64,000 bases of DNA from Qipengyuania xiapuensis (GTDB lineage Bacteria > Pseudomonadota > Alphaproteobacteria > Sphingomonadales > Sphingomonadaceae). The stretch covers positions 434,001-498,000 of the forward strand of contig NZ_JAIGNL010000001.1 in assembly GCF_019711395.1 (NCBI RefSeq). The letters run 5' to 3'. Below the pieces are notes generated by a model. It made no database searches. It was not told the origin of the DNA and saw nothing but the letters and a program-made list of their open reading frames with translations. Each line of letters opens with the position of its first letter. Positions within the stretch are counted from its first letter, which is position 1. This document shows positions 1 through 64,000 of the stretch, in pieces. The translations under genes were made by a program, and so were the position numbers.

Positions 1-2157
1 TCACCGCGCCGCGACGCGCGTCTTGGCGCGTTCGAGCTCCATCTCCTTGTCCTCGTTGGCGCGCTTGATGACGTACTGGCGGATCGCTTCCACCTCGTCC
101 TCGCTGAGCGATTGAGAGAAGCTCGCCATGCCATTGTCCTGCAGCGCGCCCCCATGGACGATCTGCAGCCATGTCGAACGGTTCTCGAGAGCGCCCGAAC
201 GCCTGAGGTCGGGAAGCTCGGTCGAGCCGACAGCAGCCGGTGCGTGGCAGACCGCGCAGTAGCGGGCGTATTTCTCGCGGCCGAGCTCGATCGTCTGCGC
301 GCTGGCTTTCGACAGCGGCGGATCAAGCGGGGCGAGCGCGAAGTCGGGCTCATCGGGAAGCTGCGCCTCGCCGCCGAGCTTGAACACCAGCAATCGGCTG
401 ATGTTACGCACCGGCTTCATCTGGTCGATCAGCTCGCCATCCGCAGTGATCGCGAAAGCGCCGCCCCAGCCTGCAAGCACGGCGACATATTGCTCGCCGT
501 TCACCGTATAGGTCATCGGCGGGGCAACAATACCGGTCTGCGCGGGGAAGCTCCAAAGCTTGTCTCCGGTCTTGGCGTCATAGGCGGAGAATTCGCTGCC
601 CGAATTGCCCTGGAAGACCAGACCGCCGCCCGTGGCGAGCAGGCCGCCGTTCCACGGCCCGGGATGTTCGACTTCCCAGCGCGGTTCCTGTGCGACCGGA
701 TCCCAGGCGACGAGCTTGCCCTTGATCGTGCCGAGGATTTCGCGCCGGATACCGAGATCGGGGGGCAGGTCGCCCGCGCCGATATCGAAACCGATGTTGA
801 AGCCGCGCGCGCGGTCGGGCTTCCAGTTCGCTTCCGGCTTGTAGAGCATCGCGGCCTCGAACGCCGGGATGTAAACGAGGTTCTCGCCCGGGTGGTATGC
901 CATCGGGTGCCAGTTATGGCCGCCCAGCGGTCCGGGCATGACGATCGCGGGTTGGCCGGTCACGTCGATCCGGGTTTCGGGATTCATGATCGGGCGACCG
1001 TCGTCGGTCATGCCAGTCGACCAGTTCAGCGGGATGTAGGGCTCTGCCGAAATGAACTCGCCCGTCGCGCGGTCGAGGACGTAGAAATAGCCGTTCTTGG
1101 GTGCCTGCATCAGGACCTGACGCTCGCGCCCGTCGATTTCCATGTCGGCCAGCACGATGTGCTGCGTCGCCGTGTAGTCCCAGGTCTCGCCCGGCGTGGT
1201 CTGGTAATGCCAGACATATTCGCCCGTATCGGGCCGGATCGCGACGATGCTGGAAAGATAGAGGTTGTCGCCTTCACCCGTCCCGTCGGGGCCGGGGCTG
1301 CGATAGGCGCGGTTCCACGGGCTCCCGTTGCCGACACCGATATAAAGCAAGTCGAGATCGGGGTCGTAGGCCATCGAATCCCAGACCGTGCCGCCACCGC
1401 CGATGCTGTCCTCGCCGCTCAGCGCATCGCCGCTCCAGGTCTCGGCTGCTGCCTTGAGGTATTCGGGCGCATCATCCCCATCGTCTCCGGGTACGGTGTA
1501 GAAGCGCCAGAGCTCTTCGCCGTCCTCGGCGTCATAGGCCGCGATATAGCCGCGCACGCCGAACTCGGCGCCGCCGCTTCCGATCAGCACCTTGCCGTCG
1601 ATCACGCGCGGCGCGCCGGTGATAGTGTAGCTCTTCGTCTGGTCGACCGTGACTTTCTCCCAGGCCACTTCGCCGGTGTCGCGATCGAGCGCTACTAGCC
1701 TGCCGTCGAGCGTGCCGAGGAAAAGGTGGTCGCCCCAGGCGGCGAGGCCGCGGTTGACCACGTCGCAGCAGGCTTTCACGCCCGTCTCGCCGGGCACTTG
1801 CGGGTCGTAGCTCCACAGCGGTTCGCCGGTCGCGGCGTCGAAGGCGAAGACCTTGCTCCACGCGCTGGTCACGTAAAGCTTGCCGTCCATGACGAGCGGG
1901 GTCGCTTCCTGACCGCGGGCCGTGTCCATGTCGGCAAACCATGCGAGGCCGAGATCGCCCACGCTGTCGCGATTCACCTGGTCGAGCGGCGAGAAGCGCT
2001 GTTCCGAATAGGTTCGTCCGTGGCTGATCCAGTTCGCACTGTCCTCGCCTGCGTTCACGAGCCGCATCGCATCGATGCCGCCCTCCGCCACATCGCCGCT
2101 ATCGCCGCATGCTGCCAGAAGCAGTGTAGCCGCCATCGCAAAGCCCCGAAGCTTCAT
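1..2157 (-). CDS. PQQ-dependent alcohol dehydrogenase with C-terminal cytochrome c (quinohaemoprotein)
   Basis: A 718-aa quinoprotein predicted to oxidise alcohols in the periplasm and pass electrons to its own haem c. The N-terminus is a lipoprotein signal (hydrophobic run ending LLAAC, lipobox Cys near residue 17). The body has repeated tryptophan-docking blades of the eight-bladed propeller (for example 'FAFDAATGEPLWSYDP'). A vicinal disulfide pair is seen in 'KACCDVVNRG', typical of methanol/ethanol-type enzymes. The last ~100 residues carry a CAVCH haem c site. The complete gene ends right at the left edge. It is GC-rich, like the other core genes. The neighbours are divergent and metabolic. 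Known for the family: PQQ and Ca2+ (or lanthanide) cofactors. The substrate cannot be told from sequence. Confidence 0.9.
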   Translation of the reverse strand: MKLRGFAMAATLLLAACGDSGDVAEGGIDAMRLVNAGEDSANWISHGRTYSEQRFSPLDQVNRDSVGDLGLAWFADMDTARGQEATPLVMDGKLYVTSAWSKVFAFDAATGEPLWSYDPQVPGETGVKACCDVVNRGLAAWGDHLFLGTLDGRLVALDRDTGEVAWEKVTVDQTKSYTITGAPRVIDGKVLIGSGGAEFGVRGYIAAYDAEDGEELWRFYTVPGDDGDDAPEYLKAAAETWSGDALSGEDSIGGGGTVWDSMAYDPDLDLLYIGVGNGSPWNRAYRSPGPDGTGEGDNLYLSSIVAIRPDTGEYVWHYQTTPGETWDYTATQHIVLADMEIDGRERQVLMQAPKNGYFYVLDRATGEFISAEPYIPLNWSTGMTDDGRPIMNPETRIDVTGQPAIVMPGPLGGHNWHPMAYHPGENLVYIPAFEAAMLYKPEANWKPDRARGFNIGFDIGAGDLPPDLGIRREILGTIKGKLVAWDPVAQEPRWEVEHPGPWNGGLLATGGGLVFQGNSGSEFSAYDAKTGDKLWSFPAQTGIVAPPMTYTVNGEQYVAVLAGWGGAFAITADGELIDQMKPVRNISRLLVFKLGGEAQLPDEPDFALAPLDPPLSKASAQTIELGREKYARYCAVCHAPAAVGSTELPDLRRSGALENRSTWLQIVHGGALQDNGMASFSQSLSEDEVEAIRQYVIKRANEDKEMELERAKTRVAAR

Positions 2158-2280
2158 CCCTCTCTCCCATGTCCGGCGCCATATTGGTCGCTCAATTGAA
2201 ACCCATCCTGCCCTTCAACCGTATTCTTGTCCATGACCGGCGCGTGCGAATGGCCGGAAACGAGCAAGGGAGAAGCGGCA

Positions 2281-3147
2281 ATGTGCAATGAGAGTCACCT
2301 CGAACGCTGGGGCAAGATGGAATTGAACCGGCGGACATTCGGCGCTGGGGCCATAGCTGGAATGGCTGCCGCCTGTGCGCCCATGGAGGACGACACGATG
2401 GCATCAGCCGATCCCCAGACGGTTTCGATGCGCGAGGTCTCCTTCCCGACCGGCGAGGGTCCGCTCGACGGCGAATTCTACACTGTCGGCGACACGGCGC
2501 GTCCCGGCGTGATCTTCTGGCCCGATATTGCCGGCATCCGCCCGGCCAAGCGCGAGATGGCGACGCGGCTGGCCAAGGCGGGATATGCCGTGCTGCTCGC
2601 GAACCCCTATTACCGCGATGTTGCAGGCCAGCAGTTCGAGGACTTCGCCAGCTTTGCCGCTGCGGGCGGGTTCCAGAAGGTCCGCCCCTGGCGGAGCAAG
2701 TTCACGGCCGAAACCAAGCGGCGCGACAATGCAGCAGCGGCCGGCTGGCTGATGGAGCAGGCCGAGGTCGCCAAGAATCGCGGCATCGGTGTGCAGGGTT
2801 ATTGCATGACCGGAGGTCACGCCTTGTATGGTCCATGGTCGGAAGACTGGATCACCGCGGGAGCGAGTTTTCATGGCGGTGGCCTCGTCACCGACAGCGA
2901 AACCAGCCCGCACCGTATCCTCCAGGACGATGCGCACTACCTCGTCGCGATCAGCCAGGATGACGATGCAGAGGCGCCTACGCATGCGGGCATCCTGCGC
3001 GAGGCAGGGAAGGATACTGCCGGTGCGGAAGTCGAAGTCTATGCCGCGGACCACGGTTTTTGCGTTCTCGACAGCCCGAGCTACAACCGTGACGAAGCCG
3101 AACGGGCATGGGCCCGCTTGCTCGCCACATATGAAGAGGCCTTGTGA
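2281..3147 (+). CDS. Dienelactone hydrolase family protein, Tat-type export signal
   Basis: An alpha/beta hydrolase of the dienelactone hydrolase family. The nucleophile elbow appears as 'GVQGYCMTGGHAL', with Cys in the catalytic position, which is characteristic of dienelactone hydrolases. The late 'DHGF' supplies the His. ATG at 2281 follows GGGAGAA at a good distance; ATG at 2317 (MELNRRTF) is an alternative. Residues NRRTFGAGAIAGMAAACAP look like a Tat signal, with a Cys that could be lipidated. The gene ends 15 bp before the next one on the same strand, so the two are probably co-transcribed. The substrate is unknown. Confidence 0.82.
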   Translation: MCNESHLERWGKMELNRRTFGAGAIAGMAAACAPMEDDTMASADPQTVSMREVSFPTGEGPLDGEFYTVGDTARPGVIFWPDIAGIRPAKREMATRLAKAGYAVLLANPYYRDVAGQQFEDFASFAAAGGFQKVRPWRSKFTAETKRRDNAAAAGWLMEQAEVAKNRGIGVQGYCMTGGHALYGPWSEDWITAGASFHGGGLVTDSETSPHRILQDDAHYLVAISQDDDAEAPTHAGILREAGKDTAGAEVEVYAADHGFCVLDSPSYNRDEAERAWARLLATYEEAL

Positions 3148-3162
3148 CGAAGAATCGACCGC

Positions 3163-4428
3163 ATGATTAGGGCAGTCGCCGCATTTGCCCTGGCTGCCGC
3201 TATTGCGACTTCTTCGCCGTTGGCGGCGCAGGATTACCAGCCGGATTGCGAGCGGATCGCTGCCTTCCTTGCCGAAGCGGTGGATGATGGACGCGTCGCA
3301 GGCGCGTCTGCGCTGGTGTGGAAGGACGGTGAGGAGCGTTGCTTCGATGCCGCTGGTCTCGCCGATCGTGAGTTGGACAGGCCTTTCGAACGCGATACGC
3401 TCGTCCAGTTCTTCTCCATGACCAAGCCGGTCACAGGCGTCGCGCTCATGACCCTGTGGGAAGAAGGCAAGTTCGGCCTAGACGACCCGCTCTACTGGCA
3501 CCTGCCAGGGTATGAGAATGTCGAGGTGCTGCGCGGCGAAGCCGACGACGGCACGGCGATCACCAGCCCTCCGAGGCGGCCGATCACCATACGCGATATC
3601 CTGCGCCACACTGCCGGTTTCACCTATGGGGCTGACGGCAACCCGACCAATGCAGCCGACCGGATTTTCGAAGACCTCCAGCCGCTAGACGCAGACAAGA
3701 CCCTCGCCGATTTCTCGCAGGCGATGGCGCAGGTGCCCCTGCTCTACGAGCCGGGGACCCAGTGGAACTATAGCGCTGGTGTCGACGTGCAGGCGCGGCT
3801 GGTCGAGGTGCTCTCGGGCAAGGATTTCACCGACTACGTCCAGGAGACGGTGCTCGGACCGCTCGGCATGGCAGATACGCGCTGGGCGCGTAGCGAGGAG
3901 GATCTCTCGAGACTCGCGCGGATCTACACGGTGGAAGGCGACGGCAGCTTCACCGCGCTTCCCCGTGACCTGTGGCTCGAAGCCAATTTCATGGACAAGC
4001 CGATGACGATGGGCGGCTCCGGCCTCGTCGGCACGGTCGACGATTACCTGCGCTTCGCCCGCATGCTGCTGGGAGAAGGTGCGCTGGGTGATGTGCGCAT
4101 CCTCGAGCCTGCCACCGTGCGGCTGATGGCGAGCGACCACCTCGATCCCGCGATCACGCCGGACAAACGGTCATGGCTGGTCGGCAAGGGCAGTGGCGGT
4201 TTCGGCTTCGATTTCTTCGTGCGCACCGGCCCGCCTGAAAACCCGGAGGAGAACCGCGGCAGCGTCGGCGAATTCTTCTGGGACGGGTGGCCCTCGATGC
4301 TGTTCTGGGTCGATCCGCGCCAGGACATGGCGGTCATCTTCGCGACGCAGAAGCTGCCATTCGACAATAGCCTCCATCATGACTTGCGCGATGCCGTTTA
4401 CGGTGCCGATTACGATGGAGGCCTTTAA
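3163..4428 (+). CDS. Serine hydrolase, beta-lactamase class C / esterase-like
   Basis: A 421-aa exported hydrolase. The signal peptide (residues 1-23, cleavage after SPLAAQ) is clear. The SxxK catalytic motif is seen in 'FFSMTKPVTG' (Ser and Lys). The Tyr motif is likely 'YSAG', in place of the YxN of true AmpC enzymes, which points to an esterase or peptidase-type member rather than a resistance enzyme. 'RDILRHTAGFTYG' and 'PLGMADT' are typical of the beta-lactamase/transpeptidase-like family. Length matches EstB-like proteins. It follows the dienelactone hydrolase gene by 15 bp. Confidence 0.85.
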   Translation: MIRAVAAFALAAAIATSSPLAAQDYQPDCERIAAFLAEAVDDGRVAGASALVWKDGEERCFDAAGLADRELDRPFERDTLVQFFSMTKPVTGVALMTLWEEGKFGLDDPLYWHLPGYENVEVLRGEADDGTAITSPPRRPITIRDILRHTAGFTYGADGNPTNAADRIFEDLQPLDADKTLADFSQAMAQVPLLYEPGTQWNYSAGVDVQARLVEVLSGKDFTDYVQETVLGPLGMADTRWARSEEDLSRLARIYTVEGDGSFTALPRDLWLEANFMDKPMTMGGSGLVGTVDDYLRFARMLLGEGALGDVRILEPATVRLMASDHLDPAITPDKRSWLVGKGSGGFGFDFFVRTGPPENPEENRGSVGEFFWDGWPSMLFWVDPRQDMAVIFATQKLPFDNSLHHDLRDAVYGADYDGGL

Positions 4429-4520
4429 GGTCGATCCTGCGGAATTCTTTCCGGTTTTTCTTCCCCTGTTAAGACCCTCGCGCTAGCATGCGCAAAACGG
4501 GACTAATTTTGGGGGTCACA

Positions 4521-5552
4521 ATGGATTTACTTGGCGTTCTGGTCGCGATTATCGGCCTGGTCGTTATTTTTCTCGCAATGGGCGTGCGCGTGGTCAAGCA
4601 GGGCTACGTCTACACGATCGAGCGGCTGGGCAAGTTCACGCTCGCCGCAGAGCCGGGCCTGCATCTCATCATCCCATTCATCGACCGCGTCGGTCAGAAG
4701 GTGAACATGATGGAGCAGGTGCTCGATATTCCGGGCCAGGAAATCATCACCAAGGACAACGCCATGGTCGGCGTCGATGCCGTGGTGTTCTTCCAGGTGC
4801 TCGATGCGGGCAAGGCCGCTTACGAAGTTTCCAACCTCTACAACGCGATCATGGCACTCACCACGACCAACCTTCGTACGGTGATGGGCTCGATGGACCT
4901 CGACGAAACGCTGTCCAAGCGTGACGAGATCAACGCCCGCCTGCTCGCCGTGGTCGACCACGCGACCTCGCCCTGGGGCGTGAAGATCACGCGCGTCGAG
5001 ATCAAGGACATCCGCCCGCCGATCGATATTTCGGAAGCGATGGCCCGCCAGATGAAGGCGGAACGTCTCAAGCGCGCCGAGATCCTCGAGGCAGAGGGCG
5101 ACCGTGCTTCGGAAATCCTCCGCGCGGAAGGTTCGAAGCAGTCGGCCATCCTCGAAGCCGAAGGCCGCAAGGAAGCTGCCTTCCGTGACGCAGAAGCACG
5201 CGAGCGTGAGGCGGAAGCCGAAGCAAAGGCGACGCAGGTCGTGAACGATGCGATCGCCGGTTCGGGCGGACAGGCGCTGAACTACTTCGTCGCGCAGGAA
5301 TACACCAAGGCGGTCGGCAAGTTCGCCACCAGCCCCAATGCCAAGACCATCCTCTTCCCGGTCGAGGCGACCCAGCTCATCGGCTCGCTCGGCGGGATCG
5401 GCGAACTGGTCAAGGACTTCGCCAGCGACGGTCCGGGCGGCGGCACGCCTCCGACCCCGCCGACGCGTCCGGCGCCTTCGCCGGCACCTCGTCCGCAACC
5501 GCGCAGCTCCACGCCGAGCGTTCCGCGTAGCGGCACTCCGGGAGCACGCTGA
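4521..5552 (+). CDS. SPFH/Band 7 (stomatin-type) membrane protein, QmcA-like
   Basis: A prohibitin/stomatin-family membrane scaffold. An N-terminal transmembrane helix (LLGVLVAIIGLVVIFLAMGV) is followed by the SPFH domain ('VKQGYVYTIERLGKF', 'PGLHLIIPFIDRV'). Then comes a long Glu/Ala/Arg-rich coiled coil (about residues 175-240) and a Pro-rich tail. The ATG at 4521 was chosen over 4488 because GGGGGTCACA precedes it at RBS distance and the product then begins directly with the membrane helix. The stop overlaps the NfeD start by one base (TGATG). Stomatin-NfeD pairs are a known conserved unit in membrane microdomain organisation and quality control. Confidence 0.92.
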   Translation: MDLLGVLVAIIGLVVIFLAMGVRVVKQGYVYTIERLGKFTLAAEPGLHLIIPFIDRVGQKVNMMEQVLDIPGQEIITKDNAMVGVDAVVFFQVLDAGKAAYEVSNLYNAIMALTTTNLRTVMGSMDLDETLSKRDEINARLLAVVDHATSPWGVKITRVEIKDIRPPIDISEAMARQMKAERLKRAEILEAEGDRASEILRAEGSKQSAILEAEGRKEAAFRDAEAREREAEAEAKATQVVNDAIAGSGGQALNYFVAQEYTKAVGKFATSPNAKTILFPVEATQLIGSLGGIGELVKDFASDGPGGGTPPTPPTRPAPSPAPRPQPRSSTPSVPRSGTPGAR

Positions 5553-5995
5553 TGGACTGGTTCGAAACGCTTGAGCCGCACTGGGTCTGGCTGGGGCTGG
5601 GGTTCTTCCTCGCCGCAGCAGAGATCCTGGTGCCGGGATACTTCCTGATGTGGCTTGCCGGCGCTGCGCTGATCACCGGGGTGATCGCTTTCGCCCTGCC
5701 CTTCGGCATCCCGATGCAGGTCGTGATCTTCGCCGTGCTGTCGATCGCAGCGGTATTCATCGGGCGCAATTACCTGCGCGCCAATCCGGTCGAAGATGCC
5801 GACCCCAAGATGAACCGCCGCGGCATGCGCCTCGCGGGCGAGACGGCCGTGGTCGTCACCGCCCTCGATGGCGGTACCGGCCGGGTGAAGCACGGTGACA
5901 GCGAATGGCTCGCCAAGGGCTGCGATGCGGCCGTCGGCGAGAAGGTACGGATCAGCGGCAGCGATGGCGCCGTGCTGATCGTCGAGAAGCTCTAG
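5552..5995 (+). CDS. NfeD family protein
   Basis: A 147-aa short NfeD. Two or three membrane helices ('WVWLGLGFFLAAAEILVPGYF', then 'MWLAGAALITGVIAFALPF') precede a soluble OB-fold C-terminal domain ('RRGMRLAGETAVVVTAL' to 'GAVLIVEKL'). It overlaps the SPFH gene by one base and is certainly translated with it. NfeD-SPFH pairing is well known; the short form lacks the ClpP-like protease domain of long NfeD. Confidence 0.92.
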   Translation: MDWFETLEPHWVWLGLGFFLAAAEILVPGYFLMWLAGAALITGVIAFALPFGIPMQVVIFAVLSIAAVFIGRNYLRANPVEDADPKMNRRGMRLAGETAVVVTALDGGTGRVKHGDSEWLAKGCDAAVGEKVRISGSDGAVLIVEKL

Positions 5996-5996
5996 G

Positions 5997-6010
5997 GAGC
6001 GGTCCCGCTC
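5997..6010. terminator. Small inverted repeat between convergent stops, possible terminator
   Basis: GAGCGG and CCGCTC, two bases apart, lie exactly between the NfeD stop and the convergent gene ending at 6009. There is no T-tract and the loop is very short, so a terminator role is only a guess from position. Confidence 0.2.
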
Positions 6011-6959
6011 AGGCCGACAGGCGCGGCTCGAAGCGGCCGTGCTTGCGGTAGCGGGTCATCCACTTGTCGAGGAACAGGCCGAGCGGCTTGGGCTCGATGC
6101 CGAACTTTTCGAAACCCGGGTAGTCTCCGCTTGCGACATTGCCCTGCTTGAGCAGGCCCCACTGGTCGCTGCCCATCGGCGTGCCCGGCAGGGCCGCGAA
6201 GGTCGCGGATAGGGCGTCGGGCATCGGCAGGAAGGTGCGCTTGCGGTGCTGCGCATCTGCGATCCGCTGGTTGATGTCCATCATCGCCAGCTTCTCGGGA
6301 CCTCCCAGCTCGTAGGTCTTGCCGCCGTGCTTGGCCGGATCTTCGAGGCTGCGTGCGATCGCCTCGGCGACATCGTCGACATAGACGAGCTGCAACTCCG
6401 CTTCCGGTGCGAAGACAGGCAGCACCGGCAAGGTCGAGATCAGGCCGCCGAACATGTTGAGGAAATTGTCGTCCTTCCCGAAGACGATGCTCGGGCGAAT
6501 GATGGTCGCGTTCTTGAACGCTTCGGTCACCTTGCGCTCGCCGCGATGCTTGGCAGCGGCATAGTCGTTGCGCGTGTCCTCGTCGGGTTCGGCGGCAATG
6601 GCGCTGACATGCACGAAGGCGTCCGCACCCTGCTTGGCGGCAGCCTCGGCCATCCAGCCCGGCGCATCGCCCATCAACTTGTAGAGATCGCCTTCGAAGC
6701 TACCGACCAGGTTGACCACGGCATCGGCGCCTTCGATGCAGCGCTCGACGCTCTGGCGGTCGGTCGCATCGCAGCGCGCGAACTGCATCTGGCCGAGATT
6801 GGCGAGCGGCTTGAGGCTGAAAGCCTTTTCAGGATTGCGTGCCGCGATCCGCAGGCGCGCACCCCGTTCGAGCAGGGCCTGCGCCACGTAATTGCCGAGA
6901 AAGCCGCTTCCGCCCATCAGGACGACGAGTTTGCCGTTAAGCGCGCTGCTGTTTGCCAT
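6009..6959 (-). CDS. NAD(P)-binding Rossmann protein, complex I NDUFA9-like
   Basis: A short-chain-dehydrogenase-like 'atypical' SDR of the complex I NDUFA9 subunit family found across alphaproteobacteria. The nucleotide-binding signature is 'VVLMGGSGFLGNYVAQ' near the N-terminus. 'GADAVVNLVGSFEG' and 'HVSAIAAEPDED' match the family's NAD(P) site and catalytic-loop region. 'TIIRPSIVFGKDDNFLNMF' is a strong NDUFA9-type signature. The ATG at 6959 follows an AAGGCAG element and removes an unconvincing 26-residue extension. Role: assembly or stabilisation of respiratory complex I, inferred from the family. Confidence 0.88.
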   Translation of the reverse strand: MANSSALNGKLVVLMGGSGFLGNYVAQALLERGARLRIAARNPEKAFSLKPLANLGQMQFARCDATDRQSVERCIEGADAVVNLVGSFEGDLYKLMGDAPGWMAEAAAKQGADAFVHVSAIAAEPDEDTRNDYAAAKHRGERKVTEAFKNATIIRPSIVFGKDDNFLNMFGGLISTLPVLPVFAPEAELQLVYVDDVAEAIARSLEDPAKHGGKTYELGGPEKLAMMDINQRIADAQHRKRTFLPMPDALSATFAALPGTPMGSDQWGLLKQGNVASGDYPGFEKFGIEPKPLGLFLDKWMTRYRKHGRFEPRLSA

Positions 6960-7127
6960 TATCTGCCTTGCAAGTTGGAATTTCGGGGCCGCCTGTAAAC
7001 GCAACCCGCATCCACTCGCAAGCGTTCCTGCGCGCAAGGTGCGAATAGCGTTGACAAGACTCGCACCCCTTCGCTAGTGGCGCGCCCCTACCCGCAAGCA
7101 GTGCATTGATGACCTGCTCGCATGTGT

Positions 7128-7214
7128 GCCCAGATGGCGGAATTGGTAGACGCACCGTCTTCAGGTGGCGGCGCTCGCAAGGGCGTGGAGGTTCGAGTCC
7201 TCTTCTGGGCACCA
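7128..7214 (+). tRNA. tRNA-Leu (anticodon CAG)
   Basis: An 87-nt class II tRNA including the encoded CCA. The acceptor arms are GCCCAGA and TCTGGGC. The anticodon stem CCGTC/GGCGG encloses the loop TTCAGGT, giving anticodon CAG (reads CTG). A long variable arm (CGCTCGCAAGGGCG) and TTCGAGT T-loop are present. It sits at the junction between core genes and the defence island and is the probable integration site of the adjacent recombinase. Confidence 0.96.
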
Positions 7215-7228
7215 AATTCACACTCGTA

Positions 7229-7313
7229 ATTGTTCGCTGATGCTTGCTAAGCCCCCCAGAAAACTGCGATAAATTGGGCATGGCCTGATCGCGATTGTTC
7301 GCGAGCGTTTGCT
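7229..7313 (+). repeat. Imperfect 20-bp direct repeats next to the attachment site
   Basis: Two copies starting ATTGTTCGC and ending TTGCT, at 7229-7248 and 7294-7313, match at 15 of 20 positions and start 65 bp apart. They lie between the tRNA end and the integrase. Position suggests arm-type integrase or excisionase binding sites, but this is inference. Confidence 0.4.
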
Positions 7314-7320
7314 GCAAATC

Positions 7321-7337
7321 AGCCCCCATTGGGGGCT
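7321..7337. promoter_or_regulatory. Perfect 8-bp-arm palindrome upstream of integrase start
   Basis: AGCCCCCA and TGGGGGCT flank a single T. The site is 47 bp before the chosen integrase ATG and just after the second direct repeat. It may be an operator or a recombination-complex binding site; there is no T-tract that would favour a terminator. Confidence 0.35.
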
Positions 7338-7383
7338 AATTCGGGCCAAAAGAACTTGGCTCGAAAGGCAATTGGCCCCCAGT

Positions 7384-8571
7384 ATGCGGCTCACGAATCT
7401 TACTATCCAAAGTGCAGAGCCGAGTCAGCGGCCCTGGAAGCTTTACGACGAAGGCGGCCTTTTTCTTCTCATCAACCCAGGTGGGACGAAATCTTGGTAC
7501 CTGAAGTACCGTTTCCTCGGGCGCGAGAAGAAGCTTAACCTGGGCACTTACCCGAGTGTTTCGCTGAAAGATGCGCGCGTCGAGCGCGACAAAGCGCGTT
7601 TGCAGCTGGCGGAGGGCACTGATCCGGCGCGCGAGAAGAGGCTGCGCCTGGCGGCCGCAAAGCTTGGTGCTGGCAACACGTTCAAGATCGTTGGCGAAGA
7701 GTATCTCGAGAAGATCGCCAAGGAAGGGCGTGCAGCTGTCACGCTCAGAAAGTCTCAGTGGCTTTTTTCGCTCTTGGAACGCGATCTAGGGGCCTTGCCA
7801 ATCCACAGCATCCAGCCGGCGGAAGTGTTGATCCCGCTTCGCAAGATTGAGGCGAAGGGCAACTACGAAACCGCGCGCCGTATGCGCTCCCTGGCTGGAC
7901 GCATTTTTCGTTATGCGATTGCGACTTCACGGGCGAACTCGGACCCAACTCAGTTTCTTCGCGGAGCATTGATCACTCCGAAGGTCGAACATCGGCAAGC
8001 AATCTTGGAGCCAAGAGCGGTAGGTGCGCTCCTGAGAGCTATCGATGGCTTCAAAGGTCAGCCGCTAACCCAGCTTGCACTAAAGCTCATCCCACATGTC
8101 TTTGTTCGACCTGGAGAGCTGCGCCGAGCCGAGTGGCCTGAATTCGATTTCGATCGTGCGATTTGGACTATTCCTTCGACGAAAATGAAGATGCGACAAC
8201 CACACATGGTTCCGCTCTCGCGTCAGTCGCTGGAGCTCCTTCGAGAAGCGCATGTGCTCAGTAGTACGCAGCAGTACGTGTTCTCATCCTTGTATCCAGG
8301 CACCAGGCCGATGTCGGAGAATACGATCAACGGAGCCTTGCGAAGGCTGGGATATTCCGGTGAGGAAATGACCGCTCATGGGTTTCGCGCATTGGCCAGT
8401 ACTTTGCTAAATGAGTCAGGCAAATGGAACCCGGATGCTATCGAGAGAGCTCTTGGCCACCAGGAAGCAAACTCGGTCCGCGCTGCCTATTATCGGGGGC
8501 AGCATTGGAACGAGCGAGTGGAGATGGCCCAGTGGTGGAGTGATCATCTTGATGAGCTAAGGGCAAGCTAA
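7384..8571 (+). CDS. P4-type tyrosine recombinase / integrase (DUF4102 N-terminus)
   Basis: A 395-aa site-specific recombinase that would integrate and excise the island. The N-terminal DUF4102 arm-binding domain is visible ('YDEGGLFLLINPGGTKSW', 'KKLNLGTYPSVSLKDAR'). The catalytic domain carries R242 ('VRPGELRRAEW'), H332 and R335 ('HGFRALAS'), H359 ('LGHQE') and a Tyr nucleophile at 369 or 370 ('AAYYRG'). The complete R-H-R-H-Y set suggests it is active. ATG 7384 (MRLTNLTIQ) is preferred over the longer open frame starting at 7309, because P4 integrases begin shortly before the DUF4102 motif. Location immediately downstream of tRNA-Leu is typical of the family. Confidence 0.93.
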   Translation: MRLTNLTIQSAEPSQRPWKLYDEGGLFLLINPGGTKSWYLKYRFLGREKKLNLGTYPSVSLKDARVERDKARLQLAEGTDPAREKRLRLAAAKLGAGNTFKIVGEEYLEKIAKEGRAAVTLRKSQWLFSLLERDLGALPIHSIQPAEVLIPLRKIEAKGNYETARRMRSLAGRIFRYAIATSRANSDPTQFLRGALITPKVEHRQAILEPRAVGALLRAIDGFKGQPLTQLALKLIPHVFVRPGELRRAEWPEFDFDRAIWTIPSTKMKMRQPHMVPLSRQSLELLREAHVLSSTQQYVFSSLYPGTRPMSENTINGALRRLGYSGEEMTAHGFRALASTLLNESGKWNPDAIERALGHQEANSVRAAYYRGQHWNERVEMAQWWSDHLDELRAS

Positions 8572-8677
8572 TCGTGCAATAGGTTCATTCTTGGCACGAC
8601 CTACCCCGCGCGCCACGTTGCCAAAACAACTAGAGCTCGCGTCTAGAAGGCACAGATCGCGAAGAGGTTGGTAAATT

Positions 8678-9643
8678 CTACCTTGAGAACGGCTCATCGG
8701 CTTCTGGGAAGCCCGAAGTATCGTCAAGCCCGGACACTGTTAAATGGACTGTGCTGATAGGACCCTTTCGCCATTCTTCGTCTAAATCGCTTGCGTCTCC
8801 GCCGCCGCCACCATCTTTAATCGTCGTTGCGTCAGCCATGAACTCGACGGACACTCTGTTGCCGCGCAGTGTGGTCGGGTCTGCTTTTACGATCGGCTTG
8901 GCGGCGGTGACCCTGAGAAGTTCGTCCACGGTATAAGACCAATCATCGCTGCCTCCAAGGATCGCCTCACGGGAACAGCTCCTGTCACCGGTAGCCATCT
9001 TAGCCAGATAGGTTCCCAGGTCGATCTGACCAGTGAAGCATGGACGAGAAGTCTGCGGTAGCCATTGTAGCCAATTTGCGGTTGAGAGCTCGATGCTGCC
9101 GTACTCGGCTGTAAAGGCCGGATCGCCAACCAGCCCGGCGGCCAGATCGCGCGAGCGTCTATCATAGGCAGCATCGACAAACTCGAAGCTTGGCAACCAT
9201 GCAAGAAGTTCGTGCTGAAGCCATTCCCTGCCTGATGGCCGGACAGCGCCGCGTTTTAGTAATTTTGCTTGGACAAGCGCAGCGCGCCGATCGACTAGCC
9301 CAGAAATGGGATCCTTATAATCAATCACCACAAGCAGGTCCGCGAGCTCGCATCGCGCGTGCGGCGTTGGCGTTTTGGGCGCAAACGGTGAAGGCACGCG
9401 CGGGAACTGGACCCACGGCCGAGAATGGCAAAATACAGCCTGGAGTTGGAGTTTAAGTCCGTGCGACGCAAGTATCGGTGCCCAGCAAGTAGCGATCCCA
9501 TCGAAGCCATCTAATGTTATCGTGCGAAGTGCTGATACCTCGCCCCGGGGCCTCGGTGTCCGATTACCGCCATGGGCAAGGACCTTTGCAATAGCCGAGC
9601 TCGCCGGGGGGGCAAGGAGTGGCTGCATTTGTTTCGGTAGCAT
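8678..9643 (-). CDS. Hypothetical protein, possible PD-(D/E)XK-type nuclease
   Basis: A 321-aa protein of no firmly recognised family. Around residues 100-130 it has 'CELADLLVVIDYKD' followed by 'RRAALVQAKLLKRG'. The pattern of acid, hydrophobic strand, then QxK is like the variant PD-(D/E)XK active site used by some restriction-type enzymes. A Gly-rich stretch (DGGGGGDASD) lies near the C-terminus. ATG 9643 is preceded by AAGGGG at good spacing. It converges with the integrase, leaving about 100 bp with nothing recognised between them. Function is inferred from motif and setting only. Confidence 0.5.
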   Translation of the reverse strand: MLPKQMQPLLAPPASSAIAKVLAHGGNRTPRPRGEVSALRTITLDGFDGIATCWAPILASHGLKLQLQAVFCHSRPWVQFPRVPSPFAPKTPTPHARCELADLLVVIDYKDPISGLVDRRAALVQAKLLKRGAVRPSGREWLQHELLAWLPSFEFVDAAYDRRSRDLAAGLVGDPAFTAEYGSIELSTANWLQWLPQTSRPCFTGQIDLGTYLAKMATGDRSCSREAILGGSDDWSYTVDELLRVTAAKPIVKADPTTLRGNRVSVEFMADATTIKDGGGGGDASDLDEEWRKGPISTVHLTVSGLDDTSGFPEADEPFSR

Positions 9644-9813
9644 TTGTACGGCCCCTTGCGATCAGCCAAAAATTCCCGAATAGGCGATCCAGCAAGTAAT
9701 TGGATTGCCAAGGATTACCAGAAAATTCAGGGAGTGAGGCCAATGGCTTCGAACCAGCGGCAATCAGTATTGGACCGACGGAATAACAAACTGGCTATGG
9801 AAAGGAGGAGTGG

Positions 9814-10536
9814 GTGTTCGATAGCTTCAAGCGGAACGAGGATCTGAAAGGGCGTAAGAAACTCCAATGCAACTCTTGCAAGCGTCAGACAATCCATATG
9901 CTTGAGGCTCAGTGCGTCGGCAGGTGGCAGGACGATTTTGGTCGTGGCCACAGCGCAGACGGGGGAACTGAATTTTCCCTCTACCGGTGTGGGGCTTGTG
10001 ACGAAGTCTGTTTCGAAACTTCATCGTGGTGCAGCGAGGAGTACGATCACGACGAAGACGGAAATATGTATTTACCTCGAACAGAGGCACAGTACCCGCC
10101 GCCTTCCTCCGCCGACTTTGCTTTCGACACCGATTTTACGCCACATGACCTCAATGAGCTGATCGATGAAATGTTATACGCACTGGCGGGGAGTAAACTT
10201 CGATTGGCGACCGTCGCCTTAAGGATGGTTGTAGAGTTCATCGTCACCGATACAAAGTGCTCGGGTCGGACTTTGAAGAAGAAGATTGATGACTTATATG
10301 CCAAGGGACACGTCGACGAAACTCAGTTGGCCTTGCTTCACAAGATAAGAGAAAAAGGCAACGCAGGCGCGCACGAGCGCATAGCTATGAGCCGCAATGA
10401 AATGGTGGCCGGGATTGGCATCATTAACCTTCTTTTGGAGAAGCTTTATAATAGTCCAAAAAGACAGGAAGAGGTCATTAGGAAGGCAAACCAGGCCTTC
10501 CAAAAGGATTCAGAGGACAAGGCAGCAGTCGACTAG
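9814..10536 (+). CDS. DUF4145 domain protein with N-terminal zinc ribbon
   Basis: A 240-aa protein. Residues ~18-60 contain CxxC pairs ('CNSCKRQ', 'CGACDEV') suggesting a zinc ribbon. The C-terminal half is the helical DUF4145 module ('LRMVVEFIVTD', 'LHKIREKGNAGAHE'), often found next to or fused to restriction and abortive-infection genes. GTG 9814 was chosen because AGGAGG lies five bases upstream. The 170 bp before it hold no recognised gene. It heads a rightward run of genes up to 17533. No enzymatic activity can be claimed. Confidence 0.72.
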   Translation: MFDSFKRNEDLKGRKKLQCNSCKRQTIHMLEAQCVGRWQDDFGRGHSADGGTEFSLYRCGACDEVCFETSSWCSEEYDHDEDGNMYLPRTEAQYPPPSSADFAFDTDFTPHDLNELIDEMLYALAGSKLRLATVALRMVVEFIVTDTKCSGRTLKKKIDDLYAKGHVDETQLALLHKIREKGNAGAHERIAMSRNEMVAGIGIINLLLEKLYNSPKRQEEVIRKANQAFQKDSEDKAAVD

Positions 10537-10601
10537 CGAGCTAACTCTCTCGTGAATAATGCAGACCTTTGAGCTTCTGGGGGTAATCTCTGTCAAATCG
10601 A

Positions 10602-11255
10602 GTGCTAAAGTTTGTTGCTCACGGCCGGCACGTACTTAGGATAGCTGTTGCACACGGTTGGCTACCAGGTGCGCGCTACACCAATTTGCGCGACATCAGA
10701 GAGGTCACATTCTCCGACAATGGCTTTCTTGACATTAATTGGAAGAGATATTGCTTCCGCAGCCATATCAGCGCCGCCGAAAACACAAAGCCACTTTTGA
10801 CGGTAGCTCGAGATATAGAATGTCTGTCGCAGCTTGAGCTAGTCCTCTGCGAAGCGGAAGAACTTAAAAAGCACGCCAAGCACGTTGTGGTCGTTCCAAA
10901 GGATCCGACGTTCAAAGGCCAGATCAAGAGTCTCATTCCGGAAGAATATATCTTAGGTTTCAGTGTGCCTACCAAGTATGGTGGGACAGCGTTGGAGCCC
11001 GAAGAATTCGATAGACCGGTGCATTTGCTGGGAGGACGACCTGATGTTCAGAGAGCGCTCGCGGACCGAATGCAAGTGGTCTCCTTTGACTGCAACCGCT
11101 TTACCTTTGATGCCCGCTTTGGGGATTACTTCGATGGCCAGGTGTTTCGCCCGCATCCTAAAGGCGGCTACGACAATTGCTTGCGTGCATCTCTCGTGAA
11201 CATCGATGAGCTGTGGCACAACTATGACAATGGCGGCAGCCTGTCCCACAGCTAG
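10602..11255 (+). CDS. DUF6610-like hypothetical protein
   Basis: A 217-aa protein that I recognise as resembling the DUF6610 family. Telling features are 'AHGWLPGARYTNLRD', 'GFLDINWKRY', 'LLTVARDIE', a strand 'KHVVVVPKD', and a C-terminal 'FDARFGDYFDGQVFRPH'. Such proteins are usually seen as orphan ORFs in mobile elements; their role is unknown. The start is GTG with a weak ribosome site. It lies between the DUF4145 gene and a membrane-protein gene on the same strand. Confidence 0.6.
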   Translation: MLKFVAHGRHVLRIAVAHGWLPGARYTNLRDIREVTFSDNGFLDINWKRYCFRSHISAAENTKPLLTVARDIECLSQLELVLCEAEELKKHAKHVVVVPKDPTFKGQIKSLIPEEYILGFSVPTKYGGTALEPEEFDRPVHLLGGRPDVQRALADRMQVVSFDCNRFTFDARFGDYFDGQVFRPHPKGGYDNCLRASLVNIDELWHNYDNGGSLSHS

Positions 11256-11266
11256 GAGATGTTCAA

Positions 11267-11887
11267 ATGGACGATCGACGCACATTTCTGATTGAAATGT
11301 ACAAGCAGATGTTCTCCGACATAAATCGGCATATTACTGTGATATGGCAGTCAGTGGGCGTTGTGGTTGGTGCGTTCGCTTTGTTCTCGCTGGTCGAAAA
11401 AAGCGTAATCAGCTTGGATGTCGCCACCTCTGTCATTGTCGTACTTTGCACGTGGCTCTTTGCGCACATGATTGACGCGGGCTACTGGTATAACCGGAAT
11501 TTGGTCATCATCTCGAACATCGAAAAGCAATTCCTTCTCGAGGATGATCTCGTCAATATTCAGTATTATTTCGGGGCTCATCGTAGCAAGAAAAATAAAA
11601 TGATCACTCATCTGCGCATCCAGTCTGCATTAGGCTGGGGTATTTTGATTTTGGTGCTGACGTTTCATTTCATCACGAATGTTTTGCCTGACATTCCAAA
11701 TGAAGGTGCAACATTCGACGCAATTGAGGCCCTTCCTTATGTCATCCTCGCACTTGCATTCGGTTTTTGTGGATGGCTCATTTGGGACCGCAATAAATCG
11801 TATTCCAACTTCATCGAGAATTCGCCGGGAATAGCTATGGATACTTCTCGCGTTCAGTATGGGCGTGGTCATACGACGGATCAGTAA
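11267..11887 (+). CDS. Four-helix membrane protein of unknown function
   Basis: 206 aa with four predicted membrane helices in two hairpins (about residues 26-45, 50-68, 122-140 and 155-175). A charged cytoplasmic middle section lies between them. The N-terminal part 'EMYKQMFSDINRHITVIW' is amphipathic. The architecture recalls small SLATT-like or RipA-like membrane proteins that act as effectors beside nucleotide-signalling or restriction genes, but no signature is firm. It starts 11 bp after the previous gene, with AGGAG at 11255-11259 as ribosome site, and is followed 27 bp later by the Mrr-type gene, so the genes probably form one operon. Confidence 0.65.
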   Translation: MDDRRTFLIEMYKQMFSDINRHITVIWQSVGVVVGAFALFSLVEKSVISLDVATSVIVVLCTWLFAHMIDAGYWYNRNLVIISNIEKQFLLEDDLVNIQYYFGAHRSKKNKMITHLRIQSALGWGILILVLTFHFITNVLPDIPNEGATFDAIEALPYVILALAFGFCGWLIWDRNKSYSNFIENSPGIAMDTSRVQYGRGHTTDQ

Positions 11888-11914
11888 GCTGTTGCGAAAA
11901 GGGGGTTCGACAGA

Positions 11915-12937
11915 ATGACGAAGACTTGGGGCGTACATATGCCAGAGTGGGTAGGGGACGATCCCATCGAAGGCGGGTTTGTAGTTATTGGCTGGGGCAG
12001 GCTGGGCAATATTTTTGAGATCCCGAATGATCGCGAGGAGTTCAAGCGCCGCTTGGAGCGTGCCTATCCAGAGAAGAAACCAGGGGCGATTCCGGTGGAT
12101 GCTGGAACGCTATTTCGCTTTGCTCACGAGATCGCTGAGGGTGACACCATCGTCTACCCATCGAAGCACAATCGTATGGTAAACATTGGGAAGGCGACAG
12201 GAAAGCGTTGGCACGGCCCTCCCTTACAGGACGGCGAAGATACCTTTCCGAATTATCTCGGAGTTGAATGGCGTGTGAGTTTCCCGCGAAGCGAATTTTC
12301 GCAGGCGGCTCTGAATGAGATCGGCTCATTCATTTCGCTCTTTCGGATAAGGCAACATACGAGTGAATTTCTCAAAAGATTGGGCGAAGGTCACAGTGAT
12401 GGGCGAAGCGCCTCTGATCAATCCGATGCGGTAACTGATGATATTGCGTCCCAATCGGCGTCAAAGTTGGCCGAAGAAACCACACAAGATTTTGTTATCA
12501 GACGAATTCACCAATCACTGACTGGTTTCGAGTTCGAGCACTTCAGCGCCCATCTCATGGAGTGTTTAGGATACACGGCGAGGGTTACTGAAAAGACCGG
12601 AGATGGCGGAGTCGATATTATTGCGCATACCGACCAACTAGGCTTTCAACCTCCCATCATTAAGGTCCAATGCAAGCGACAAACAGCGCAGGTTGGTGAG
12701 CCAGAGGTAAGTCAATTACTTGGCACGCTAGGCGAAGGAGAATTTGCTCTCTTTGTAACTCTTGGTTCTTATACTCGCCAAGCACGCAGTCGGGAGCGTA
12801 ACACGCCAAGGCTCAGGCTTCTTGATGGTGAGGATTTGGTCGAGTTGATTTTGGAGCACTATCCTCAAATGTCTCCTCGCTATCGGACTATGTTGCCGCT
12901 GAAGCAGATTTATGTACCGGACATAATCAGCGACTGA
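11915..12937 (+). CDS. EVE/YTH-like reader fused to Mrr-type restriction endonuclease
   Basis: A 340-aa predicted type IV restriction enzyme. Residues ~1-150 resemble the EVE/YTH fold that binds modified bases: 'GGFVVIGWGRLGNIF', 'FRFAHEIAEGDTIVYPSKHNRMVNIG' and 'GVEWRVSF'. Residues ~200-310 are an Mrr nuclease domain: 'FSAHLMECLGYTARVTEKTG', 'GDGGVDIIAH' (active-site Asp) and 'IKVQCKRQ' (Q-x-K). The combination predicts cleavage of DNA carrying modified cytosine or similar bases, for example in phages. ATG 11915 is preceded by AAAAGGGGG. The reader domain closely resembles the one in the McrB at the right end of the window. Confidence 0.85.
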   Translation: MTKTWGVHMPEWVGDDPIEGGFVVIGWGRLGNIFEIPNDREEFKRRLERAYPEKKPGAIPVDAGTLFRFAHEIAEGDTIVYPSKHNRMVNIGKATGKRWHGPPLQDGEDTFPNYLGVEWRVSFPRSEFSQAALNEIGSFISLFRIRQHTSEFLKRLGEGHSDGRSASDQSDAVTDDIASQSASKLAEETTQDFVIRRIHQSLTGFEFEHFSAHLMECLGYTARVTEKTGDGGVDIIAHTDQLGFQPPIIKVQCKRQTAQVGEPEVSQLLGTLGEGEFALFVTLGSYTRQARSRERNTPRLRLLDGEDLVELILEHYPQMSPRYRTMLPLKQIYVPDIISD

Positions 12938-12984
12938 ATTAGCCTTAGGAATTCTCATCAAGAACTATCTTTGAAGCTCTGGAT

Positions 12985-13194
12985 ATGGGGCATAGCAGCT
13001 TCTCGCTTAAGGGAGTGGCCACTGTGCCTTTACGCGCTGCCTCCATACGCCGTGAAGGGTATGATTTACGGGTAGAAATTGATCAATGCCCCTTTAGGTC
13101 AGCCGCCGAAAATTGGATTGAAGTGCTTGGTCTCGTGATCATCATTCCGGCGAGCCGACATTCGCCCAAAATAAGGAAGCGCCTTGTCAACTGA
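12985..13194 (+). CDS. Small ORF upstream of the STAND-like gene
   Basis: A 69-aa open frame that overlaps the start of the next gene by 11 bases. It has no recognised domain and no obvious ribosome site. A hydrophobic run 'VLGLVIIIPAS' could be a short membrane segment. It may be a leader or regulatory peptide for the large gene that follows, or chance. Confidence 0.25.
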   Translation: MGHSSFSLKGVATVPLRAASIRREGYDLRVEIDQCPFRSAAENWIEVLGLVIIIPASRHSPKIRKRLVN

Positions 13195-16100
13195 CTATAT
13201 CGATCTCAACCGAACCTTCAGGAAGCTTCCTGAACGCATTGCTGAGACAGACGAATTCGACTTCGAATCCGTTTTGGGGTTTGGCAAAGGGCTCGCTTGG
13301 GGAGATCTCCTCACGAAACGGAGGGTAATTCTTCTTTCGGAGGCTGGAACAGGAAAAACTCAAGAAATTCGCCATTCTGCGCAACACGAACACCGGTCGG
13401 GAAATCTTTCCTTTTTCCTTCGGTTGGAACACGTAGCAGACGATTTCGATATAGCTTTCGAAAATGTAGCCGGATCTCGTTCGGATTTCGAAGATTGGCT
13501 GAAATCCAAAGAAGAGGCACGCATCTTTCTGGATTCAGTCGATGAAGCCCGGCTCAAGAGCCCGATGGAATTTGCACGGGCCATTCGCAAAATTGGCGCA
13601 ATGGCAAAGCCAGCACTGCACCGTGCAAGAATTGTCATCTCGAGCCGTGGGTCTGCATGGAAGCCGATATCTGACCTGCAGCTTTGTAACGATCACCTTA
13701 CTTTCAAAATGCCACGGGAGGAGGAGGAGCAGCGAGGTGCGGGTTCGAATGGAAATTTACCCAATGTGGATCGGAACCGGGCCCCACTCATCTCTGACGA
13801 AATGGAAAATGGGGAAGGCGTAAATCAGCACTTTGAGGTCTTTAAGCTTGATGATCTAAGTGGTTCTCAAGTCCAGCAGTTTGCTGAGGCCAAAGGCGTT
13901 AAAGATGCAGAAGCTTTCTTGGATGCCATCGAGCGTGCAGACGCATGGTTACTCACCCATCGCCCACAAGATTTGGAAGAGCTGATTAGCTTTTGGCTGA
14001 CCAATGATCGGATTGGAAATCGAAGGGAGATAATGGAGGAGTCCATTGCGTTCCGTCTCACTGAGCGCGATCATAAGCGGGAAGAGGTCAGCACACTTAC
14101 TTCCGAAAGGGCTTTAGAGGGCGCAGAGTTGTTGGCAGCCGCTGCAACACTTACTCAGCAATCAGCGATAAACGTGCCAGATGGTGCAAAGAGCCAAAGC
14201 GGGCTGTCCCCGTCTGACTTTCTGACCCAATGGATCCCCGCGGATATCCAAACCCTCTTGGGAAGGCCTTTGTTTGATGAAGCGCTCTACGGGTCAGTCC
14301 GATTTCATCATCGATCGCAAAGGGAATATCTATGCGCCAAGTGGTTTCATAAGCTGCTTCAGCGGCAAACTTCGAGACGGGCTATCGAGGCGATACTGTT
14401 TAAGGAACAATACGGATTAGTCGTAATCCCACCCACTCTTCGACCAGTTCTAGCGTGGCTGATCCTTTTTGACGGACGAGTGCGGGAAAGGGCCCTCTCA
14501 ATTGCCCCAGAATTGATCTTCGAAGGGGGAGAGCCTGCAGCACTGCCCTTAGAAACTCGAACGCGGATTTTGCATCAGGTTTGCAATAAGATCGCGAAAG
14601 GCGATACTGCTCACACACCGGTAGATTACAGCGCAATTCAAAGATTTGCAGATGCAGGCCTATCGGATGAGATTAGGCGTTTGATCGCGAAGTATCCGAA
14701 GAACGAGGACATAGTTTGGTTTTTGCTACGCATGGTGTGGCAGGGCCAAATTGAGAAGCTTTTACCGGAGGCAATTTTCTACGCATCCAAGCGGCAAGTC
14801 GGCCGGCATGTCCAGATTGCCGCGATCAGAGCTGTCATTGCAGTTGGTAGCGACGAAGATGTGCGAGGGCTCCGCGCAAAGCTTCTCAAAACAAAAGAAC
14901 TCAAGCGCGACGTTTTGGCCGAGTTGGTCGCTAGGTTGCCGCCGGACCGTGAGGGTATTGATTGGCTTATTAAAGCACTGGGAAAGACCCGGAAGAAAGA
15001 GAGGTACAGTTCGGACGGAGTGGGTCGCGCCCTTACCGATTATCTCGCGGCCTTGCCTTCGTCCGAGCACGCCTACCTGTTAGCAGGATTAGCAGCCCTG
15101 CTCAGAAAGAAACCAATCGTAGAGCGCCGATATTTCGAAGTCTCTGATAAGCACGGATGGTTGCTCAAGCCAGCTGCGAAATTGATTGAGCGCATGATAG
15201 ACGAGAGACACCCCGCGTGCCTTGGGCAGGACAGTCTGTTCGTATTGTTCAACTTGCCCTCTGTCAGCGATCACGGGGACTGGGAACTCCGCGATATCAA
15301 ATCTGAAATCCCGAAAGTCTTGCCTCAATGGAGCGAATTGAATGACGCGCTCTTCTGGCATTCGGTAGCCGTCGCGCGTCGGCACAAGAAAAGAAAAAAC
15401 GGTCGAAGGACGACAAGCCACATAGATGCAATGATCTGGCCGACCTTCTGCAGGTTCGTACCCGAGGATTTCGACCGCGTCGTTCAATACATCGGCTCCC
15501 AGCCCCTGCGTGACGACCGTTTGGTCGCACTTTCGCTGGCGTTCTCCCTGTACGTAGAGAGAGGGCGTCCCCGCAAATGGCGGGATCAATTGAAGCGCGC
15601 AACTAAGGGTAAGCCTTCGCTGAAGGAGAAGTTGAACTCCTTGCTGCATCCGCCAAGAATGAGCGAGCAAGCACGAAGCTATCTTAGGCAGGAAGCTCGA
15701 TGGAAGAGGCGCGACAAAGAGCGGACAGAGCTTGAGGAGAGTAACAAAAGAGAATGGAGAGAAGCGCTCGCGGCTAGCCCCGACAAGCTTCGCAATCCAG
15801 GCCTTCGAAGTCCTCATCAAATCTCCACATGGCAATGGCACGTCCACGAACGAATGCGTGATTTGGATGGAGACACGAGTAAGTGGTCAACCGGAAATTG
15901 GCGTGTCCTCATCAAAGAGTTTGGCACGAACGTAGCTGAGGCATTCCGCGATGGCGTGGTAGCCTATTGGCGGCACAACAGCCCGCGTGTGGTATCGGAT
16001 GGCAAGGTGCGCAATGAAACGCCACATACCACCATTTTCGGACTGACCGGTGTTAATATCGAAGCTGCCGAAGAACGAAACTGGGCCTCGAAGTTATCAA

Positions 16101-17533
16101 GGGACGAGGTTGAAGTCGCAACTCGTTACGCTTTCAATGAACTCAACGGATTTCCGGATTGGTTTGAAGGCCTCTATCGTCACCATCCAAAATGGGTTTC
16201 GGATTTGGCAACGACCGAAGTCAGGTATGAACTGACGAAGACGCCGAGCAAGAGCGATAGCCACTATTTTCTGAGTGATTTGAATTGGTCAGGTCAGTTT
16301 CTTGATAGATCTTTGGCGAATCCAATTCTCGAACACCTATCCAGTTCGGAACCGAGAAATTTAAGCCTTCTCGAGCAAGCTTTGAATATCGTCGTGAGAG
16401 AGGCTCACTCAGCAAAAGATTTGGGTGAGATTGCAGCGAAAAAATCCACGCTGCGTTCATTAGATCATTCAGCTATTTGGTTCGCAATATGGGTGGGTGT
16501 TGATCCAGAAGCGGCCATTCCGGCACTTGCCGATCGCATTCAAGCTATTCGCCGAAGGCACGACCGCGTGCGATTTGCGATGCTGTTCGTCACCCGGCTA
16601 GTGGGGGGGCGACATGAGAAAGCGCTGGCTAGCCAAGCATATCGAACTGCAAAATATCTCCATAGTCTTATCATCCTCATGCACCAGTCGATTGAAGAGA
16701 AGGACGACATCAGGCGATCTGGCACAGGAGCTTATACACCTGGTCTAAGAGACGAGGCTCAAGACGCGCGAAGCCGTTTGTTCAGCATGCTCAAAGAGCT
16801 TCCCGGGAAGGAGGCATTTCTGGCGATCCAGAGCTTGAGCACCTGCCATCCAGAAGATGCTTCCAGACCATGGATGCGAAAGCACGCGCAATCTAAAGCA
16901 GAGGCAGAGGCGGATCTCGAAGCGTGGACGCCGAAACAAGTTACTTCTTTCGAAGCGGAACAAGAGAGAGTTCCTGGCAACCATCGGCAGTTGGCCGAGT
17001 TGGCATTGTTGCGCTTTGAGGATCTGAAAGCGGATCTGGAAAATGGAGATAGCAGTATCGCGAGTATACTCGCGACCGTCAAAAGTGAGACGGAAATGCG
17101 AAAATTCATCGGCGGCTGGCTTCGAGACACTGCGCGAGGACGCTATACGGTACCCCAGGAGGAAGAGTACGCCGACGCCAAGAGGGCAGATATCCGATTT
17201 CACGGAATTGGCTTTGATAACCCTGTGCCGACAGAGCTGAAGCTCGCGGATAATGGCTGGTCGGGGTCCAAGCTGTTCGAGCGATTGGAAAATCAACTTT
17301 GCGGTGACTACCTTCGCGACCAGCGTTCTTGTAGAGGTTTGTTCGTGCTAGTTTACCGTGGAGAGAAGGCTACCTGGCAAGTGCCTCGGAGCGGAGAAAA
17401 GGTAAACTTCTCCGAACTTGTAGAATCGTTGCAAGGTTATTGGCTGGAGATCAGCCCTCGTTACCCTGACGTTGAGGACATTCAAGTGGTAGGTATCGAC
17501 CTTACCAAACGTTATGACCGCAAGGAAAAATAG
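13184..17533 (+). CDS. Large STAND/NACHT-like NTPase with C-terminal PD-(D/E)XK-like motif
   Basis: 1449 aa. The N-terminal NTPase has a Walker A 'LLSEAGTGKT' (residues ~50-59), a Walker B-like 'ARIFLDSVDEARL' (~111-123) and a strand 'ARIVISSRGSAW' resembling the sensor-1 region of STAND ATPases. Residues ~450-1250 are helical and repeat-like, plausibly a HEAT/TPR-type sensor scaffold. Near the C-terminus 'ADIRFHGIGFDNPVPTELK' places D1336, E1351 and K1353 as a PD-(D/E)XK-like site, followed by a helix and 'GLFVLVYRG'. The TTG start has AAGGA at the right distance. Inferred role: a phage-triggered STAND sensor with nuclease output. The order (NTPase first, nuclease last) is the reverse of most Avs proteins. 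Confidence 0.7.
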   Translation: MSTDYIDLNRTFRKLPERIAETDEFDFESVLGFGKGLAWGDLLTKRRVILLSEAGTGKTQEIRHSAQHEHRSGNLSFFLRLEHVADDFDIAFENVAGSRSDFEDWLKSKEEARIFLDSVDEARLKSPMEFARAIRKIGAMAKPALHRARIVISSRGSAWKPISDLQLCNDHLTFKMPREEEEQRGAGSNGNLPNVDRNRAPLISDEMENGEGVNQHFEVFKLDDLSGSQVQQFAEAKGVKDAEAFLDAIERADAWLLTHRPQDLEELISFWLTNDRIGNRREIMEESIAFRLTERDHKREEVSTLTSERALEGAELLAAAATLTQQSAINVPDGAKSQSGLSPSDFLTQWIPADIQTLLGRPLFDEALYGSVRFHHRSQREYLCAKWFHKLLQRQTSRRAIEAILFKEQYGLVVIPPTLRPVLAWLILFDGRVRERALSIAPELIFEGGEPAALPLETRTRILHQVCNKIAKGDTAHTPVDYSAIQRFADAGLSDEIRRLIAKYPKNEDIVWFLLRMVWQGQIEKLLPEAIFYASKRQVGRHVQIAAIRAVIAVGSDEDVRGLRAKLLKTKELKRDVLAELVARLPPDREGIDWLIKALGKTRKKERYSSDGVGRALTDYLAALPSSEHAYLLAGLAALLRKKPIVERRYFEVSDKHGWLLKPAAKLIERMIDERHPACLGQDSLFVLFNLPSVSDHGDWELRDIKSEIPKVLPQWSELNDALFWHSVAVARRHKKRKNGRRTTSHIDAMIWPTFCRFVPEDFDRVVQYIGSQPLRDDRLVALSLAFSLYVERGRPRKWRDQLKRATKGKPSLKEKLNSLLHPPRMSEQARSYLRQEARWKRRDKERTELEESNKREWREALAASPDKLRNPGLRSPHQISTWQWHVHERMRDLDGDTSKWSTGNWRVLIKEFGTNVAEAFRDGVVAYWRHNSPRVVSDGKVRNETPHTTIFGLTGVNIEAAEERNWASKLSRDEVEVATRYAFNELNGFPDWFEGLYRHHPKWVSDLATTEVRYELTKTPSKSDSHYFLSDLNWSGQFLDRSLANPILEHLSSSEPRNLSLLEQALNIVVREAHSAKDLGEIAAKKSTLRSLDHSAIWFAIWVGVDPEAAIPALADRIQAIRRRHDRVRFAMLFVTRLVGGRHEKALASQAYRTAKYLHSLIILMHQSIEEKDDIRRSGTGAYTPGLRDEAQDARSRLFSMLKELPGKEAFLAIQSLSTCHPEDASRPWMRKHAQSKAEAEADLEAWTPKQVTSFEAEQERVPGNHRQLAELALLRFEDLKADLENGDSSIASILATVKSETEMRKFIGGWLRDTARGRYTVPQEEEYADAKRADIRFHGIGFDNPVPTELKLADNGWSGSKLFERLENQLCGDYLRDQRSCRGLFVLVYRGEKATWQVPRSGEKVNFSELVESLQGYWLEISPRYPDVEDIQVVGIDLTKRYDRKEK

Positions 17534-17914
17534 GCTTCCCGATCGAAAAGTGGGGCGGACTTTAGCCGTCGTCAAACAGGGCGGAAAGAATGTGTTTTGA
17601 CCCGCTGCGTCTCACTTTTCCAATTCGAGCGGTCTGATGGTCATCAGATGGTCACGCGAAGGTAACCACACTGCATTTGGCTTATACGAAGGCATCCCGT
17701 TAAAACTAGTGGGCGCTGACGGACTCAAACTGCCGGCTCTCTCGGTGCAAATGAGACGTCCTGCAATCTTGCAGTTCTGACGCCGGAAAGGGTCTGTTAG
17801 TTTGCGGATGCCTTAGTTCATTCGGCGTTCCGCAAATTATTGAGTGCCCGATTGCAGGGCACCAAACTGCCGGCAGCTTGAGGTTCTAACGTTAGCTGCG
17901 TTCCGACAAGATCT
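17534..17914. other. Gene-free 381-bp stretch with clustered inverted repeats
   Basis: No convincing ORF. Within 17761-17877 are four hairpins: CTGCAA/TTGCAG (17761-17774), TTTGCGGA/TCCGCAAA (17801-17808 with 17829-17836), GTGCCC/GGGCAC (17844-17862) and CTGCCGGCAG (17868-17877). The string AAACTGCCGGC occurs twice (near 17728 and 17864). It lies between two convergent genes. It could be a structured RNA, terminators, or a remnant of an insertion. Confidence 0.4.
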
Positions 17915-18742
17915 CTAGCGACTTGGCCGCAGGGTCCGATCCTTATTGCGTAGGTCCGCGACATAGCTCTGGCCGTTTTCGATGCGGGCTATTTCAAAAA
18001 GGCCTGTCGCATCGAACAACGCCGTAAAGTTTCGTACGCCATAATTGCGAGGATCAATCGGTGCTTGCCTTCGCGCTGCAATTCCTGCTGCGGACATGGC
18101 TGCCCAACCGTCTTCGCGAGCTGTTGCTTCGACGGCGCCGCGCAGGATAGTGACTAGCTTTGTGTCCTGCGAAAGAGGCCTGCCTGCAGCTTTCGCATCA
18201 GGCGCGGCTTCCACGCTTGATTCAGCTTGAGCCTTTTTCTTAGGCTTGGCTTTTTGAGCCAGCGGTGCGGCGGGGACGAGCGGTTCGTCTAGGCTTTCAA
18301 TGTAAAGAAACGCTGTGCAGGCGTTGACGAAGGGGGCCGGCGTTTTGCGTTCGCCAAAGCCATATACCTCGAGCCCATTTGCTTTGAGCTGCATCACTAG
18401 CGGTGTGAAATCGGCATCGCTGGACACCAGACAAAATGCGTCAGGCCTCTGCGTATAGAGCAATTCCATTGCGTCGATAACAAGCGCGATGTCGGTAGCA
18501 TTCTTGCCGGTCGAGAAGCTGAACTGCTGGATCGGTCGGATCGCGAAATCGTGCAGCTTCTCTTTCCAGTTCTTCAGGCCAGCGCCGGCCCAATCGCCGT
18601 AAGCCCTCCTGATATTAGCCGTGCCATACTTAGAGAGTTCAGCCAGTATCTCAGCAACTTTATTGTGGGACACATTGTCAGCGTCGATCAGTAGCGCAAT
18701 GCTGCGATCCGACGAGCTGCGCGGCTTATCTTCTGGATCCAT
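17915..18742 (-). CDS. NYN-domain (LabA/DUF88-type) predicted RNase with OST-HTH/LOTUS C-terminus
   Basis: About 275 aa. The NYN (PIN-like) domain shows its metal-binding acids in order: 'IALLIDADNVS', 'GKNATDIALVIDAMELL' and 'FCLVSSDADFTPLV'. After a Lys/Ala-rich linker, the C-terminal ~80 residues ('LVTILRGAVEATAREDG' to 'NFTALFDATGLFEI') look like an OST-HTH/LOTUS RNA-binding domain. ATG 18742 has GAGGAA just upstream and is preferred to the TTG at 18763. NYN proteins are predicted ribonucleases. This one is widespread in bacteria and not specific to defence; its position in the island is suggestive only. Confidence 0.85.
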   Translation of the reverse strand: MDPEDKPRSSSDRSIALLIDADNVSHNKVAEILAELSKYGTANIRRAYGDWAGAGLKNWKEKLHDFAIRPIQQFSFSTGKNATDIALVIDAMELLYTQRPDAFCLVSSDADFTPLVMQLKANGLEVYGFGERKTPAPFVNACTAFLYIESLDEPLVPAAPLAQKAKPKKKAQAESSVEAAPDAKAAGRPLSQDTKLVTILRGAVEATAREDGWAAMSAAGIAARRQAPIDPRNYGVRNFTALFDATGLFEIARIENGQSYVADLRNKDRTLRPSR

Positions 18743-19140
18743 CTGTTCCTCTAAATGTCCCAATAGTTCTATTCGTATTCAATACTACCGGCGCTTGCCA
18801 TCGGCCGCTCGAAAGAACATTCATGCCTTTTGGACTATGCGCCAGCGGCATTCCTCCACAAACCTCTTCAAATTTATGAATTACTCTGAAGAACCTCGCC
18901 CAGATGTGAGAAAATCGAAGTCTGACCGGTTGCTTGGAGCCTGCCAGGTGCACGATCCAACGATCAGGTTTGCCTCAGAAAACTCAACCCGGTCCATTCC
19001 GAAGCCTGTCTCAGGCAACCAAAACTTGAAGTCATGGATACTAAAGGTAAATCTGATTGGGAGTAGGGATATTAGAGCTGTTGGTTTGCGACGAATTGCA
19101 GGCTGACCAGATTCCATGTCACCGGGGGCGATAGCGCATA
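18743..19140. other. Intergenic, nothing recognised
   Basis: About 400 bp between divergent genes. Open frames here are short and lack ribosome sites. It presumably contains the two divergent promoters, but no clear -35/-10 pair stands out. Confidence 0.5.
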
Positions 19141-22100
19141 GTGGGAAGTCTAGCATCCTCGTCGGATGAGGTTACGCGTCTTCTCGAGCGTTGTGTCTCA
19201 GTTGACCTGGAGGTCAATCCAAACACGGCTGAGGTGTTCGCGTTCGCTGCTGTTTGGCACGATGAGCGCCAACCAATTCTGGCAGGAGCAAAGGGCCTTG
19301 CCCAGGCTCTTGATCAGCTCGAAGCACGTCTGGCCGAAGCTCGTCACTGCCTCGGACACAATATCATTCGGCATGACCTGCCGCATATTGCTGCAAATCG
19401 TCCTCACCTTTCCGCACTTGCCGAGGCGCCGATTGATACTTTGTGGCTCAACCCCCTCGCGTTTCCAGAAAACCCGTATCACCATCTAGTGAAACATCAC
19501 CTCGATGGGCGCCTTCAAGCAGGACACATCAACGATCCCGCCAAAGATGCTCGTCTCGTTTTCGAGCTCTTTGAAGATCAACTTGGTGCATTGGGCCGGC
19601 TCAATGAGAAAAATCCGGAGACCGTCCTCGCTTACCATTACCTGACAACTCGCCTCGAGAAGTCCGATGGATTCGACGCTGTCTTCACGTCCACCCGCGG
19701 TGAGCCGCCGCCGAGCCAGGACCAGGCCAAGGCCGCGGTCCAAAAGATTCTGGACAGACAAGCGTGCCGCGGGGCAATTGATATTCTTGTCGACACGATC
19801 TCGAGCCCGCGGAACGGCTGGCCAACGGCTTATGCAGTTTCATGGGTCACAGTGGCGGGTGGCAATTCAGTGATGCCGCCCTGGGTGCGGGCCCAGTTTC
19901 CCGAAGCATCCGACATTGTGAAAAGTCTGCGGGATACTGATTGCAGGTCTCCGGATTGCGAGTGGTGTCGAAAAATGAACGATCCTCGCGAAGCTTTGCG
20001 GCGATGGTTTGGATTTGAGGGATTTCGTAAGAAGCCCGCGGACAAGGATGGACGCCCACTGCAGGAGCGTATCGTCGAAGAAGCGATGCTAGGAGAGAGC
20101 ATCCTCGGCATTCTTCCGACAGGAACCGGAAAGTCCGTCTGCTACCAGATTCCCGCACTTTCGAAGTTCGAGAAAGTCGGCGCCCTAAGCGTAGTCATTT
20201 CTCCTCTGGTAGCTCTTATGAACGACCAAGTGCAGGGCATGGTGCGGCAGGGCATCTCTTCGGCTGTCACCGTCAATGGCATGTTGTCACTTCCAGAGCG
20301 GCAACACGTGCTCGATCAAGTCCGGCTGGGCGATGCAAGCATCCTTCTCATTTCACCAGAGCAGCTGCGAAGTGTGGGTGTTCGGTCGGTTCTCAAGCAG
20401 CGTGATGTAGGTTTGTGGGTGCTCGATGAGGCGCACTGTGTATCGAAATGGGGCCACGATTTCCGGCCGGATTACCGCTATATCGGCCGGTTCATAAAAG
20501 AGTTCTCAGGCGACCGAGATCCAGCCCCCGTACTCTGTTTGACAGCTACGGCGAAGCCAGAGGTTGTCGCTGACATCAAAGCGCACTTCCAGGAAAAGCT
20601 TCAGTTTGATCTGCAGCTTCTCGATGGCGGCGCTGTGCGGACCAATCTTGAATTCGAGGTGCGCTCGACAAAACCTAGCACCAAGCTCAGCGATATACTT
20701 GAAGTCATCCAGGCTAAGTTGCCGGCCGAGGGCGCCTCAGGCGCTGTAATTTACTGCTCATCGCGCAAGCAGACCGAGACGGTCGCCGACTTTCTCAAGC
20801 AGCAAAAGATTGAAGCCGATTTCTTTCACGCAGGCCTTACGCCTGATCAAAAAAAGGAGGTGCAGGAGCGCTTCCGCGTCGGTGAATTGCGTGTCATCGC
20901 AGCGACCAATGCATTTGGCATGGGCATTGACAAGCCCGATATCCGGCTGGTGGTCCATGGTGACATTCCAGGCTCTTTAGAGAATTACTTGCAGGAAGCT
21001 GGCCGAGCTGGTCGCGATCGGGAACACGCAAGCTGTGTGCTCCTCTTCTCCGAAGATGATGTAGAGCGGCAGTTCACCCTTTCTGCCCGCTCAAGGCTTG
21101 CCCGTCATGAGATCGGAGCCATTCTCAAAGCACTTCGGCGGCTGGATGATAAGACCACCAAGTCCGGAAATGTAGTCGCGACGTCGGGAGAGATTGTTCG
21201 GGCTGAGCAGGACCACGAGTTTGAGCGTGATCGGCTGACCGACGATACTCGCGTAAAAACAGCTGTGGCCTGGCTTGAGGAAGGGAAATTGCTCGCTCGC
21301 GAGGAAAACCGTGTCCAGGTTTTTCCTTCCTCACTCTCCGTGAAGACATTGGCTGAGGCAAAAGAGATCCTCGACAAGACCGATCTCTCCCTCAAGCGTC
21401 GCAATGAGCTCATTGCGATTGTCCGCCACCTTATGAATGCTGAGCCTGATGAAGGCATTTCAACTGACGAGCTCACGGGAGCAAGTGGCCTGAGCAATGG
21501 CGCATTGCCGAAGGCCATGCACGACCTTGAGACCCTAGGAATTGCCAAGAACGACCTCGCCCTGACTGTCTTCGTACACGTAGGGGTCGAGCGGCAATCC
21601 ACTGAGCGGCTGGAGCGGGCTGCAGAGCTTGAAGCAGCGCTAATTGCGGTTCTTCAAGAGGCCGAGCCAGATGCCGAAGGAGAAGGCGCGTTCCCTCTTC
21701 AGCTTAGCCAAGTTTGTCAGAAACTTCACGATGAGGGGTTTGAGAAGGCTCGACCTGATATCATCGAAAGAATGCTTGTCGGACTGTCTCATGACGGTCG
21801 CGACCAGGATGGAGGCAAAGGCAACCTCCACATTCGAAAGTTCTCTCGCGATACTCTCTTCATCAAGTTGCAACGCACTTGGGACGTCACAGCTCGTAGC
21901 GCTCGCATTCGTAGGGACGGCGCAGCTAACCTATTGCAGCACCTTGTAGGGAAGGTGCCGAAAGGCAGGCGAGGCAAGGACCTGCAGGTCGAGACGACAG
22001 CAGGCGAGCTCATGTCGACGCTTACGGGAGACGCTTACCTCAAGTTCGACGTGAAGAACTTCGTGAAGCTATTCAATCGCTCCCTCATGTGGCTCCACGA

Positions 22101-24261
22101 GCAAGAAATCCTCGTACTCGGCAAGGGGCTGAGCGTTTTCCGACCAGCGATGACAATCCATCTGGCGCCAAGTGGGGGGAAGTTTACGCAGCAACATTTT
22201 ACACCTTTGGAGGAGCATTACCGGGAACAGACTATCCAGACGCACGTGATGGCGGCCTATGCGCACAAGGGCCTGCTCTCCATGCATAAGGCGATGAGGC
22301 TGTCTGAAGACTACTTCGTTCTAGACCAGGAGAAGTTTCTGGACCGCTGGCTACCTGGCGAGAGGACTGCCATTCGGAGGCAGACAACGCCTACATCTTG
22401 GCAGGCAATCGTAGATGATCTGAACAACCCTATTCAGCAAAAGATTGTCAGCGATGACCGAGAAAAAACCAATGTTCTGGTCCTGGCGGGACCAGGTTCC
22501 GGTAAGACGCGGACACTAGTGCACCGCATCGCCTACCTCGTGAGGGTAAGGCGAGAAGACCCTAACGGCATTCTGGTACTGAGCTACAATCGTCATGCAG
22601 TAACTGAGATACGATCTCGATTGCGTCAGCTCATTGGCGAAGATGCACACGGCATCACTGTTTCGACATGCCATGCCCTGGCTATGCGACTGGTGGGTAC
22701 GAGCTTCGTGGGTGCGTCAGCCGACAGCTTTGATTTCGACAATGTCATTCGCGAAGCTGTCACGCAGCTTCAGGGTGAAGGGTTGAGCAAAAGAGAGGCT
22801 GAAGCGCAGCGCGAAGCCTTAATGCAGGGTTATCGCTGGATTTTGGTCGATGAGTATCAGGATATCGGACCAGAAGAGTATGATCTGATCTCCGCTGTGG
22901 CGGGCCGTTCACAAGAAGACACCGATCAGAAGCTCAGTCTCTTTGCAGTCGGCGACGATGATCAGAACATCTACGCTTTTGGCGGGGCCTCTGTTGACTT
23001 CATTCGCCGGTTTGAAGCCGAGTATGATGCAAAGCCATCTTACTTGATCGAGAATTATCGCTCCACGCCAAACATTATTGCAGCGGCCAATTCGGTAATT
23101 GCACCTGCTGTGCAGCGCATGAAAATTGGTCATGACATTACGGTCGATCGTCAAAGGGTCAGGGGCCCCAAGGGCGGGGCCATGCAGACCATCGACCCTG
23201 TTGCGCACGGCCGTGTTCAGATCCTCAAAACGGCCGGGGGTGACATCGCAAATGCGATCGCTGCAGTTGATGAGCTGGTACGAATCTCCGACCTAGATCC
23301 GGATTGGGATTGGTCGAAAACAGCGATCATCGCGCGCAACTGGAAGCAATTGGAGCCGGTGCGGAGTTACGCGGAAAAGCTCGGCATCCCGGTGGAACTT
23401 GCCAATGAGAACCTGCCGAGCATCTGGCGTCTGCGTGAGACACAGGCCTTGGTGGAAGCCTGTCGACGCCATCCCGATAGCCTGCTGACCGCAAGCGAAA
23501 TCGAGGGGTTTCTTCACGATCTTCCCGCCAGCCGTTGGTCGGACCTTCTTGCCAAGGGTATCGCAGACCTGCGGCGAGAAATTGGGCAAAGCAGGATCGC
23601 GTTTCCTGATCTCCTCGAATGGATTGCAGAGTGGTGTCGGGATGCTCGCATCCAACAGCATGGTGTCCTGCTTATGACCGCGCACAGGGCGAAAGGTCTT
23701 GAGTTCAACGATGTCGTTATCCTCGATGGCGACTGGCAGGGATTGTCCAAGGGCGAAGACCCGGATGCCCCGCGGCGCCTTTTCTACGTGGCGATGACTC
23801 GGGCAAAGCGGTCCCTTGCGGTCCTTACAGACGGCTCACATCCCTACCTGCGACACGAGAGGGAAGAGGTGCTGGTTCGCGATGTCGCCCAAAATCCGCA
23901 AACCCAACTTATAGACCAGCATCGGTATGACCCGCCCAATATGGAGCTGGTAGATCTCTCCTATGCAGGTCGCTTGTACAGCGGGAATAATGCTCTTCAA
24001 GCGATCAAAGCTGCGAGGATCGGTGACCCCGTAAAATTGTCACGTGGTGAGAAGGCCTGGATGATCCACAACGCGGCAGGGCAAGTCATCGGGCGGATGG
24101 CTTACTCATTTCATCCACCTAAAGGTTGGAAGGTCGAGAAGGCCACGGTTGGGGCAATCATTCAGTGGCGGAAGTCTGACAACCAGGAAGAGTATCGCGA
24201 ATACATTAAGCGCGAACAATGGGAGACGATCCTGCCTGACATCACCTATGCCCCAGCCTAG
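19141..24261 (+). CDS. Three-enzyme fusion: DEDD exonuclease, RecQ helicase, UvrD/Rep helicase
   Basis: 1706 aa. Residues ~18-150 form a DnaQ-like 3'-5' exonuclease: D22 and E24 ('VDLEV'), D79 ('GHNIIRHDLPHI') and D136 ('NDPAKDARL'). The His usual for DEDDh enzymes is replaced by N131. Residues ~300-680 form a RecQ-type SF2 helicase: Walker A 'ILPTGTGKSVCYQ', 'VLDEAHCVSKWGHDF' and 'NYLQEAGRAGRD'. Residues ~1100-1560 form a UvrD-type SF1 helicase: 'LAGPGSGKTRTLVHR', 'LVDEYQDIGPEE', 'VGDDDQNIYAF' and 'FYVAMTRAKRSLAVL'. A CysCys-containing segment (~265-285) precedes the RecQ part. The start is GTG. Predicted to unwind and degrade DNA; probably defence-related by context. Confidence 0.88.
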   Translation: MGSLASSSDEVTRLLERCVSVDLEVNPNTAEVFAFAAVWHDERQPILAGAKGLAQALDQLEARLAEARHCLGHNIIRHDLPHIAANRPHLSALAEAPIDTLWLNPLAFPENPYHHLVKHHLDGRLQAGHINDPAKDARLVFELFEDQLGALGRLNEKNPETVLAYHYLTTRLEKSDGFDAVFTSTRGEPPPSQDQAKAAVQKILDRQACRGAIDILVDTISSPRNGWPTAYAVSWVTVAGGNSVMPPWVRAQFPEASDIVKSLRDTDCRSPDCEWCRKMNDPREALRRWFGFEGFRKKPADKDGRPLQERIVEEAMLGESILGILPTGTGKSVCYQIPALSKFEKVGALSVVISPLVALMNDQVQGMVRQGISSAVTVNGMLSLPERQHVLDQVRLGDASILLISPEQLRSVGVRSVLKQRDVGLWVLDEAHCVSKWGHDFRPDYRYIGRFIKEFSGDRDPAPVLCLTATAKPEVVADIKAHFQEKLQFDLQLLDGGAVRTNLEFEVRSTKPSTKLSDILEVIQAKLPAEGASGAVIYCSSRKQTETVADFLKQQKIEADFFHAGLTPDQKKEVQERFRVGELRVIAATNAFGMGIDKPDIRLVVHGDIPGSLENYLQEAGRAGRDREHASCVLLFSEDDVERQFTLSARSRLARHEIGAILKALRRLDDKTTKSGNVVATSGEIVRAEQDHEFERDRLTDDTRVKTAVAWLEEGKLLAREENRVQVFPSSLSVKTLAEAKEILDKTDLSLKRRNELIAIVRHLMNAEPDEGISTDELTGASGLSNGALPKAMHDLETLGIAKNDLALTVFVHVGVERQSTERLERAAELEAALIAVLQEAEPDAEGEGAFPLQLSQVCQKLHDEGFEKARPDIIERMLVGLSHDGRDQDGGKGNLHIRKFSRDTLFIKLQRTWDVTARSARIRRDGAANLLQHLVGKVPKGRRGKDLQVETTAGELMSTLTGDAYLKFDVKNFVKLFNRSLMWLHEQEILVLGKGLSVFRPAMTIHLAPSGGKFTQQHFTPLEEHYREQTIQTHVMAAYAHKGLLSMHKAMRLSEDYFVLDQEKFLDRWLPGERTAIRRQTTPTSWQAIVDDLNNPIQQKIVSDDREKTNVLVLAGPGSGKTRTLVHRIAYLVRVRREDPNGILVLSYNRHAVTEIRSRLRQLIGEDAHGITVSTCHALAMRLVGTSFVGASADSFDFDNVIREAVTQLQGEGLSKREAEAQREALMQGYRWILVDEYQDIGPEEYDLISAVAGRSQEDTDQKLSLFAVGDDDQNIYAFGGASVDFIRRFEAEYDAKPSYLIENYRSTPNIIAAANSVIAPAVQRMKIGHDITVDRQRVRGPKGGAMQTIDPVAHGRVQILKTAGGDIANAIAAVDELVRISDLDPDWDWSKTAIIARNWKQLEPVRSYAEKLGIPVELANENLPSIWRLRETQALVEACRRHPDSLLTASEIEGFLHDLPASRWSDLLAKGIADLRREIGQSRIAFPDLLEWIAEWCRDARIQQHGVLLMTAHRAKGLEFNDVVILDGDWQGLSKGEDPDAPRRLFYVAMTRAKRSLAVLTDGSHPYLRHEREEVLVRDVAQNPQTQLIDQHRYDPPNMELVDLSYAGRLYSGNNALQAIKAARIGDPVKLSRGEKAWMIHNAAGQVIGRMAYSFHPPKGWKVEKATVGAIIQWRKSDNQEEYREYIKREQWETILPDITYAPA

Positions 24262-24283
24262 GTCCTTCGCTCTTCGGCCGTTA

Positions 24284-25285
24284 TCAAAGAAGAATGATCT
24301 TGGCGCGCGCGCCCTCGCCAGCGATCGTGAAATGTCGAACTTCGATCCCAATATCTCGCGTCGCTTCCAGGCAGTCCACTGGCAATGCAGGCTCTTTGGG
24401 GATTACTAGTACACGGCGTCCCTCTGCCTCTCTCCCATGGGTCATGAGCTGACCAATCGCGGTGTAGAAGGATTGCCGATCCGCTGTGGTCTTCACTTCG
24501 AAGACCTCTGTCCTACGACCGTCTTCGGTTACGAAGAGATCCACCAGTATGTCCCTCGATACCGTTTGGCCGCTCTTCAGCTGAGCGTCGATCTGTTCTT
24601 TCAAGGCGTCGACGACCATGCCGTGATAAGTGAAGTAGTCGAACTCGCTTTTGCGCTTCCCCTTCTTGCGGCCGGAAAATTCAGAAACGAATTCCGTTGC
24701 TGGTGGAGGTGTTTGGGAAGGGCCGGCAGCTAGCTCCTCGCGGTTCTCTTTAAACTGTTCAACTTTTTGAGCGAACCTCCAAATCAAAGCAGGCAGTGAA
24801 TGGTCATTCACGTTCCCGATCATCATAGCTGAGCGCGTTCTTTTTTCGCTGTGTGCGAGGTAGAGTGGATCGGAAACGAAACCGAGGAATGCGGCCTTAC
24901 CGACCCCTTCTCGACCTCCGCCAATTCCGCCATCATGCATGAGGTAGATTTCGCCCGTATTCGAATCTTGGGCGAAGAACCCGGCTACTCGGCCATCCTC
25001 GCCCTCAACTGGCATGTTGATTTCGACGATAATCTGCTGAGATGGTGCGTCAGGCCTGAACGAGCCAAAGCTATTCCAATAGCGAGCGATTGGGACGTCC
25101 GTCCTTGGCGGGGAGAAGGCACAGTAAAGCTCGTTCTCACCCGCGGCGAACACCTCGTGATTTTCGTTGCCGCCCGGATAACCGATGTTCCGTATGCCAC
25201 GCGACGGCAAAACGGCCGTCAATGTGGCCTTGAGACGTTTGTGCGCCTCTTTGATCTCACCACGCTTTTCAAGAATTTGTAGCAA
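24284..25285 (-). CDS. Predicted PD-(D/E)XK nuclease-like protein
   Basis: 333 aa with no firm family. Residues ~240-285 read 'DILVDLFVTEDGRRTEVFEVK' followed by 'FYTAIGQLMTHG'. This is the Asp-strand-ExK-helix-Q arrangement of PD-(D/E)XK nucleases that bind DNA as type II/IV restriction enzymes do. The N-terminal ~190 residues are an uncharacterised domain rich in Gly loops ('HDGGIGGGREGVG'). The start appears to be TTG preceded by GGGGGAAAGG. It ends only 22 bp from the stop of the exonuclease/RecQ/UvrD gene, tail to tail. Confidence 0.6.
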   Translation of the reverse strand: MLQILEKRGEIKEAHKRLKATLTAVLPSRGIRNIGYPGGNENHEVFAAGENELYCAFSPPRTDVPIARYWNSFGSFRPDAPSQQIIVEINMPVEGEDGRVAGFFAQDSNTGEIYLMHDGGIGGGREGVGKAAFLGFVSDPLYLAHSEKRTRSAMMIGNVNDHSLPALIWRFAQKVEQFKENREELAAGPSQTPPPATEFVSEFSGRKKGKRKSEFDYFTYHGMVVDALKEQIDAQLKSGQTVSRDILVDLFVTEDGRRTEVFEVKTTADRQSFYTAIGQLMTHGREAEGRRVLVIPKEPALPVDCLEATRDIGIEVRHFTIAGEGARAKIILL

Positions 25286-25371
25286 TTGCCTTTCCCCCTA
25301 AGACTCTGCTTGCCCTATGTTTTTCCATAAGATTGCGCAATGCAGTAGCTCTAAGAGCCAGAGGAAACTTC

Positions 25372-25590
25372 ATGAAAACGATCGAAAGCGGTGCGATATG
25401 TGAGGCGTGTGGGACATGGAATGCGATTCAATATGACGTTGCCCAAGGGCCGCACGTCGGAGCGAATGATCGTGAGACCGAGAGTTGTTACAATTGCTCG
25501 GCGCGGATCGCGAAAGCCGACTGTGTAGCAATTTGGGTCGGTCCCTCCCACGATGAGATCGCCAAACAGCGTGGTGCCAACCTCAATTAA
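25372..25590 (+). CDS. Small zinc-ribbon-like protein
   Basis: A 72-aa protein. Two CxxC pairs ('CEACGTW' and 'CYNCSAR') about 30 residues apart suggest a single zinc ribbon. ATG 25372 was chosen because GAGGAAACTT precedes it. It is divergent from the nuclease-like gene and overlaps the stop of the next, leftward gene by four bases. Function unknown. Confidence 0.6.
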   Translation: MKTIESGAICEACGTWNAIQYDVAQGPHVGANDRETESCYNCSARIAKADCVAIWVGPSHDEIAKQRGANLN

Positions 25591-25865
25591 CTCAACTCAT
25601 CGCGCTCTTGCAGCACGGCCATGACCGCTTGAAGACCTCTCTCTTTGCGCCCCTTGGCTTCACCGTCCACGTGAATGCGACCATTTCGCGGATAGTAGCT
25701 CACCGCACTCGAGAGCTTCAATTGGTAGGCATTATTATCGGGTCGTCTGACGTCGGAGAGGTGGAGTAGAAAGAAGTCGATAGCCTCCCTCATGGCCGGG
25801 TCGTCCCCGTCGCGATGATCAGCAAAAGGGAGTTTGAGGAAATTGCGCTCGGCACGGGTCGTCAT
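25587..25865 (-). CDS. Small hypothetical protein at the end of the leftward operon
   Basis: 92 aa, unrecognised. It is rich in charged residues with one predicted helix ('MREAIDFFLLHL') and a strand pair ('LKLSSAVSYYPRNGRIHV'). The ATG follows TGGAGAAGCTCT. It begins 68 bp after the EEP nuclease gene on the same strand, so it is probably the last gene of that transcript. Confidence 0.55.
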   Translation of the reverse strand: MTTRAERNFLKLPFADHRDGDDPAMREAIDFFLLHLSDVRRPDNNAYQLKLSSAVSYYPRNGRIHVDGEAKGRKERGLQAVMAVLQERDELS

Positions 25866-25933
25866 AGAGCTTCTCCAGTTAGAATTGAGAGAAGCGATAT
25901 AAATTCCGAGGGCCAGAGCCTCTTAGGGTGGGG

Positions 25934-26656
25934 CTACGAAACTTTGGCCAACTCTACGATGATTCCGAAATGATCGGATAGTTTGAGTCCGTCGATTTGA
26001 TCGGGAACGGCGCGCGGTGCACCAGCGGAAAGTTCTGGCGAGACAGCGATGTGATCAATCGCTTGTCGACCTTCGAATTCGAAGCCACGGGTAACAATGC
26101 TTAACGCTTCGAAGGCCTTCTCGAGCTTTTGGTATACCTGTTCTGGTTGGCGTCTGCGCGGAAGCCTTTGATTGAAGTCGCCGGCGACAATCACCGGGCA
26201 GTTTGCGCATTCTCTGAGCACTGACAGGAGCCCCTCTAAGTAGGCTTCGTGATCCTGCCATCGTTCGCGATCGCACCTTCCGGTCCGTACATGCGCGTCG
26301 GCCCACGGAATACAGATGCCCATCACTTGCAACTCGCCAGCCGGAGTTTGAGTTCTTCCTTGAATGAACCGCCCGCTAGGCAAGCTCGAATGGCCAACAT
26401 CGTCATGCCAAAACCAAGGCGTTTTAGAGCCAATCAAGACTTTGCGGCGGTCTGCCTTGAGCGGGTATCCATAGTCGTCGCGGCTTGAGACTACGTGATA
26501 GCCGGATGGAAAGTTACTTGCATGTGCCTCAGTCAGGCAAAGGATATCGGCATCCATCGCAGCCATCATACCGGTGATCCTTTTCCCTCGCCGGCTGGTA
26601 GGCACAGCCCATTCTAAGTTCCATGTTGCGATCTTGGCGCTCGTATTGTCGCTCAT
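25934..26656 (-). CDS. Endonuclease/exonuclease/phosphatase (EEP) family protein
   Basis: 240 aa. Signature motifs of the metal-dependent EEP fold appear in order: 'IATWNLEWAV' (Asn ligand), 'LCLTEAH' (Glu ligand), 'IVAGDFNQRLP' (catalytic Asp-Asn) and 'LKLSDHFGIIVEL' (Asp-His). All catalytic residues are present, so it should be an active phosphoesterase or nuclease; the substrate may be DNA, RNA or a nucleotide. Its start overlaps the DUF2779 stop (ATGA), so the two are translated together. Confidence 0.85.
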   Translation of the reverse strand: MSDNTSAKIATWNLEWAVPTSRRGKRITGMMAAMDADILCLTEAHASNFPSGYHVVSSRDDYGYPLKADRRKVLIGSKTPWFWHDDVGHSSLPSGRFIQGRTQTPAGELQVMGICIPWADAHVRTGRCDRERWQDHEAYLEGLLSVLRECANCPVIVAGDFNQRLPRRRQPEQVYQKLEKAFEALSIVTRGFEFEGRQAIDHIAVSPELSAGAPRAVPDQIDGLKLSDHFGIIVELAKVS

Positions 26657-28155
26657 GGTCTATTCTCTTTACCGGTGAGATGGCGGAGTAGCTCAACCAT
26701 CGCCCACGTATCCATCGCGCAATACTCCCTCAGGGCGAGCCCGTGATCCGCTTTTTGCTTCGAACTGTTGGGCAATTCGACGGCTTCCAAAAAGACCCGT
26801 TGCGCCGCCATCCCGTCCTGTACGGCTAACTCGCTATAGCTTATCGCCGCTGGGATCGTGGGAAGGACGGCCTTGATCGACCAGCTTCCCTTCTGATCGC
26901 GGTGAAACCAACAGCTGCGTGCAACAGGCTCCAAATCAACAACCCTGTCAGCCAGCTGCCGTAGGGCACTTGAGAGGTCGTCAAATCGTGCAGCCAATTC
27001 CCTGATGCGCGTTCTTTCAAATGTCGCATTGTAAGTGATGATCGCGCCTTCCCTTGGAACTGCAGCCAAAAGCTTCTCAGCGAATTCTCGCCTGGGGTCC
27101 TGGTCATCGAGGCTAAGGAAATCGCGATGCTTAATGGCTCCATTCACGTTTTCGATGTGCGCCGAGAACTGGAAGGGAATTTGCTGGAAGGGCTTGGTGC
27201 CAAGCCATCGCGGGATAGCGGAACTGACAGTCTCAAAGTCGAGATAGGTGCGGGGGAATGACCAGCCTTTTGTGAGCTCGCGGGCCCTGTCACGGTCATG
27301 AAAAGCTTCGCCCGAGGCTGTTGCTCTTCGAATGCGCTCGTGGAGCGAGTTTTTGAGTTCGCCAGGATTGAGCTCGGTTAGTTCCTTTAGCCCTTTGGCT
27401 TCGTAGTTCTCGGCAAGCCGTTTCCCGGTTCGCGGGAGCAGGGTGATGGGCCATTCGGGCTGTTTTGTGCCACGGTAACAGTAAGCCTTGAAATCGCATT
27501 CGAACGGATCGCTGCAATGCGGCCCCGGCACGATCTCAGGCTCTTCGCTACGCAACGTCTCGCGGGCTTGGAGGACTACCGGCAAGCGGGTGTCGGTAAT
27601 GGGTCGCACGTCTTCATCAGACATCCGGTCGATCAGGAATCCCAGGTAATCGCGCTCTCGCGCATAGACAAAACTAGCGTTGATGTGGCGGATCGAAGCA
27701 GAGGCGATGGTCACCCCGGCTCCTTCCATTACCCAGACCTGCGTAGCGAGATCGGCAATTTGATAGTCTTTCCGCGAGGCAGTGCTTTTGACCTCAGCAA
27801 CGTGCCAGCCGCCCCTTCCATCGGGTCGCATGATATCAACCCTCACGAGGACGCCTTCGTGCTGAAAGGTTCCTTCGAAAATCGGCCGGTCGCCGGCTTC
27901 TACAAGTTCGCGAGTTTGCTGCAGAGCACCCTCGACCCCTTGGTCCATCGTAACCATGACGCCGCCATCCACCAGATCACAAGCGAGCTCGCCAACCGCG
28001 TGGCCAGTATCGAACCGCGCTTGCGTGGCGTCGTCGACTTCAATCAAATCTCGGCGATTGACAGACAGCCAGAGGCGCTTCGGACATTGTTCAAATAGTG
28101 TCAGCTTTGTCTTGGTCAGATCATGACGGCTGGGCGGCGAAATTTGGTCACGCAT
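26653..28155 (-). CDS. DUF2779 domain protein, predicted nuclease
   Basis: 500 aa. The N-terminus 'KTKLTLFEQCPKRLWLSV' resembles the start of RecB-family (Cas4-like) nucleases, followed by 'WHVAEVKSTAS' as a plausible ExK site. A cysteine pattern 'CSDPFECDFKAYC' in the middle could bind an iron-sulphur cluster, as in Cas4/AddB. The C-terminal half is DUF2779, with an RNase H/DnaQ-like 'TYLDFETVSSAIP' and 'IITYNATFERTRIRELA'. Thus it may hold two nuclease folds. It begins 48 bp after the Hsp70-like gene and overlaps the EEP gene by four bases. Confidence 0.78.
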   Translation of the reverse strand: MRDQISPPSRHDLTKTKLTLFEQCPKRLWLSVNRRDLIEVDDATQARFDTGHAVGELACDLVDGGVMVTMDQGVEGALQQTRELVEAGDRPIFEGTFQHEGVLVRVDIMRPDGRGGWHVAEVKSTASRKDYQIADLATQVWVMEGAGVTIASASIRHINASFVYARERDYLGFLIDRMSDEDVRPITDTRLPVVLQARETLRSEEPEIVPGPHCSDPFECDFKAYCYRGTKQPEWPITLLPRTGKRLAENYEAKGLKELTELNPGELKNSLHERIRRATASGEAFHDRDRARELTKGWSFPRTYLDFETVSSAIPRWLGTKPFQQIPFQFSAHIENVNGAIKHRDFLSLDDQDPRREFAEKLLAAVPREGAIITYNATFERTRIRELAARFDDLSSALRQLADRVVDLEPVARSCWFHRDQKGSWSIKAVLPTIPAAISYSELAVQDGMAAQRVFLEAVELPNSSKQKADHGLALREYCAMDTWAMVELLRHLTGKENRP

Positions 28156-28203
28156 ACATGAAGATTCGTAATCTGGCCGATGATATTGCTGAGGTTGCGT
28201 TGA

Positions 28204-29859
28204 TCAGCATTGCTCAGGGCCTGGCGCAGAAATCTCCGTCTTGGATTGCAATGACATATTTGGCGTCTGGGAAGGCGGAAGGAGATCGACTTTCTCGAAG
28301 ACGTCCATGGTGAGGCCGTAGGCCAAAAGGAGACGCTGCGTGTCGCATTCCTCATCAGTAATTGCAGCCGGCGGGCTGGGAAAAATTATCGGGACTTCTC
28401 CGAGGAGTTCCTTGGTGGCGCGGCTCCCGATGAAACGTTTGTGAAGCTCCGTGTTGCACCCACCGCCGGTGGCAATGACTTGAACTTCTCGCCCTGCTTT
28501 GAACTCTACTCTGGTTCGGCTCTCCTTGCGTGAAGCGTCGATCAATTCCTTATATTGGTGGCGGCAAGCAAGTTCGCATTCGAGATCCGGCTCTCCCGCT
28601 CTGCGGGCCACTTCGAGCGCAGCTGCTCCAAGAAGTTCGACCGAAGATTCTATCCCTGTGGCTTTCTTTGAGGTCACTCTTAGGAAGGTCACCATGTCCA
28701 AGGTCGATGCGCCGACATCGATAAGAAGATGGGCGCCCTCTCGCGCTGTTTTCTGCGAAGAGTAGCCGGCTATCGCGGCGGCAAGTTCCGGCACCAAATC
28801 GAAACCTTCGGGTGTCTTTTCGTGCGCGTCAGCGAAGGTGGACCGCACCATAGCGAGGTCGAGTTCATCAGCGTAGGGGATGAGCTCGTATGCTGCTGCA
28901 ACAATCTTCCCGTATTGTGAGCATACGAAAGAGTTATCGATCGCGGCTACAGGCACGCCAATATTGAAGCGTAGATAGGAAGCTGGCGCTGCCCCGCCGA
29001 AGGGGGAGGCAGACTGCAGCCAGCCGAATAGATGCGCGGCATGGAGGGCAAGATAGGCAATGGCCGCTTCGTTGCGGGATACTTCGATATCTTTGTTGGC
29101 GCGCTTGTTCCCGTATCCTCCGATGATGCCTGTCTTAAACCCTGAGAGGCTTACGAAGTCAGGCTGCGGGTAGAGAGAGAAACGTTTTGAGGATGGGTCA
29201 AACCAAACGGCAGTTTGCCAAAGGAAGGGGTGCTCCATCGACCTAAGCTCGGTCGGAGCTTCCATGGCAGCGATGTCATCTTCGATCCCGAAGGGGTCGC
29301 GGACGGCGATTTTTGCAGAACTGGTGCCAAAATCGAAACCGATGATCACATTGGTCTCGCCCTCAACTTCATCCGGCACTGAATGCGAGGCGAACCAAGT
29401 GGCCCCAAGTCCAATCCGCTTCTGAAGCGTGTCGGCAATTGTCGCCGGGATGGTTGCAGGCGGCGTCTCAAAATCGGTCGAAGAAGAAGCCACTCTTTTG
29501 GTGATCCGCTGGAAAGCGGCTTGAGCCTGGCCTTGCTCGATAGTGGTCTTCGTTGGCGCAGGCTTACCCGATTGATCAGACGGAGAAGCAGCGTTCTTAA
29601 TTGCTTCCCACGCCGCCTTCGAAATCTTGACGCGAAGCTTCTCTCCCTTCTTTTTCTTGCCTTTGCGAGCTTTCTTGGCCTGTTTGCCGTTTGCTTTTGT
29701 GGTTTCCAACGGCGCCCGAGAACCGTCAGCTGCGCCATTGGCGCGCCAAGACTGGGCGGCGGAGGCTTTCGCTTTAGGCTTTGGTTTGTCTGGGACAGTC
29801 TTTGTTTTGAGAGCTTTTGCCAGGTCTTGGAAGGTTGCGAAGGTTGAGCCTTTCCCCAT
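28204..29859 (-). CDS. Hsp70/actin-like ATPase
   Basis: 551 aa. ASKHA ATPase motifs are clear: phosphate-1 'VIIGFDFGTSSAKIAVRD' (~residues 169-186), phosphate-2 'LLIDVGASTLDMVTF' and adenosine 'VIATGGGCNTELHKRFI'. The first ~140 residues are Lys-rich ('KKARKGKKKKGEKLRVK') and probably disordered or nucleic-acid binding. There is no substrate-binding domain like that of DnaK. Start and stop overlap by one base with the upstream SNF2 gene (TGATG). Pairing of an Hsp70-like ATPase with an SNF2 ATPase suggests a shared complex; the function is unknown. Confidence 0.82.
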   Translation of the reverse strand: MGKGSTFATFQDLAKALKTKTVPDKPKPKAKASAAQSWRANGAADGSRAPLETTKANGKQAKKARKGKKKKGEKLRVKISKAAWEAIKNAASPSDQSGKPAPTKTTIEQGQAQAAFQRITKRVASSSTDFETPPATIPATIADTLQKRIGLGATWFASHSVPDEVEGETNVIIGFDFGTSSAKIAVRDPFGIEDDIAAMEAPTELRSMEHPFLWQTAVWFDPSSKRFSLYPQPDFVSLSGFKTGIIGGYGNKRANKDIEVSRNEAAIAYLALHAAHLFGWLQSASPFGGAAPASYLRFNIGVPVAAIDNSFVCSQYGKIVAAAYELIPYADELDLAMVRSTFADAHEKTPEGFDLVPELAAAIAGYSSQKTAREGAHLLIDVGASTLDMVTFLRVTSKKATGIESSVELLGAAALEVARRAGEPDLECELACRHQYKELIDASRKESRTRVEFKAGREVQVIATGGGCNTELHKRFIGSRATKELLGEVPIIFPSPPAAITDEECDTQRLLLAYGLTMDVFEKVDLLPPSQTPNMSLQSKTEISAPGPEQC

Positions 29860-32800
29860 CAGTTCTGCCCCCCAACCTCAATGACACACATGCCGACGGT
29901 CACGGGATCCTTGAGCGTGATATCATCCTCTTGCGCCGTGATAGTTTTCAGCTTGTCGTCGAGACGTGCCAGGGTTTTATCGCGGGTTGCTCGCACTGCG
30001 TAGACAAGCTGCTGTCGCTTGGCGCTGCCGGAAAGCTGGTGGTCCCTGATCTGCCGTTCAGCCTTTTCGATTTCACGTTCGCGATGGGCTTCAATGAGCG
30101 CCTTTTGCGTGCCGACCTGGTCGAAATGTTTCGCGGTCTCAGCTTCACGAAACTCTTTTAACTGGCGAGCTAGGTGAGGCATCAAGGTCTCATCTGCTAA
30201 GCGAGCCGCAAGCTGTATTTCGTCCTCTCTAAGCCGCCGAAGCCTTGGTTCGGCGACAATGCTCTCCATGGTGAGCTGCTCGGCGCGCTCATCATTGAGC
30301 AATTCGCCGCTAGCCATATGAAGTGCTGAGAAGACCAATCGGTCAACAGGGTTCAGTCCCTTGATGGCCCAGCTTTGCACGGCGACCAGATATTGGCCGG
30401 GATTGAGATCCTTCGTCTGCTCTCCAGGTGCACTGAAGGCTGTAACAGGCCTCGCCGGCGTTGAGAGCTCTTTCTCTGACATCCGGCTGGCAGCAAAGCG
30501 AGCAAGCGGATGGGTCATTGCTATTGTATCGATGCCGCGATGCGTAAAGCGGTCGGGTGAAGATCCAAAGATCGCCCGGACAACCTTTGAGTTGCTATCA
30601 AAATTGGTCGGAAACTGACTTGAAAACCGTTCTTTGAACCGAGCGAACTCAATGGCGAGCTGGGGCGAGAGGCGGATGTCGTAAAGGTCGAGCTCTTCGT
30701 GATTAGCCCGATCGAAGCGGGTGCCGGGATACTCGTCAATGAGTACGCCGGTAATGTAGTCGAACAGATCCTCAGGTTTGAGCCGTTTGTGCGGCGCTTG
30801 TGCGTCATTAATTTGCTGAAGGATGGAGTCTCCTAGGCCGATGAGACCAGGGGCCTCCTTCTCGAGCTTCTCCTCCTCTTCTCTTCGAGTGGCAGCAGCT
30901 GTTGAAGCACGTTCGAGCTCGCGATCTCGCTCCTCTTTTGTAAGCTTGGGATCGCTTAAGATCTTATCGATCTTGTCGACCATTTCCCCCAGGATGGGCT
31001 CGAAATCGCCCAGAGTCTGCTGAATGAGGTTAAGGCGGAGATAGAGCCGTTCATAGACTTGCTCTTCGATCGTGTTCTTAGCGATCAAGTTCTTAATATC
31101 GATCGCTTCGGCCTTCTGGCCGATACGGTCGATCCGGCCGATCCGCTGTTCGACCTTCATCGGGTTCCAGGGGAGATCCCAATTGACGAGGACGCGGCAG
31201 AACTGAAGGTCCAGGCCCTCACCGCCAACTTCTGATGTCAGAAGAACCGTGCCGCCTGGGGCGTCAGCAAAACGATCGACCGTTTCCTGGCGAGGTGCGG
31301 AGATGCCGCCGTGAAGCTCGATCGAGGCGAAGCCGTCTTCTGTTAGTCGCTTGGCCAGGTAGGATAGGGTCCGCCTGAAGCTTGAAAAGATGATGATTTT
31401 TTCGTCGGGGCTCTCGTTCTGCATTTCGCGCAGCCACCGTTTCAGTTTCTCATATTTGGAGTCGGCCCGTTCGAGCTCCTGCAACTCATCCGGGTCGTCG
31501 CAAATAGCTCCAAGCTCTGTGATCAGCGGGCCGATTTTGCGCATTGCGTCAGCGTCGATGTCCACGTCCTCGTCGAGCGAAAGAGAGCCGCTGCCTTCAC
31601 CCCAGTGGCGGTAGGCTGCAGCGAGGCTCGACGCCAAGAGCCGCTGGGTTTGTGCCAGTAGGAAGCGCGCATTGATGTCATTCCATTCCGCGTATTCCTC
31701 AATCACCTCAGTTGCTCGATCATAGAAGGCGCGCTCTGTGTCCGGAGCCATCTCCCACGAAAGTGTTTTGGGGCGTCTTTGAACCTTGAAGTCAGCGACA
31801 TCCCTTCTTCGAGTGCGATTGACCGTCGTGCCGAGAAGCGACATTTCTTCGATGCGCGCGGCGAGTTTGACGCGATTGCTGTCATCAAAAGCGTCGGTCT
31901 TGGCGAGCTCGGCTTTTAGTCGTTTGAGGCGTCCGCCAGTTTGAAGAACTAGGCCGGGCCTGATCTTGTCAACGAGCGCCCGCACCTGGTCCATGGGGAC
32001 CGAGGGGTTTCGAGCCGCCTCCCACGCGGCGATGATCGGTTCATTCTCGCTGAGTAGCTGAGGGAAGAGAAACTCGTTCCCAAAGGTATCTTCATCAATC
32101 AGGTTGAGCAGCGACCGAAGGTCTTCAGTGTGCAAATTGATGGGAGTAGCGGAGAGAAAGACTTTGTAACTCGCGACATCACTTAGCAGTTCGGCAAGTT
32201 CATGATTTTGAGTCGTGCGATTGCGAAGGTGATGCGCTTCGTCGAATATGACGAGGTCGAAAAGGTCACGGGTGGCGTTGTTCAGGTAGTGGGCAAGCGC
32301 GTCCCTCGAGCCAGGTTTCGGATCGAGCACCTCTTCCCAGCCCTTGTTCGGTTTAAGCCCCGAAAGTGAGGCGACGTAGGCGAAGTTCTTCTTGCCGAAC
32401 TCACCCTCTTTCAGATCGAAAAGGAGCTCTTCAGCATCACACAGCTTCGCCTCGACGTTGAACTTGCTGCGAAGCTCGGCCCGCCACTTTTCACGAAGAG
32501 ATTTTGGGCAAACGACAAGCAGACGGCGAGCGTCTCCGCGTGCGACGAGCTCAGTCCAAATGAGTCCAGCCTCGATGGTTTTACCAAGGCCGACCTCGTC
32601 AGCGACGAGCAAGCCTCTCGAAGGCGAATTCAGGAGTTTGAGGACAGGCTTGTACTGATAGGCATGAAACTCGGTGTTCGTCGCGCCAATGCTGTAGATG
32701 ATGTCTGCGAGGTGCTGACTTGTCATCCGCACGTGGGTGAGAGCTCTGCGCAAAGACTGAGGCGATGAGAGCTTGCCGGCTTTGAGATCTTCAAGCGCAT

Positions 32801-32975
32801 CAGGGGCGGTCACCACCTCTTCGAGCTGGACGACAGATTTGAGCTCGCGCCCGTGGGGGAATTCGATTTCGATAAAAGTGCGACCGTGCGTTTCCACGGC
32901 CTCCGTATCGGTTACCGTACCTATCTCTGCTGGACGGTTGCGCAAGCGAACCCGCGTGCCAGGTGCGAACATCAA
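29859..32975 (-). CDS. SNF2-family ATPase (RapA/HepA-like)
   Basis: 1038 aa. The N-terminal ~50 residues form an SH3-like module ('GTRVRLRNRPAEIGTVTD'). Helicase motifs: I 'VADEVGLGKTIEAGL', II 'VIFDEAHHLRN', III 'FLSATPIN', V 'TSEVGGEGLDLQ' and VI 'QRIGRIDRIGQ'. The C-terminal ~300 residues are helical and Glu/Lys/Arg-rich. It resembles RapA and the DrmD/ZorD type translocases that remodel protein-DNA complexes. It begins 68 bp after the DUF4258 gene, in the same direction. Confidence 0.9.
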   Translation of the reverse strand: MMFAPGTRVRLRNRPAEIGTVTDTEAVETHGRTFIEIEFPHGRELKSVVQLEEVVTAPDALEDLKAGKLSSPQSLRRALTHVRMTSQHLADIIYSIGATNTEFHAYQYKPVLKLLNSPSRGLLVADEVGLGKTIEAGLIWTELVARGDARRLLVVCPKSLREKWRAELRSKFNVEAKLCDAEELLFDLKEGEFGKKNFAYVASLSGLKPNKGWEEVLDPKPGSRDALAHYLNNATRDLFDLVIFDEAHHLRNRTTQNHELAELLSDVASYKVFLSATPINLHTEDLRSLLNLIDEDTFGNEFLFPQLLSENEPIIAAWEAARNPSVPMDQVRALVDKIRPGLVLQTGGRLKRLKAELAKTDAFDDSNRVKLAARIEEMSLLGTTVNRTRRRDVADFKVQRRPKTLSWEMAPDTERAFYDRATEVIEEYAEWNDINARFLLAQTQRLLASSLAAAYRHWGEGSGSLSLDEDVDIDADAMRKIGPLITELGAICDDPDELQELERADSKYEKLKRWLREMQNESPDEKIIIFSSFRRTLSYLAKRLTEDGFASIELHGGISAPRQETVDRFADAPGGTVLLTSEVGGEGLDLQFCRVLVNWDLPWNPMKVEQRIGRIDRIGQKAEAIDIKNLIAKNTIEEQVYERLYLRLNLIQQTLGDFEPILGEMVDKIDKILSDPKLTKEERDRELERASTAAATRREEEEKLEKEAPGLIGLGDSILQQINDAQAPHKRLKPEDLFDYITGVLIDEYPGTRFDRANHEELDLYDIRLSPQLAIEFARFKERFSSQFPTNFDSNSKVVRAIFGSSPDRFTHRGIDTIAMTHPLARFAASRMSEKELSTPARPVTAFSAPGEQTKDLNPGQYLVAVQSWAIKGLNPVDRLVFSALHMASGELLNDERAEQLTMESIVAEPRLRRLREDEIQLAARLADETLMPHLARQLKEFREAETAKHFDQVGTQKALIEAHREREIEKAERQIRDHQLSGSAKRQQLVYAVRATRDKTLARLDDKLKTITAQEDDITLKDPVTVGMCVIEVGGQN

Positions 32976-33043
32976 TTCCCCCTCAAATTCGATGCAAGAT
33001 GCGAATATTTCGAAGTTTTCGTCAAGACGTAGTCTGAGCCTCG

Positions 33044-33313
33044 TCAGAATTTGAGACGCTGAAGACGATGAGCTGCAGTAATGATCGCGCCATCGTCGCT
33101 CACCACAAGATAGCTGTTCAGCGATCGCTCGAGCTTCGAATAGACTTTATGTCCCATCGAGCATGCCAGGCGTTTGCGGGAAGGCTTATCGAGGAAATAT
33201 ACGTCTGCACCGTGGTGGCGCTTGCGCCGGCCATAGCAGAGGATAGCATCGATCGCTTGGGCGGGAATGCCGCGCTGCTGGATGCGGGTCTGTGCATGGG
33301 TCGTCATGTTCAT
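33044..33313 (-). CDS. DUF4258 domain protein
   Basis: 89 aa from the ATG at 33313, which has AAGGAACGAGACG before it; an upstream start would add 21 unconvincing residues. 'THAQTRIQQRGIPAQAIDAIL' and 'YGRRKRHHGADVYFLD' are the DUF4258 signature, a small fold found in toxin-like and restriction-associated proteins. It is divergent from the WYL regulator, shares the palindromic intergenic region with it, and is the first gene of the leftward set. Confidence 0.75.
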   Translation of the reverse strand: MNMTTHAQTRIQQRGIPAQAIDAILCYGRRKRHHGADVYFLDKPSRKRLACSMGHKVYSKLERSLNSYLVVSDDGAIITAAHRLQRLKF

Positions 33314-33357
33314 CGTCTCGTTCCTTTTCTTGTTGATGATTCGAATGTACGAGACTG

Positions 33358-33378
33358 GGGCGACAGAAACTGTCACCC
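33358..33378. promoter_or_regulatory. 21-bp palindrome, predicted operator of the WYL regulator
   Basis: Arms GGGCGACAG and CTGTCACCC surround AAA; eight of nine base pairs are complementary. It sits 45 bp upstream of the DUF4258 ATG and 21 bp upstream of the WYL ATG, at the only divergent junction of the 25.6-48.2 kb locus. WYL regulators of the BrxR/CapW type are known to bind such inverted repeats near their own start. Confidence 0.7.
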
Positions 33379-33399
33379 TTGGATTGCTAGGAGGGGAGC

Positions 33400-34392
33400 A
33401 TGTCCTTTGCGAAAGCCGTCGATCTTCTACGACTCGCCATGATGGCGACGAACCGCACGGGCGTGTGCCTGATGCAGATCGAAGAAGAATTCGGCTGTGT
33501 AAGGCGCACGGCGCAGCGCATGATTGATGCGCTCGAGATGGCCTTCCCAGCGCTTGAGCACCGCATCGGTACAGACGGGCGGCATTATTGGAGCTTGCGG
33601 GCTGCTGTGACGGCTCAGCTACTCCATGTCAGCGCGGATGAATTGGCGTCGATGAGTTCTGCCATCGCTGAGCTCGAGCGGGTCGGCATGCGTTCAGAAG
33701 CCAAGCGATTGACTGAGCTCAATCACAAAGTGCGTGCGCTCATTCCCTCCGAGCGCAGTGCGCGGCTGGCGACGGATGAAGAGGCGGTGCTTGAGGCGAT
33801 GGGTTATGCAGCACGCCCAGGGCCCAGACCTTCCCTGGATCCTGAGGTCGATGAAGCGATATCCATGGCTCTTAAGGGCCCCTTCCTCCTCAAGATCTCT
33901 TATAAGAGCCGCGGCGATGCCAAGGCGAGTGCGCGGACGATTGAGCCCTACGGGATGCTCCTCGGCGCGCGGCGCTATTTGGTCGCCGTCGATACAGCAA
34001 AACGGGATGGACGCTTTCGGCACTACCGAGTGGAGGACATTTCTAGAGCCGAATTGCTACCTGAAAGCTTCGCCATTCCCGACGATTTCAGCTTGGCTGA
34101 CTATGCGCAGAAGGCCTTCGGCTCGTTTCACAACGACCGCGAATTCGCCGAAGTGGTTTGGAAGTTCGCGCCGCATGCGGCTGACCGAGTAAGCGGTTAT
34201 CAGTTCCATCCCTCGCAAGAGGTCGAAGTGCTCGATGATGGCTCGACGATTGTGCGTTTTAAGGCCTCAGGTCAGCTCGAGATGGCCTGGCATTTATACG
34301 CGTGGGGCGATGCTGTGGAAGTGCTTGAGCCCGAGGCGCTCGCGGACTTGGTGAACCCGCACCGTCGCTCTGATTTTCCGGCTCTGCCGTAA
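33400..34392 (+). CDS. WYL-domain transcriptional regulator
   Basis: 330 aa. An N-terminal winged HTH ('LMQIEEEFGCVRRTAQRMIDAL') precedes a WYL domain ('ISYKSRGDAKASARTIEPYGMLL', 'RRYLVAVD', 'RHYRVEDISRAEL') and a WCX-type C-terminus ('EVVWKFAPHAADRVSGY'). ATG 33400 has AGGAGGGG close upstream. Known for the family: defence regulators BrxR and CapW repress their operons and release on sensing nucleic-acid ligands. Here it is the first rightward gene, next to the 21-bp palindrome, and probably controls both directions. Confidence 0.9.
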   Translation: MSFAKAVDLLRLAMMATNRTGVCLMQIEEEFGCVRRTAQRMIDALEMAFPALEHRIGTDGRHYWSLRAAVTAQLLHVSADELASMSSAIAELERVGMRSEAKRLTELNHKVRALIPSERSARLATDEEAVLEAMGYAARPGPRPSLDPEVDEAISMALKGPFLLKISYKSRGDAKASARTIEPYGMLLGARRYLVAVDTAKRDGRFRHYRVEDISRAELLPESFAIPDDFSLADYAQKAFGSFHNDREFAEVVWKFAPHAADRVSGYQFHPSQEVEVLDDGSTIVRFKASGQLEMAWHLYAWGDAVEVLEPEALADLVNPHRRSDFPALP

Positions 34393-34437
34393 TGGTAAAG
34401 ACCGTCTTTTCTTCGCTAGCTTCACCGCTTGCCCGTA

Positions 34438-34449
34438 CGATAAGTATCG
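34438..34449. promoter_or_regulatory. Short palindrome between regulator and helicase genes
   Basis: CGATA and TATCG separated by AG, in the 118 bp between the WYL stop and the helicase start. It does not resemble the 21-bp site. It could be part of a secondary promoter for the large genes, but may be chance. Confidence 0.2.
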
Positions 34450-34510
34450 GTATTTATGGATTTCATAGTGTCGAAGCATTGCCGGCACTGAAAGTTTGGG
34501 GGCGTCCTTC

Positions 34511-37500
34511 GTGAATATCTTTGAGCTCGATAACTCACTGGTCGAGCGCTATGCCTCATTCTCGCGATCGTTCTCGCGAATTCGCTCGCAAGAGATCGCT
34601 GATAAGATCGATGCGGTATACGAGTCCGGGAAATTCTGGCCTGACCCACTGATCACGATCAATCCGCGTTTCGAGAAGGGCGGATCGATCGACCAGCTGG
34701 TCAAAGAAGGCGTGCTCGATCCTGCGCTCGAACAGATCTTTGCGTTCGGTAAGGAGCGCAAACCTATCACGCTCCATCGCCACCAAGAACGTGCAGTTAT
34801 TAAGGCGCGGGCGAAAGAAAGCTTTGTCGTCACGACAGGAACGGGATCGGGCAAGTCGCTGTGTTTCTTCGTCCCAATCATTGATGCGATTGTGCGCGCC
34901 AAACGTGATGGCGAAGCGCCCAAGACGCGGGCTATCATCATCTATCCGATGAACGCGCTTGCGAACTCGCAGCTTGGCGAAATTCAAAAGTTTGCCGAAG
35001 ACGCCGGCATCCCAGAAGAGCTCAAACCGACCGTTGCGCGTTACACCGGGCAAGAAAGCGAGGACGAGCGCAAGGCTATTGCTGAGCAGAAGCCCGACAT
35101 CATCCTTACGAACTTCATGATGCTCGAGCTGCTGATGACGAGGCAGTACAAGCTCGACCAAAAGGTGATCGAGAACTCGATTGGCCTCGATTTCCTCGTG
35201 CTCGACGAGCTTCATACCTATCGTGGCCGCCAAGGCGCCGACGTCGCAATGCTTGTGCGGCGGGTGAAGGAGCGTCTCGCTCCCAAGAAGCATCTGATCT
35301 GCATTGGCACTTCGGCGACGATGTCGAGCTCGCCCGATGAAGTGGAGCGGGCAAAAAGAGTGTCGGAGGTCGCTACCAAGCTCTTCGGTCAGCCCGTTGC
35401 CCATGAGAACGTCATCGATGAGCTTCTCGAGCGTGCCACCTGTCCAGAGATCAAACCTGCGACTTTGGGCGCTAAGCTTGTGCAGGCGATCAAGGAGGAG
35501 TTGCCAAACTCGCTCACCGACGAGGAGCTCTACAACCACCCGCTCGCCTGCTGGGTCGAAACCGAGATTGGGCTCGATGATGGCGAGAAGCTTAGGCGGC
35601 GTAAGCCCATCACGCTCAAAGAGGCCGCCGAGAAGCTCGCAAAGCAAACCGGAGAAGATGAAAAGCGGTGTGAGAGCGTCCTTGCTCAAATGCTTGGCAT
35701 CATGGGAACGCCGGAGAAGGATCGCGGAGGGGATGGCGATCGGGCCTTCCTGGCCTTCAAACTTCATCGGTTCATTTCGGGCGCCGGCCAAGCGTATGTC
35801 ACGCTAGAGAATGCGAAGGACCGCCGCATCGCGCTCGAAGGGCAAAAGTATCATCCCGATGATGAAGAGGCTCGCCTCTATCCCATGTTCTTCTGCCGCG
35901 AGTGCGGGCAGGAGGTTCTCTCGGTCACCTATGGGCATGACGAAGATGGCGCCATGCGCATGCTTGCGAGACCTATCGATGAACCTGCGAGTGACGAACC
36001 CGATGCAGGGGGTGATGAAAGCGGTTATCTCGTTCCAGCGGTCAATGACGACTTTGATTTTGCTGGAAACCCGGAAGACTATCCGGAAGGCTGGCAGGAG
36101 ACGACAGCGTCAGGTGAGATCCGCCTCACGTCTTCGCATCGCGGGAAGCATGAGGGGCAGCATCTTTATCTAAAGCTCGATGGCTCAATATGCGGCGAGC
36201 ATGATGGCGGAACCCCGGCCTGGTTCTTTCGCGGTCCCTATCGTTTCTGCCCACACTGCGGTCATCAGCCGGCGAGCCAGGCGCGCGAGCGCAATAAGCT
36301 GGCCGGACTTTCGGCAGAGGGGCGTAGCTCGGCCACCACTCTGATCGTCGCGTCGGTTCTGTCGTGGATGGATCAGGACGCAAGTCTGCGCAAATATTCG
36401 CGCAAGCTGCTGGGCTTTACCGACAACCGACAGGATGCGGCGCTCCAGGCCGGTCACTTTAATGACTTCATCTTCGTCTCGCTCTTACGCGGTGCAATCT
36501 ACCGCGCCGTGGCGGAAGCTGGAGAATCTGGTCTGAAGCCTAGCCAGTTCGGCGACGCTGTTCGTCGGGCCCTAGGCTTTGATTTGGAGCTAGAGGATCG
36601 GCTCCCGGACTGGATGCGCGATCCCAAGGTGAAAGGATATGGCAAGCGTCAAGGCGCTCAAGAGACGTTGGCAGAGGTCCTGGCCCATCGTCTTTGGGCA
36701 GACCTTCGCAAGGGTTGGCGCTTCACCAATCCGAACTTGGAAGATGTGGGCCTTGTTGATGCTCGCTTTATGGGCCTTAGCGATCTTGCAAAGGACGAAG
36801 AGGAATATGCTGATTGTCCTCGTCTCGCGGAGCTAACCCCGGAGAAGCGCGAGCAGCTTTTTGAAATACTGTTCGACGCAATGCGCCAGTCGCTGGCTGT
36901 ATCTACGCCAGCTCTTGATCGCGAGCGCATCAGGCAAATGGCTGAGGAAAGCGATGGCCGCCTGAAATTGCCGTGGGCGATCGACCCAGAAGAGATCAGA
37001 GGTCTTCGCGAAAGCGGGATGCTGATGATCGAAGTGCCGAAGCGCGCGCGAATTTCTGCTGCCGATTCCGAACTTATCCTGCGAGCCGGCGATCGCTCGA
37101 ACCTTGCCAAGGCCATTCGGGATAAATCCATCTGGGGCGAGAAATTGGGGCGTGATGACTATGAAGAAGTCATCAAGGGGCTCCTCTCTGCCGCAGAGTC
37201 GCACGAAATTGTGCGACGGGTACAGTCCGGCTTTGAGCTCCCAGCCTGGCGCCTCGCACCAACCAATTTACGCCTCTTCGCCAAGACTAATGAGACGGAG
37301 AACGACAAGCACAATCAGTTCTTCCGTACGCTTTACCAGGGTGTCGCCGCGACGCTTGCGCAGGATGGCCCGCTGCAAAACGCGTTTGAGGGGCGTGAGC
37401 ATACGGCTCAGGTCGATAGCGATGTAAGAGAATGGCGCGAGCAGCGCTTCCGCTTTGAAGAGAAGGATCAGAGCGCCCTAGCAGAAGAGAAGGATAAGCT

Positions 37501-39712
37501 CTTCGAGGCGGGCGAGCCGAGTGATTTTCTACCGGCGATGTTTTGCTCGCCGACTATGGAGCTCGGCGTTGATATTAGCGCGCTCAACGTCGTCTATATG
37601 CGCAACGTGCCTCCCACCCCGGCCAATTATGCGCAGCGATCGGGACGCGCGGGGCGGAGCGGTCACCCCGCTCTTGTTGTCACATATTGCGCTGCTCAGT
37701 CTCCGCATGATCAGTACTATTTTGCGGACACAGCCGCTCTTGTTTCGGGCGTGGTGCGGCCGCCGGCGCTCGACCTCGCCAACCAGGATCTCCTGACCTC
37801 GCATCTGCAAGCCGAATGGCTCGCTTCGGTGGAAGAGGGGCTCGAGGCTTCGATCCGAGAGAACCTCGACATGGACAAGGAGGGGATGCCATTGAAGGCC
37901 CCCATCCGCGCCGCCGCTGAAGAAGCGAGTAACTCCAGGCGAGCTCGTCCGGTGATGAGGCGGCTCATCGATGCAATGTTGGGCGATATCGAGCCTAGCG
38001 ATGCGCCTTGGCTGGACGACGTGGATGCCTTCGTTGACCAGGTGAATGACTTGGCGCTCGAGAACTTTGAGGGCAGCTTCGACCGGTGGCGCAATCTATA
38101 CGAGAGCGCGCGTGAAGAGCAGGATAGAGCGCACGCGATCCAACAGAAGACCGGTCTCCAACCGGGCGAGCGGCGCGCAGCAAAGAACCGCTATGTCAAT
38201 GCGACCAAGGAGCTAGAGGTCCTTGAGCGCGGCCATTCCAAATATGGGTCTGACTTCTACGTCTATCGCTATTTGGCGACTGAGGGCTTCTTGCCAGGCT
38301 ATAATTTCCCGCGCCTTCCGCTCTACGCCTTCGTCCCAGCCGATAAGACTTCAGTGCTTCAGCGTCCGCGCTTTCTGGCGATTGCCGAGTTTGGTCCCAA
38401 TGCCCTCATCTATCATGAGGGACGCGCCTACCGGGTCACTAAGGCTAAGCTACCGGCTGAGAGCCGCGGCGATGATGGCAAGCTTTCGACAAACACTCTC
38501 ATTCTGTGCGGCGAATGCGGGGCAGGACATAAGGATCCTCTGCAAGAGCGCTGCCATGCCTGCAAGTCCTCGCTGGCAGGAGTGGAAAGGATCGACACGG
38601 TCTTTCGTATCGACAATGTCGAGACCTCTCCCTCGCTGCGCATCACGGCCAATGATGAGGACCGCCAACGTCGCGGATTTGAGATCCTAACGATTTTCCA
38701 GTGGCCCACTAAAGATGGAGTGCCACAGATCCGCGGCAGGACTATCGGACAAGGTGGAAATTCCTTGCTCCATCTCGACTATGGTCCGGCGACGACGCTT
38801 TCCCGGCTCAACAAGGGTCTGCGGCGCCGCAAGAGTAAGTCGATCTTGGGCTTCTTCATCGATCCGCAAACCGGGCGGTGGATCAAGGACCCCTCGAGCG
38901 GAGACAGCGACGAGGGGATGGGTGATCCTGGAAACGCGCCGCCGCAGCGGATCGTGCCGATCGTGGAGGACCACAAGAACGCTATGCTGCTGCGGCCCGT
39001 CCGCAACTTCAGGCCTGAACAAATGGCAACGCTCCAGCATGCTCTTCTGCGCGGCATACAAACCGAGTTTGAACTGGAGGAAGGCGAGCTCCTCGGTGAG
39101 CCTCTCCCGACGCGCGTGGATCGCAATTGCATGTTGCTTTATGAGGCAACGGAAGGCGGGGCCGGTGTCCTCAATCGGCTGGTTTCCGATCCCACTGCGA
39201 TCGCCAGCGCTGCGGCACGCGCTCTAAAGCTCATGCATTATCTCGAGCCCTTTGGAGACAAGGAGCCTGAAGAGCATGAAGAGAGCTGCGTTGCCGGCTG
39301 CTACCGCTGCCTTCTTTCTTATTACAATCAGCCGGATCACGAACTTATCGACCGGCGTGACGCTGAGGTTGTCGAATATTTGATTGCGCTTAGCCAGTCC
39401 GTTGACGTTGCAAGCGGGCATCAGAAGGCAAACGGCAGCCAAGGCAGTTCGAAGCCTGACAATTCGGACCACTCCGGCTGGCATGCAGCCTTCGAGCGGT
39501 GGGATGTCCAAGAACCGAAGTCGCTCGATATCGGGGGCGACGTTATCAACTTCTACTGGCCGGCACGCGATGTCCTTGCGGTCATAGGTGAAGCAACAGA
39601 AGCGACGAAGCAGCTCGCATCTGCGCGCGGCATCTTGGATCTCGTCGAGCTTCCGGCCGAACCGGGCGAAGAGCCTCCGGCTAGCCTCAAAACAGCATTG
39701 GGAATCTTATAA
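34511..39712 (+). CDS. Giant DEAD/DEAH helicase fused to DUF1998 (DruE/MrfA-like, DrmA-DrmB-like fusion)
   Basis: About 1733 aa. GTG 34511 (VNIFELDN) has GGGGGC upstream; TTG 34496 is possible. Helicase motifs: Walker A 'TTGTGSGKSLCFF' (~residue 115), motif II 'LVLDELHTYRG' (~235), III 'IGTSATM' and VI 'YAQRSGRAGRSG' (~1045). Zinc-ribbon cysteines occur at 'CRECGQE', 'CPHCGHQ' and 'CGECGAGHKD..CHACKSS'. The C-terminal DUF1998 has 'EATEGGAGVLNRL' and 'CVAGCYRCLLSYYNQ'. DruE of Druantia has this layout; in DISARM the helicase (DrmA) and DUF1998 (DrmB) are separate. It overlaps the next gene by one base. Confidence 0.85.
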   Translation: MNIFELDNSLVERYASFSRSFSRIRSQEIADKIDAVYESGKFWPDPLITINPRFEKGGSIDQLVKEGVLDPALEQIFAFGKERKPITLHRHQERAVIKARAKESFVVTTGTGSGKSLCFFVPIIDAIVRAKRDGEAPKTRAIIIYPMNALANSQLGEIQKFAEDAGIPEELKPTVARYTGQESEDERKAIAEQKPDIILTNFMMLELLMTRQYKLDQKVIENSIGLDFLVLDELHTYRGRQGADVAMLVRRVKERLAPKKHLICIGTSATMSSSPDEVERAKRVSEVATKLFGQPVAHENVIDELLERATCPEIKPATLGAKLVQAIKEELPNSLTDEELYNHPLACWVETEIGLDDGEKLRRRKPITLKEAAEKLAKQTGEDEKRCESVLAQMLGIMGTPEKDRGGDGDRAFLAFKLHRFISGAGQAYVTLENAKDRRIALEGQKYHPDDEEARLYPMFFCRECGQEVLSVTYGHDEDGAMRMLARPIDEPASDEPDAGGDESGYLVPAVNDDFDFAGNPEDYPEGWQETTASGEIRLTSSHRGKHEGQHLYLKLDGSICGEHDGGTPAWFFRGPYRFCPHCGHQPASQARERNKLAGLSAEGRSSATTLIVASVLSWMDQDASLRKYSRKLLGFTDNRQDAALQAGHFNDFIFVSLLRGAIYRAVAEAGESGLKPSQFGDAVRRALGFDLELEDRLPDWMRDPKVKGYGKRQGAQETLAEVLAHRLWADLRKGWRFTNPNLEDVGLVDARFMGLSDLAKDEEEYADCPRLAELTPEKREQLFEILFDAMRQSLAVSTPALDRERIRQMAEESDGRLKLPWAIDPEEIRGLRESGMLMIEVPKRARISAADSELILRAGDRSNLAKAIRDKSIWGEKLGRDDYEEVIKGLLSAAESHEIVRRVQSGFELPAWRLAPTNLRLFAKTNETENDKHNQFFRTLYQGVAATLAQDGPLQNAFEGREHTAQVDSDVREWREQRFRFEEKDQSALAEEKDKLFEAGEPSDFLPAMFCSPTMELGVDISALNVVYMRNVPPTPANYAQRSGRAGRSGHPALVVTYCAAQSPHDQYYFADTAALVSGVVRPPALDLANQDLLTSHLQAEWLASVEEGLEASIRENLDMDKEGMPLKAPIRAAAEEASNSRRARPVMRRLIDAMLGDIEPSDAPWLDDVDAFVDQVNDLALENFEGSFDRWRNLYESAREEQDRAHAIQQKTGLQPGERRAAKNRYVNATKELEVLERGHSKYGSDFYVYRYLATEGFLPGYNFPRLPLYAFVPADKTSVLQRPRFLAIAEFGPNALIYHEGRAYRVTKAKLPAESRGDDGKLSTNTLILCGECGAGHKDPLQERCHACKSSLAGVERIDTVFRIDNVETSPSLRITANDEDRQRRGFEILTIFQWPTKDGVPQIRGRTIGQGGNSLLHLDYGPATTLSRLNKGLRRRKSKSILGFFIDPQTGRWIKDPSSGDSDEGMGDPGNAPPQRIVPIVEDHKNAMLLRPVRNFRPEQMATLQHALLRGIQTEFELEEGELLGEPLPTRVDRNCMLLYEATEGGAGVLNRLVSDPTAIASAAARALKLMHYLEPFGDKEPEEHEESCVAGCYRCLLSYYNQPDHELIDRRDAEVVEYLIALSQSVDVASGHQKANGSQGSSKPDNSDHSGWHAAFERWDVQEPKSLDIGGDVINFYWPARDVLAVIGEATEATKQLASARGILDLVELPAEPGEEPPASLKTALGIL

Positions 39713-42501
39713 TGGACGCTGTGCGATTTAGCCCTGGCGATTTGGTCAATGCCCGCGGCCGCGAGTGGGTAGTTTTGCCATCGCAAGAGGGTCTCCTGCG
39801 GGTCCGCCCTTTGTCTGGCTCAGATGAGGATGCGCAAACGCTCATCCCCTCGCTCGAAAGGCGACCCGTAAAGCCTGCGCGTTTCGCTCCGCCGTCGGCG
39901 GATCAGCTCGATACGCAGGCCGGTGCGCAGCTCTTGGCTGATGCACTGCGGCTCTCTCTCAGGCGCGGCGCTGGTCCCTTTCGTAGCGCTGCGCATCTAG
40001 GGGTCGAGCCGAGAGCCTATCAGCTCGTCCCTCTGATGATGGCTTTGAAGCTGTCTCCTGCAAGGCTGCTCATCGCCGACGATGTCGGTATCGGCAAGAC
40101 AATCGAGGCGGGCATTGTCCTGCGCGAGTGGCTTGATCGCGGGACGGTCGATCGGTTCGCTGTCCTATGTCCTCCGCACTTGGTTGATCAGTGGATTAGC
40201 GAGCTTTCTGAAAAGTTCGATATTGATGCGGTTGCCGTAACGTCATCGCGGGCGCGCCGCTTGGAGCGCGGGCTTCCGGCCTCCCAAAGCCTATTTGAGG
40301 CCTATCCTTTCACCGTTGTGAGCCTGGACTACATCAAGGCGGACAGCCGCCGCGATGACTTTGCACGTGCGTGCCCTGACTTCGTGATTGTCGACGAGGC
40401 GCATACTTGCGTCGGGAGCGAAGGCGGTACCCATCAGCGATACGAACTGCTGAAGAGCCTGGCGAGCGATACGGAACGCCATATGCTGTTTTTGACGGCA
40501 ACGCCCCACAGCGGCGACGTTGATGCCTACCAGCGACTGCTGGGGCTTATTGAACCCGATCTAGCCAATCCTCCGCCTCAAGGAGCCGATGAGGCGCGGC
40601 GCACGCAGTATTCCCGCAAACTTGCGCAGCATTTCGTGCAGCGGCGACGGCCAGACATTCAAGAGGGTTGGGGCGAGGATAAAGCTTTCAAGCCGCACCT
40701 CACGAAGTCGGTGCCCTATGAGCTGGTGGGAGACTATCAAGCTCTGCAGGAGGACGTGCTCGATTACTGCCTCGAAGTGACCAATCGCTCGGGCAGCGAC
40801 AAACGTTCACGAAGGCTAGCCTTTTGGAGCACGCTGGCGCTGATGCGCTGTGTAGGCTCGTCCCCCGCAGCTGCTGCGAGCGCCCTCAACAACCGTCTCT
40901 CCGGCCTGGTTGAAGCTGAAGAAGTCGAACCCATCGTGTTTGAGATGGACGATGGCACGCTCGATGACAGCGACGTTGAACCCGCCACCGCCATGGCCGA
41001 TGCGGAAGAGTACGCCGCGCTCAAGAGTCTTATCGACCGCGCCAACGCACTCGATGATGCGAAGGGTGAGGGTGATCCTAAGGTTAAAACGCTAGTCGAT
41101 GAACTCGCCCCGCTCCTAAAGGCGGGCGCAAACCCCGTTATCTTCTGCCGCTTCATCGCTACGGCCGAGGCTCTAGGAGACATCCTCCGGGAGAAATGGC
41201 CCAAGATCCATACAGAGGTCGTTACAGGTCGCCTGACGCCAGAAGAGCGCCGTGATCGGGTTGAAGATATGGGGTCGAGTGATCGGCGCTTGCTCGTCGC
41301 GACTGACTGTCTTTCTGAAGGGATCAACCTTCAAGAGCATTTCGATACCGTCGTTCACTACGATTTGAGCTGGAACCCGACGCGGCACCAGCAGCGCGAA
41401 GGCCGTGTCGACCGCTTTGGGCAGCAGGCGGAGCAGGTGCGGTCTATTATGCTGCATGGCTCGAACAGCGCAATCGACGGCGCCGTGCTCAAGGTCATTA
41501 TTCGCAAGGCCGAAGAGATCCAAAGGGCGACGGGGGTCAGCGTGCCGATGCCTGAAGATCAGGACAGCATCACCTCCGCTCTCATGCAAGCCATGCTTAT
41601 GCGCAAAGGGTCTGAGCATTCGCAGCTCGTGCTCGATTTTGGTGCCTCGGCTGGGAAGTTTGAAGCCACCTGGCGCGATGCCGCTGAAGGCGCAAAGGCC
41701 AGCCGCGCACGGTACGCGCAAAATGCCATGAAGCCCGATGAGGTCATTCCGGAATGGAAGAAGATGCGCGCCCTCAATGGTGGCCCGTTGGAGGTCGAGC
41801 GCTTCACTAAGCGCGCGCTGCAGCGTTTAGGAACTGGTCTTGAAGCGGTTTCAGGGCATTATCTCGTCCACTATGACGAGCTGCCCGAAAGCATAGGTGA
41901 AAAGCTCCAGGCCCGGAACCTCAAGGGCACGAAGCGTATCTCCTTCGTGGATGATCCTGCGCAGAACGTGGCTCATGTCGGCCGCGTTCACCCCCTGGTT
42001 TCGCACCTCGCCGAGACGCTGAGTGAAGGCGCGCTCGATCCGACCTCTTCGGAAACCAAGCCATTGGGAAGAGGCGGAGTATGGCGCACCTCGGCAGTCC
42101 AAGAGGTGACGACACTCCTCGTCATGCGGATGCGCTTTCAGCTCATAACGAGTGGAAGGACCAGCCGGATGCTTCTCGCAGAAGAAGCACTCGGAATGGC
42201 GTTCGGGCCTGATGCCACTGTCGCCATAGCGGAGGGGCCTGAGGCGCTGACCTTGCTTGAGAGCGAGGCAAGCGGCGACTTGACTGAGGAAGCGCGGCGC
42301 CGACATTTGGAGCGGGCTCTGGAAAGAGTTGGCGACTACACCGCCGAGATCGAGAGATTGGCAAACGAGCGATCAGATCAGCTTTCTGAAGACCACGTCA
42401 AACTGACGCGCGCAGCTGGTGGCGGTGCGACAGTGGAAGTCAGTGCAGTCATGCCGCCGGACATTATTGGCCTCTACGTACTTCTGCCGGAGGCAAACTG
42501 A
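39712..42501 (+). CDS. SNF2-family ATPase, DrmD-like
   Basis: 929 aa. Motif I 'IADDVGIGKTIEAGIVL' (~119-135), II 'IVDEAHTCVG' (~225), III 'FLTATPHSGD', V 'ATDCLSEGINLQ' and VI 'QQREGRVDRFGQQ'. The N-terminus has an SH3-like strand set ('PGDLVNARGREWVVLP'). It resembles DrmD of class 1 DISARM, which is also encoded next to DrmMI. Start and stop codons overlap its neighbours by one base (TAATG, TGATG), so it is translated with the helicase and the methylase. It is distinct from the SNF2 gene at 29859-32975: motif wording and length differ clearly. Confidence 0.88.
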   Translation: MDAVRFSPGDLVNARGREWVVLPSQEGLLRVRPLSGSDEDAQTLIPSLERRPVKPARFAPPSADQLDTQAGAQLLADALRLSLRRGAGPFRSAAHLGVEPRAYQLVPLMMALKLSPARLLIADDVGIGKTIEAGIVLREWLDRGTVDRFAVLCPPHLVDQWISELSEKFDIDAVAVTSSRARRLERGLPASQSLFEAYPFTVVSLDYIKADSRRDDFARACPDFVIVDEAHTCVGSEGGTHQRYELLKSLASDTERHMLFLTATPHSGDVDAYQRLLGLIEPDLANPPPQGADEARRTQYSRKLAQHFVQRRRPDIQEGWGEDKAFKPHLTKSVPYELVGDYQALQEDVLDYCLEVTNRSGSDKRSRRLAFWSTLALMRCVGSSPAAAASALNNRLSGLVEAEEVEPIVFEMDDGTLDDSDVEPATAMADAEEYAALKSLIDRANALDDAKGEGDPKVKTLVDELAPLLKAGANPVIFCRFIATAEALGDILREKWPKIHTEVVTGRLTPEERRDRVEDMGSSDRRLLVATDCLSEGINLQEHFDTVVHYDLSWNPTRHQQREGRVDRFGQQAEQVRSIMLHGSNSAIDGAVLKVIIRKAEEIQRATGVSVPMPEDQDSITSALMQAMLMRKGSEHSQLVLDFGASAGKFEATWRDAAEGAKASRARYAQNAMKPDEVIPEWKKMRALNGGPLEVERFTKRALQRLGTGLEAVSGHYLVHYDELPESIGEKLQARNLKGTKRISFVDDPAQNVAHVGRVHPLVSHLAETLSEGALDPTSSETKPLGRGGVWRTSAVQEVTTLLVMRMRFQLITSGRTSRMLLAEEALGMAFGPDATVAIAEGPEALTLLESEASGDLTEEARRRHLERALERVGDYTAEIERLANERSDQLSEDHVKLTRAAGGGATVEVSAVMPPDIIGLYVLLPEAN

Positions 42502-45500
42502 TGGCTAGGTCACAAAAACGCCTCGCAGACATTGGCTTTTCCGCCATCACAATCGAGGGCGGTCTGATATCGCCTGACCAGGTCGTTAAAGTGGCAAGTA
42601 CGACGCCCGATCAAAAGACGGCTGCGGAGTACAATTGTCCGAAGGGGGTTTCCCTTCGCGATGAGATGACGCGGTACTTTCAGATTGGCAAAGCGCATTG
42701 GAAGACTTTTGCCTCTATTGATCACCCTACTCAGCAGCAAACTGAGGAATTCGTCGAGCAACTGCTTACAAGCGCCTTTGGGTTTGAGCTGAAGAAGGCC
42801 GGCCCAAGAACGCGCGGCGACAGAAGGTTTGCGGTCGCATTCGAGGGTTCAGAGGGGCGTGTCCCCGTTGTCGTTACCGCGCCGCTCGGTCCGGATGAAG
42901 ACGGGAAAAATAAGGACGCGTTCACCGTCGGCCGCACGCAGTTTGGTGACGGAGCCAATGGCCGAATTGCTAAGCGTTCGGCGGCTTTGCTCCTTCAGGA
43001 TTGGCTGAACGCCAATGCTGACTTCTATTGGGGCTTGGTGTTTGCGGGTGATCGCGTTCGTCTGATGCGGGACAATGCCAGCTTTACGAGGCCAGCATAC
43101 ATCGAAGCGGACCTTGGAGCGATCTTCCGCGACGACATGTTTGCAGAGTTCACCGCCTGGTGGCTGCTGACGCACGCTTCGCGTTTCGGCAAAGCAGGCG
43201 CACCTCCTAGCGAAGGTCCGCTCGAGTATTGGCGCGAAGCGGGCATGGAGGCGGGTACCGCCGCGCGGGACAAACTGCGCGGGAACGTTGAGAGCGCCCT
43301 CCTCGCTATCGGCAAGGGGCTGCTGGGGCATAATCCGGAGCTCCGCCGCAAGATCGATGACAATGAATTGTCGATGCAGTCGCTCTTCGAGCAGATGCTG
43401 CGGACAGTTTATCGATTGATTTTTCTGGCGGTCGCCGAAGATCGCGATCTCTTGCATTCGCCGGGAACTGCTCGAGCGACGAAGCAACTTTATCAGGAGA
43501 ACTACGGCTTCGCCTATTTGCGCACTCGCTCTGCAAGACGCGGATCGCGCGATACGCATGGGGACGCGTGGGAAGGTCTGAAGATTGTCTTCAACGCTCT
43601 CGCGCAAGGGGAAAAAGAACTAGGACTGCCTGCATTGGGCGGCCTCTTCTCCGCAAATGCCACGCCGGATTTCGAGAAGTGCGCAATACCTAACCGATAC
43701 CTGCTGGAAGCCATCTTCAATCTTGGATGGATGATGGAAGAGGGACGCCGTGTCCGCATCAATTGGCGCGACATGGCAACGGAAGAATTCGGGAGCGTCT
43801 ACGAGGGATTGCTTGAACTTACGCCGACGCGAACCGAAGAGGGGCGTTCTTTTGACTTTGTTGAAGACCTGAAAGGCAACGAGCGGAAGACGACGGGAAG
43901 CTACTACACTCCGGACAGCCTTGTGCAGACCTTGCTCGATAGCGCCCTCAACCCGGTTCTCGAAAAGGCTGAAGCAGAGGACCGCGAAGCAGGTATACTT
44001 GATCTCAAGATCATCGATCCGGCCTGCGGATCGGGGCACTTCCTGCTGGGTGCTGCGCGTAGAATGGCAACACGCGTGGCGCAGCTGCGGGATCCTGACG
44101 CACCCGACTACAACCGAGCGTTAAGAGAAGTGGTCGCTCGCTGCATCCATGGGGTCGACCGCAACCCGATGGCAGTGGAACTCGCCAAGGTTGCGCTGTG
44201 GATCGAGAGTGTTTCCCCGGGGCAACCGCTGGGCTTCCTAGACGCCAATATCCGCTGCGGCGATGCGCTGCTGGGCGTTTTCGACCTGACCGTACTTGAA
44301 ATGGGCATCCCCGATGATGCCTACAAACCACTGATCGGGGACGACAAGCGGGCAGCCGCTTTTTACAAGAAAAAGAACAAGTTCGAGAAAAGCGGACAGG
44401 GCAGTTTCGACTTCGACGCCGGAACAGGAGCTTTGCCTCCAAAGAAGTTGGCGGCAGACCTCACCGTCATCCGCCGTATGAAGGAAGATACCGTCCGGGA
44501 TGTACAGAAAAAACGCGAGGCATTCGAGGCTTGGAAGAACGATCCCGAGCGCCTCGCCACACGCATTGCTTGCGATTTGTACTCTGCAGCGTTTCTTCTT
44601 CCTAAGCTTGAGGCGCGGGATGATGAGGATAGGAATGCCGTACCTACCACTGCAGACCTTTGGAAAAGGCTCGGTGGGGGGCAGATCGACGACACCCTTG
44701 AAGCCGCAGCCGTACAAGCTTCGGAAAAAGCCCGTGCATTCCATTGGCCGCTGGCTTTTCCTGATGTTTTGATCACCAAAGGTGGCTTTGATGTAGTACT
44801 AGGCAATCCTCCATGGGAAGTCGTGCAGCTAAACGAGGTAGAGTTTTTCGCGGGTCCGAGGCCGGACATCGCCGAACTCACCGGTAACGCTCGAAAAGTT
44901 GCGATTAGTGGTCTGCGTCAAAGTGACCCAACACTCTCAACCGCATTCGAATTTGCGAAGCGGACGATTCAAAGCAGCGCTGATTTCGCTCGATCATCGG
45001 GCCGTTTTGATAAGGCTGCCAGGGGAAAAATAAACACTTACGCGCTGTTTTTGGAGCTTTTCAATAATTCACGTTCAGATAGTGGATACGCTGGAGTTAT
45101 AGTCCCGGCAGATTACTCTACTGGCGAATCTACAAAGTTGTTATTTCAAGAATTGATCGAAACGGGGGCGTTGATAGATTCTATAGGATTCGAGAACGAA
45201 GAGTTTATCTTCCCTGGGATTGCCAATGTCGTCCGTTTCGCATTAGTCACTCTCGGCCCCAACGATCCTCTACACGACCCTGCATTTCGCTTTTATTTGA
45301 GGACTATGTCTGATCTCTCTGAGGAAGAACGTGTCGTCCGGCTCGGCGTGAAAGATATTGCAGAATTCAATCCGAATACAAAGACGTCTCCGGTATTCCG
45401 GACTAAATATGATGCGGGGCTTACAAAGAGAATATATCAGAGGCTCCCAGTTCTTGAAGAGGAATCAAGGAGTAACAATGAGTGGGGCCTAGGTTTTCGT

Positions 45501-46454
45501 CAAGGCCTTTTCAACATGACTTCTGATAGCAAAAAATTTATGAAGTCAGACAAGTTAATGGATCGAGGCCTTGAGCTTAAAGGTCAGATCTTTACTGGAG
45601 GCGATGAGATTTACTTTCCTCTACTTGAAGGAAAGTTTATTTGGCACTTCGATCATCGTTCAAGTTCTTATCATAACGTCGGCAAAGCAAAAGGAAGAGG
45701 TGGTCGCGGCCTTCCTCTGATATTGCTGGAGGAGTATCAGAACGCTGATTTCGAGGTCCAACCAAGGTATTGGGTTAATAAGGAAGAGGTGGATGAGAAA
45801 CTCGAGAAGGTAGATTGGGATCGAGATTGGTTCATTTCATGGCGGGCGACGACGAGTAGCAAGCTTGAGCGCACTTTAGCGGCTACAGTCGTGCCGAGAT
45901 ACGCTTGTGGAGATACACTGTTACTGGCGTTCCCAAATCAGTCGTCAAGGCTTTGCGCTGCTTTGCTGGCAAATCTCTGCTCGCTCGTATGCGACTATAC
46001 TGTACGGCAGAAGATGGGTGGAACGTCGCTTAAACAGCATTATTTCAAGCAATTTGCTTGTCTGCCACCAAGTGCCTACAGCGAGTTCGACCTCGGTTTC
46101 ATAGTCCCGCGGGTGCTGGAGCTCAGCTACACCTCGCATTCCATGGCCCCCTTCGCGCGCGACCTGGGGTATGAGGGCGAGCCGTTCCGCTGGGACGAGG
46201 ACCGCCGCGCGCACCTGCGGGCCGAGCTCGACGCCTGGTATGCGCTCGCCTACGGTCTCTCCCGCGACGAGCTACGCTACGTCCTCGACCCAAAGGACGT
46301 GATGGGCGAAGACTACCCCAGCGAGACCTTCCGCGTCCTCAAGAACAACGAAATCAAAGAACACGGCGAATACCGCACCCAACGCCTCGTCCTCGCCGCC
46401 TACGACAAGCTGGTAGCCGAAGGCATGCGACCTCGGACGGAGGGCTATCGTTGA
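42501..46454 (+). CDS. N6-adenine DNA methyltransferase, DrmMI/PglX/Eco57I-like
   Basis: 1317 aa. SAM motif I 'IIDPACGSGHFLLGA' (~505-519) is preceded by 'GSYYTPDSLVQTLL', and catalytic motif IV 'LGNPPWEV' is at ~767. N-terminal ~400 residues form a helical domain of the PglX/DrmMI type. After motif IV comes a target-recognition-like region. Its DNA is clearly poorer in GC up to ~46080, after which the C-terminal ~120 residues are strikingly GC-rich ('RDLGYEGEPFRWDEDRRA'). No nuclease motif was seen, so it is probably the host-marking subunit of the system. It overlaps the DUF932 gene by four bases. Confidence 0.9.
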   Translation: MARSQKRLADIGFSAITIEGGLISPDQVVKVASTTPDQKTAAEYNCPKGVSLRDEMTRYFQIGKAHWKTFASIDHPTQQQTEEFVEQLLTSAFGFELKKAGPRTRGDRRFAVAFEGSEGRVPVVVTAPLGPDEDGKNKDAFTVGRTQFGDGANGRIAKRSAALLLQDWLNANADFYWGLVFAGDRVRLMRDNASFTRPAYIEADLGAIFRDDMFAEFTAWWLLTHASRFGKAGAPPSEGPLEYWREAGMEAGTAARDKLRGNVESALLAIGKGLLGHNPELRRKIDDNELSMQSLFEQMLRTVYRLIFLAVAEDRDLLHSPGTARATKQLYQENYGFAYLRTRSARRGSRDTHGDAWEGLKIVFNALAQGEKELGLPALGGLFSANATPDFEKCAIPNRYLLEAIFNLGWMMEEGRRVRINWRDMATEEFGSVYEGLLELTPTRTEEGRSFDFVEDLKGNERKTTGSYYTPDSLVQTLLDSALNPVLEKAEAEDREAGILDLKIIDPACGSGHFLLGAARRMATRVAQLRDPDAPDYNRALREVVARCIHGVDRNPMAVELAKVALWIESVSPGQPLGFLDANIRCGDALLGVFDLTVLEMGIPDDAYKPLIGDDKRAAAFYKKKNKFEKSGQGSFDFDAGTGALPPKKLAADLTVIRRMKEDTVRDVQKKREAFEAWKNDPERLATRIACDLYSAAFLLPKLEARDDEDRNAVPTTADLWKRLGGGQIDDTLEAAAVQASEKARAFHWPLAFPDVLITKGGFDVVLGNPPWEVVQLNEVEFFAGPRPDIAELTGNARKVAISGLRQSDPTLSTAFEFAKRTIQSSADFARSSGRFDKAARGKINTYALFLELFNNSRSDSGYAGVIVPADYSTGESTKLLFQELIETGALIDSIGFENEEFIFPGIANVVRFALVTLGPNDPLHDPAFRFYLRTMSDLSEEERVVRLGVKDIAEFNPNTKTSPVFRTKYDAGLTKRIYQRLPVLEEESRSNNEWGLGFRQGLFNMTSDSKKFMKSDKLMDRGLELKGQIFTGGDEIYFPLLEGKFIWHFDHRSSSYHNVGKAKGRGGRGLPLILLEEYQNADFEVQPRYWVNKEEVDEKLEKVDWDRDWFISWRATTSSKLERTLAATVVPRYACGDTLLLAFPNQSSRLCAALLANLCSLVCDYTVRQKMGGTSLKQHYFKQFACLPPSAYSEFDLGFIVPRVLELSYTSHSMAPFARDLGYEGEPFRWDEDRRAHLRAELDAWYALAYGLSRDELRYVLDPKDVMGEDYPSETFRVLKNNEIKEHGEYRTQRLVLAAYDKLVAEGMRPRTEGYR

Positions 46455-47437
46455 ACGAGATCGCTCTTATTGAGCCGGAAAAGGGTCGGGGACTGTCACG
46501 ATGGCAGAGCAAGCCGATCGAAATCAGTCGGGGCGATTGGCAAGATCTCCGATCGCTTCTGCCAAAGTTCTCAATCGAGGACTTCGTCGCTCCTGGCCAC
46601 CTCGAGCCTAACCCTTACCATTGCTCGATCGTTCGCAAGCCGCTCACCGAGAACGAGCAGCCAGTCCCGGTTGCAATCGTTGGTCAGAATTACGGTCTAG
46701 TGCAGCATAGCCAAGCTGGTGACGCGGTTGTCGCGGCCATGAAGAAGCTCGGGATCTGGTTCGAGCACATGGATTGCTGGCTCGAGCTAACCGAACTTGG
46801 TGAGTGGATGCATGTCCGATTCACGCTTGATGACAGCTACGCAATCACGCCGACAGATGGGTACCCCGTTCATTTCTGCATTGACCTTTACAATTCGGTC
46901 GACGGAAAGAGCCGCCTCTTACTTCAGACGAGCTGGCTCCGTTTGGTTTGCAACAACGGCTTGATTCTGAGCAGTGCAAGCGGGATTGGGCTTGTCGATG
47001 TGCACGACCGCTTCGTGAAACTTGGTCCGATCGACGACGTCCTAGGGGCTGCGCTTCGAGAAGCGGAGAAAGACGCGCAAATCTTAGAGGAGTGGTGGGC
47101 CAACCAGCTTTGCGCGGATCTCGACGCATGGGCAGACGGCCCGCTACAAATGCTCTGGGGCAAGTTCAATGCCGCCCGGGTACTTGGCATTTGCCGCAGC
47201 GGAATGGATGGCACACCAGAGAGGTTCAACCGCTCGCCGCCGAGCCAACTGGAGCTTGATGAGCGAGAAAAGGTGCCCGGATCTCCTGAACAGGCGAAAA
47301 CCCTTTATGACGTCGCTCAAGCGCTATCCTGGGTGGCGGGGCAAATCGGAGATGTCACGAAACGAGATAAATTTCGTGCGGATATTCCAAAGCTAATCGA
47401 AGGCCTTAAGCGCGAAGGGCATCGCGGTGTTTCTTGA
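46451..47437 (+). CDS. DUF932 phage/plasmid-like protein
   Basis: 328 aa with the DUF932 signature: 'VPVAIVGQNYGLVQHSQ', 'GYPVHFCIDLYNSVDGKS', 'SWLRLVCNNGLIL' and C-terminal helices. DUF932 genes are frequent on mobile elements and beside defence loci; the biochemical role is not known. A TTG start inside the methylase stop (overlap of four) gives the best-placed start, implying translational coupling. Confidence 0.8.
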   Translation: MNEIALIEPEKGRGLSRWQSKPIEISRGDWQDLRSLLPKFSIEDFVAPGHLEPNPYHCSIVRKPLTENEQPVPVAIVGQNYGLVQHSQAGDAVVAAMKKLGIWFEHMDCWLELTELGEWMHVRFTLDDSYAITPTDGYPVHFCIDLYNSVDGKSRLLLQTSWLRLVCNNGLILSSASGIGLVDVHDRFVKLGPIDDVLGAALREAEKDAQILEEWWANQLCADLDAWADGPLQMLWGKFNAARVLGICRSGMDGTPERFNRSPPSQLELDEREKVPGSPEQAKTLYDVAQALSWVAGQIGDVTKRDKFRADIPKLIEGLKREGHRGVS

Positions 47438-48212
47438 TCAACCGGCACGGCTGGACGACTATCCGTACGCGCTCATCTCCGAGCTGAAGGAGTGTGCAAA
47501 CGAGCACGGCTATCGCATCGGGCCAGATCAGGCGAAGGGATGGCTGTTCTTTCGGTCTGCGAGCGCGCCAGGGGAAATTGGACTAGCTGCGACGGCGGCT
47601 GGGATGTCAGGTCCGTTCTATCTTTCCGTCTTCCACCCGGGCGCCGCGCGTGAACTCAAGGGCCCTCAAGCGGCCGAGAAAGCAAAGGGATCGACGAAGG
47701 CCTTCATCTTCGACAGTCGCGCCGCTTTGAGAGAGGCTGTGGCTGAGGTTTACCGGCTGAGCATTTCACTGCCGACTTTGCCTCTAGAGTGCTACCTTCG
47801 CGATATCGAAGGTCTGGGCGATACAGAGGCTGAGCGTGCTCAGAAGGTGCGCATCGGACAGGACAGATTCCGCGAAGCACAGCTCAATTATTGGAATAGC
47901 TGCTGCCCACTTACAGGGATTACTGAACCTGAGTTGCTGCGCGCGTCTCACATAATCCCTTGGGCGAAATGCGACAGCGATTTCGAGCGTTTGTACGTGC
48001 GCAATGGCTTCCTACTTTCGAGCCTGTGGGATGCGGCTTTCGACAGCGGGCTTGTGACCTTCGATGACGGCGGATTAGCTATTGCGTCACCAGCGCTGAG
48101 CTCATCTGCGCGTGAAGCCTTAGGGCTTCATCGTGAGCACCGGCTAACCCTGCATGATGAGCATCGTGCAAGATTAGCCTGGCACCGCGAGAACCTTTTC
48201 CAAGCTGATTAG
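47427..48212 (+). CDS. HNH endonuclease
   Basis: 261 aa. The C-terminal ~100 residues have an HNH signature: 'CPLTGI', 'LLRASHIIPWAKCDSD' (catalytic His) and 'NGFLLSSLWDAAFDSGL' (Asn and distal His region). The N-terminal half is an uncharacterised domain ('FFRSASAPGEIGLAATAAG'). A GTG start overlaps the DUF932 stop by 11 bases. This makes it the sixth and last gene of the rightward operon, and the one clear nuclease in it. Confidence 0.85.
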   Translation: MFLDQPARLDDYPYALISELKECANEHGYRIGPDQAKGWLFFRSASAPGEIGLAATAAGMSGPFYLSVFHPGAARELKGPQAAEKAKGSTKAFIFDSRAALREAVAEVYRLSISLPTLPLECYLRDIEGLGDTEAERAQKVRIGQDRFREAQLNYWNSCCPLTGITEPELLRASHIIPWAKCDSDFERLYVRNGFLLSSLWDAAFDSGLVTFDDGGLAIASPALSSSAREALGLHREHRLTLHDEHRARLAWHRENLFQAD

Positions 48213-48218
48213 CTCGGC

Positions 48219-48434
48219 TCAATTGGCTGGCTTTTGGCTCGCCGACCGTTGCCGCTCGCTTTCGAGCCGCCGGTCGAGCCACTCATTCGCCGACTTCATG
48301 TCAATGAGGCGGCGCGTCCCGACTTTGATAGTGTCGAACTCGACACCCATGAGCTCATTGACCTTTGTGCGGCCGAGCCCGGTGTAGGTCATGAAGTTGT
48401 TGATCGTCATATAGGCAGGCATAATCTCGGACAT
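48219..48434 (-). CDS. AlpA/excisionase-type small HTH protein
   Basis: 71 aa. 'MTINNFMTYTGLGRTKVNEL' and 'IDTIKVGTRRLID'-like wording give the MerR/excisionase HTH ('helix-turn-helix domain 17' type), which binds the DNA as AlpA or Xis does. The ATG has a perfect AAGGAG six bases upstream. It converges with the HNH gene seven bases away. Such proteins activate or direct excision of P4-like elements. It lies far from the integrase, which hints at a second element nested in the island. Confidence 0.75.
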   Translation of the reverse strand: MSEIMPAYMTINNFMTYTGLGRTKVNELMGVEFDTIKVGTRRLIDMKSANEWLDRRLESERQRSASQKPAN

Positions 48435-48479
48435 TGAATTCTCCTTAGTTCCGAGCGCCTATATAATTGATTTCACGAA

Positions 48480-48494
48480 CCAATTTTACATTGG
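48480..48494. promoter_or_regulatory. Inverted repeat upstream of the AlpA-like gene
   Basis: CCAAT and ATTGG around TTTAC, about 50 bp upstream of the AlpA-like start, in an AT-rich stretch (TATATAATTG). It may be a promoter-proximal operator. Confidence 0.35.
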
Positions 48495-48555
48495 CAAGGC
48501 CTAAATGGCATAGAGAATCCAGTGAGTTTTCATGAGTGCGATAGCCTTTCGAAGG

Positions 48556-49794
48556 CTAAGCCAGAACAGAGAGTGGACCATCTTTGCCAGGGTTGCGAAC
48601 CGCAATCAGATAGGTGGCCTTTGTGTCTGGGTCGTGGATGCGCAGTTGTTTCGCACTAAAGGCAAACTCAATATGCGTATTCGGGTCGCCAAATTCGATT
48701 GCACCGAAAACACTTTCCGGATCATAGGATCCGCGAGAACCGACCGGCTGCTCTCCCGTGACTGAAGCCAGCTGTCCGTAGCAATCGACCGCCGGCGGAT
48801 GTGAACCTCGCCAGATCAGCTCACGCTTAGTGTCGCGCGCTTCAACCTCCAGAAAGACGGTGCTGGGCTTATCGGCTGTGGGCGGGCTAAGCGACAAGAC
48901 CGTTTTGGCGATGTGGAGCGCATTGAAGGTCGATTTGCGTTGGCAATCCCAGGTCTCAACTGGCTTGAACTCTTCGAGTACGGTCTCGAATTCGCGCATA
49001 GTTTCACCCGCGAGCGGCATGCTGAAGCGAACTGAACTTGAGCTAAGTACAAGAAGGTCATCAAAGAAATGAAGCTGAGCGTCGGCTCCCAGCCGTCTGC
49101 TCACATTGAGGAACAGTTTGGCGTGAGAGAACCGCAGGGCAAATGGCTTCTCGAGCGTTTGGTCGAGGGGCACCCGAACGCACTTATTGAGGCTTCCCTG
49201 ATAACAGTTGCCATTGGAGATATAGATATTCATGTCTTCGGGGTGCTCGTCGGCATTACGGACCCTATCAGCGTAAGGTTCAATGAAGCCGAGGGCCGGT
49301 CGCATAGCGCGTCGAAGCGCCGCAATCGCATGCTTATCGAGCCCAGTTTCGGGTAATTCTCCATCCAGGTCGTTTGCCCAGTCTGCCGGGATTGCCGTAA
49401 GCGAAAACTGAGTAGTTCCTCGCATGTGCAACTTGCCGCTGGTCGGATCGTATTCGACGACTTCGATAGATGCCTTATCTTTGACCGCGTCCGCCTGAGA
49501 GACGCGATAGCCGCCCGATCTTACCCATGAATGAAATTGGGCTATGAGTGGCTCCAAGGGCACCGCAATGACCAGCTCGGATTGGGGGCCTGGGAAAGAT
49601 ACCTGCGCGTCGATTTTAACGTACGATTTGGCTTCACCCACGATATGGCTGAGCTCGATTGAATCCTTGCGTAAACGCAAAGTCACTTTCGAAAGCTCGT
49701 GAAACGCAGCAGACTCTTTCGACGCTTTCTCCTTGGAAGTGATGTGAGGTTGTTCGCGAGCCGAGCTTCGGATCCATGCGCCAGGGTGCGGCAA
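48556..49794 (-). CDS. Divergent protein with sliding-clamp-like wording (possible DnaN fold)
   Basis: Up to 412 aa. The start is uncertain: the TTG at 49794 lies in a nuclease remnant, and an AAGGAG near 49735 is followed by no ATG. Three stretches read like clamp domains: 'LRLRKDSIELSHIVGEAKS', then 'FSHAKLFLNVSRRLGADAQL' with 'VRFSMPLAGE', then a C-terminal 'IEFAFSAKQLRIHDPD' ending in 'ATYLIAVR', reminiscent of the final 'YVVMPMRL' of DnaN. The length fits a three-domain clamp. No family assignment was possible without a profile search; it may equally be an unrelated beta-rich protein. Confidence 0.4.
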   Translation of the reverse strand: MPHPGAWIRSSAREQPHITSKEKASKESAAFHELSKVTLRLRKDSIELSHIVGEAKSYVKIDAQVSFPGPQSELVIAVPLEPLIAQFHSWVRSGGYRVSQADAVKDKASIEVVEYDPTSGKLHMRGTTQFSLTAIPADWANDLDGELPETGLDKHAIAALRRAMRPALGFIEPYADRVRNADEHPEDMNIYISNGNCYQGSLNKCVRVPLDQTLEKPFALRFSHAKLFLNVSRRLGADAQLHFFDDLLVLSSSSVRFSMPLAGETMREFETVLEEFKPVETWDCQRKSTFNALHIAKTVLSLSPPTADKPSTVFLEVEARDTKRELIWRGSHPPAVDCYGQLASVTGEQPVGSRGSYDPESVFGAIEFGDPNTHIEFAFSAKQLRIHDPDTKATYLIAVRNPGKDGPLSVLA

Positions 49795-50155
49795 GGTTGA
49801 AGGCTAGCGGTGTGGAGGAAAGCAGGTTGCCGAACAGGCGATTGCGATCAATTAAGGCGCCGCGTTCTTGGTAAGTGACCTCGAGCGCCGCGATGTCTGC
49901 GACCGTCGGTTTAAGGAAGTTGCGCCCATGGTCGGCGGCTTCCGCTGCCAGCCGTGAGCCGAGACGCTTCTTGCGTGCGCGGTTGTTTGTTTTGGAGCCC
50001 ATCGGAAGGCCATGAGCCTCTCGCCACAGTGCTTGAAGTAGTCTGGCGCAACTGCGGAAGCGCGTGTCGTACTTCTCATGAACGTCATAACTCTTGAGAA
50101 GAGCAGGGCTTATAAGAGGAAGCTGGCGGTCCGGTTGACGAAGGCTAGCGAGCAA
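49790..50155 (-). pseudogene. Truncated PGN_0703-like restriction endonuclease remnant
   Basis: The frame reads 'LLQALWREAHGLPMGSKTN', 'LGSRLAAEAADHGRNFLKP' and 'NRLFGNLLSSTPLAFNLAAP', the N-terminal signature of PGN_0703-type putative restriction endonucleases. It loses similarity at about 49790, where the clamp-like gene begins in another frame. The nuclease core is absent, so the gene is broken, probably by recombination. Confidence 0.65.
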
Positions 50156-50439
50156 AGAGGTCTCCTGAGGTTTGCCCGCATTGGTTTGCGGACTGGCCCT
50201 CAGAATTCAGGGACGAGCTTGGGAAATTGCTTTCACCGCCGAAGACTTAAATCTCCTCCACGCTTGATGCAGATAGATTGGAAGAGAGAAGAAAGAGGAA
50301 GATAGGAATGGAAGAAGAGATAGGCAGCTTCTTTAGGCTCGGCGTCGCTCGAATATAACCAATCTGGCAACATCTGTCAATATTTTCAATATCTTACTGC
50401 CATATCGATTTGCGCTCTGGCGCGTCTTGTCCAGTGGTT
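50156..50439. other. Intergenic, nothing recognised
   Basis: About 280 bp. A purine-rich run (near 50275-50330) is followed by an AT-rich patch (near 50360-50400). No gene or clear hairpin was seen. Confidence 0.4.
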
Positions 50440-51462
50440 TTACGTCTCCGCGTCATTTCCTGAGAGAAGCAACACGGGCTCGCTGTCCTCCGAGCGCACC
50501 CTTTCCAACCATTCTCGGCCATCGAGGCCAAGCGACTTGATGCGGGAGAGTGTATGCGGTGCCGAGAGCGCGATCTGGCTTCGTTCGAGGTAGGCGCTTC
50601 TTCTCGCATCAGCGTCAGCCTTTAGGCCTGTAAATGCGAGGACGTATTCGGGCGTCCCAACCCGCAAGGCGGACTGCCGCGCTTTCTCCTCGATCCACTC
50701 AGGAGTTCCAACTGGTTCAATCAGCCCTGCGAGCTGAGCACCAAGCTGTTCGGCGTTCTTAATTGCTAACGCAAAATCGTTGGTCGCAATACGGCAGGCA
50801 ACTCGGGTTGTGCCGGCGAGGGCACAGGCATCGATGAAGGGTTCCATCTCTTCATAGCGGCGTGCTGCAAGTAGGTCTTCGGCGCGAACGAAAAAGACCT
50901 TCTGCAAATCATGAAGCTTGTCAGCGGCCCGCTTCCACTCGCTAGTGCTATCGTTCGCAAGCCAAGCCTCCTCGGCAACCTCACAGGCTGTATCGAGAGC
51001 AATAAAGTCTCGTTCGATCGCCTTGAGCTCAAGGCTTTCTATTTTGCGCGAGACACGATCCAAAGTCTCCTGGATCGACTCCACATTTTGGCGAATTCTC
51101 TCAAGGCGCTCCGACACGAGTGCATGGCTTATCAGAGTTGTGCCGATACCAACGCCGCTAAGAGCGAGGTTAGACAGGCCCATCGTTTTCAGTGTGTCGA
51201 TCCCTGCGGCGATCGCACTATTCTGCTTGACCTGGATAGCCTGCCCAACAACCTGACCTGCGAGTTGGACGCCCGCACCGATAGGATTTAGCGACGCAAG
51301 GCCGTTGACGGCCGGAGCCATGGCGCCTGTTTCCACGAGGTGAGCCACGATGCCTGGCTGCCCGCGGCGAAAAAGCAACATGCCCACACGATGAACGATG
51401 TCTGCCTCATATTCCGCCCTGAATGCCGGCGGGATGGAGGCAAGAATGGTATCTTCAATCAC
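50440..51462 (-). CDS. Hypothetical protein with hydrophobic segment and coiled coil (effector candidate)
   Basis: 340 aa, unrecognised. Residues ~45-125 are rich in Gly/Ala/Leu ('NPIGAGVQLAGQVVGQAI', 'LSNLALSGVGIGTTLISHAL') and could insert in a membrane. They are followed by a coiled coil ('LERIRQNVESIQETLDRVSR'). The GTG start overlaps the stop of the gene upstream by four bases and has GCAGGAG before it. The two genes form a unit with similar layout, which suggests a two-part membrane-active system. The role is speculation. Confidence 0.6.
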   Translation of the reverse strand: MIEDTILASIPPAFRAEYEADIVHRVGMLLFRRGQPGIVAHLVETGAMAPAVNGLASLNPIGAGVQLAGQVVGQAIQVKQNSAIAAGIDTLKTMGLSNLALSGVGIGTTLISHALVSERLERIRQNVESIQETLDRVSRKIESLELKAIERDFIALDTACEVAEEAWLANDSTSEWKRAADKLHDLQKVFFVRAEDLLAARRYEEMEPFIDACALAGTTRVACRIATNDFALAIKNAEQLGAQLAGLIEPVGTPEWIEEKARQSALRVGTPEYVLAFTGLKADADARRSAYLERSQIALSAPHTLSRIKSLGLDGREWLERVRSEDSEPVLLLSGNDAET

Positions 51463-52160
51463 GATAGCTCTCCTGCAGCCGCCTCGAAGGCATTTTTATA
51501 CGCATCATCGAGTTGTCGCAGGACCGAAGGTGGAGAGACGGATTGATCGGTCGAGAGAAGCGCTCGTCTTACGTGGCTCTCAATACGTTTCATCATGCGA
51601 TCTGCGCTGTAGGCGTGGAGCTTGCTGGTTTTGACAACGCCCGTGGCAAGTAGGGTGCCAGCCGCAGCCACACCGCCCACGACAATCGGCAAACTCACCG
51701 TGGATGTTGCTATCAAGCCGAAGGCGGCAGTGCCGGACACAACAGCGAAACTAGGCAGAGCGATGCCCATTGCGAGACCTCCTGCCAGGGGGGCAACACT
51801 AGACAGTACTGCCATCGCGGATTCGATGTGATCTTCCTCATCGCTGCTCGGCGACATAGCGGGGCTTAGCTCAAAGTGACGCTCTGCGAGATTGATCAGA
51901 TCCTGGCGAGCGGCATTCGTCAGATCGGCAATCTTCGGTTCCAGGTGCTCAGTCAGGAGCGGGTCAATTTCCCGCACAATGTATCCATTGGGTTCGGTGA
52001 GGGCCGAACGCCACGAAACACCAGCGAGCTTCTCCGCAATAGTCGGTTTGAGATCAAGCCAGAGGCGATTTAGCTCTAGCGCTGCAGTACTTGAATGCTC
52101 GTCACGCCACTCAAGCAGACGGCGCCGCAAGTCGATGTTTTGAGGTGTCAAATTGCCCAC
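51459..52160 (-). CDS. Hypothetical protein with glycine-rich hydrophobic region, partner of the preceding entry
   Basis: 233 aa, unrecognised. A soluble N-terminal helical half ('LNRLWLDLKPTIAEKLAG') precedes two adjacent hydrophobic spans (~110-165: 'VAPLAGGLAMGIALPSFAVV', 'PIVVGGVAAAGTLLATGVV') resembling a membrane hairpin, then an amphipathic helix. The start is probably GTG 52160. It is the first gene of the leftward pair. Confidence 0.6.
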   Translation of the reverse strand: MGNLTPQNIDLRRRLLEWRDEHSSTAALELNRLWLDLKPTIAEKLAGVSWRSALTEPNGYIVREIDPLLTEHLEPKIADLTNAARQDLINLAERHFELSPAMSPSSDEEDHIESAMAVLSSVAPLAGGLAMGIALPSFAVVSGTAAFGLIATSTVSLPIVVGGVAAAGTLLATGVVKTSKLHAYSADRMMKRIESHVRRALLSTDQSVSPPSVLRQLDDAYKNAFEAAAGELS

Positions 52161-52292
52161 CCTCTAATCTGTGCCCGCCAAACTCAAGACGGGTTTTGAG
52201 ATCATTGCAAAGGAATTTTCGTCGCTTTTAGGAGGGTGACTAATTTTGTCGTCCCCAAGCTCTATTCTCGATGAAATGGAGGTGAATGGTAT

Positions 52293-53039
52293 ATGGCGGT
52301 TCCGCTAATATTGGTGGGTGTCTCTGCGCTTATCTTTATCTGTTTTGGCGAGATCATTATCGAATGGATTGTCAGGGTTTGTATCACCCTTCTGCTAGCG
52401 GGCAGTTTAGGTTTTCTCGGCCCGCAGATTGTGGGCCTCGATGGTTCGAAAGCCTCCCTACTTTTCCTCGTTGTCGCGCTGGGGAGCTATCTCCCGATTT
52501 TTAGGATGGTTTCTCGGTTTCGGGAGGGTAACTCTACATGCAAAGCATCGAGGTCAGCAGCGTGTACTGCTGATGGAGGCTCTGATCGCAAGGCTGCTGT
52601 CATACGTTCGGCTGACATTGACGCGGTAATCGATGATGATGCACCGGATGATTGGAAGCGCGCTTTTGCAATTTTGCCCGGCGCTGATTTTTCTGATGCT
52701 CAGGCGGCTTGTGCTGCTCTGCTTCAATTGGCCGAGGTCCCCTCAACCCTCAACCCTGAGCTAATTGAGAGAGCAGTGTTTATCCGCCGTCACTTGCCCG
52801 GTCTCTTATCGGATGCGAAACAGTTTTTGGCTGTGGTCGACGATCCTGACGAAAAGCACGCGATCCTACGCAACCTCGAAATTGATCTTATGGCGATGGG
52901 TAAAATGGCCCAAGCCGCATTAGACGCCAACCAATTGAACAAGCGAAGCGCTTGGGAAGTGCGGCACCTCCACGTCTCGTCGCGGCTTGATGATTTAACT
53001 TACGTAACCCGAGAGAATAATGGATGCGGTGCCCCTTGA
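52293..53039 (+). CDS. Membrane-anchored hypothetical protein
   Basis: 248 aa. Three hydrophobic segments in the first ~75 residues ('LILVGVSALIFICFGEIII', 'CITLLLAGSLGFLGPQI', 'ASLLFLVVALGSYLPIF') are followed by an acidic helical cytoplasmic domain. ATG 52293 has a GGAGG upstream. The stop lies inside the next gene (overlap 20), so they are co-translated. No family recognised; its link to a nuclease suggests a membrane sensor or anchor. Confidence 0.6.
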   Translation: MAVPLILVGVSALIFICFGEIIIEWIVRVCITLLLAGSLGFLGPQIVGLDGSKASLLFLVVALGSYLPIFRMVSRFREGNSTCKASRSAACTADGGSDRKAAVIRSADIDAVIDDDAPDDWKRAFAILPGADFSDAQAACAALLQLAEVPSTLNPELIERAVFIRRHLPGLLSDAKQFLAVVDDPDEKHAILRNLEIDLMAMGKMAQAALDANQLNKRSAWEVRHLHVSSRLDDLTYVTRENNGCGAP

Positions 53040-53877
53040 AGCGATTCTCTCAGCGCCTAAAGTCCAAGACTTCAGAGCACATGGATTGCTTGCACCCTTT
53101 CAAGAGGTCACCATGGAAGGCGAAGCAGTGAACCATGATGTTTTCCTTCCAGGAGTTCCGGTCGAGAGATGTCTCGCCGCCCTAGCCGCAAGCGATGGGA
53201 ATGAAGTTGCAAGTGGCAAGTTGGCTAGTCCGGAAAGCAGCGCGGCGCTCGCAGTCAATGCATTTGGTTGGTTCATTGAAAGGCCGGACGAACTCCCGGC
53301 TCTGCCTGGATTAGAATGGGTGGATTGGCCCGCCACACGTGTAGATGTGGAGCGCCAGATGCGCTTCCCATGGCGCGGGGGACGGCACCCTTGGCTTGAT
53401 GCAGCGATAGAAACTGAGACGTATCTAATTGGGGTGGAATCTAAGCGGTACGAACCTTTTCGTGATACCAAGCAGCCAAGTTTTTCTGATGCTTATGAGC
53501 GCCATGACTGGGGCCAAGGCATGTGGAAATACGACTTGATTCGCCGCGGAATTAGCGTGGGTTCGATCAACTTTCGCTATCTCGACGTCGCGCAGCTTAT
53601 CAAGCACGCTTACGGACTGCGCACGGAAGCCGGGCGGTTGGGGCTAAAGCCGGTTTTGTTTTACATCTTTGCTGAGCCAACTGAGCGCAATGGTCGCGAG
53701 ATCTCGGCGGGCGCGCATGATCTCCACCGGAACGAGCTATTCATCTTCCAAAGTGAGCTGCAGACAGCCGGGCAAGACGTTTTGTTCGCCGCGTGCAGCT
53801 ATCGTGAGTGGTTCGAAACTTGGCAAGGAGAAGCGAAAGATCATGCGAGCCGGCTAGTGTCGCGTTTCACTCCCTAG
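53020..53877 (+). CDS. Predicted PD-(D/E)XK endonuclease
   Basis: 285 aa. 'RHPWLDAAIETETYLIGVESKRYEPF' region (residues ~125-150) contains an Asp, a beta strand and ExK, the PD-(D/E)XK active site. 'YERHDWGQGMWKYDL' and 'AQLIKHAYGLRTEAG' follow as conserved helices. This pattern recurs in uncharacterised restriction-like proteins. It is translated with the preceding membrane protein. Target unknown. Confidence 0.65.
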   Translation: MDAVPLEAILSAPKVQDFRAHGLLAPFQEVTMEGEAVNHDVFLPGVPVERCLAALAASDGNEVASGKLASPESSAALAVNAFGWFIERPDELPALPGLEWVDWPATRVDVERQMRFPWRGGRHPWLDAAIETETYLIGVESKRYEPFRDTKQPSFSDAYERHDWGQGMWKYDLIRRGISVGSINFRYLDVAQLIKHAYGLRTEAGRLGLKPVLFYIFAEPTERNGREISAGAHDLHRNELFIFQSELQTAGQDVLFAACSYREWFETWQGEAKDHASRLVSRFTP

Positions 53878-53883
53878 CTCTGC

Positions 53884-54633
53884 CTAGCCTTCCCATCTTA
53901 GCGGCTGCAGGCCACCGAACTCTGCTTCTGCAGCCTCGCCGCGGATAATCGGTGTACCCGGGTTGTCAGCGCAGTCAAAAGCAACATTGGCAAAATTTCC
54001 GAGATGGCTCAGGTGAGCGCACTCCCGCGCGACTGAAGTCCAATTATCCGGTATTTCCGCTACCTTTTCAGGGTATCTAGCTGCTCTTACGATGACCCAT
54101 TCAGGGCCTTCATCACCCACGAACCAAATACTTGGTTCAACATCGGGGTCTGACTGGCTTGACATTATTGAGCGGCCCTCTGCCACAAGCCAGTCACGAA
54201 CCACCTTTACAGCAAAATCGGCAAGCTCCCAGTCCGTCACTTCGATCTTCTCGTGGGTCGCCAATGTGAGAGGGTCGATTGGATGGTTGGTTCTTAAATC
54301 GATAAGACCCCAGTCTTCTTGAACTGGCCGCCAACCATTTTCGGTTTGTAGCATTGGCATCAGGCACGCGTGTCCGTTCCAGCCCTCAGCAATCTTTCTA
54401 AGGCCCGCACGGGTGCCAGGGACTTCAACGTTGTCATCCACATCCTCGGTCCTGACAAAATAGACTTGGTTGCCAAGGATGAATGATAGGTGCTCAAGAA
54501 ATGGAGGGTGAGGGTTGGCTTTGAGCCAGCTTTGCAGACCTCCTTCAAAGAAACTTTGAAGATGGACGCCTGCTGCTCGCCACATTGAGATGAACTCTGG
54601 GGAAGGAGTCTCGCTCGGTATCGTAAATCTCAT
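53884..54633 (-). CDS. Hypothetical protein
   Basis: 249 aa, unrecognised. It is acidic and Trp-rich with several predicted strands ('IWFVGDEGPEWVIVRAARYP') and no membrane segment. A possible cysteine-rich active site is not apparent. It converges on the nuclease gene with six bases between the stops. It could be an immunity- or sensor-like protein, but nothing shows that. Confidence 0.5.
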   Translation of the reverse strand: MRFTIPSETPSPEFISMWRAAGVHLQSFFEGGLQSWLKANPHPPFLEHLSFILGNQVYFVRTEDVDDNVEVPGTRAGLRKIAEGWNGHACLMPMLQTENGWRPVQEDWGLIDLRTNHPIDPLTLATHEKIEVTDWELADFAVKVVRDWLVAEGRSIMSSQSDPDVEPSIWFVGDEGPEWVIVRAARYPEKVAEIPDNWTSVARECAHLSHLGNFANVAFDCADNPGTPIIRGEAAEAEFGGLQPLRWEG

Positions 54634-54853
54634 ACTTTTGTCTGTGCCCCTGTTTGGTCCGAATGCACTCTCTCACCTGGCTTCACATTCTTTTGAGTTT
54701 CATCTCTGTAAGGTGCGTCTCTCGCGTTGGTAGGCGGGATTGGGCGGGTATGAATCTAGGCCTGCAATCCTAACAACAAATCGTCGAGCTATATTTGACC
54801 TTAGGCTTGGCGCCTTCCAACGATGATTGGGAAGTTTGTGGAGGTTGCAGTGT

Positions 54854-55510
54854 ATGTGGGAGAAGGTGATTAAGAATGGCGCTTTGGGAATATTTCTAGT
54901 TCTAGGAGCTGGTCTCGTGGTCCTAGCACTTTCCCTCAACGCCCCCAATCTTCTCGGCTCCCGCGATGTCGCTGAAGAGAGCATTCCTGCGGACACAGAC
55001 TTTCCCGTTGTCCTGCGGATCAAAGGAGGAATGCTGGAAGTTGCATCCGTGTCGGGAAGGAGAAATTTTCCCAAGACGAGCGATCCGCAAATCCTCGGCC
55101 AAGCTTTTCCCTATTGCCGAGAGCGCTCCAGTTGGACCGCTCCCTATAAGATAACTTACCGGGTTCATGTGGGAGAAGTTTGGAAGCTGAGAGCTGTTGA
55201 TGGCCGGCTTATCGCTCGCGTCCCAGAATTAGAGCCGGCCCTTCCGGTGGCGATTGATACATCAAAAACTAAGGCTGGCGCAAAGGAGAGCTGCTGGTTT
55301 GTTCCGGATATGGGCACCCGCGAAAGAGCCTTTGAACAGATTAGTCCCATACTTGCCGAACTCGCCCGCTCGCGAAAGACGAAAGACTTCGCGCGAAGCG
55401 CCGCTCGTAAAACGATCACAGAGTTCTTACGGAATTGGGCATTCGATCAAACTCGATACCCAAACCTTCCCCCCGACGCGCCAATCACGGTCATTTTCCC
55501 AGGCGAGTGA
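54854..55510 (+). CDS. Single-pass membrane protein, unknown
   Basis: 218 aa from ATG 54854, chosen because GGAGG lies ten bases upstream; TTG 54827 would add nine residues. One N-terminal membrane helix ('ALGIFLVLGAGLVVLALSL') with a periplasmic or extracytoplasmic domain of ~190 residues containing two Cys that could form a disulfide. Otherwise unrecognised. Confidence 0.55.
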   Translation: MWEKVIKNGALGIFLVLGAGLVVLALSLNAPNLLGSRDVAEESIPADTDFPVVLRIKGGMLEVASVSGRRNFPKTSDPQILGQAFPYCRERSSWTAPYKITYRVHVGEVWKLRAVDGRLIARVPELEPALPVAIDTSKTKAGAKESCWFVPDMGTRERAFEQISPILAELARSRKTKDFARSAARKTITEFLRNWAFDQTRYPNLPPDAPITVIFPGE

Positions 55511-55623
55511 CAAGGGACGATCGCATTGTCGCTTAACTGTCGGGAGTGACTGTCTTTGTCACCCCCTGGTCGTAGATATGGATTGTCCGGACCTGAGCTG
55601 CCGGTCTTCAGAACGGAAACTAA

Positions 55624-58600
55624 ATGCGACTTTACGAGGGTGAACTTCTCCATTCAGCGAGCGACCTCAACACCTTCATGGGGTGTCGACACGCTGTAGC
55701 ACTGAACCGCCAGAAGCTTCTCGATCCCGCCAGTCTTCCCGATAAGGCTGCAGATGATGAGAGCGCCGTCCTCGTCCAAGACGCTGGCCATGAGCACGAG
55801 GCTCAATACCTGCGCTCACTGAATGCGATTGGCGAAGTTGCGGAGATATCTTCGAAGCAATCACTCGAAGCTCAACAATCAGAAACGATCGCTGCCATGC
55901 ATGACGGGGTGCCGGTCATCTACCAGGGCACTTTTTTCGAACAGCCATGGCATGGCTTCACTGACTTTCTCCGCCGGGTGGATGTTCCCTCGGAGCTTGG
56001 CTCCTGGTCCTATGAAGTCGTAGATACAAAATTGGCTCGTACACCGAGCCCCAAGCACCTCCTTCAACTCGCGCTTTACAGTGAGCTCGTGGGCAGAGTG
56101 CAAGGCAAGACGCCCCATGAGATGCACCTCGTTCTTGGCAGCGGGGAAGAGGCCTCGTTCCGATCTGTTGAATTTGAACACACTCTGCGCGTGGCGCGTG
56201 GTCGCTATCTTGGTTTTATTGACACAGAGGTGTTGGCGACGCGGCCTGAACCGTGCTCAGCCTGCTCGCTGTGCGGCTGGCGTGATCTTTGTGCCGAGCA
56301 ATGGAAGAGCGAGGATCATCTTAGCCAAGTCGCAGGCATGCAATCCTCACAGATTACGAAACTGCGCGACGCAGGGATTTCGACGGTTGAGGCGCTTGCG
56401 GCCTTGCCGCCTGATAGTCGGATCCCGAAATTGGCGGCGGCGACTTTCGAACGTTTGCGTGCGCAGGCAATCTTGCAGGTCGAGCGTCGCAATGGCGAGC
56501 CTAAATTCGAGAGATTGGATCTCGAACCTGGACGCGGCTTCCTGCGCATGCCGAGACCCAGTCCGCATGATCTCTTTTTTGATCTAGAAGGCGATCCGCT
56601 TTACCCGGACGGATTGGAGTATCTCTGGGGCGTACATTTCCGCGATGATGCTGGCACTCCCCAATTCCGCTTTGAATGGGCTCACAATCGCGACGAAGAG
56701 CGCGAAGCTTTTGAGCGGATGGTGGATTGGTTCGTCGACCACGTCAAACTCCATCCTGAGGCGCACATCTATCATTACGCGCCGTATGAAGTGACGGTTC
56801 TTCGTCGCTTATCGACTGCCTTCGCTAGCCGCGAGGCCGAGGTCGATTTCCTGCTGAGAGGTGAGAAGTTCGTCGATCTTTACGCCATAGCGCGCTCAGC
56901 CATCCGAACATCAGAGCCTGATCTGAGTCTGAAGACGCTTGAGACTTTCTTCGCCGAAACGCGGCTCGATGATGTGAAGAAGGCTGATCAATCGATCGTC
57001 CACTATCACCGCTGGCGAGAGACTGGCGATCAAGTATTGCTCGACGGCATTTGGGCCTACAATAAGGTGGACTGCGAGAATACCGAGGGGCTTCGTGATT
57101 GGCTGGCCTCTATCCGTCCCGAGCTCAAATGGTGGGAAAAGTCAGGCCCAGAGCCGAAACCAGAGAAGACTGAAAAGGCGCTCGAGCATGAAGCGAGGCT
57201 GGAGCAACTTCGAGAAGCTATTCGGAAGGACGACGTGCCTTTGTCAGAAAAGGCAAAGGAGCTTGCAGGCCATCTGCTCGATTTTCATAAGCGGTCTCAA
57301 AAGCCCGATCAGTGGGCGATCTTCGATAGATGTGAGCGTGACATCGATGAGCTTATTGATGATGGGGAGTGTATTGGTGGCTTAGAGCCAGCGGGCAATG
57401 ATTGGCTCGTCGATGACAAGCGATCCCAAATTGCGACCTATCGCTTTCCAACTCAGGATACCAAGCTGCGCGAAGGCAAGGACGTGCTCCACGCGCCAAC
57501 CCAGCAGCGGCTTGGAAAGATTGTTTCCTATGACGAAGAGCAAGGGCTTGTCTCCGTAAGGCGCGGAAAGGCGGCTGGAGAGTTCCCTCAATCTGGCTCA
57601 GCAATACCTACCTGGCCTATCGATACCAGCATCCTCGAGAGCGCAGTTGAGCGGGTCGTGAGGGCGTGGAGCGCGACGGGTCCAAGCGGCGATCTTCCCT
57701 ATAAAGCTCTGGCTTCGATACTCGAGCGGCAGGCTCCTCAGTTCGGTAAGGGAACAGACGTGGATGCCCCTGGTCGTGCGCTGCTTAAAGGGGGCGAAGA
57801 CTTGGTGACCGGGACCAGCCGGCTTGTAAGCTCGCTCGATCATTCATTCTTATTCGTTCAGGGTCCGCCCGGGACTGGCAAAACGCATACCAGTGCCCAC
57901 GTCATTCTCGATCTTCTCAGATCCGGCAAAAAGGTCGGGGTTTCGTCCAACAGCCATAAAGCCATCAACAATCTCCTCGGCAAGGTTGAGGCGCTTGCTG
58001 CTAAACAAGGCGTAGGCATCCACGGCTGCAAAAAGGCTTCATCGAGCGATCCCGATTCACTGTTGAACGGTGACATGATTGTGGACGTCTTCGACAATGC
58101 GGCTGTCGAGGACGGGGATTACAATCTCGTCGGCGGCACAGCTTGGCTCTTTGCTCGCGACGCTCTCGATCAGCGGTTCGACTACCTCTTTATCGACGAG
58201 GCGGGGCAGGTGTCTCTGGGGCACCTTTTGGCGATGGGTGCGGCTGCGAAAAACATCGTTTTGGTGGGCGATCAAATGCAGCTCGCCCAGCCGATAAAGG
58301 GCGCGCATCCAGGAAAAAGCGGAGAGTCCGCTCTCGATTATCTGCTCCAAGGCGATGCCACGATTGCGCCGGAGCGTGGTGTTCTGCTTGACACGAGTTG
58401 GCGTATGCACCCGGAGATAACGCAATTTATATCGGCAGCAGTTTACGACGGCCGCCTTACCTCGCACCCAGACTGTGCCGTTCAGAATTTGCACCTGACG
58501 GGTGACATAGCGGGCGAACTGCCTCCCCGTGGGATCCGAATGGCCAACGTCGAGCATTTTGGCTGTCGTCAGCAGAGCGATGAGGAGGTGGCAGAAGTGG

Positions 58601-59004
58601 TGCGCTTGGTGCAATCGTTGCTCGGCCAAAGTTTCACCGATCGCCGGGCTCAATCTGGCAAGCTAAGCCTAGAGAACATCCTCATCGTCTCGCCTTTCAA
58701 TATGCAAGTTAATGCATTGCGATCCGCGCTCCCTGAAGGTGCGCGCGTCGGAACGGTCGACAAGTTTCAGGGACAAGAAGCAGAGGTCGTTATCGTCAGC
58801 ATGGCAACGTCCTCGCCGGAGGACCTGCCGCGAAATGTCGACTTCTTCTATTCGAAGAACCGGCTGAATGTTGCCATTTCGCGAGCCCGAACCCTGGCGA
58901 TCGTGCTGGCTAACTCGCGTCTACTGGAACTCGAGGCGGGGACAGTGGAGCACCTACGCCTTGTCAACACGCTCGCCTGGCTTCAATCGGCGTCGTCTGA
59001 TTAA
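55624..59004 (+). CDS. TM0106-type RecB-like nuclease fused to a DNA2/UPF1-like SF1 helicase
   Basis: 1126 aa. The N-terminal nuclease (~1-240) has 'HSASDLNTFMGCRHAVALN', the start of TM0106 RecB-like proteins, 'VVDTKLARTP' as ExK-like site (here D-T-K), and 'CSACSLCGWRDLC' as iron-sulphur or zinc cluster. A DnaQ/RNase H-like segment follows ('DLFFDLEGDPLYPDG', 'IYHYAPYEVTVLRRL'). The SF1B helicase (~730-1120) has 'VQGPPGTGKTHTSAHV', 'FIDEAGQVSLG', 'VGDQMQLAQP' and 'KNRLNVAISRARTLAIV'. The combination is known in several bacterial defence islands and in DNA repair. Confidence 0.88.
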   Translation: MRLYEGELLHSASDLNTFMGCRHAVALNRQKLLDPASLPDKAADDESAVLVQDAGHEHEAQYLRSLNAIGEVAEISSKQSLEAQQSETIAAMHDGVPVIYQGTFFEQPWHGFTDFLRRVDVPSELGSWSYEVVDTKLARTPSPKHLLQLALYSELVGRVQGKTPHEMHLVLGSGEEASFRSVEFEHTLRVARGRYLGFIDTEVLATRPEPCSACSLCGWRDLCAEQWKSEDHLSQVAGMQSSQITKLRDAGISTVEALAALPPDSRIPKLAAATFERLRAQAILQVERRNGEPKFERLDLEPGRGFLRMPRPSPHDLFFDLEGDPLYPDGLEYLWGVHFRDDAGTPQFRFEWAHNRDEEREAFERMVDWFVDHVKLHPEAHIYHYAPYEVTVLRRLSTAFASREAEVDFLLRGEKFVDLYAIARSAIRTSEPDLSLKTLETFFAETRLDDVKKADQSIVHYHRWRETGDQVLLDGIWAYNKVDCENTEGLRDWLASIRPELKWWEKSGPEPKPEKTEKALEHEARLEQLREAIRKDDVPLSEKAKELAGHLLDFHKRSQKPDQWAIFDRCERDIDELIDDGECIGGLEPAGNDWLVDDKRSQIATYRFPTQDTKLREGKDVLHAPTQQRLGKIVSYDEEQGLVSVRRGKAAGEFPQSGSAIPTWPIDTSILESAVERVVRAWSATGPSGDLPYKALASILERQAPQFGKGTDVDAPGRALLKGGEDLVTGTSRLVSSLDHSFLFVQGPPGTGKTHTSAHVILDLLRSGKKVGVSSNSHKAINNLLGKVEALAAKQGVGIHGCKKASSSDPDSLLNGDMIVDVFDNAAVEDGDYNLVGGTAWLFARDALDQRFDYLFIDEAGQVSLGHLLAMGAAAKNIVLVGDQMQLAQPIKGAHPGKSGESALDYLLQGDATIAPERGVLLDTSWRMHPEITQFISAAVYDGRLTSHPDCAVQNLHLTGDIAGELPPRGIRMANVEHFGCRQQSDEEVAEVVRLVQSLLGQSFTDRRAQSGKLSLENILIVSPFNMQVNALRSALPEGARVGTVDKFQGQEAEVVIVSMATSSPEDLPRNVDFFYSKNRLNVAISRARTLAIVLANSRLLELEAGTVEHLRLVNTLAWLQSASSD

Positions 59005-59030
59005 TTTCATGAGATAGAACAAGGGGTTTT

Positions 59031-59201
59031 ATGGCCTTAGAACATGAACGCGATGAGGAAGAAGATGCCAAGCGGGAGGACTGGTCCGAGAAGGCAAAGA
59101 AGGAGGACATCAGGTGTGAAATCTGCGGAGAGCTGATTGAATATGACGACGTCGAAGGTCGGGGAAGCGAGACTCGGTGCTCAGCACACGTCGACACCTA
59201 A
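59031..59201 (+). CDS. Small acidic protein with C4-type zinc motif
   Basis: 56 aa. Acidic N-terminus (HERDEEEDAKREDW) and a C-terminal 'RCEICGELIEYDDVEG' plus 'RCSAH' that could bind one zinc. ATG 59031 with AAGGGG upstream, 26 bp after the helicase gene, so probably in its operon. Too short for family assignment. Confidence 0.5.
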   Translation: MALEHERDEEEDAKREDWSEKAKKEDIRCEICGELIEYDDVEGRGSETRCSAHVDT

Positions 59202-59253
59202 GGGCTGAGGATTGAGTGGCGGCTTTTGAGAGCCACCTGAGGAGATGAGTTTA

Positions 59254-59577
59254 GTGTCTGATGCAGATTGGTTTGTGATGCAGCCTGAGAAGGCCCAGGC
59301 CTATGGTCGGCCTGAAAAGGATGGCTTTCTCGTTCGAGCAGGTTCGACTGCGATGAAAGACGGTTCGCCAAAGGTGAAGCGCGATCGAGAAGAGCGTGAT
59401 CGCCTTCTCCGCACCGGAGTTTTGGTGGAGGATGAGGATCCGACCCTTCTTCGGTTCGCACAGGATCATCTCTTCAACAGCCCGAGCATCGCTGGCGGCG
59501 TAGTCAAGGACGGCAATTGCAGCGGTCCGCAGAGCTGGCGCCGCGTCGGCGATCGGAAAAAGCTCTCTGAGGTTTGA
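59254..59577 (+). CDS. DUF4357 domain protein
   Basis: 107 aa from GTG 59254, which has GAGGAG nine bases upstream; ATG 59245 (three residues longer) is possible but too near that site. 'KDGFLVRAGSTAMKDGSP' and 'FAQDHLFNSPSIAGGVV' are the DUF4357 hallmark. DUF4357 is often fused to GIY-YIG or restriction proteins and may bind nucleic acid. It is free-standing here. Confidence 0.75.
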   Translation: MSDADWFVMQPEKAQAYGRPEKDGFLVRAGSTAMKDGSPKVKRDREERDRLLRTGVLVEDEDPTLLRFAQDHLFNSPSIAGGVVKDGNCSGPQSWRRVGDRKKLSEV

Positions 59578-59582
59578 CAGAA

Positions 59583-60017
59583 TTAGCGCAGCAGGATGAG
59601 CTCTGGATTGGCCCCGGCGCCCGCCCAGACAATCGCGTTCTGCTGAAAGATTCTACCCAGGTTGGAGGCCTCTTCTCGGTCTATTCCGAGAACGAGGAAA
59701 CTCGGTTCGGGAGGCCAATCGCCTTCCGAACCGCGCCCTTCGCCTTCGAAGTAAATTAGCTCCAGCTTTTTGAGGTGAACTTCCAGGCGGTCATTTGCTT
59801 GCTGATTTTCCGTCTCACTCAGCTGTTCACCAAAAGGATTGAAAGCTGTGATGAAAGCGGCAGCCGAGCAGCCGTGCTCAGAGAGTAGCTTCGCGAGTTG
59901 CGGATTGTGGTGCTCAATGTGGAGCCAGATCTCGGGATCGGTGAAGACAACGTAATCTGTAAGTTGGTATGCTGAGATGAGCTCCTTGGGCAGTTTTGTA
60001 GAAGCTGCCTCACTCAT
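59583..60017 (-). CDS. DUF3293 domain protein
   Basis: 144 aa. 'AAFITAFNPFGEQLSETEN' and 'WPPEPSFLVLGIDREEASN..FQQNAIVW' match DUF3293, a widespread family of unknown role. Its start overlaps the McrC stop by four bases (ATGA), so it is the third gene of the McrBC operon. A DUF3293 partner is not a usual McrBC component. Confidence 0.78.
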   Translation of the reverse strand: MSEAASTKLPKELISAYQLTDYVVFTDPEIWLHIEHHNPQLAKLLSEHGCSAAAFITAFNPFGEQLSETENQQANDRLEVHLKKLELIYFEGEGRGSEGDWPPEPSFLVLGIDREEASNLGRIFQQNAIVWAGAGANPELILLR

Positions 60018-61333
60018 GCAGCCTTCTCCATCTCGCCATCTCGCAGACCGACCATTTCCAGAAGTGCGGACAGTTTGTCTGGTGCCGATCTCGGATCGTC
60101 AAGCGCGATGCTGCCGATCAATATACGCGTGCTCTCAGTCCCGCATACTCGGTGCTCCGCGATAAGACCTTCTTCTGCCTGGAGCCCTTTATGGTGAGGG
60201 TAAAGTAGAAGAAGATCTGTGCATTGATAGACATGAGAATATGCCATCATCTGATAGATATCTTGTTGGCTGACACCCTGCTTCGGATCATCAATCGCGC
60301 CCTTCAGGCGTTTCCATTTGGTGTCGATTATCAATCGGTGTCCTGAGCTGTCCGAAAGCGTGATGTCAGGCTTGGTGGCGAAGCGGAACGCATCGCTTCC
60401 GTCTTCGCGCTTTTCCTGAAGAACGTAGCTTCTGGGCCCCTGCAACCGGACGCCGAGAGGCGTTCCGCGTAGTGAGCGTTGAAGCGCTCGCCCCACAAAT
60501 TCTTCGAACAGCTTGTTCATCTCAAAAAGCAGAGAAAAGCCGCGGGCTCTCCCAAGGCTGGTCGTTTGAAATCGCTCGCCTAGGAGCAGTTTTGCCAGCG
60601 ATAGCAGCTGCGCCCAGGAACGGTTGGTCCGGTCAATGACCACACGATCCCATCGAAGAGCTGAGACTGGAACGTCAGACACATCTGCAAATGCCAATTG
60701 AAGCTCAGAAAGCCGTCGCTTGTTCTCTTGCGCCTTCGCAATCTTGCCAAGCCTTACGACAGCCGCCTTCATGATTTGATTGAGCGCGATATCGGCACTT
60801 AGCTCATCAAAATGACAAGCGAGGCGCGAGGGATTTGCCGCTAGAGTGGAGAATTGACGGATTGCGTCGAGACGCCCGCGCAGAGCAGGAAGGTCGTCGC
60901 GATGTTCAATGTATCTGCGGGGCAAACCTCGATGTACCGCGCCAAAAAGGCGGTCGCAAAAAAGACGGATGAGTATCTCCAGCAGATCATCCTTCTGCCA
61001 TCCGAGATCCGTGACCGCGCCGTCCGCTATTTCGAGGTCAAGGACTCCGCAGAGCATATGGATGAGGCTTTTCCGAGCCGCGTTATCTGCTTCGGCTCCT
61101 TCGATCTTGGGTAAGATCTCCAGCGCCATTCCGCCATCTGCTATGACCCCGACCGTTTGCTGAGCTCGAAGCTTAGCTGGGTGATTGATGAGTATTCTGT
61201 CGCCTTCTGATCCGCCCAAACCTGATAGCGCTGCAAGTTCGACGGCACGATCTGCATGAGCACGTGTAAAGGCATCCGGCCCATTGGGCTCAATTGGGAG
61301 GTAGTCCCATTCTTTGACCGTTCGAATGATCAC
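60014..61333 (-). CDS. mcrC: McrC-family nuclease subunit
   Basis: 439 aa. Typical of McrC: 'ALEILPKIEGAEAD' near the N-terminus, 'FDELSADIALNQIMKAAVV' in the middle, 'LFEMNKLFEEFVGRAL' and a C-terminal PD-(D/E)XK nuclease core 'KPDITLSDSSGHRLIIDTKWKR' (D and DxK). It works with McrB to cleave modified DNA by GTP-driven translocation. The GTG start overlaps the McrB stop by four bases. Confidence 0.88.
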   Translation of the reverse strand: MIIRTVKEWDYLPIEPNGPDAFTRAHADRAVELAALSGLGGSEGDRILINHPAKLRAQQTVGVIADGGMALEILPKIEGAEADNAARKSLIHMLCGVLDLEIADGAVTDLGWQKDDLLEILIRLFCDRLFGAVHRGLPRRYIEHRDDLPALRGRLDAIRQFSTLAANPSRLACHFDELSADIALNQIMKAAVVRLGKIAKAQENKRRLSELQLAFADVSDVPVSALRWDRVVIDRTNRSWAQLLSLAKLLLGERFQTTSLGRARGFSLLFEMNKLFEEFVGRALQRSLRGTPLGVRLQGPRSYVLQEKREDGSDAFRFATKPDITLSDSSGHRLIIDTKWKRLKGAIDDPKQGVSQQDIYQMMAYSHVYQCTDLLLLYPHHKGLQAEEGLIAEHRVCGTESTRILIGSIALDDPRSAPDKLSALLEMVGLRDGEMEKAA

Positions 61334-64000
61334 GCGAGCTGTTCGTAGGCTTCGGGTGAGAAGGGGAATTTCACCTCATACCGGTAGCGATCTGAGGCAT
61401 ATTGGTCGCTCTCAGCGGATGGGCTTGAAAGCTTGGTCCGACGGATGAAGGAGCCATCGTCTCTTGTCTCGTTGAGGGCTTGTCTGACCCTTTCCCAGTC
61501 CTCGTAGAAATATTCCGTAAGGAGCGGAATGACCTTGTTCCGCATGATGTCGTCGACATCGTCCCTTGAGCTGCAATCCCAGAAGTAGGCATGGCCGATC
61601 TGATGATCCCGATCGAACAAGTATTCGATACGATCATTGAGTGCCTGCAGGAGACGCTGAAGATTAATGCCATCAACGTTCGCTGAAAGCAGGTGGGGAC
61701 GCGGCATGAGTTCCTCGAACCTAAACCTGCGCCGAAGAGCAGTATCTAGGAGAGCGATCGACCGGTCGGCCGTGTTCATAGTGCCAATGACGTGCAGGTT
61801 AGAGGGCACTCCGAAGGTGTCCCCCGAGTATGGCAGTTTCACCTTGAGCTCGTTCTTTGCGCCGAGGCGTTTATCGGGCTCGAGCAGCGTGATCAGCTCG
61901 CCGAAAACTTTTGAGACATTGGCGCGATTGATCTCGTCGATGATCAACACGAACTGATCTGGTGCGCCTTCGTAGGTAGGCTCGTCAGTGGGTAAGAGGC
62001 GAGCGACGCCTTCCTTTTTGACCTTTGCCGTCTTGAGAGGGTAGCAAGACTGCATTGTGAATGCGCCATCATAGATGGTTTCAACGGGCAGCGCTTCGTC
62101 AAGCACAACGAGCCAGTCGACGTCACGGCGATGATTGTAGGTTCGAACATCGGTTGGTTCGAAGTAGTAGTCGCTTTTGACCACACCGATCGCGCGAAAT
62201 TTCGAGTTTCCTTCCGATACGATGACGATGTCACCCACATTCATGGACGAGCGGAAACGCCAGACCTGTGAGATATTGCCAGCATTGCCACTGGTCCCTG
62301 GCTCAATCTCATTCCACTTGTCATGAATAGCTTGGTACTCATCATAGCGCGGATCAGACCAGTCGACTTCTCCGCCCCATCCAAGCACGATGTATCCGCC
62401 TTCGATGGCGGCATCATAGATATGGTCTTCAGAGCCTGCTCGTCCGAGCGACATCTTGAAGAATTGCCGCCCCGAAAGGTCAAAATCGCCACCCTTCCCG
62501 GAGGTCTTTCGCGCCTGTTCCGCTAGCTTCGAGATTTCTCTGAAGATCCCATCCCGAGGTTCGAGGCGGAAACCAGCCGAAGTTTCGTTGTCTTCGTTAT
62601 CGCTGCCGCCAGTCTCAGGACGCAATCCCTCGACGAAGTCCTCATAGGAGTAGGATTGATGGAAAGTGACAAACCTGATTTGGCCGGCTTCCCTCAACAC
62701 ATTGTATCGATCCCTGGCTTGCTCAAAAGTCAAATTCGTCACACCGTCGATTAGCTCGATGGCTCTAGCGGTCGTGTTATAGGTTTTTCCGGTTCCAGGT
62801 GGGCCGTATAGAATGAGGTTTGTCGGGCCCCGAGCCTCCACAGTGCTCTCGCTCTTGGATTCTTCTTCCGTGCTTCCCTCGTCCGGCCAAGCACCTTCAC
62901 GCGACGGGATAGGGGCCTTCCACTCCGCAATCTCATCAGATGAGCTATCTATGGCGTCGGCAAGCTCTTGGGCTTTTTCGTCTGACAAATGTCCATGGTC
63001 CGCGTCGAGAGCAATGCAGTGGGACGATTCATTTATCTCAAGGTAGGGCTTGCCCTGGAACTGGTAGATGTAACCTTGCACGGCCTCCGCCCTGGTTGAT
63101 CCAGGAGCTTTCCTACCAAAGCGGGCCTGATAAGGATGCGTTGAGATAAACCACCAATCTAATCCAGCGTCATGAGCGGCTGATGCGATTGCACAGAAAG
63201 CTCCGGTCTCTTCGTCACTCCAGTCGGTACGAAGTGATTTGAAGGAGGGATTGATATCGAAGTGGGCTAGGATTTCGTCGTTCGACAAGGTGAAATTTCC
63301 TTTCTGCGAGACCACCCAAATGAAGCTTTGAACGTCCCAAAGGTCACGGGGCTGCCAGCCCCAGGCGCTCATCGCATCTTTCAGCTCCGTTCCGAAACGC
63401 AGAACGTCTTCGTATTCGGCCTGGGTAAGAGGATTGAAGCCGTAGATGCTGCGACCAAGCAGTTTCTTGCCAGCTCGCCAAAGGGGAGTGGTATTGATCC
63501 CTAAGGCTTCGTTTGGACGTAGTAGAGCCAATAGCATCGAGGGCAGATTTCGGCTTTCGCTGTAGGGCTTGCTGTCAGCTCCTTCGTCGAGCAATGGCCA
63601 CACGGCGTCTACAAATTCTGAAAGTGCAACAGCCGCGTCCGCGGTGGATGAAGCGAGCTTGCCAGCCGCTCTTTCTAGCTGATTGGGATGTGAGGCGCGG
63701 ATCGCTTTGATCCTGCCATCGGTGCGCCACCCGAGTAGCCCAGATTCCTTGCTCGTTATGAGATCGAGAAGCTGGCCACCTAGTTGCTCGGTGGTCTGTC
63801 CTGGCTCGCCGACAATGTCTGCTGCGCGATTAATGAGCGCTTGTTTATATCTTCGCTCTTCTTCGAAATACCCCCCTTCTCGGGCGGAAAAGGTCAGCTC
63901 TTCGAAATCGGGGAATGCAGCCAGAAACTTAGTTCTTAGCTCACTCAAGCCCTGCGGGTCCAATCCAATACGCGAGCCAAGATACCAATCCACGAGCGCG
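61330..64000 (-). CDS. mcrB: McrB-like AAA+ GTPase with an internal EVE-like domain (5' end outside window)
   Basis: At least 887 aa. A GTG at 63993 could start it, but the frame stays open to the window edge, so it is given as partial. AAA+ motifs: Walker A 'LYGPPGTGKTYNTTA' (~390-404), 'VTFHQSYSYEDFVEGLRP', Walker B 'LIIDEINRANVSKVFGELIT' (~678-697), sensor 'VIGTMNTADRSIALLD' and 'ALRRRFRFEEL'. Walker A and B are ~285 residues apart, far more than in E. coli McrB (~75). The extra part (~510-665) reads as an EVE/YTH-like reader: 'EGGYIVLGWGGEVDWS', 'VWRFRSSMNVGDIVIVSEGN' and 'VDWLVVLDEALP'. Confidence 0.85.
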   Translation of the reverse strand, partial: ALVDWYLGSRIGLDPQGLSELRTKFLAAFPDFEELTFSAREGGYFEEERRYKQALINRAADIVGEPGQTTEQLGGQLLDLITSKESGLLGWRTDGRIKAIRASHPNQLERAAGKLASSTADAAVALSEFVDAVWPLLDEGADSKPYSESRNLPSMLLALLRPNEALGINTTPLWRAGKKLLGRSIYGFNPLTQAEYEDVLRFGTELKDAMSAWGWQPRDLWDVQSFIWVVSQKGNFTLSNDEILAHFDINPSFKSLRTDWSDEETGAFCAIASAAHDAGLDWWFISTHPYQARFGRKAPGSTRAEAVQGYIYQFQGKPYLEINESSHCIALDADHGHLSDEKAQELADAIDSSSDEIAEWKAPIPSREGAWPDEGSTEEESKSESTVEARGPTNLILYGPPGTGKTYNTTARAIELIDGVTNLTFEQARDRYNVLREAGQIRFVTFHQSYSYEDFVEGLRPETGGSDNEDNETSAGFRLEPRDGIFREISKLAEQARKTSGKGGDFDLSGRQFFKMSLGRAGSEDHIYDAAIEGGYIVLGWGGEVDWSDPRYDEYQAIHDKWNEIEPGTSGNAGNISQVWRFRSSMNVGDIVIVSEGNSKFRAIGVVKSDYYFEPTDVRTYNHRRDVDWLVVLDEALPVETIYDGAFTMQSCYPLKTAKVKKEGVARLLPTDEPTYEGAPDQFVLIIDEINRANVSKVFGELITLLEPDKRLGAKNELKVKLPYSGDTFGVPSNLHVIGTMNTADRSIALLDTALRRRFRFEELMPRPHLLSANVDGINLQRLLQALNDRIEYLFDRDHQIGHAYFWDCSSRDDVDDIMRNKVIPLLTEYFYEDWERVRQALNETRDDGSFIRRTKLSSPSAESDQYASDRYRYEVKFPFSPEAYEQLA

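Follow-up and report, generated by a model that had tools for sequence, protein, structure and literature searches.

The window analysed here, a stretch of 64,000 nucleotides from Qipengyuania xiapuensis, encodes a 1449-aa protein (P0001) that raises a question of classification. NTPase motifs stand at its N-terminus and a nuclease-like motif at its far C-terminus, and the original prediction, noting that this reverses the order usual in Avs proteins, proposed another class of large sensor-effector. Is the inverted order real, to what family does the protein belong, and what might such a protein do? We consider it probable that P0001, a relative of immune sensors found in animals and plants, is an NLR-like antiphage switch of the HyoA family with an inverted layout. 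The family itself is already known; what is unusual is the inverted order, together with hints of exchangeable effectors. Coordinates of the features discussed are collected in Table 1.

Table 1. Features discussed in the text. Positions refer to the window unless a locus is named; residues are those of P0001.
Feature	Position	Strand	Remarks
tRNA-Leu	7128-7214		island left end
Integrase	7309-8571		adjoins tRNA-Leu
HyoA-family protein gene	13184..17533	+	1449 aa, entire reading frame including stop; NF058534 match
Walker A EAGTGKT, residues 53-59	13340..13360	+	G57 in 109/110 sequences, K58 in 109/110
Walker B IFLDSVDEA, residues 113-121	13520..13546	+	D117, D120 and E121 in 110/110
R155, arginine of ISSR strand	13646..13648	+	invariant, 110/110 sequences
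RFHHRSxREYLxA motif, residues 373-387	14300..14344	+	H376 in 106/110
Helical-repeat region, residues about 456-1240, presumed sensor	14549..16903	+	helical nearly throughout in the two models
PD-(D/E)XK-like nuclease domain, residues 1285-1443, presumed effector	17036..17512	+	alignment A4, element order, EruA homology
D1336, predicted catalytic	17189..17191	+	D in 107/110, gap in 3
E1351-x-K1353, predicted catalytic	17234..17242	+	E in 106/110, K in 106/110
Fic and nuclease-free HyoA gene pair	L011 5799-10702; L216 2814-7699		HyoA start overlaps upstream Fic gene by 4 bases

Family membership and the N-terminal NACHT module

The reading frame begins at a TTG codon at 13184, with an AAGGAAG stretch a few bases 5' of it, and stays open up to the stop ending at 17533. 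Homologues start near the same point, which is consistent with the choice of TTG, and the minus strand of 13184-17533 has no comparable frame. In a profile search of NCBIfam release 20.0, P0001 scored 1663.9 bits to NF058534, "NACHT domain-containing antiphage protein HyoA," well over its curated cut-off of 1200, in an alignment pairing residues 8-1443 with model positions 1-1430 of 1430. The match is full-length, the lengths agree, and no architectural difference appears as far as the model shows. All 18 members of our first alignment, which comprised the window protein plus plasmid and genome relatives, likewise match the HyoA model at E <= 1e-10. On this profile score P0001 is assigned to an already named antiphage family, its presumed antiphage role being taken from the NCBIfam description. 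The second-best NCBIfam model, EruA (NF058535), gave 189.6 bits, below its cut-off of 1000, and membership in that family was rejected. Profile scans returned no Pfam or PADLOC match to P0001 at E <= 1, and sequence comparison to solved structures gave chance matches only. In the literature searched, the name HyoA occurs only in an unrelated medical use, and the source publication for the family name was not found; the matches listed for EruA concern other subjects, one being an E. coli regulator that shares the name. The main text of the DefensePredictor paper, in the portion available, mentions neither Hyo nor Eru (PMC13092281).

Members of the NACHT class of STAND NTPases are recognized by a Walker A motif, a Walker B motif of the form D-x-x-D-E, and a conserved histidine in the winged helix. 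P0001 has all three, the histidine being H376, and both Walker motifs fall within the first 125 residues, as originally predicted. The one aligned sequence in which K58 differs, L017, fails to align over its N-terminal stretch. R155 occupies a sensor-1-like position and presumably has the corresponding role, while the motif containing H376 is one that we take to mark the winged-helix part of the NACHT module. Only about 40 residues lie upstream of the NTPase in P0001. The Pfam NACHT profile finds no match in P0001 at E <= 1 and matches 4 of the 18 members weakly (best E 5.1e-4); a divergent member can escape such a profile, and the miss was not treated as defining.

Structure prediction for the N-terminal half (residues 1-780, 83 sequences) reached a mean pLDDT of 85.3. 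The best matches to this model by Foldseek were NLRC4, NOD2, and NLRP3, with Avs4 at rank 19; by VIA, the comparison to NLRC4 (8fw2) gave Z 14.5 and rmsd 6.7 with 368 residues aligned, over residues 1-493, while Avs5 (9jap) gave Z 9.3 and Avs4 (8dgf) Z 8.9. The NTPase half is thus predicted to fold like known NACHT NLRs, unlike helicase or translocase motors. Animal NLRs, which supply the solved folds nearest to this half of P0001, carry CARD or PYD domains plus leucine-rich repeats and are not known to include a nuclease.

The order in P0001, with the NTPase first, the helical middle next, and the nuclease-like domain last, is real and holds throughout the family. Passages of PMC12169576 and PMC12931631 describe the effector-NTPase-sensor order as general for STAND proteins, and those in the latter place the Avs effector N-terminally and the Avs sensor C-terminally. 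The Avs/AVAST proteins Avs4 and Avs5 resemble P0001 in having a STAND NTPase, a long repeat region, and moderate similarity of the NTPase fold, but P0001 has its nuclease-like domain last. Membership of P0001 in Avs was rejected on grounds of wrong order and the lack of a PADLOC Avs match; no Avs model is found among the four PADLOC families touched by the 18 members. The clade 6 bNACHT proteins bNACHT25 and bNACHT32 also join a NACHT module to a PD-(D/E)XK nuclease, but there, as described in passages of PMC12169576, the nuclease, needed for defence, is N-terminal and the sensor C-terminal, the reverse of P0001. Of the proposal of another class, then, the separation from Avs and the inverted order hold up, but the class is not new, already bearing the name HyoA (NF058534). 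A widespread family with its effector at the opposite end would mean that N-terminal stacking is not a requirement for activation and that NLR logic can run in either direction along the chain.

The helical middle and the C-terminal nuclease-like domain

The middle of the protein, expected to be mostly helical, is almost all helix in both predicted models. Foldseek and VIA match the model of the C-terminal half to HEAT/armadillo and importin-like proteins (best Z 9.0), and a weak Pfam match to HEAT_2 occurs in 5 of the 18 members. We take the helical middle to be the likely sensor and the C-terminal tail the likely effector.

The site predicted at residues 1336-1353 is present exactly as described, with D1336, E1351, and K1353, and 14 residues between D and E. 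By itself the motif is weak: D-x14-E-x-K arises in 727 of 2000 shuffles of P0001, and a second instance occurs in P0001 itself, at residue 557. What raises it above chance is its conservation, since the homologue search called for by the original prediction recovered relatives in which the triad is complete in 106 of 110. The count over 110 aligned sequences excludes the window itself (L001), two reverse-strand fragments (L004 and L005), and five loci with frames of 1250 aa or less (L011, L020, L041, L092, and L106). The triad stays constant in the 106 with a whole domain, even in those that share as little as about 20% identity with the window protein. The four others are accounted for by a frameshift (L054), a contig end (L058), and two sequences that end or change before the domain (L065 and L102). 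L041, L047, L054, and L092 look like products of frameshifts, breaks, or insertions. Conservation across the domain extends to E1302, E1326, Q1371, and Y1376 in addition to the triad.

The model of the C-terminal half (residues 740-1449, 79 sequences; protein residue = model number + 739) has mean pLDDT 89.6 and pTM 0.63. It is helical up to about residue 1317 and continues as strand, strand, strand, helix, strand, helix, strand; the elements in model numbering are a helix at 563-578, a short strand at 582-583, strands at 598-602 and 609-615, a helix at 622-639, and a strand at 645-652. The PD-(D/E)XK core is an alpha-beta-beta-beta-alpha-beta arrangement in which D lies at the second strand and the third contains E-x-K. 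In the model D1336 sits immediately before the second strand and E1351-x-K1353 within the third, Q1371 and Y1376 lie in the helix that follows, and the near-invariant E1302 opens the helix preceding the first strand. The order was judged from secondary structure, the first strand being just two residues long by DSSP. Structure prediction, the check proposed for the far C-terminus, thereby gave the element order of a PD-(D/E)XK-like domain, and the absence of such a fold did not appear. From element order in the expected sequence, residue positions, and conservation, the C-terminal domain is predicted to be PD-(D/E)XK-like.

Searches for relatives of this domain outside the two named families were less informative. 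Foldseek and VIA lists for the C-terminal half are filled by repeat proteins, with rows covering model residues 8-504, outside the nuclease. Scanning 65 nuclease domains against Pfam yielded scattered single-member matches and no consistent family, and a PDB profile search for solved structures gave chance matches only. Links by sequence to PDDEXK_4, SduA_C, and Mrr were tried and rejected, with hhalign probabilities of 0.4, 0.3, and 0.1, no better than the 0.2 to 0.5 obtained for control segments taken elsewhere in HyoA; the profiles were small and crude, making this comparison nearly powerless. Several of the frames used for these three families were wrong or fragmentary because frames were picked by overlap with the middle of a locus, and PF08011 yielded no sequences.

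The C-terminus of EruA, on the other hand, is homologous to the HyoA nuclease (hhalign probability 98.0, E 1.6e-13, 18% identity), and the nuclease residues invariant in HyoA are also invariant in 17 of 17 EruA C-termini. EruA differs from P0001 in that its frames are mostly about 1330-1390 aa, and it stands as a separate sister family; to judge by these alignments, HyoA and EruA are two named families that share a NACHT module placed first and a homologous nuclease-like domain placed last.

Natural breaks at the nuclease boundary and a proposed switch

Several relatives depart from the family pattern just where the nuclease begins. L102, an IMG/VR contig, encodes at 6001-9927 a HyoA relative in a P2-like prophage that has a linker and a predicted transmembrane helix in place of the nuclease. 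The protein follows HyoA model positions 1-1247, and its final 75 or so residues include a strongly hydrophobic helix; the hydropathy maximum of 2.84 compares with 1.94 or less in 96 nuclease-bearing members. To judge from the translations, read by eye, one flank of the gene carries tail and lysis-like genes and the other flank portal- and terminase-like genes. Among viral contigs no close relative was found but L102 itself, leaving it a single example.

On two Rhizobium plasmids (L011 and L216), HyoA ends near the position equivalent to P0001 residue 1256 (model position 1245 in L011), and the L011 locus shows no nuclease match. The upstream gene that HyoA overlaps encodes a Fic protein (Pfam Fic, E about 1e-14) with the motif HPFLDGNGRVAR. 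At the protein level the two HyoAs share 94.7% identity, and the short form is kept by selection: dN/dS is 0.10 overall, and 0.05 across the final 58 codons. The DNA that the two loci have in common, 5083 bp, consists of the Fic-HyoA gene pair alone. The same Fic gene occurs at 97-99% identity in eight more Rhizobium records. The three of these that were examined have no HyoA match; in them, the match to the DNA of the pair runs a short way past the Fic stop into HyoA before breaking off, and one record matches again on the far side of HyoA, the pattern expected from a deletion. Two points count against Fic as the effector: its gene clearly persists without HyoA, and the two intact pairs belong to a single lineage.

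Two further loci lack the domain. L065, from a metagenome bin, follows the model as far as position 1252, after which come about 30 unrelated residues; no nuclease was found elsewhere in its locus. L020, from S. fredii, ends inside the conserved helical part, has IS630 copies nearby, and is probably decayed; four Sinorhizobium records (H50-H53), one of which was examined, have the same shortened coverage.

From these variants a broader reading can be drawn, to which we give slightly less than an even chance: HyoA and EruA may be NLR-like switches with an exchangeable C-terminal effector, usually a nuclease but a membrane helix in the P2-like prophage and, in the Rhizobium plasmid lineage, replaced by a Fic protein encoded by the overlapping upstream gene, the NACHT/repeat core serving as a general activator of whatever effector lies behind or beside it. 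If true, an exchangeable-effector class of this kind would run against the rule of N-terminal STAND effectors, and the natural replacements of the nuclease would be ready material for testing one NACHT core with unlike effectors.

P0001 itself probably opens with a NACHT ATPase-winged-helix module, continues as an extended arm of helical repeats, and ends in a PD-(D/E)XK nuclease. The arm would recognise a sign of phage infection, which may be a protein of the phage or a host protein that has been disturbed. Sensing would lead the NACHT module to bind ATP, or to exchange it, and then to form an oligomer; several nuclease domains brought together in this way would cut DNA and halt the infection, probably at the cost of the cell.

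A different division of labour, which we regard as unlikely, would have the C-terminal domain recognise the target, gripping either a DNA end or the DNA of the phage, and would leave the arm a structural role, the whole being an ATP-dependent nuclease of restriction type. A nuclease and an NTPase in one chain would fit such enzymes too, all catalytic residues are kept, so the domain could cut recognised DNA directly, and the genes neighbouring P0001 in the window are largely of restriction type. However, the resemblance of the NTPase half is to NACHT NLRs and not to helicase or translocase motors, the helical repeats, which span about 800 residues, look like recognition scaffolds, and nuclease-free versions exist, one lineage of them under purifying selection, a loss that a restriction enzyme could hardly afford.

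The same nuclease-free lineage bears on a second alternative, that the C-terminal domain is mainly an assembly or regulatory module and that some other activity, such as NTP depletion by the NACHT module or the action of a partner protein, stops infection. Selection on the short version (dN/dS 0.10) means that the core can work without the domain, and the Fic gene is a coupled neighbour in two records; yet a structural module would tolerate changes, and the triad is unchanged in all 106 whole-domain sequences, which makes this alternative decidedly improbable. The inverted switch with a C-terminal nuclease effector is the reading we prefer.

Distribution and genomic surroundings

Among 72,556 plasmid records, 68 match P0001, 39 of them covering 80% or more of the query at a single location, and annotation is mostly as hypothetical protein. 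Neighbourhoods were examined in 15 of the 68 records and then in two more, with neighbours compared by eye; they vary by record, and none but Fic was found in common among those examined. In genomes, 346 relatives were identified among 454 candidate stretches by one conserved pattern, and the best 80 of the 346, which were kept, span Proteobacteria, Bacteroidota, Chlorobi, Desulfobacterota, Planctomycetota, and others according to record titles. Surveys of narrower scope show how sporadic the family is. Across the class, 6 of 289 genomes match, including the window's own, and none of 14 control genomes does. Across the phylum, with the N-terminal half as query, 19 of 398 genomes match: twelve are HyoA-like (E below 1e-80, open frames of 1432-1519 aa), and seven are weaker (E 9e-23 or higher), all seven being found also by the EruA model. 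The nuclease domain is carried by 11 of 11 HyoA-like frames in this survey, the window's own aside. Of the 99 genomes in the relatives set, 5 match. Besides the window's own, two have a full-length copy (45 and 37% identity), one has a fragment interrupted by stops, and the weak match in the fifth is an EruA.

The gene is accessory, and its distribution, over plasmids, sporadic genomes, and one prophage, is a mobile one. That the protein is not defensive at all but an accessory enzyme that helps to maintain plasmids or the chromosome, as its many copies on large plasmids and the one examined copy that sits amid transfer genes might suggest, is very improbable in view of its sporadic occurrence in the genus, carriage by a P2-like prophage, defence-island context, and NCBIfam name.

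In the window, the HyoA gene lies in a genomic island that starts beside the tRNA-Leu and integrase genes, where G+C falls from 0.62-0.65 to about 0.52, and it has restriction and candidate defence genes around it. A search of the genome for another copy of the 3' end of tRNA-Leu, allowing up to one mismatch, found none, and promoter and terminator scans of the region returned fewer sites than in shuffles.

Directly upstream of the HyoA gene, at 11915-12937, is an Mrr-type restriction endonuclease, a PADLOC candidate of family PDC-S02 (E 8.9e-130). Downstream, a NYN nuclease with an OST-HTH/LOTUS domain (17915-18763, minus strand) separates the HyoA gene from a helicase fusion at 19141-24261, a single chain of 1706 aa in which a RecQ-like helicase is followed by a UvrD-like one. 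The minus strand at 25934-32975 encodes a DrmD-like SNF2 helicase (PADLOC E 8e-224), a 551-aa protein, and DUF2779 and Exo_endo_phos proteins. A cluster at 34496-48212 resembles parts of Druantia, Dpd, and DISARM combined, with a DruE/DpdJ-like helicase (1738 aa), a DpdE-like helicase, a DrmMI-like methylase, a DUF932 protein, and an HNH nuclease. Farther along, at 55624-59004, is an MkoA-like protein of 1126 aa with RNase_H_2 and AAA_11/AAA_12 helicase domains. At 60014-63993, a McrBC-type restriction component (PF10117) adjoins an 887-aa protein that matches a type II restriction enzyme and also contains a segment corresponding to positions of about 5-120 in PDC-S02.

Follow-up and report, generated by a model that had tools for sequence, protein, structure and literature searches.

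ARMADA is presented in the main text of Bell et al. (2025, PMC12458937) as a link between DISARM and Druantia. In the gene order given there for type I, YprA is followed by a BrxHII-like and a PglX-like protein, and the YprA helicases of this type are described as ending in a Vsr nuclease that is "predicted active", a feature of the typical architecture that lies outside the definition by which the type is named. Phage protection is demonstrated in that text for ARMADA type II only. In this study, we analysed a stretch of 64,000 nucleotides from Qipengyuania xiapuensis, referred to here as the window, for which an initial annotation had proposed a new combination of DISARM and Druantia parts. 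That combination has already been published as ARMADA type I. The system itself is known, and what the present analysis adds is the state in which a separate HNH gene is found in place of an intact Vsr domain.

Organization of the operon

The operon and the gene immediately upstream of it comprise the following features, all located on the plus strand.

33400..34392, + strand: WYL/WCX-domain transcription regulator (Pfam WYL 3.8e-08, WCX 5.4e-13)
34511..39712, + strand: YprA-family (ArmC/DruE-like) DEAD helicase with fused MZB/DUF1998 (Pfam DEAD 8e-26, Helicase_C, MZB 8e-09; tree)
39464..39709, + strand: degenerate Vsr-like (PD-(D/E)xK) C-terminal domain of the helicase (alignments, structure model)
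39712..42501, + strand: BrxHII/DrmD/RapA-like SNF2 helicase (Pfam SNF2-rel_dom, Helicase_C; GIGKT and DEAH motifs)
42501..46454, + strand: PglX/DrmMI-like adenine DNA methylase (Pfam Eco57I 3e-17; PADLOC DrmMI 234 bits)
46451..47437, + strand: DUF932 protein, between methylase and HNH (Pfam DUF932 2e-06)
47427..48212, + strand: HNH_2 nuclease with a VcaM4I-like catalytic domain and a separate N-terminal domain, candidate effector (Pfam HNH_2 1.3e-10)

ORF calls and Pfam matches confirmed the three large genes that had been placed at 34511-46454, namely a fused DUF1998 helicase, an SNF2 protein and an adenine methylase (Pfam Eco57I/N6_Mtase at 42501-46454), which are joined by single-base overlaps (34496/34511-39712, 39712-42501 and 42501-46454). 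The operon had been drawn too short, however, as the DUF932 gene (46451-47437) and the HNH gene (47427-48212) overlap downstream on the strand of the core genes, giving five co-directional genes that extend past the methylase to 48212. A motif check of the core genes found both the ATPase Walker A/B motifs and the methylase motifs intact; the YprA-family helicase carries the Walker A motif TGTGSGKS (34835-34858) and DELH (35204-35215), and the methylase carries DPACGSG (44016-44036) and NPPW (44805-44816). Translation of the helicase probably begins at GTG 34511, which is the start conserved among its homologues (consensus MNVFxLD) and fits better than TTG 34496. The WYL/WCX gene (33400-34392) is a probable regulator of the operon, and neighbour comparison showed a WYL gene directly upstream of the operon in a Croceicoccus locus (L031) as well. 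When the operon was scanned for promoters and terminators, sites were no more numerous than in shuffled sequence.

Identity of the system

The operon is almost certainly a member of ARMADA type I, because its gene set and order equal the definition given in the main text of PMC12458937. Pfam places the DEAD, Helicase_C and MZB domains in one protein, as a helicase fused to DUF1998/MZB; the ORFs and family matches give the order YprA, BrxHII-like, PglX-like; and ArmD (RelE-GajB), the marker of type II, is absent, the operon closing with the DUF932 and HNH genes. The C-terminal Vsr, predicted active, that is typical of type I is not found in the window helicase, in which alignments show that the active-site residues E, D, D and H and the catalytic loop have been lost. 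A defined subtype with the same gene set was what the initial annotation had itself held to tell against a new system, and ARMADA type I, by gene set and order, is such a subtype.

Homologues were collected by tblastn (68 plasmid records at E<=1e-50) and by a profile scan of species genomes (80 loci). Nearly all of about 100 loci with flanking DNA, from many phyla, have the three core genes in the order of the window, and for this reason the arrangement cannot be attributed to chance. In a tree of the kind that the initial annotation had suggested, the window helicase falls among about 100 loci, most of them YprA-first, and away from DruE and E. coli ARMADA II; the tree leaves out the type I reference WP_108720193.1 and has long branches that meet at the outgroup. 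The closest relative of the window helicase in the tree is that of a Sphingobium locus (L043; 67-70% identity), in a well-supported proteobacterial group. Two loci with a reversed core order (L123 and L124) were considered as type II and rejected, there being no ArmD-sized helicase downstream.

One form of the hybrid reading begun by the initial annotation is that the operon is a true and recent hybrid, produced by recombination between DISARM and Druantia. The likenesses on which the initial annotation was based are real, in that PADLOC and NCBIfam profiles liken the fused helicase to Druantia and the SNF2 protein and methylase to DISARM class 1, the DruE, DrmD and DrmMI models all being matched. 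However, the scores lie far under what true DruE and DrmD proteins give. With the PADLOC DruE models, the window helicase reaches 290 bits, in pieces (Deinococcus ARMADA I, 297; E. coli ARMADA II, 348), whereas the true DruE of E. coli ATCC 8739 reaches 2179 bits over its full length; the SNF2 protein scores 289 bits with NCBIfam DrmD, under the cut-off of 610. In addition, the three genes are found as a set in about 100 loci from different phyla, where they have diverged jointly, and their combination is described in the main text of PMC12458937. Recent recombination is thus extremely improbable, and was rejected in favour of a conserved three-gene module. The SNF2 protein also gave a strong DpdE match to a single PADLOC model (PDLC02853), which matches an Agrobacterium ARMADA homologue as well. 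For detection tools, it is of consequence that PADLOC 2.0.0 scatters the proteins of the operon over DruE, DpdE and DrmMI models.

Loss of the Vsr active site and features of the HNH protein

The structure model of the Vsr remnant in the window has a pLDDT mostly >90 and the element order H-E-E-E-H-E-H, and it aligns with I-Bth0305I at a VIA-align Z of 6.5; Foldseek with the same model returned no significant match. The model predicts that the window helicase has retained the Vsr-like core fold. Across loci, the E, D, D and H residues are retained in 33-35 of the 35 that are free of HNH and are scattered or deleted in those that carry it.

The HNH protein of the window is related to VcaM4I, an EVE-HNH restriction enzyme (phmmer 2.6e-15; profile 2.9e-39), and its model (pLDDT 95.7) aligns with the VcaM4I structure (PDB 6yex) at a VIA-align Z of 15.8 over 137 residues. 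The two HNH catalytic domains are 27% identical and share their catalytic residues, which are H175, N193, D202 and D206 in the window protein and, respectively, H224, N241, D250 and D254 in VcaM4I (PMC7897488). Unlike VcaM4I, the window protein is devoid of an EVE domain and has a different small N-terminal domain, for which structure comparison gave no clear relative. It is plausible, by analogy, that the operon encodes a licensed, auto-inhibited HNH nuclease, because the HNH domain of VcaM4I becomes non-specifically toxic when released from its linker helix (PMC7897488). An HNH protein is not named as a component of ARMADA type I in the main text of PMC12458937, where the sole mention is in the title of a reference; the supplement may differ.

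The four catalytic residues are invariant in 45/45 HNH sequences, and since they are, this conservation points to selection for catalysis. It argues against the notion that neither the Vsr remnant nor the HNH protein cuts, their roles being in DNA binding, structure or regulation, and that host nucleases destroy the phage DNA after it has been unwound. The predicted fold of the remnant would agree with that notion, as it may retain a structural or DNA-binding role, but we consider it quite improbable that neither protein cuts.

The initial annotation had also suggested that an HNH protein might replace DrmC. DrmC is indeed absent, profile searches having found no phospholipase-D match among the accessory proteins of the operon, and HNH is a conserved companion of the core genes in this branch. 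What it seems to replace, however, is the decayed Vsr and not DrmC.

Vsr and HNH across loci

A degenerate Vsr together with HNH was scored in 45 loci (window included), an intact Vsr without HNH in 35, an intact Vsr with HNH in 3 and a degenerate Vsr without HNH in 3, the absence of HNH being scored partly on incomplete genomes and short downstream DNA. Strict exclusion between Vsr and HNH was rejected once the loci had been extended, as three betaproteobacterial loci carry both. In the degenerate-Vsr loci without HNH, the methylase gene is followed by McrBC (L121), an EVE-McrB-like gene (L041) or IS21 (L033). Another locus, outside those scored for HNH (L122), has a degenerate Vsr and McrBC right after the methylase, and McrBC also adjoins some Vsr-intact loci (L040, L119). 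A raw Fisher test of the association gave p 4e-17, a value that treats relatives as independent and is not reliable. On a 108-row tree, 3 changes of HNH and 5 of Vsr were counted, and with so few independent changes the tree-aware independent-pairs test has no power.

In an ML tree of 55 helicases, constructed with the C-terminal domain left out, the rows with HNH fall into a single clade (SH-aLRT 95), placed within lineages that have an intact Vsr and no HNH. In this clade, one large group has lost Vsr, further losses are seen in L039, L074 and L069, and L065, L068 and L071 keep both Vsr and HNH. This topology suggests that HNH was gained once and first, and that the redundant Vsr decayed afterwards. 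On comparative anatomy, the most economical reading is that the nuclease role passed from the fused Vsr to the separate HNH protein, and we lean towards it.

The slot between the methylase and HNH genes

In 21 loci, the slot between the methylase and HNH genes holds a gene for an SMC-like protein that is about 660 aa long and weakly similar to LmuB, for example at L043:17287-19266 in Sphingobium; the gene is also present in Caballeronia (L153), there without HNH. Other genes found before HNH encode GmrSD/HNH, second HNH, HD-domain, HEPN-RES and Schlafen/AlbA-like proteins (L056, L066, L050, L131, L143), and several loci have no slot gene, HNH overlapping the methylase gene directly. DUF932 was found in none of the other ARMADA loci examined, nor did it have a match in a plasmid or a same-class genome; as a conserved ARMADA component it was rejected, being present in the window only.

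The variable content of this slot would be expected if HNH, often together with the SMC/LmuB-like gene, were an autonomous restriction or Lamassu-like module riding in the operon, with the ARMADA I of this branch being nuclease-free and acting by a BREX-like replication block, its Vsr dispensable and decayed. The weak match of the SMC-like protein to LmuB models and the stand-alone nature of the related restriction enzyme VcaM4I agree with this, as do two gene pairs that occur on plasmids without ARMADA: SMC with HNH in Paracoccus versutus (L171), and HNH by a TIR gene in Rhizobium (L172). Yet HNH has been kept through wide YprA divergence and tracks it, HNH and YprA distances being correlated (Mantel r 0.867, 0/5000 permutations), and the direct overlap with the methylase gene in loci without a slot gene is not what a riding module would lead one to expect. 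Furthermore, in the genome samples, HNH hardly occurs outside ARMADA or its remnant: the full-length family occurs in 4/385 same-class genomes, three times with ARMADA and once beside a BrxHII remnant, and in 0/320 other genomes, of a second class. An autonomous module is in our opinion unlikely, and transfer of the nuclease role from Vsr to HNH remains the preferred reading. The Paracoccus versutus pair (L171:11993-14747), which has no ARMADA core nearby, is possibly a stand-alone two-gene system.

Defence island around the operon

The operon is part of a defence island, in which the G+C content falls from ~0.64 to ~0.55; at the edge of this low-G+C region lies a tRNA-Leu(cag) gene (7128-7214), followed by a tyrosine integrase gene (7309-8571). 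A second att copy, searched for in the genome as the last 17 bases of the tRNA-Leu gene with <=1 mismatch, was not found. Directly upstream of the operon lies another on the minus strand (25934-32975), possibly an undescribed system. It encodes a DrmD-like SNF2 helicase, which matches PADLOC PDLC02623 over the full length at 744 bits, a 551-aa protein that matched no family, a DUF2779 protein and a nuclease of the EEP family; DrmA and DrmB are absent from it. The plus-strand region 11915-24261 carries an Mrr-like PDC-S02 gene, a gene for a 1449-aa protein without a Pfam or PADLOC match, and one for a 1706-aa protein in which a DpdF-like DEAD helicase is fused to a GajB-like UvrD helicase. Beyond the operon lie a defence-like REase-ARP pair (52293-53877), a Mokosh-like RNase H/helicase (55624-59004) and, on the minus strand, McrBC (60014-63993).

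Proposed mechanism and significance

In the mechanism that we propose, the PglX-like enzyme would mark host DNA, and the YprA and BrxHII-like motors would load on unmarked invading DNA and unwind it or translocate along it. The HNH protein, inactive alone, would be licensed by the complex to cut DNA, taking the job that the fused Vsr would have elsewhere in ARMADA I. The DUF932 protein may be an accessory, encoded at the place where other loci often have an SMC/LmuB-like gene. Taken as a whole, membership of ARMADA type I, combined with an operon of the HNH branch in which the nuclease function was handed over from Vsr to HNH, is the best explanation of the locus and a likely one. Whether the branch also amounts to a distinct, HNH-dependent subtype of ARMADA I is evenly balanced in our view; such a subtype would imply that: a VcaM4I-like HNH joined once; it coexisted with Vsr; Vsr then decayed repeatedly; and the effector nuclease can be exchanged, with Vsr acting in cis and HNH, or perhaps McrBC, in trans.

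The existence of natural loci with Vsr only, with both nucleases and with HNH only bears on which component destroys phage DNA in ARMADA, and in BREX- and DISARM-like systems generally, and makes this question accessible to a direct test by point mutants. The branch would also show clearly how one nuclease can take the place of another on a single helicase-methylase chassis.

Comparison with known systems

The operon shares with Druantia a DUF1998-fused YprA helicase of the DruE kind, but differs from it in the fragmented DruE match (290 bits in pieces against 2179), and no other Dru model was matched among the operon proteins. A DrmD-like SNF2 protein and a PglX/DrmMI-like protein are common to the operon and to DISARM class 1; in contrast to the latter, the helicase and DUF1998 are fused and not divided into DrmA and DrmB, DrmC is lacking, and the DrmD match is under the curated cut-off. 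The 7-deazaguanine biosynthesis and insertion genes of Dpd/BRIGADE were found neither among the operon proteins nor among the scanned neighbouring proteins.

ARMADA type II of E. coli ATCC 8739 (L154) has the same three protein kinds as the window operon, but its core genes run BrxHII-PglX-YprA, a UvrD-type ArmD comes after them, and its helicase is distant in trees from that of the window. The location of the window operon in a defence island by a tRNA gene and an integrase corresponds to the insertion mode given in the main text of PMC12458937 for E. coli type II. With ARMADA type I, the operon shares the helicase-first core order; it differs from the typical members in that its fused Vsr is degenerate and that DUF932 and HNH genes follow the methylase.
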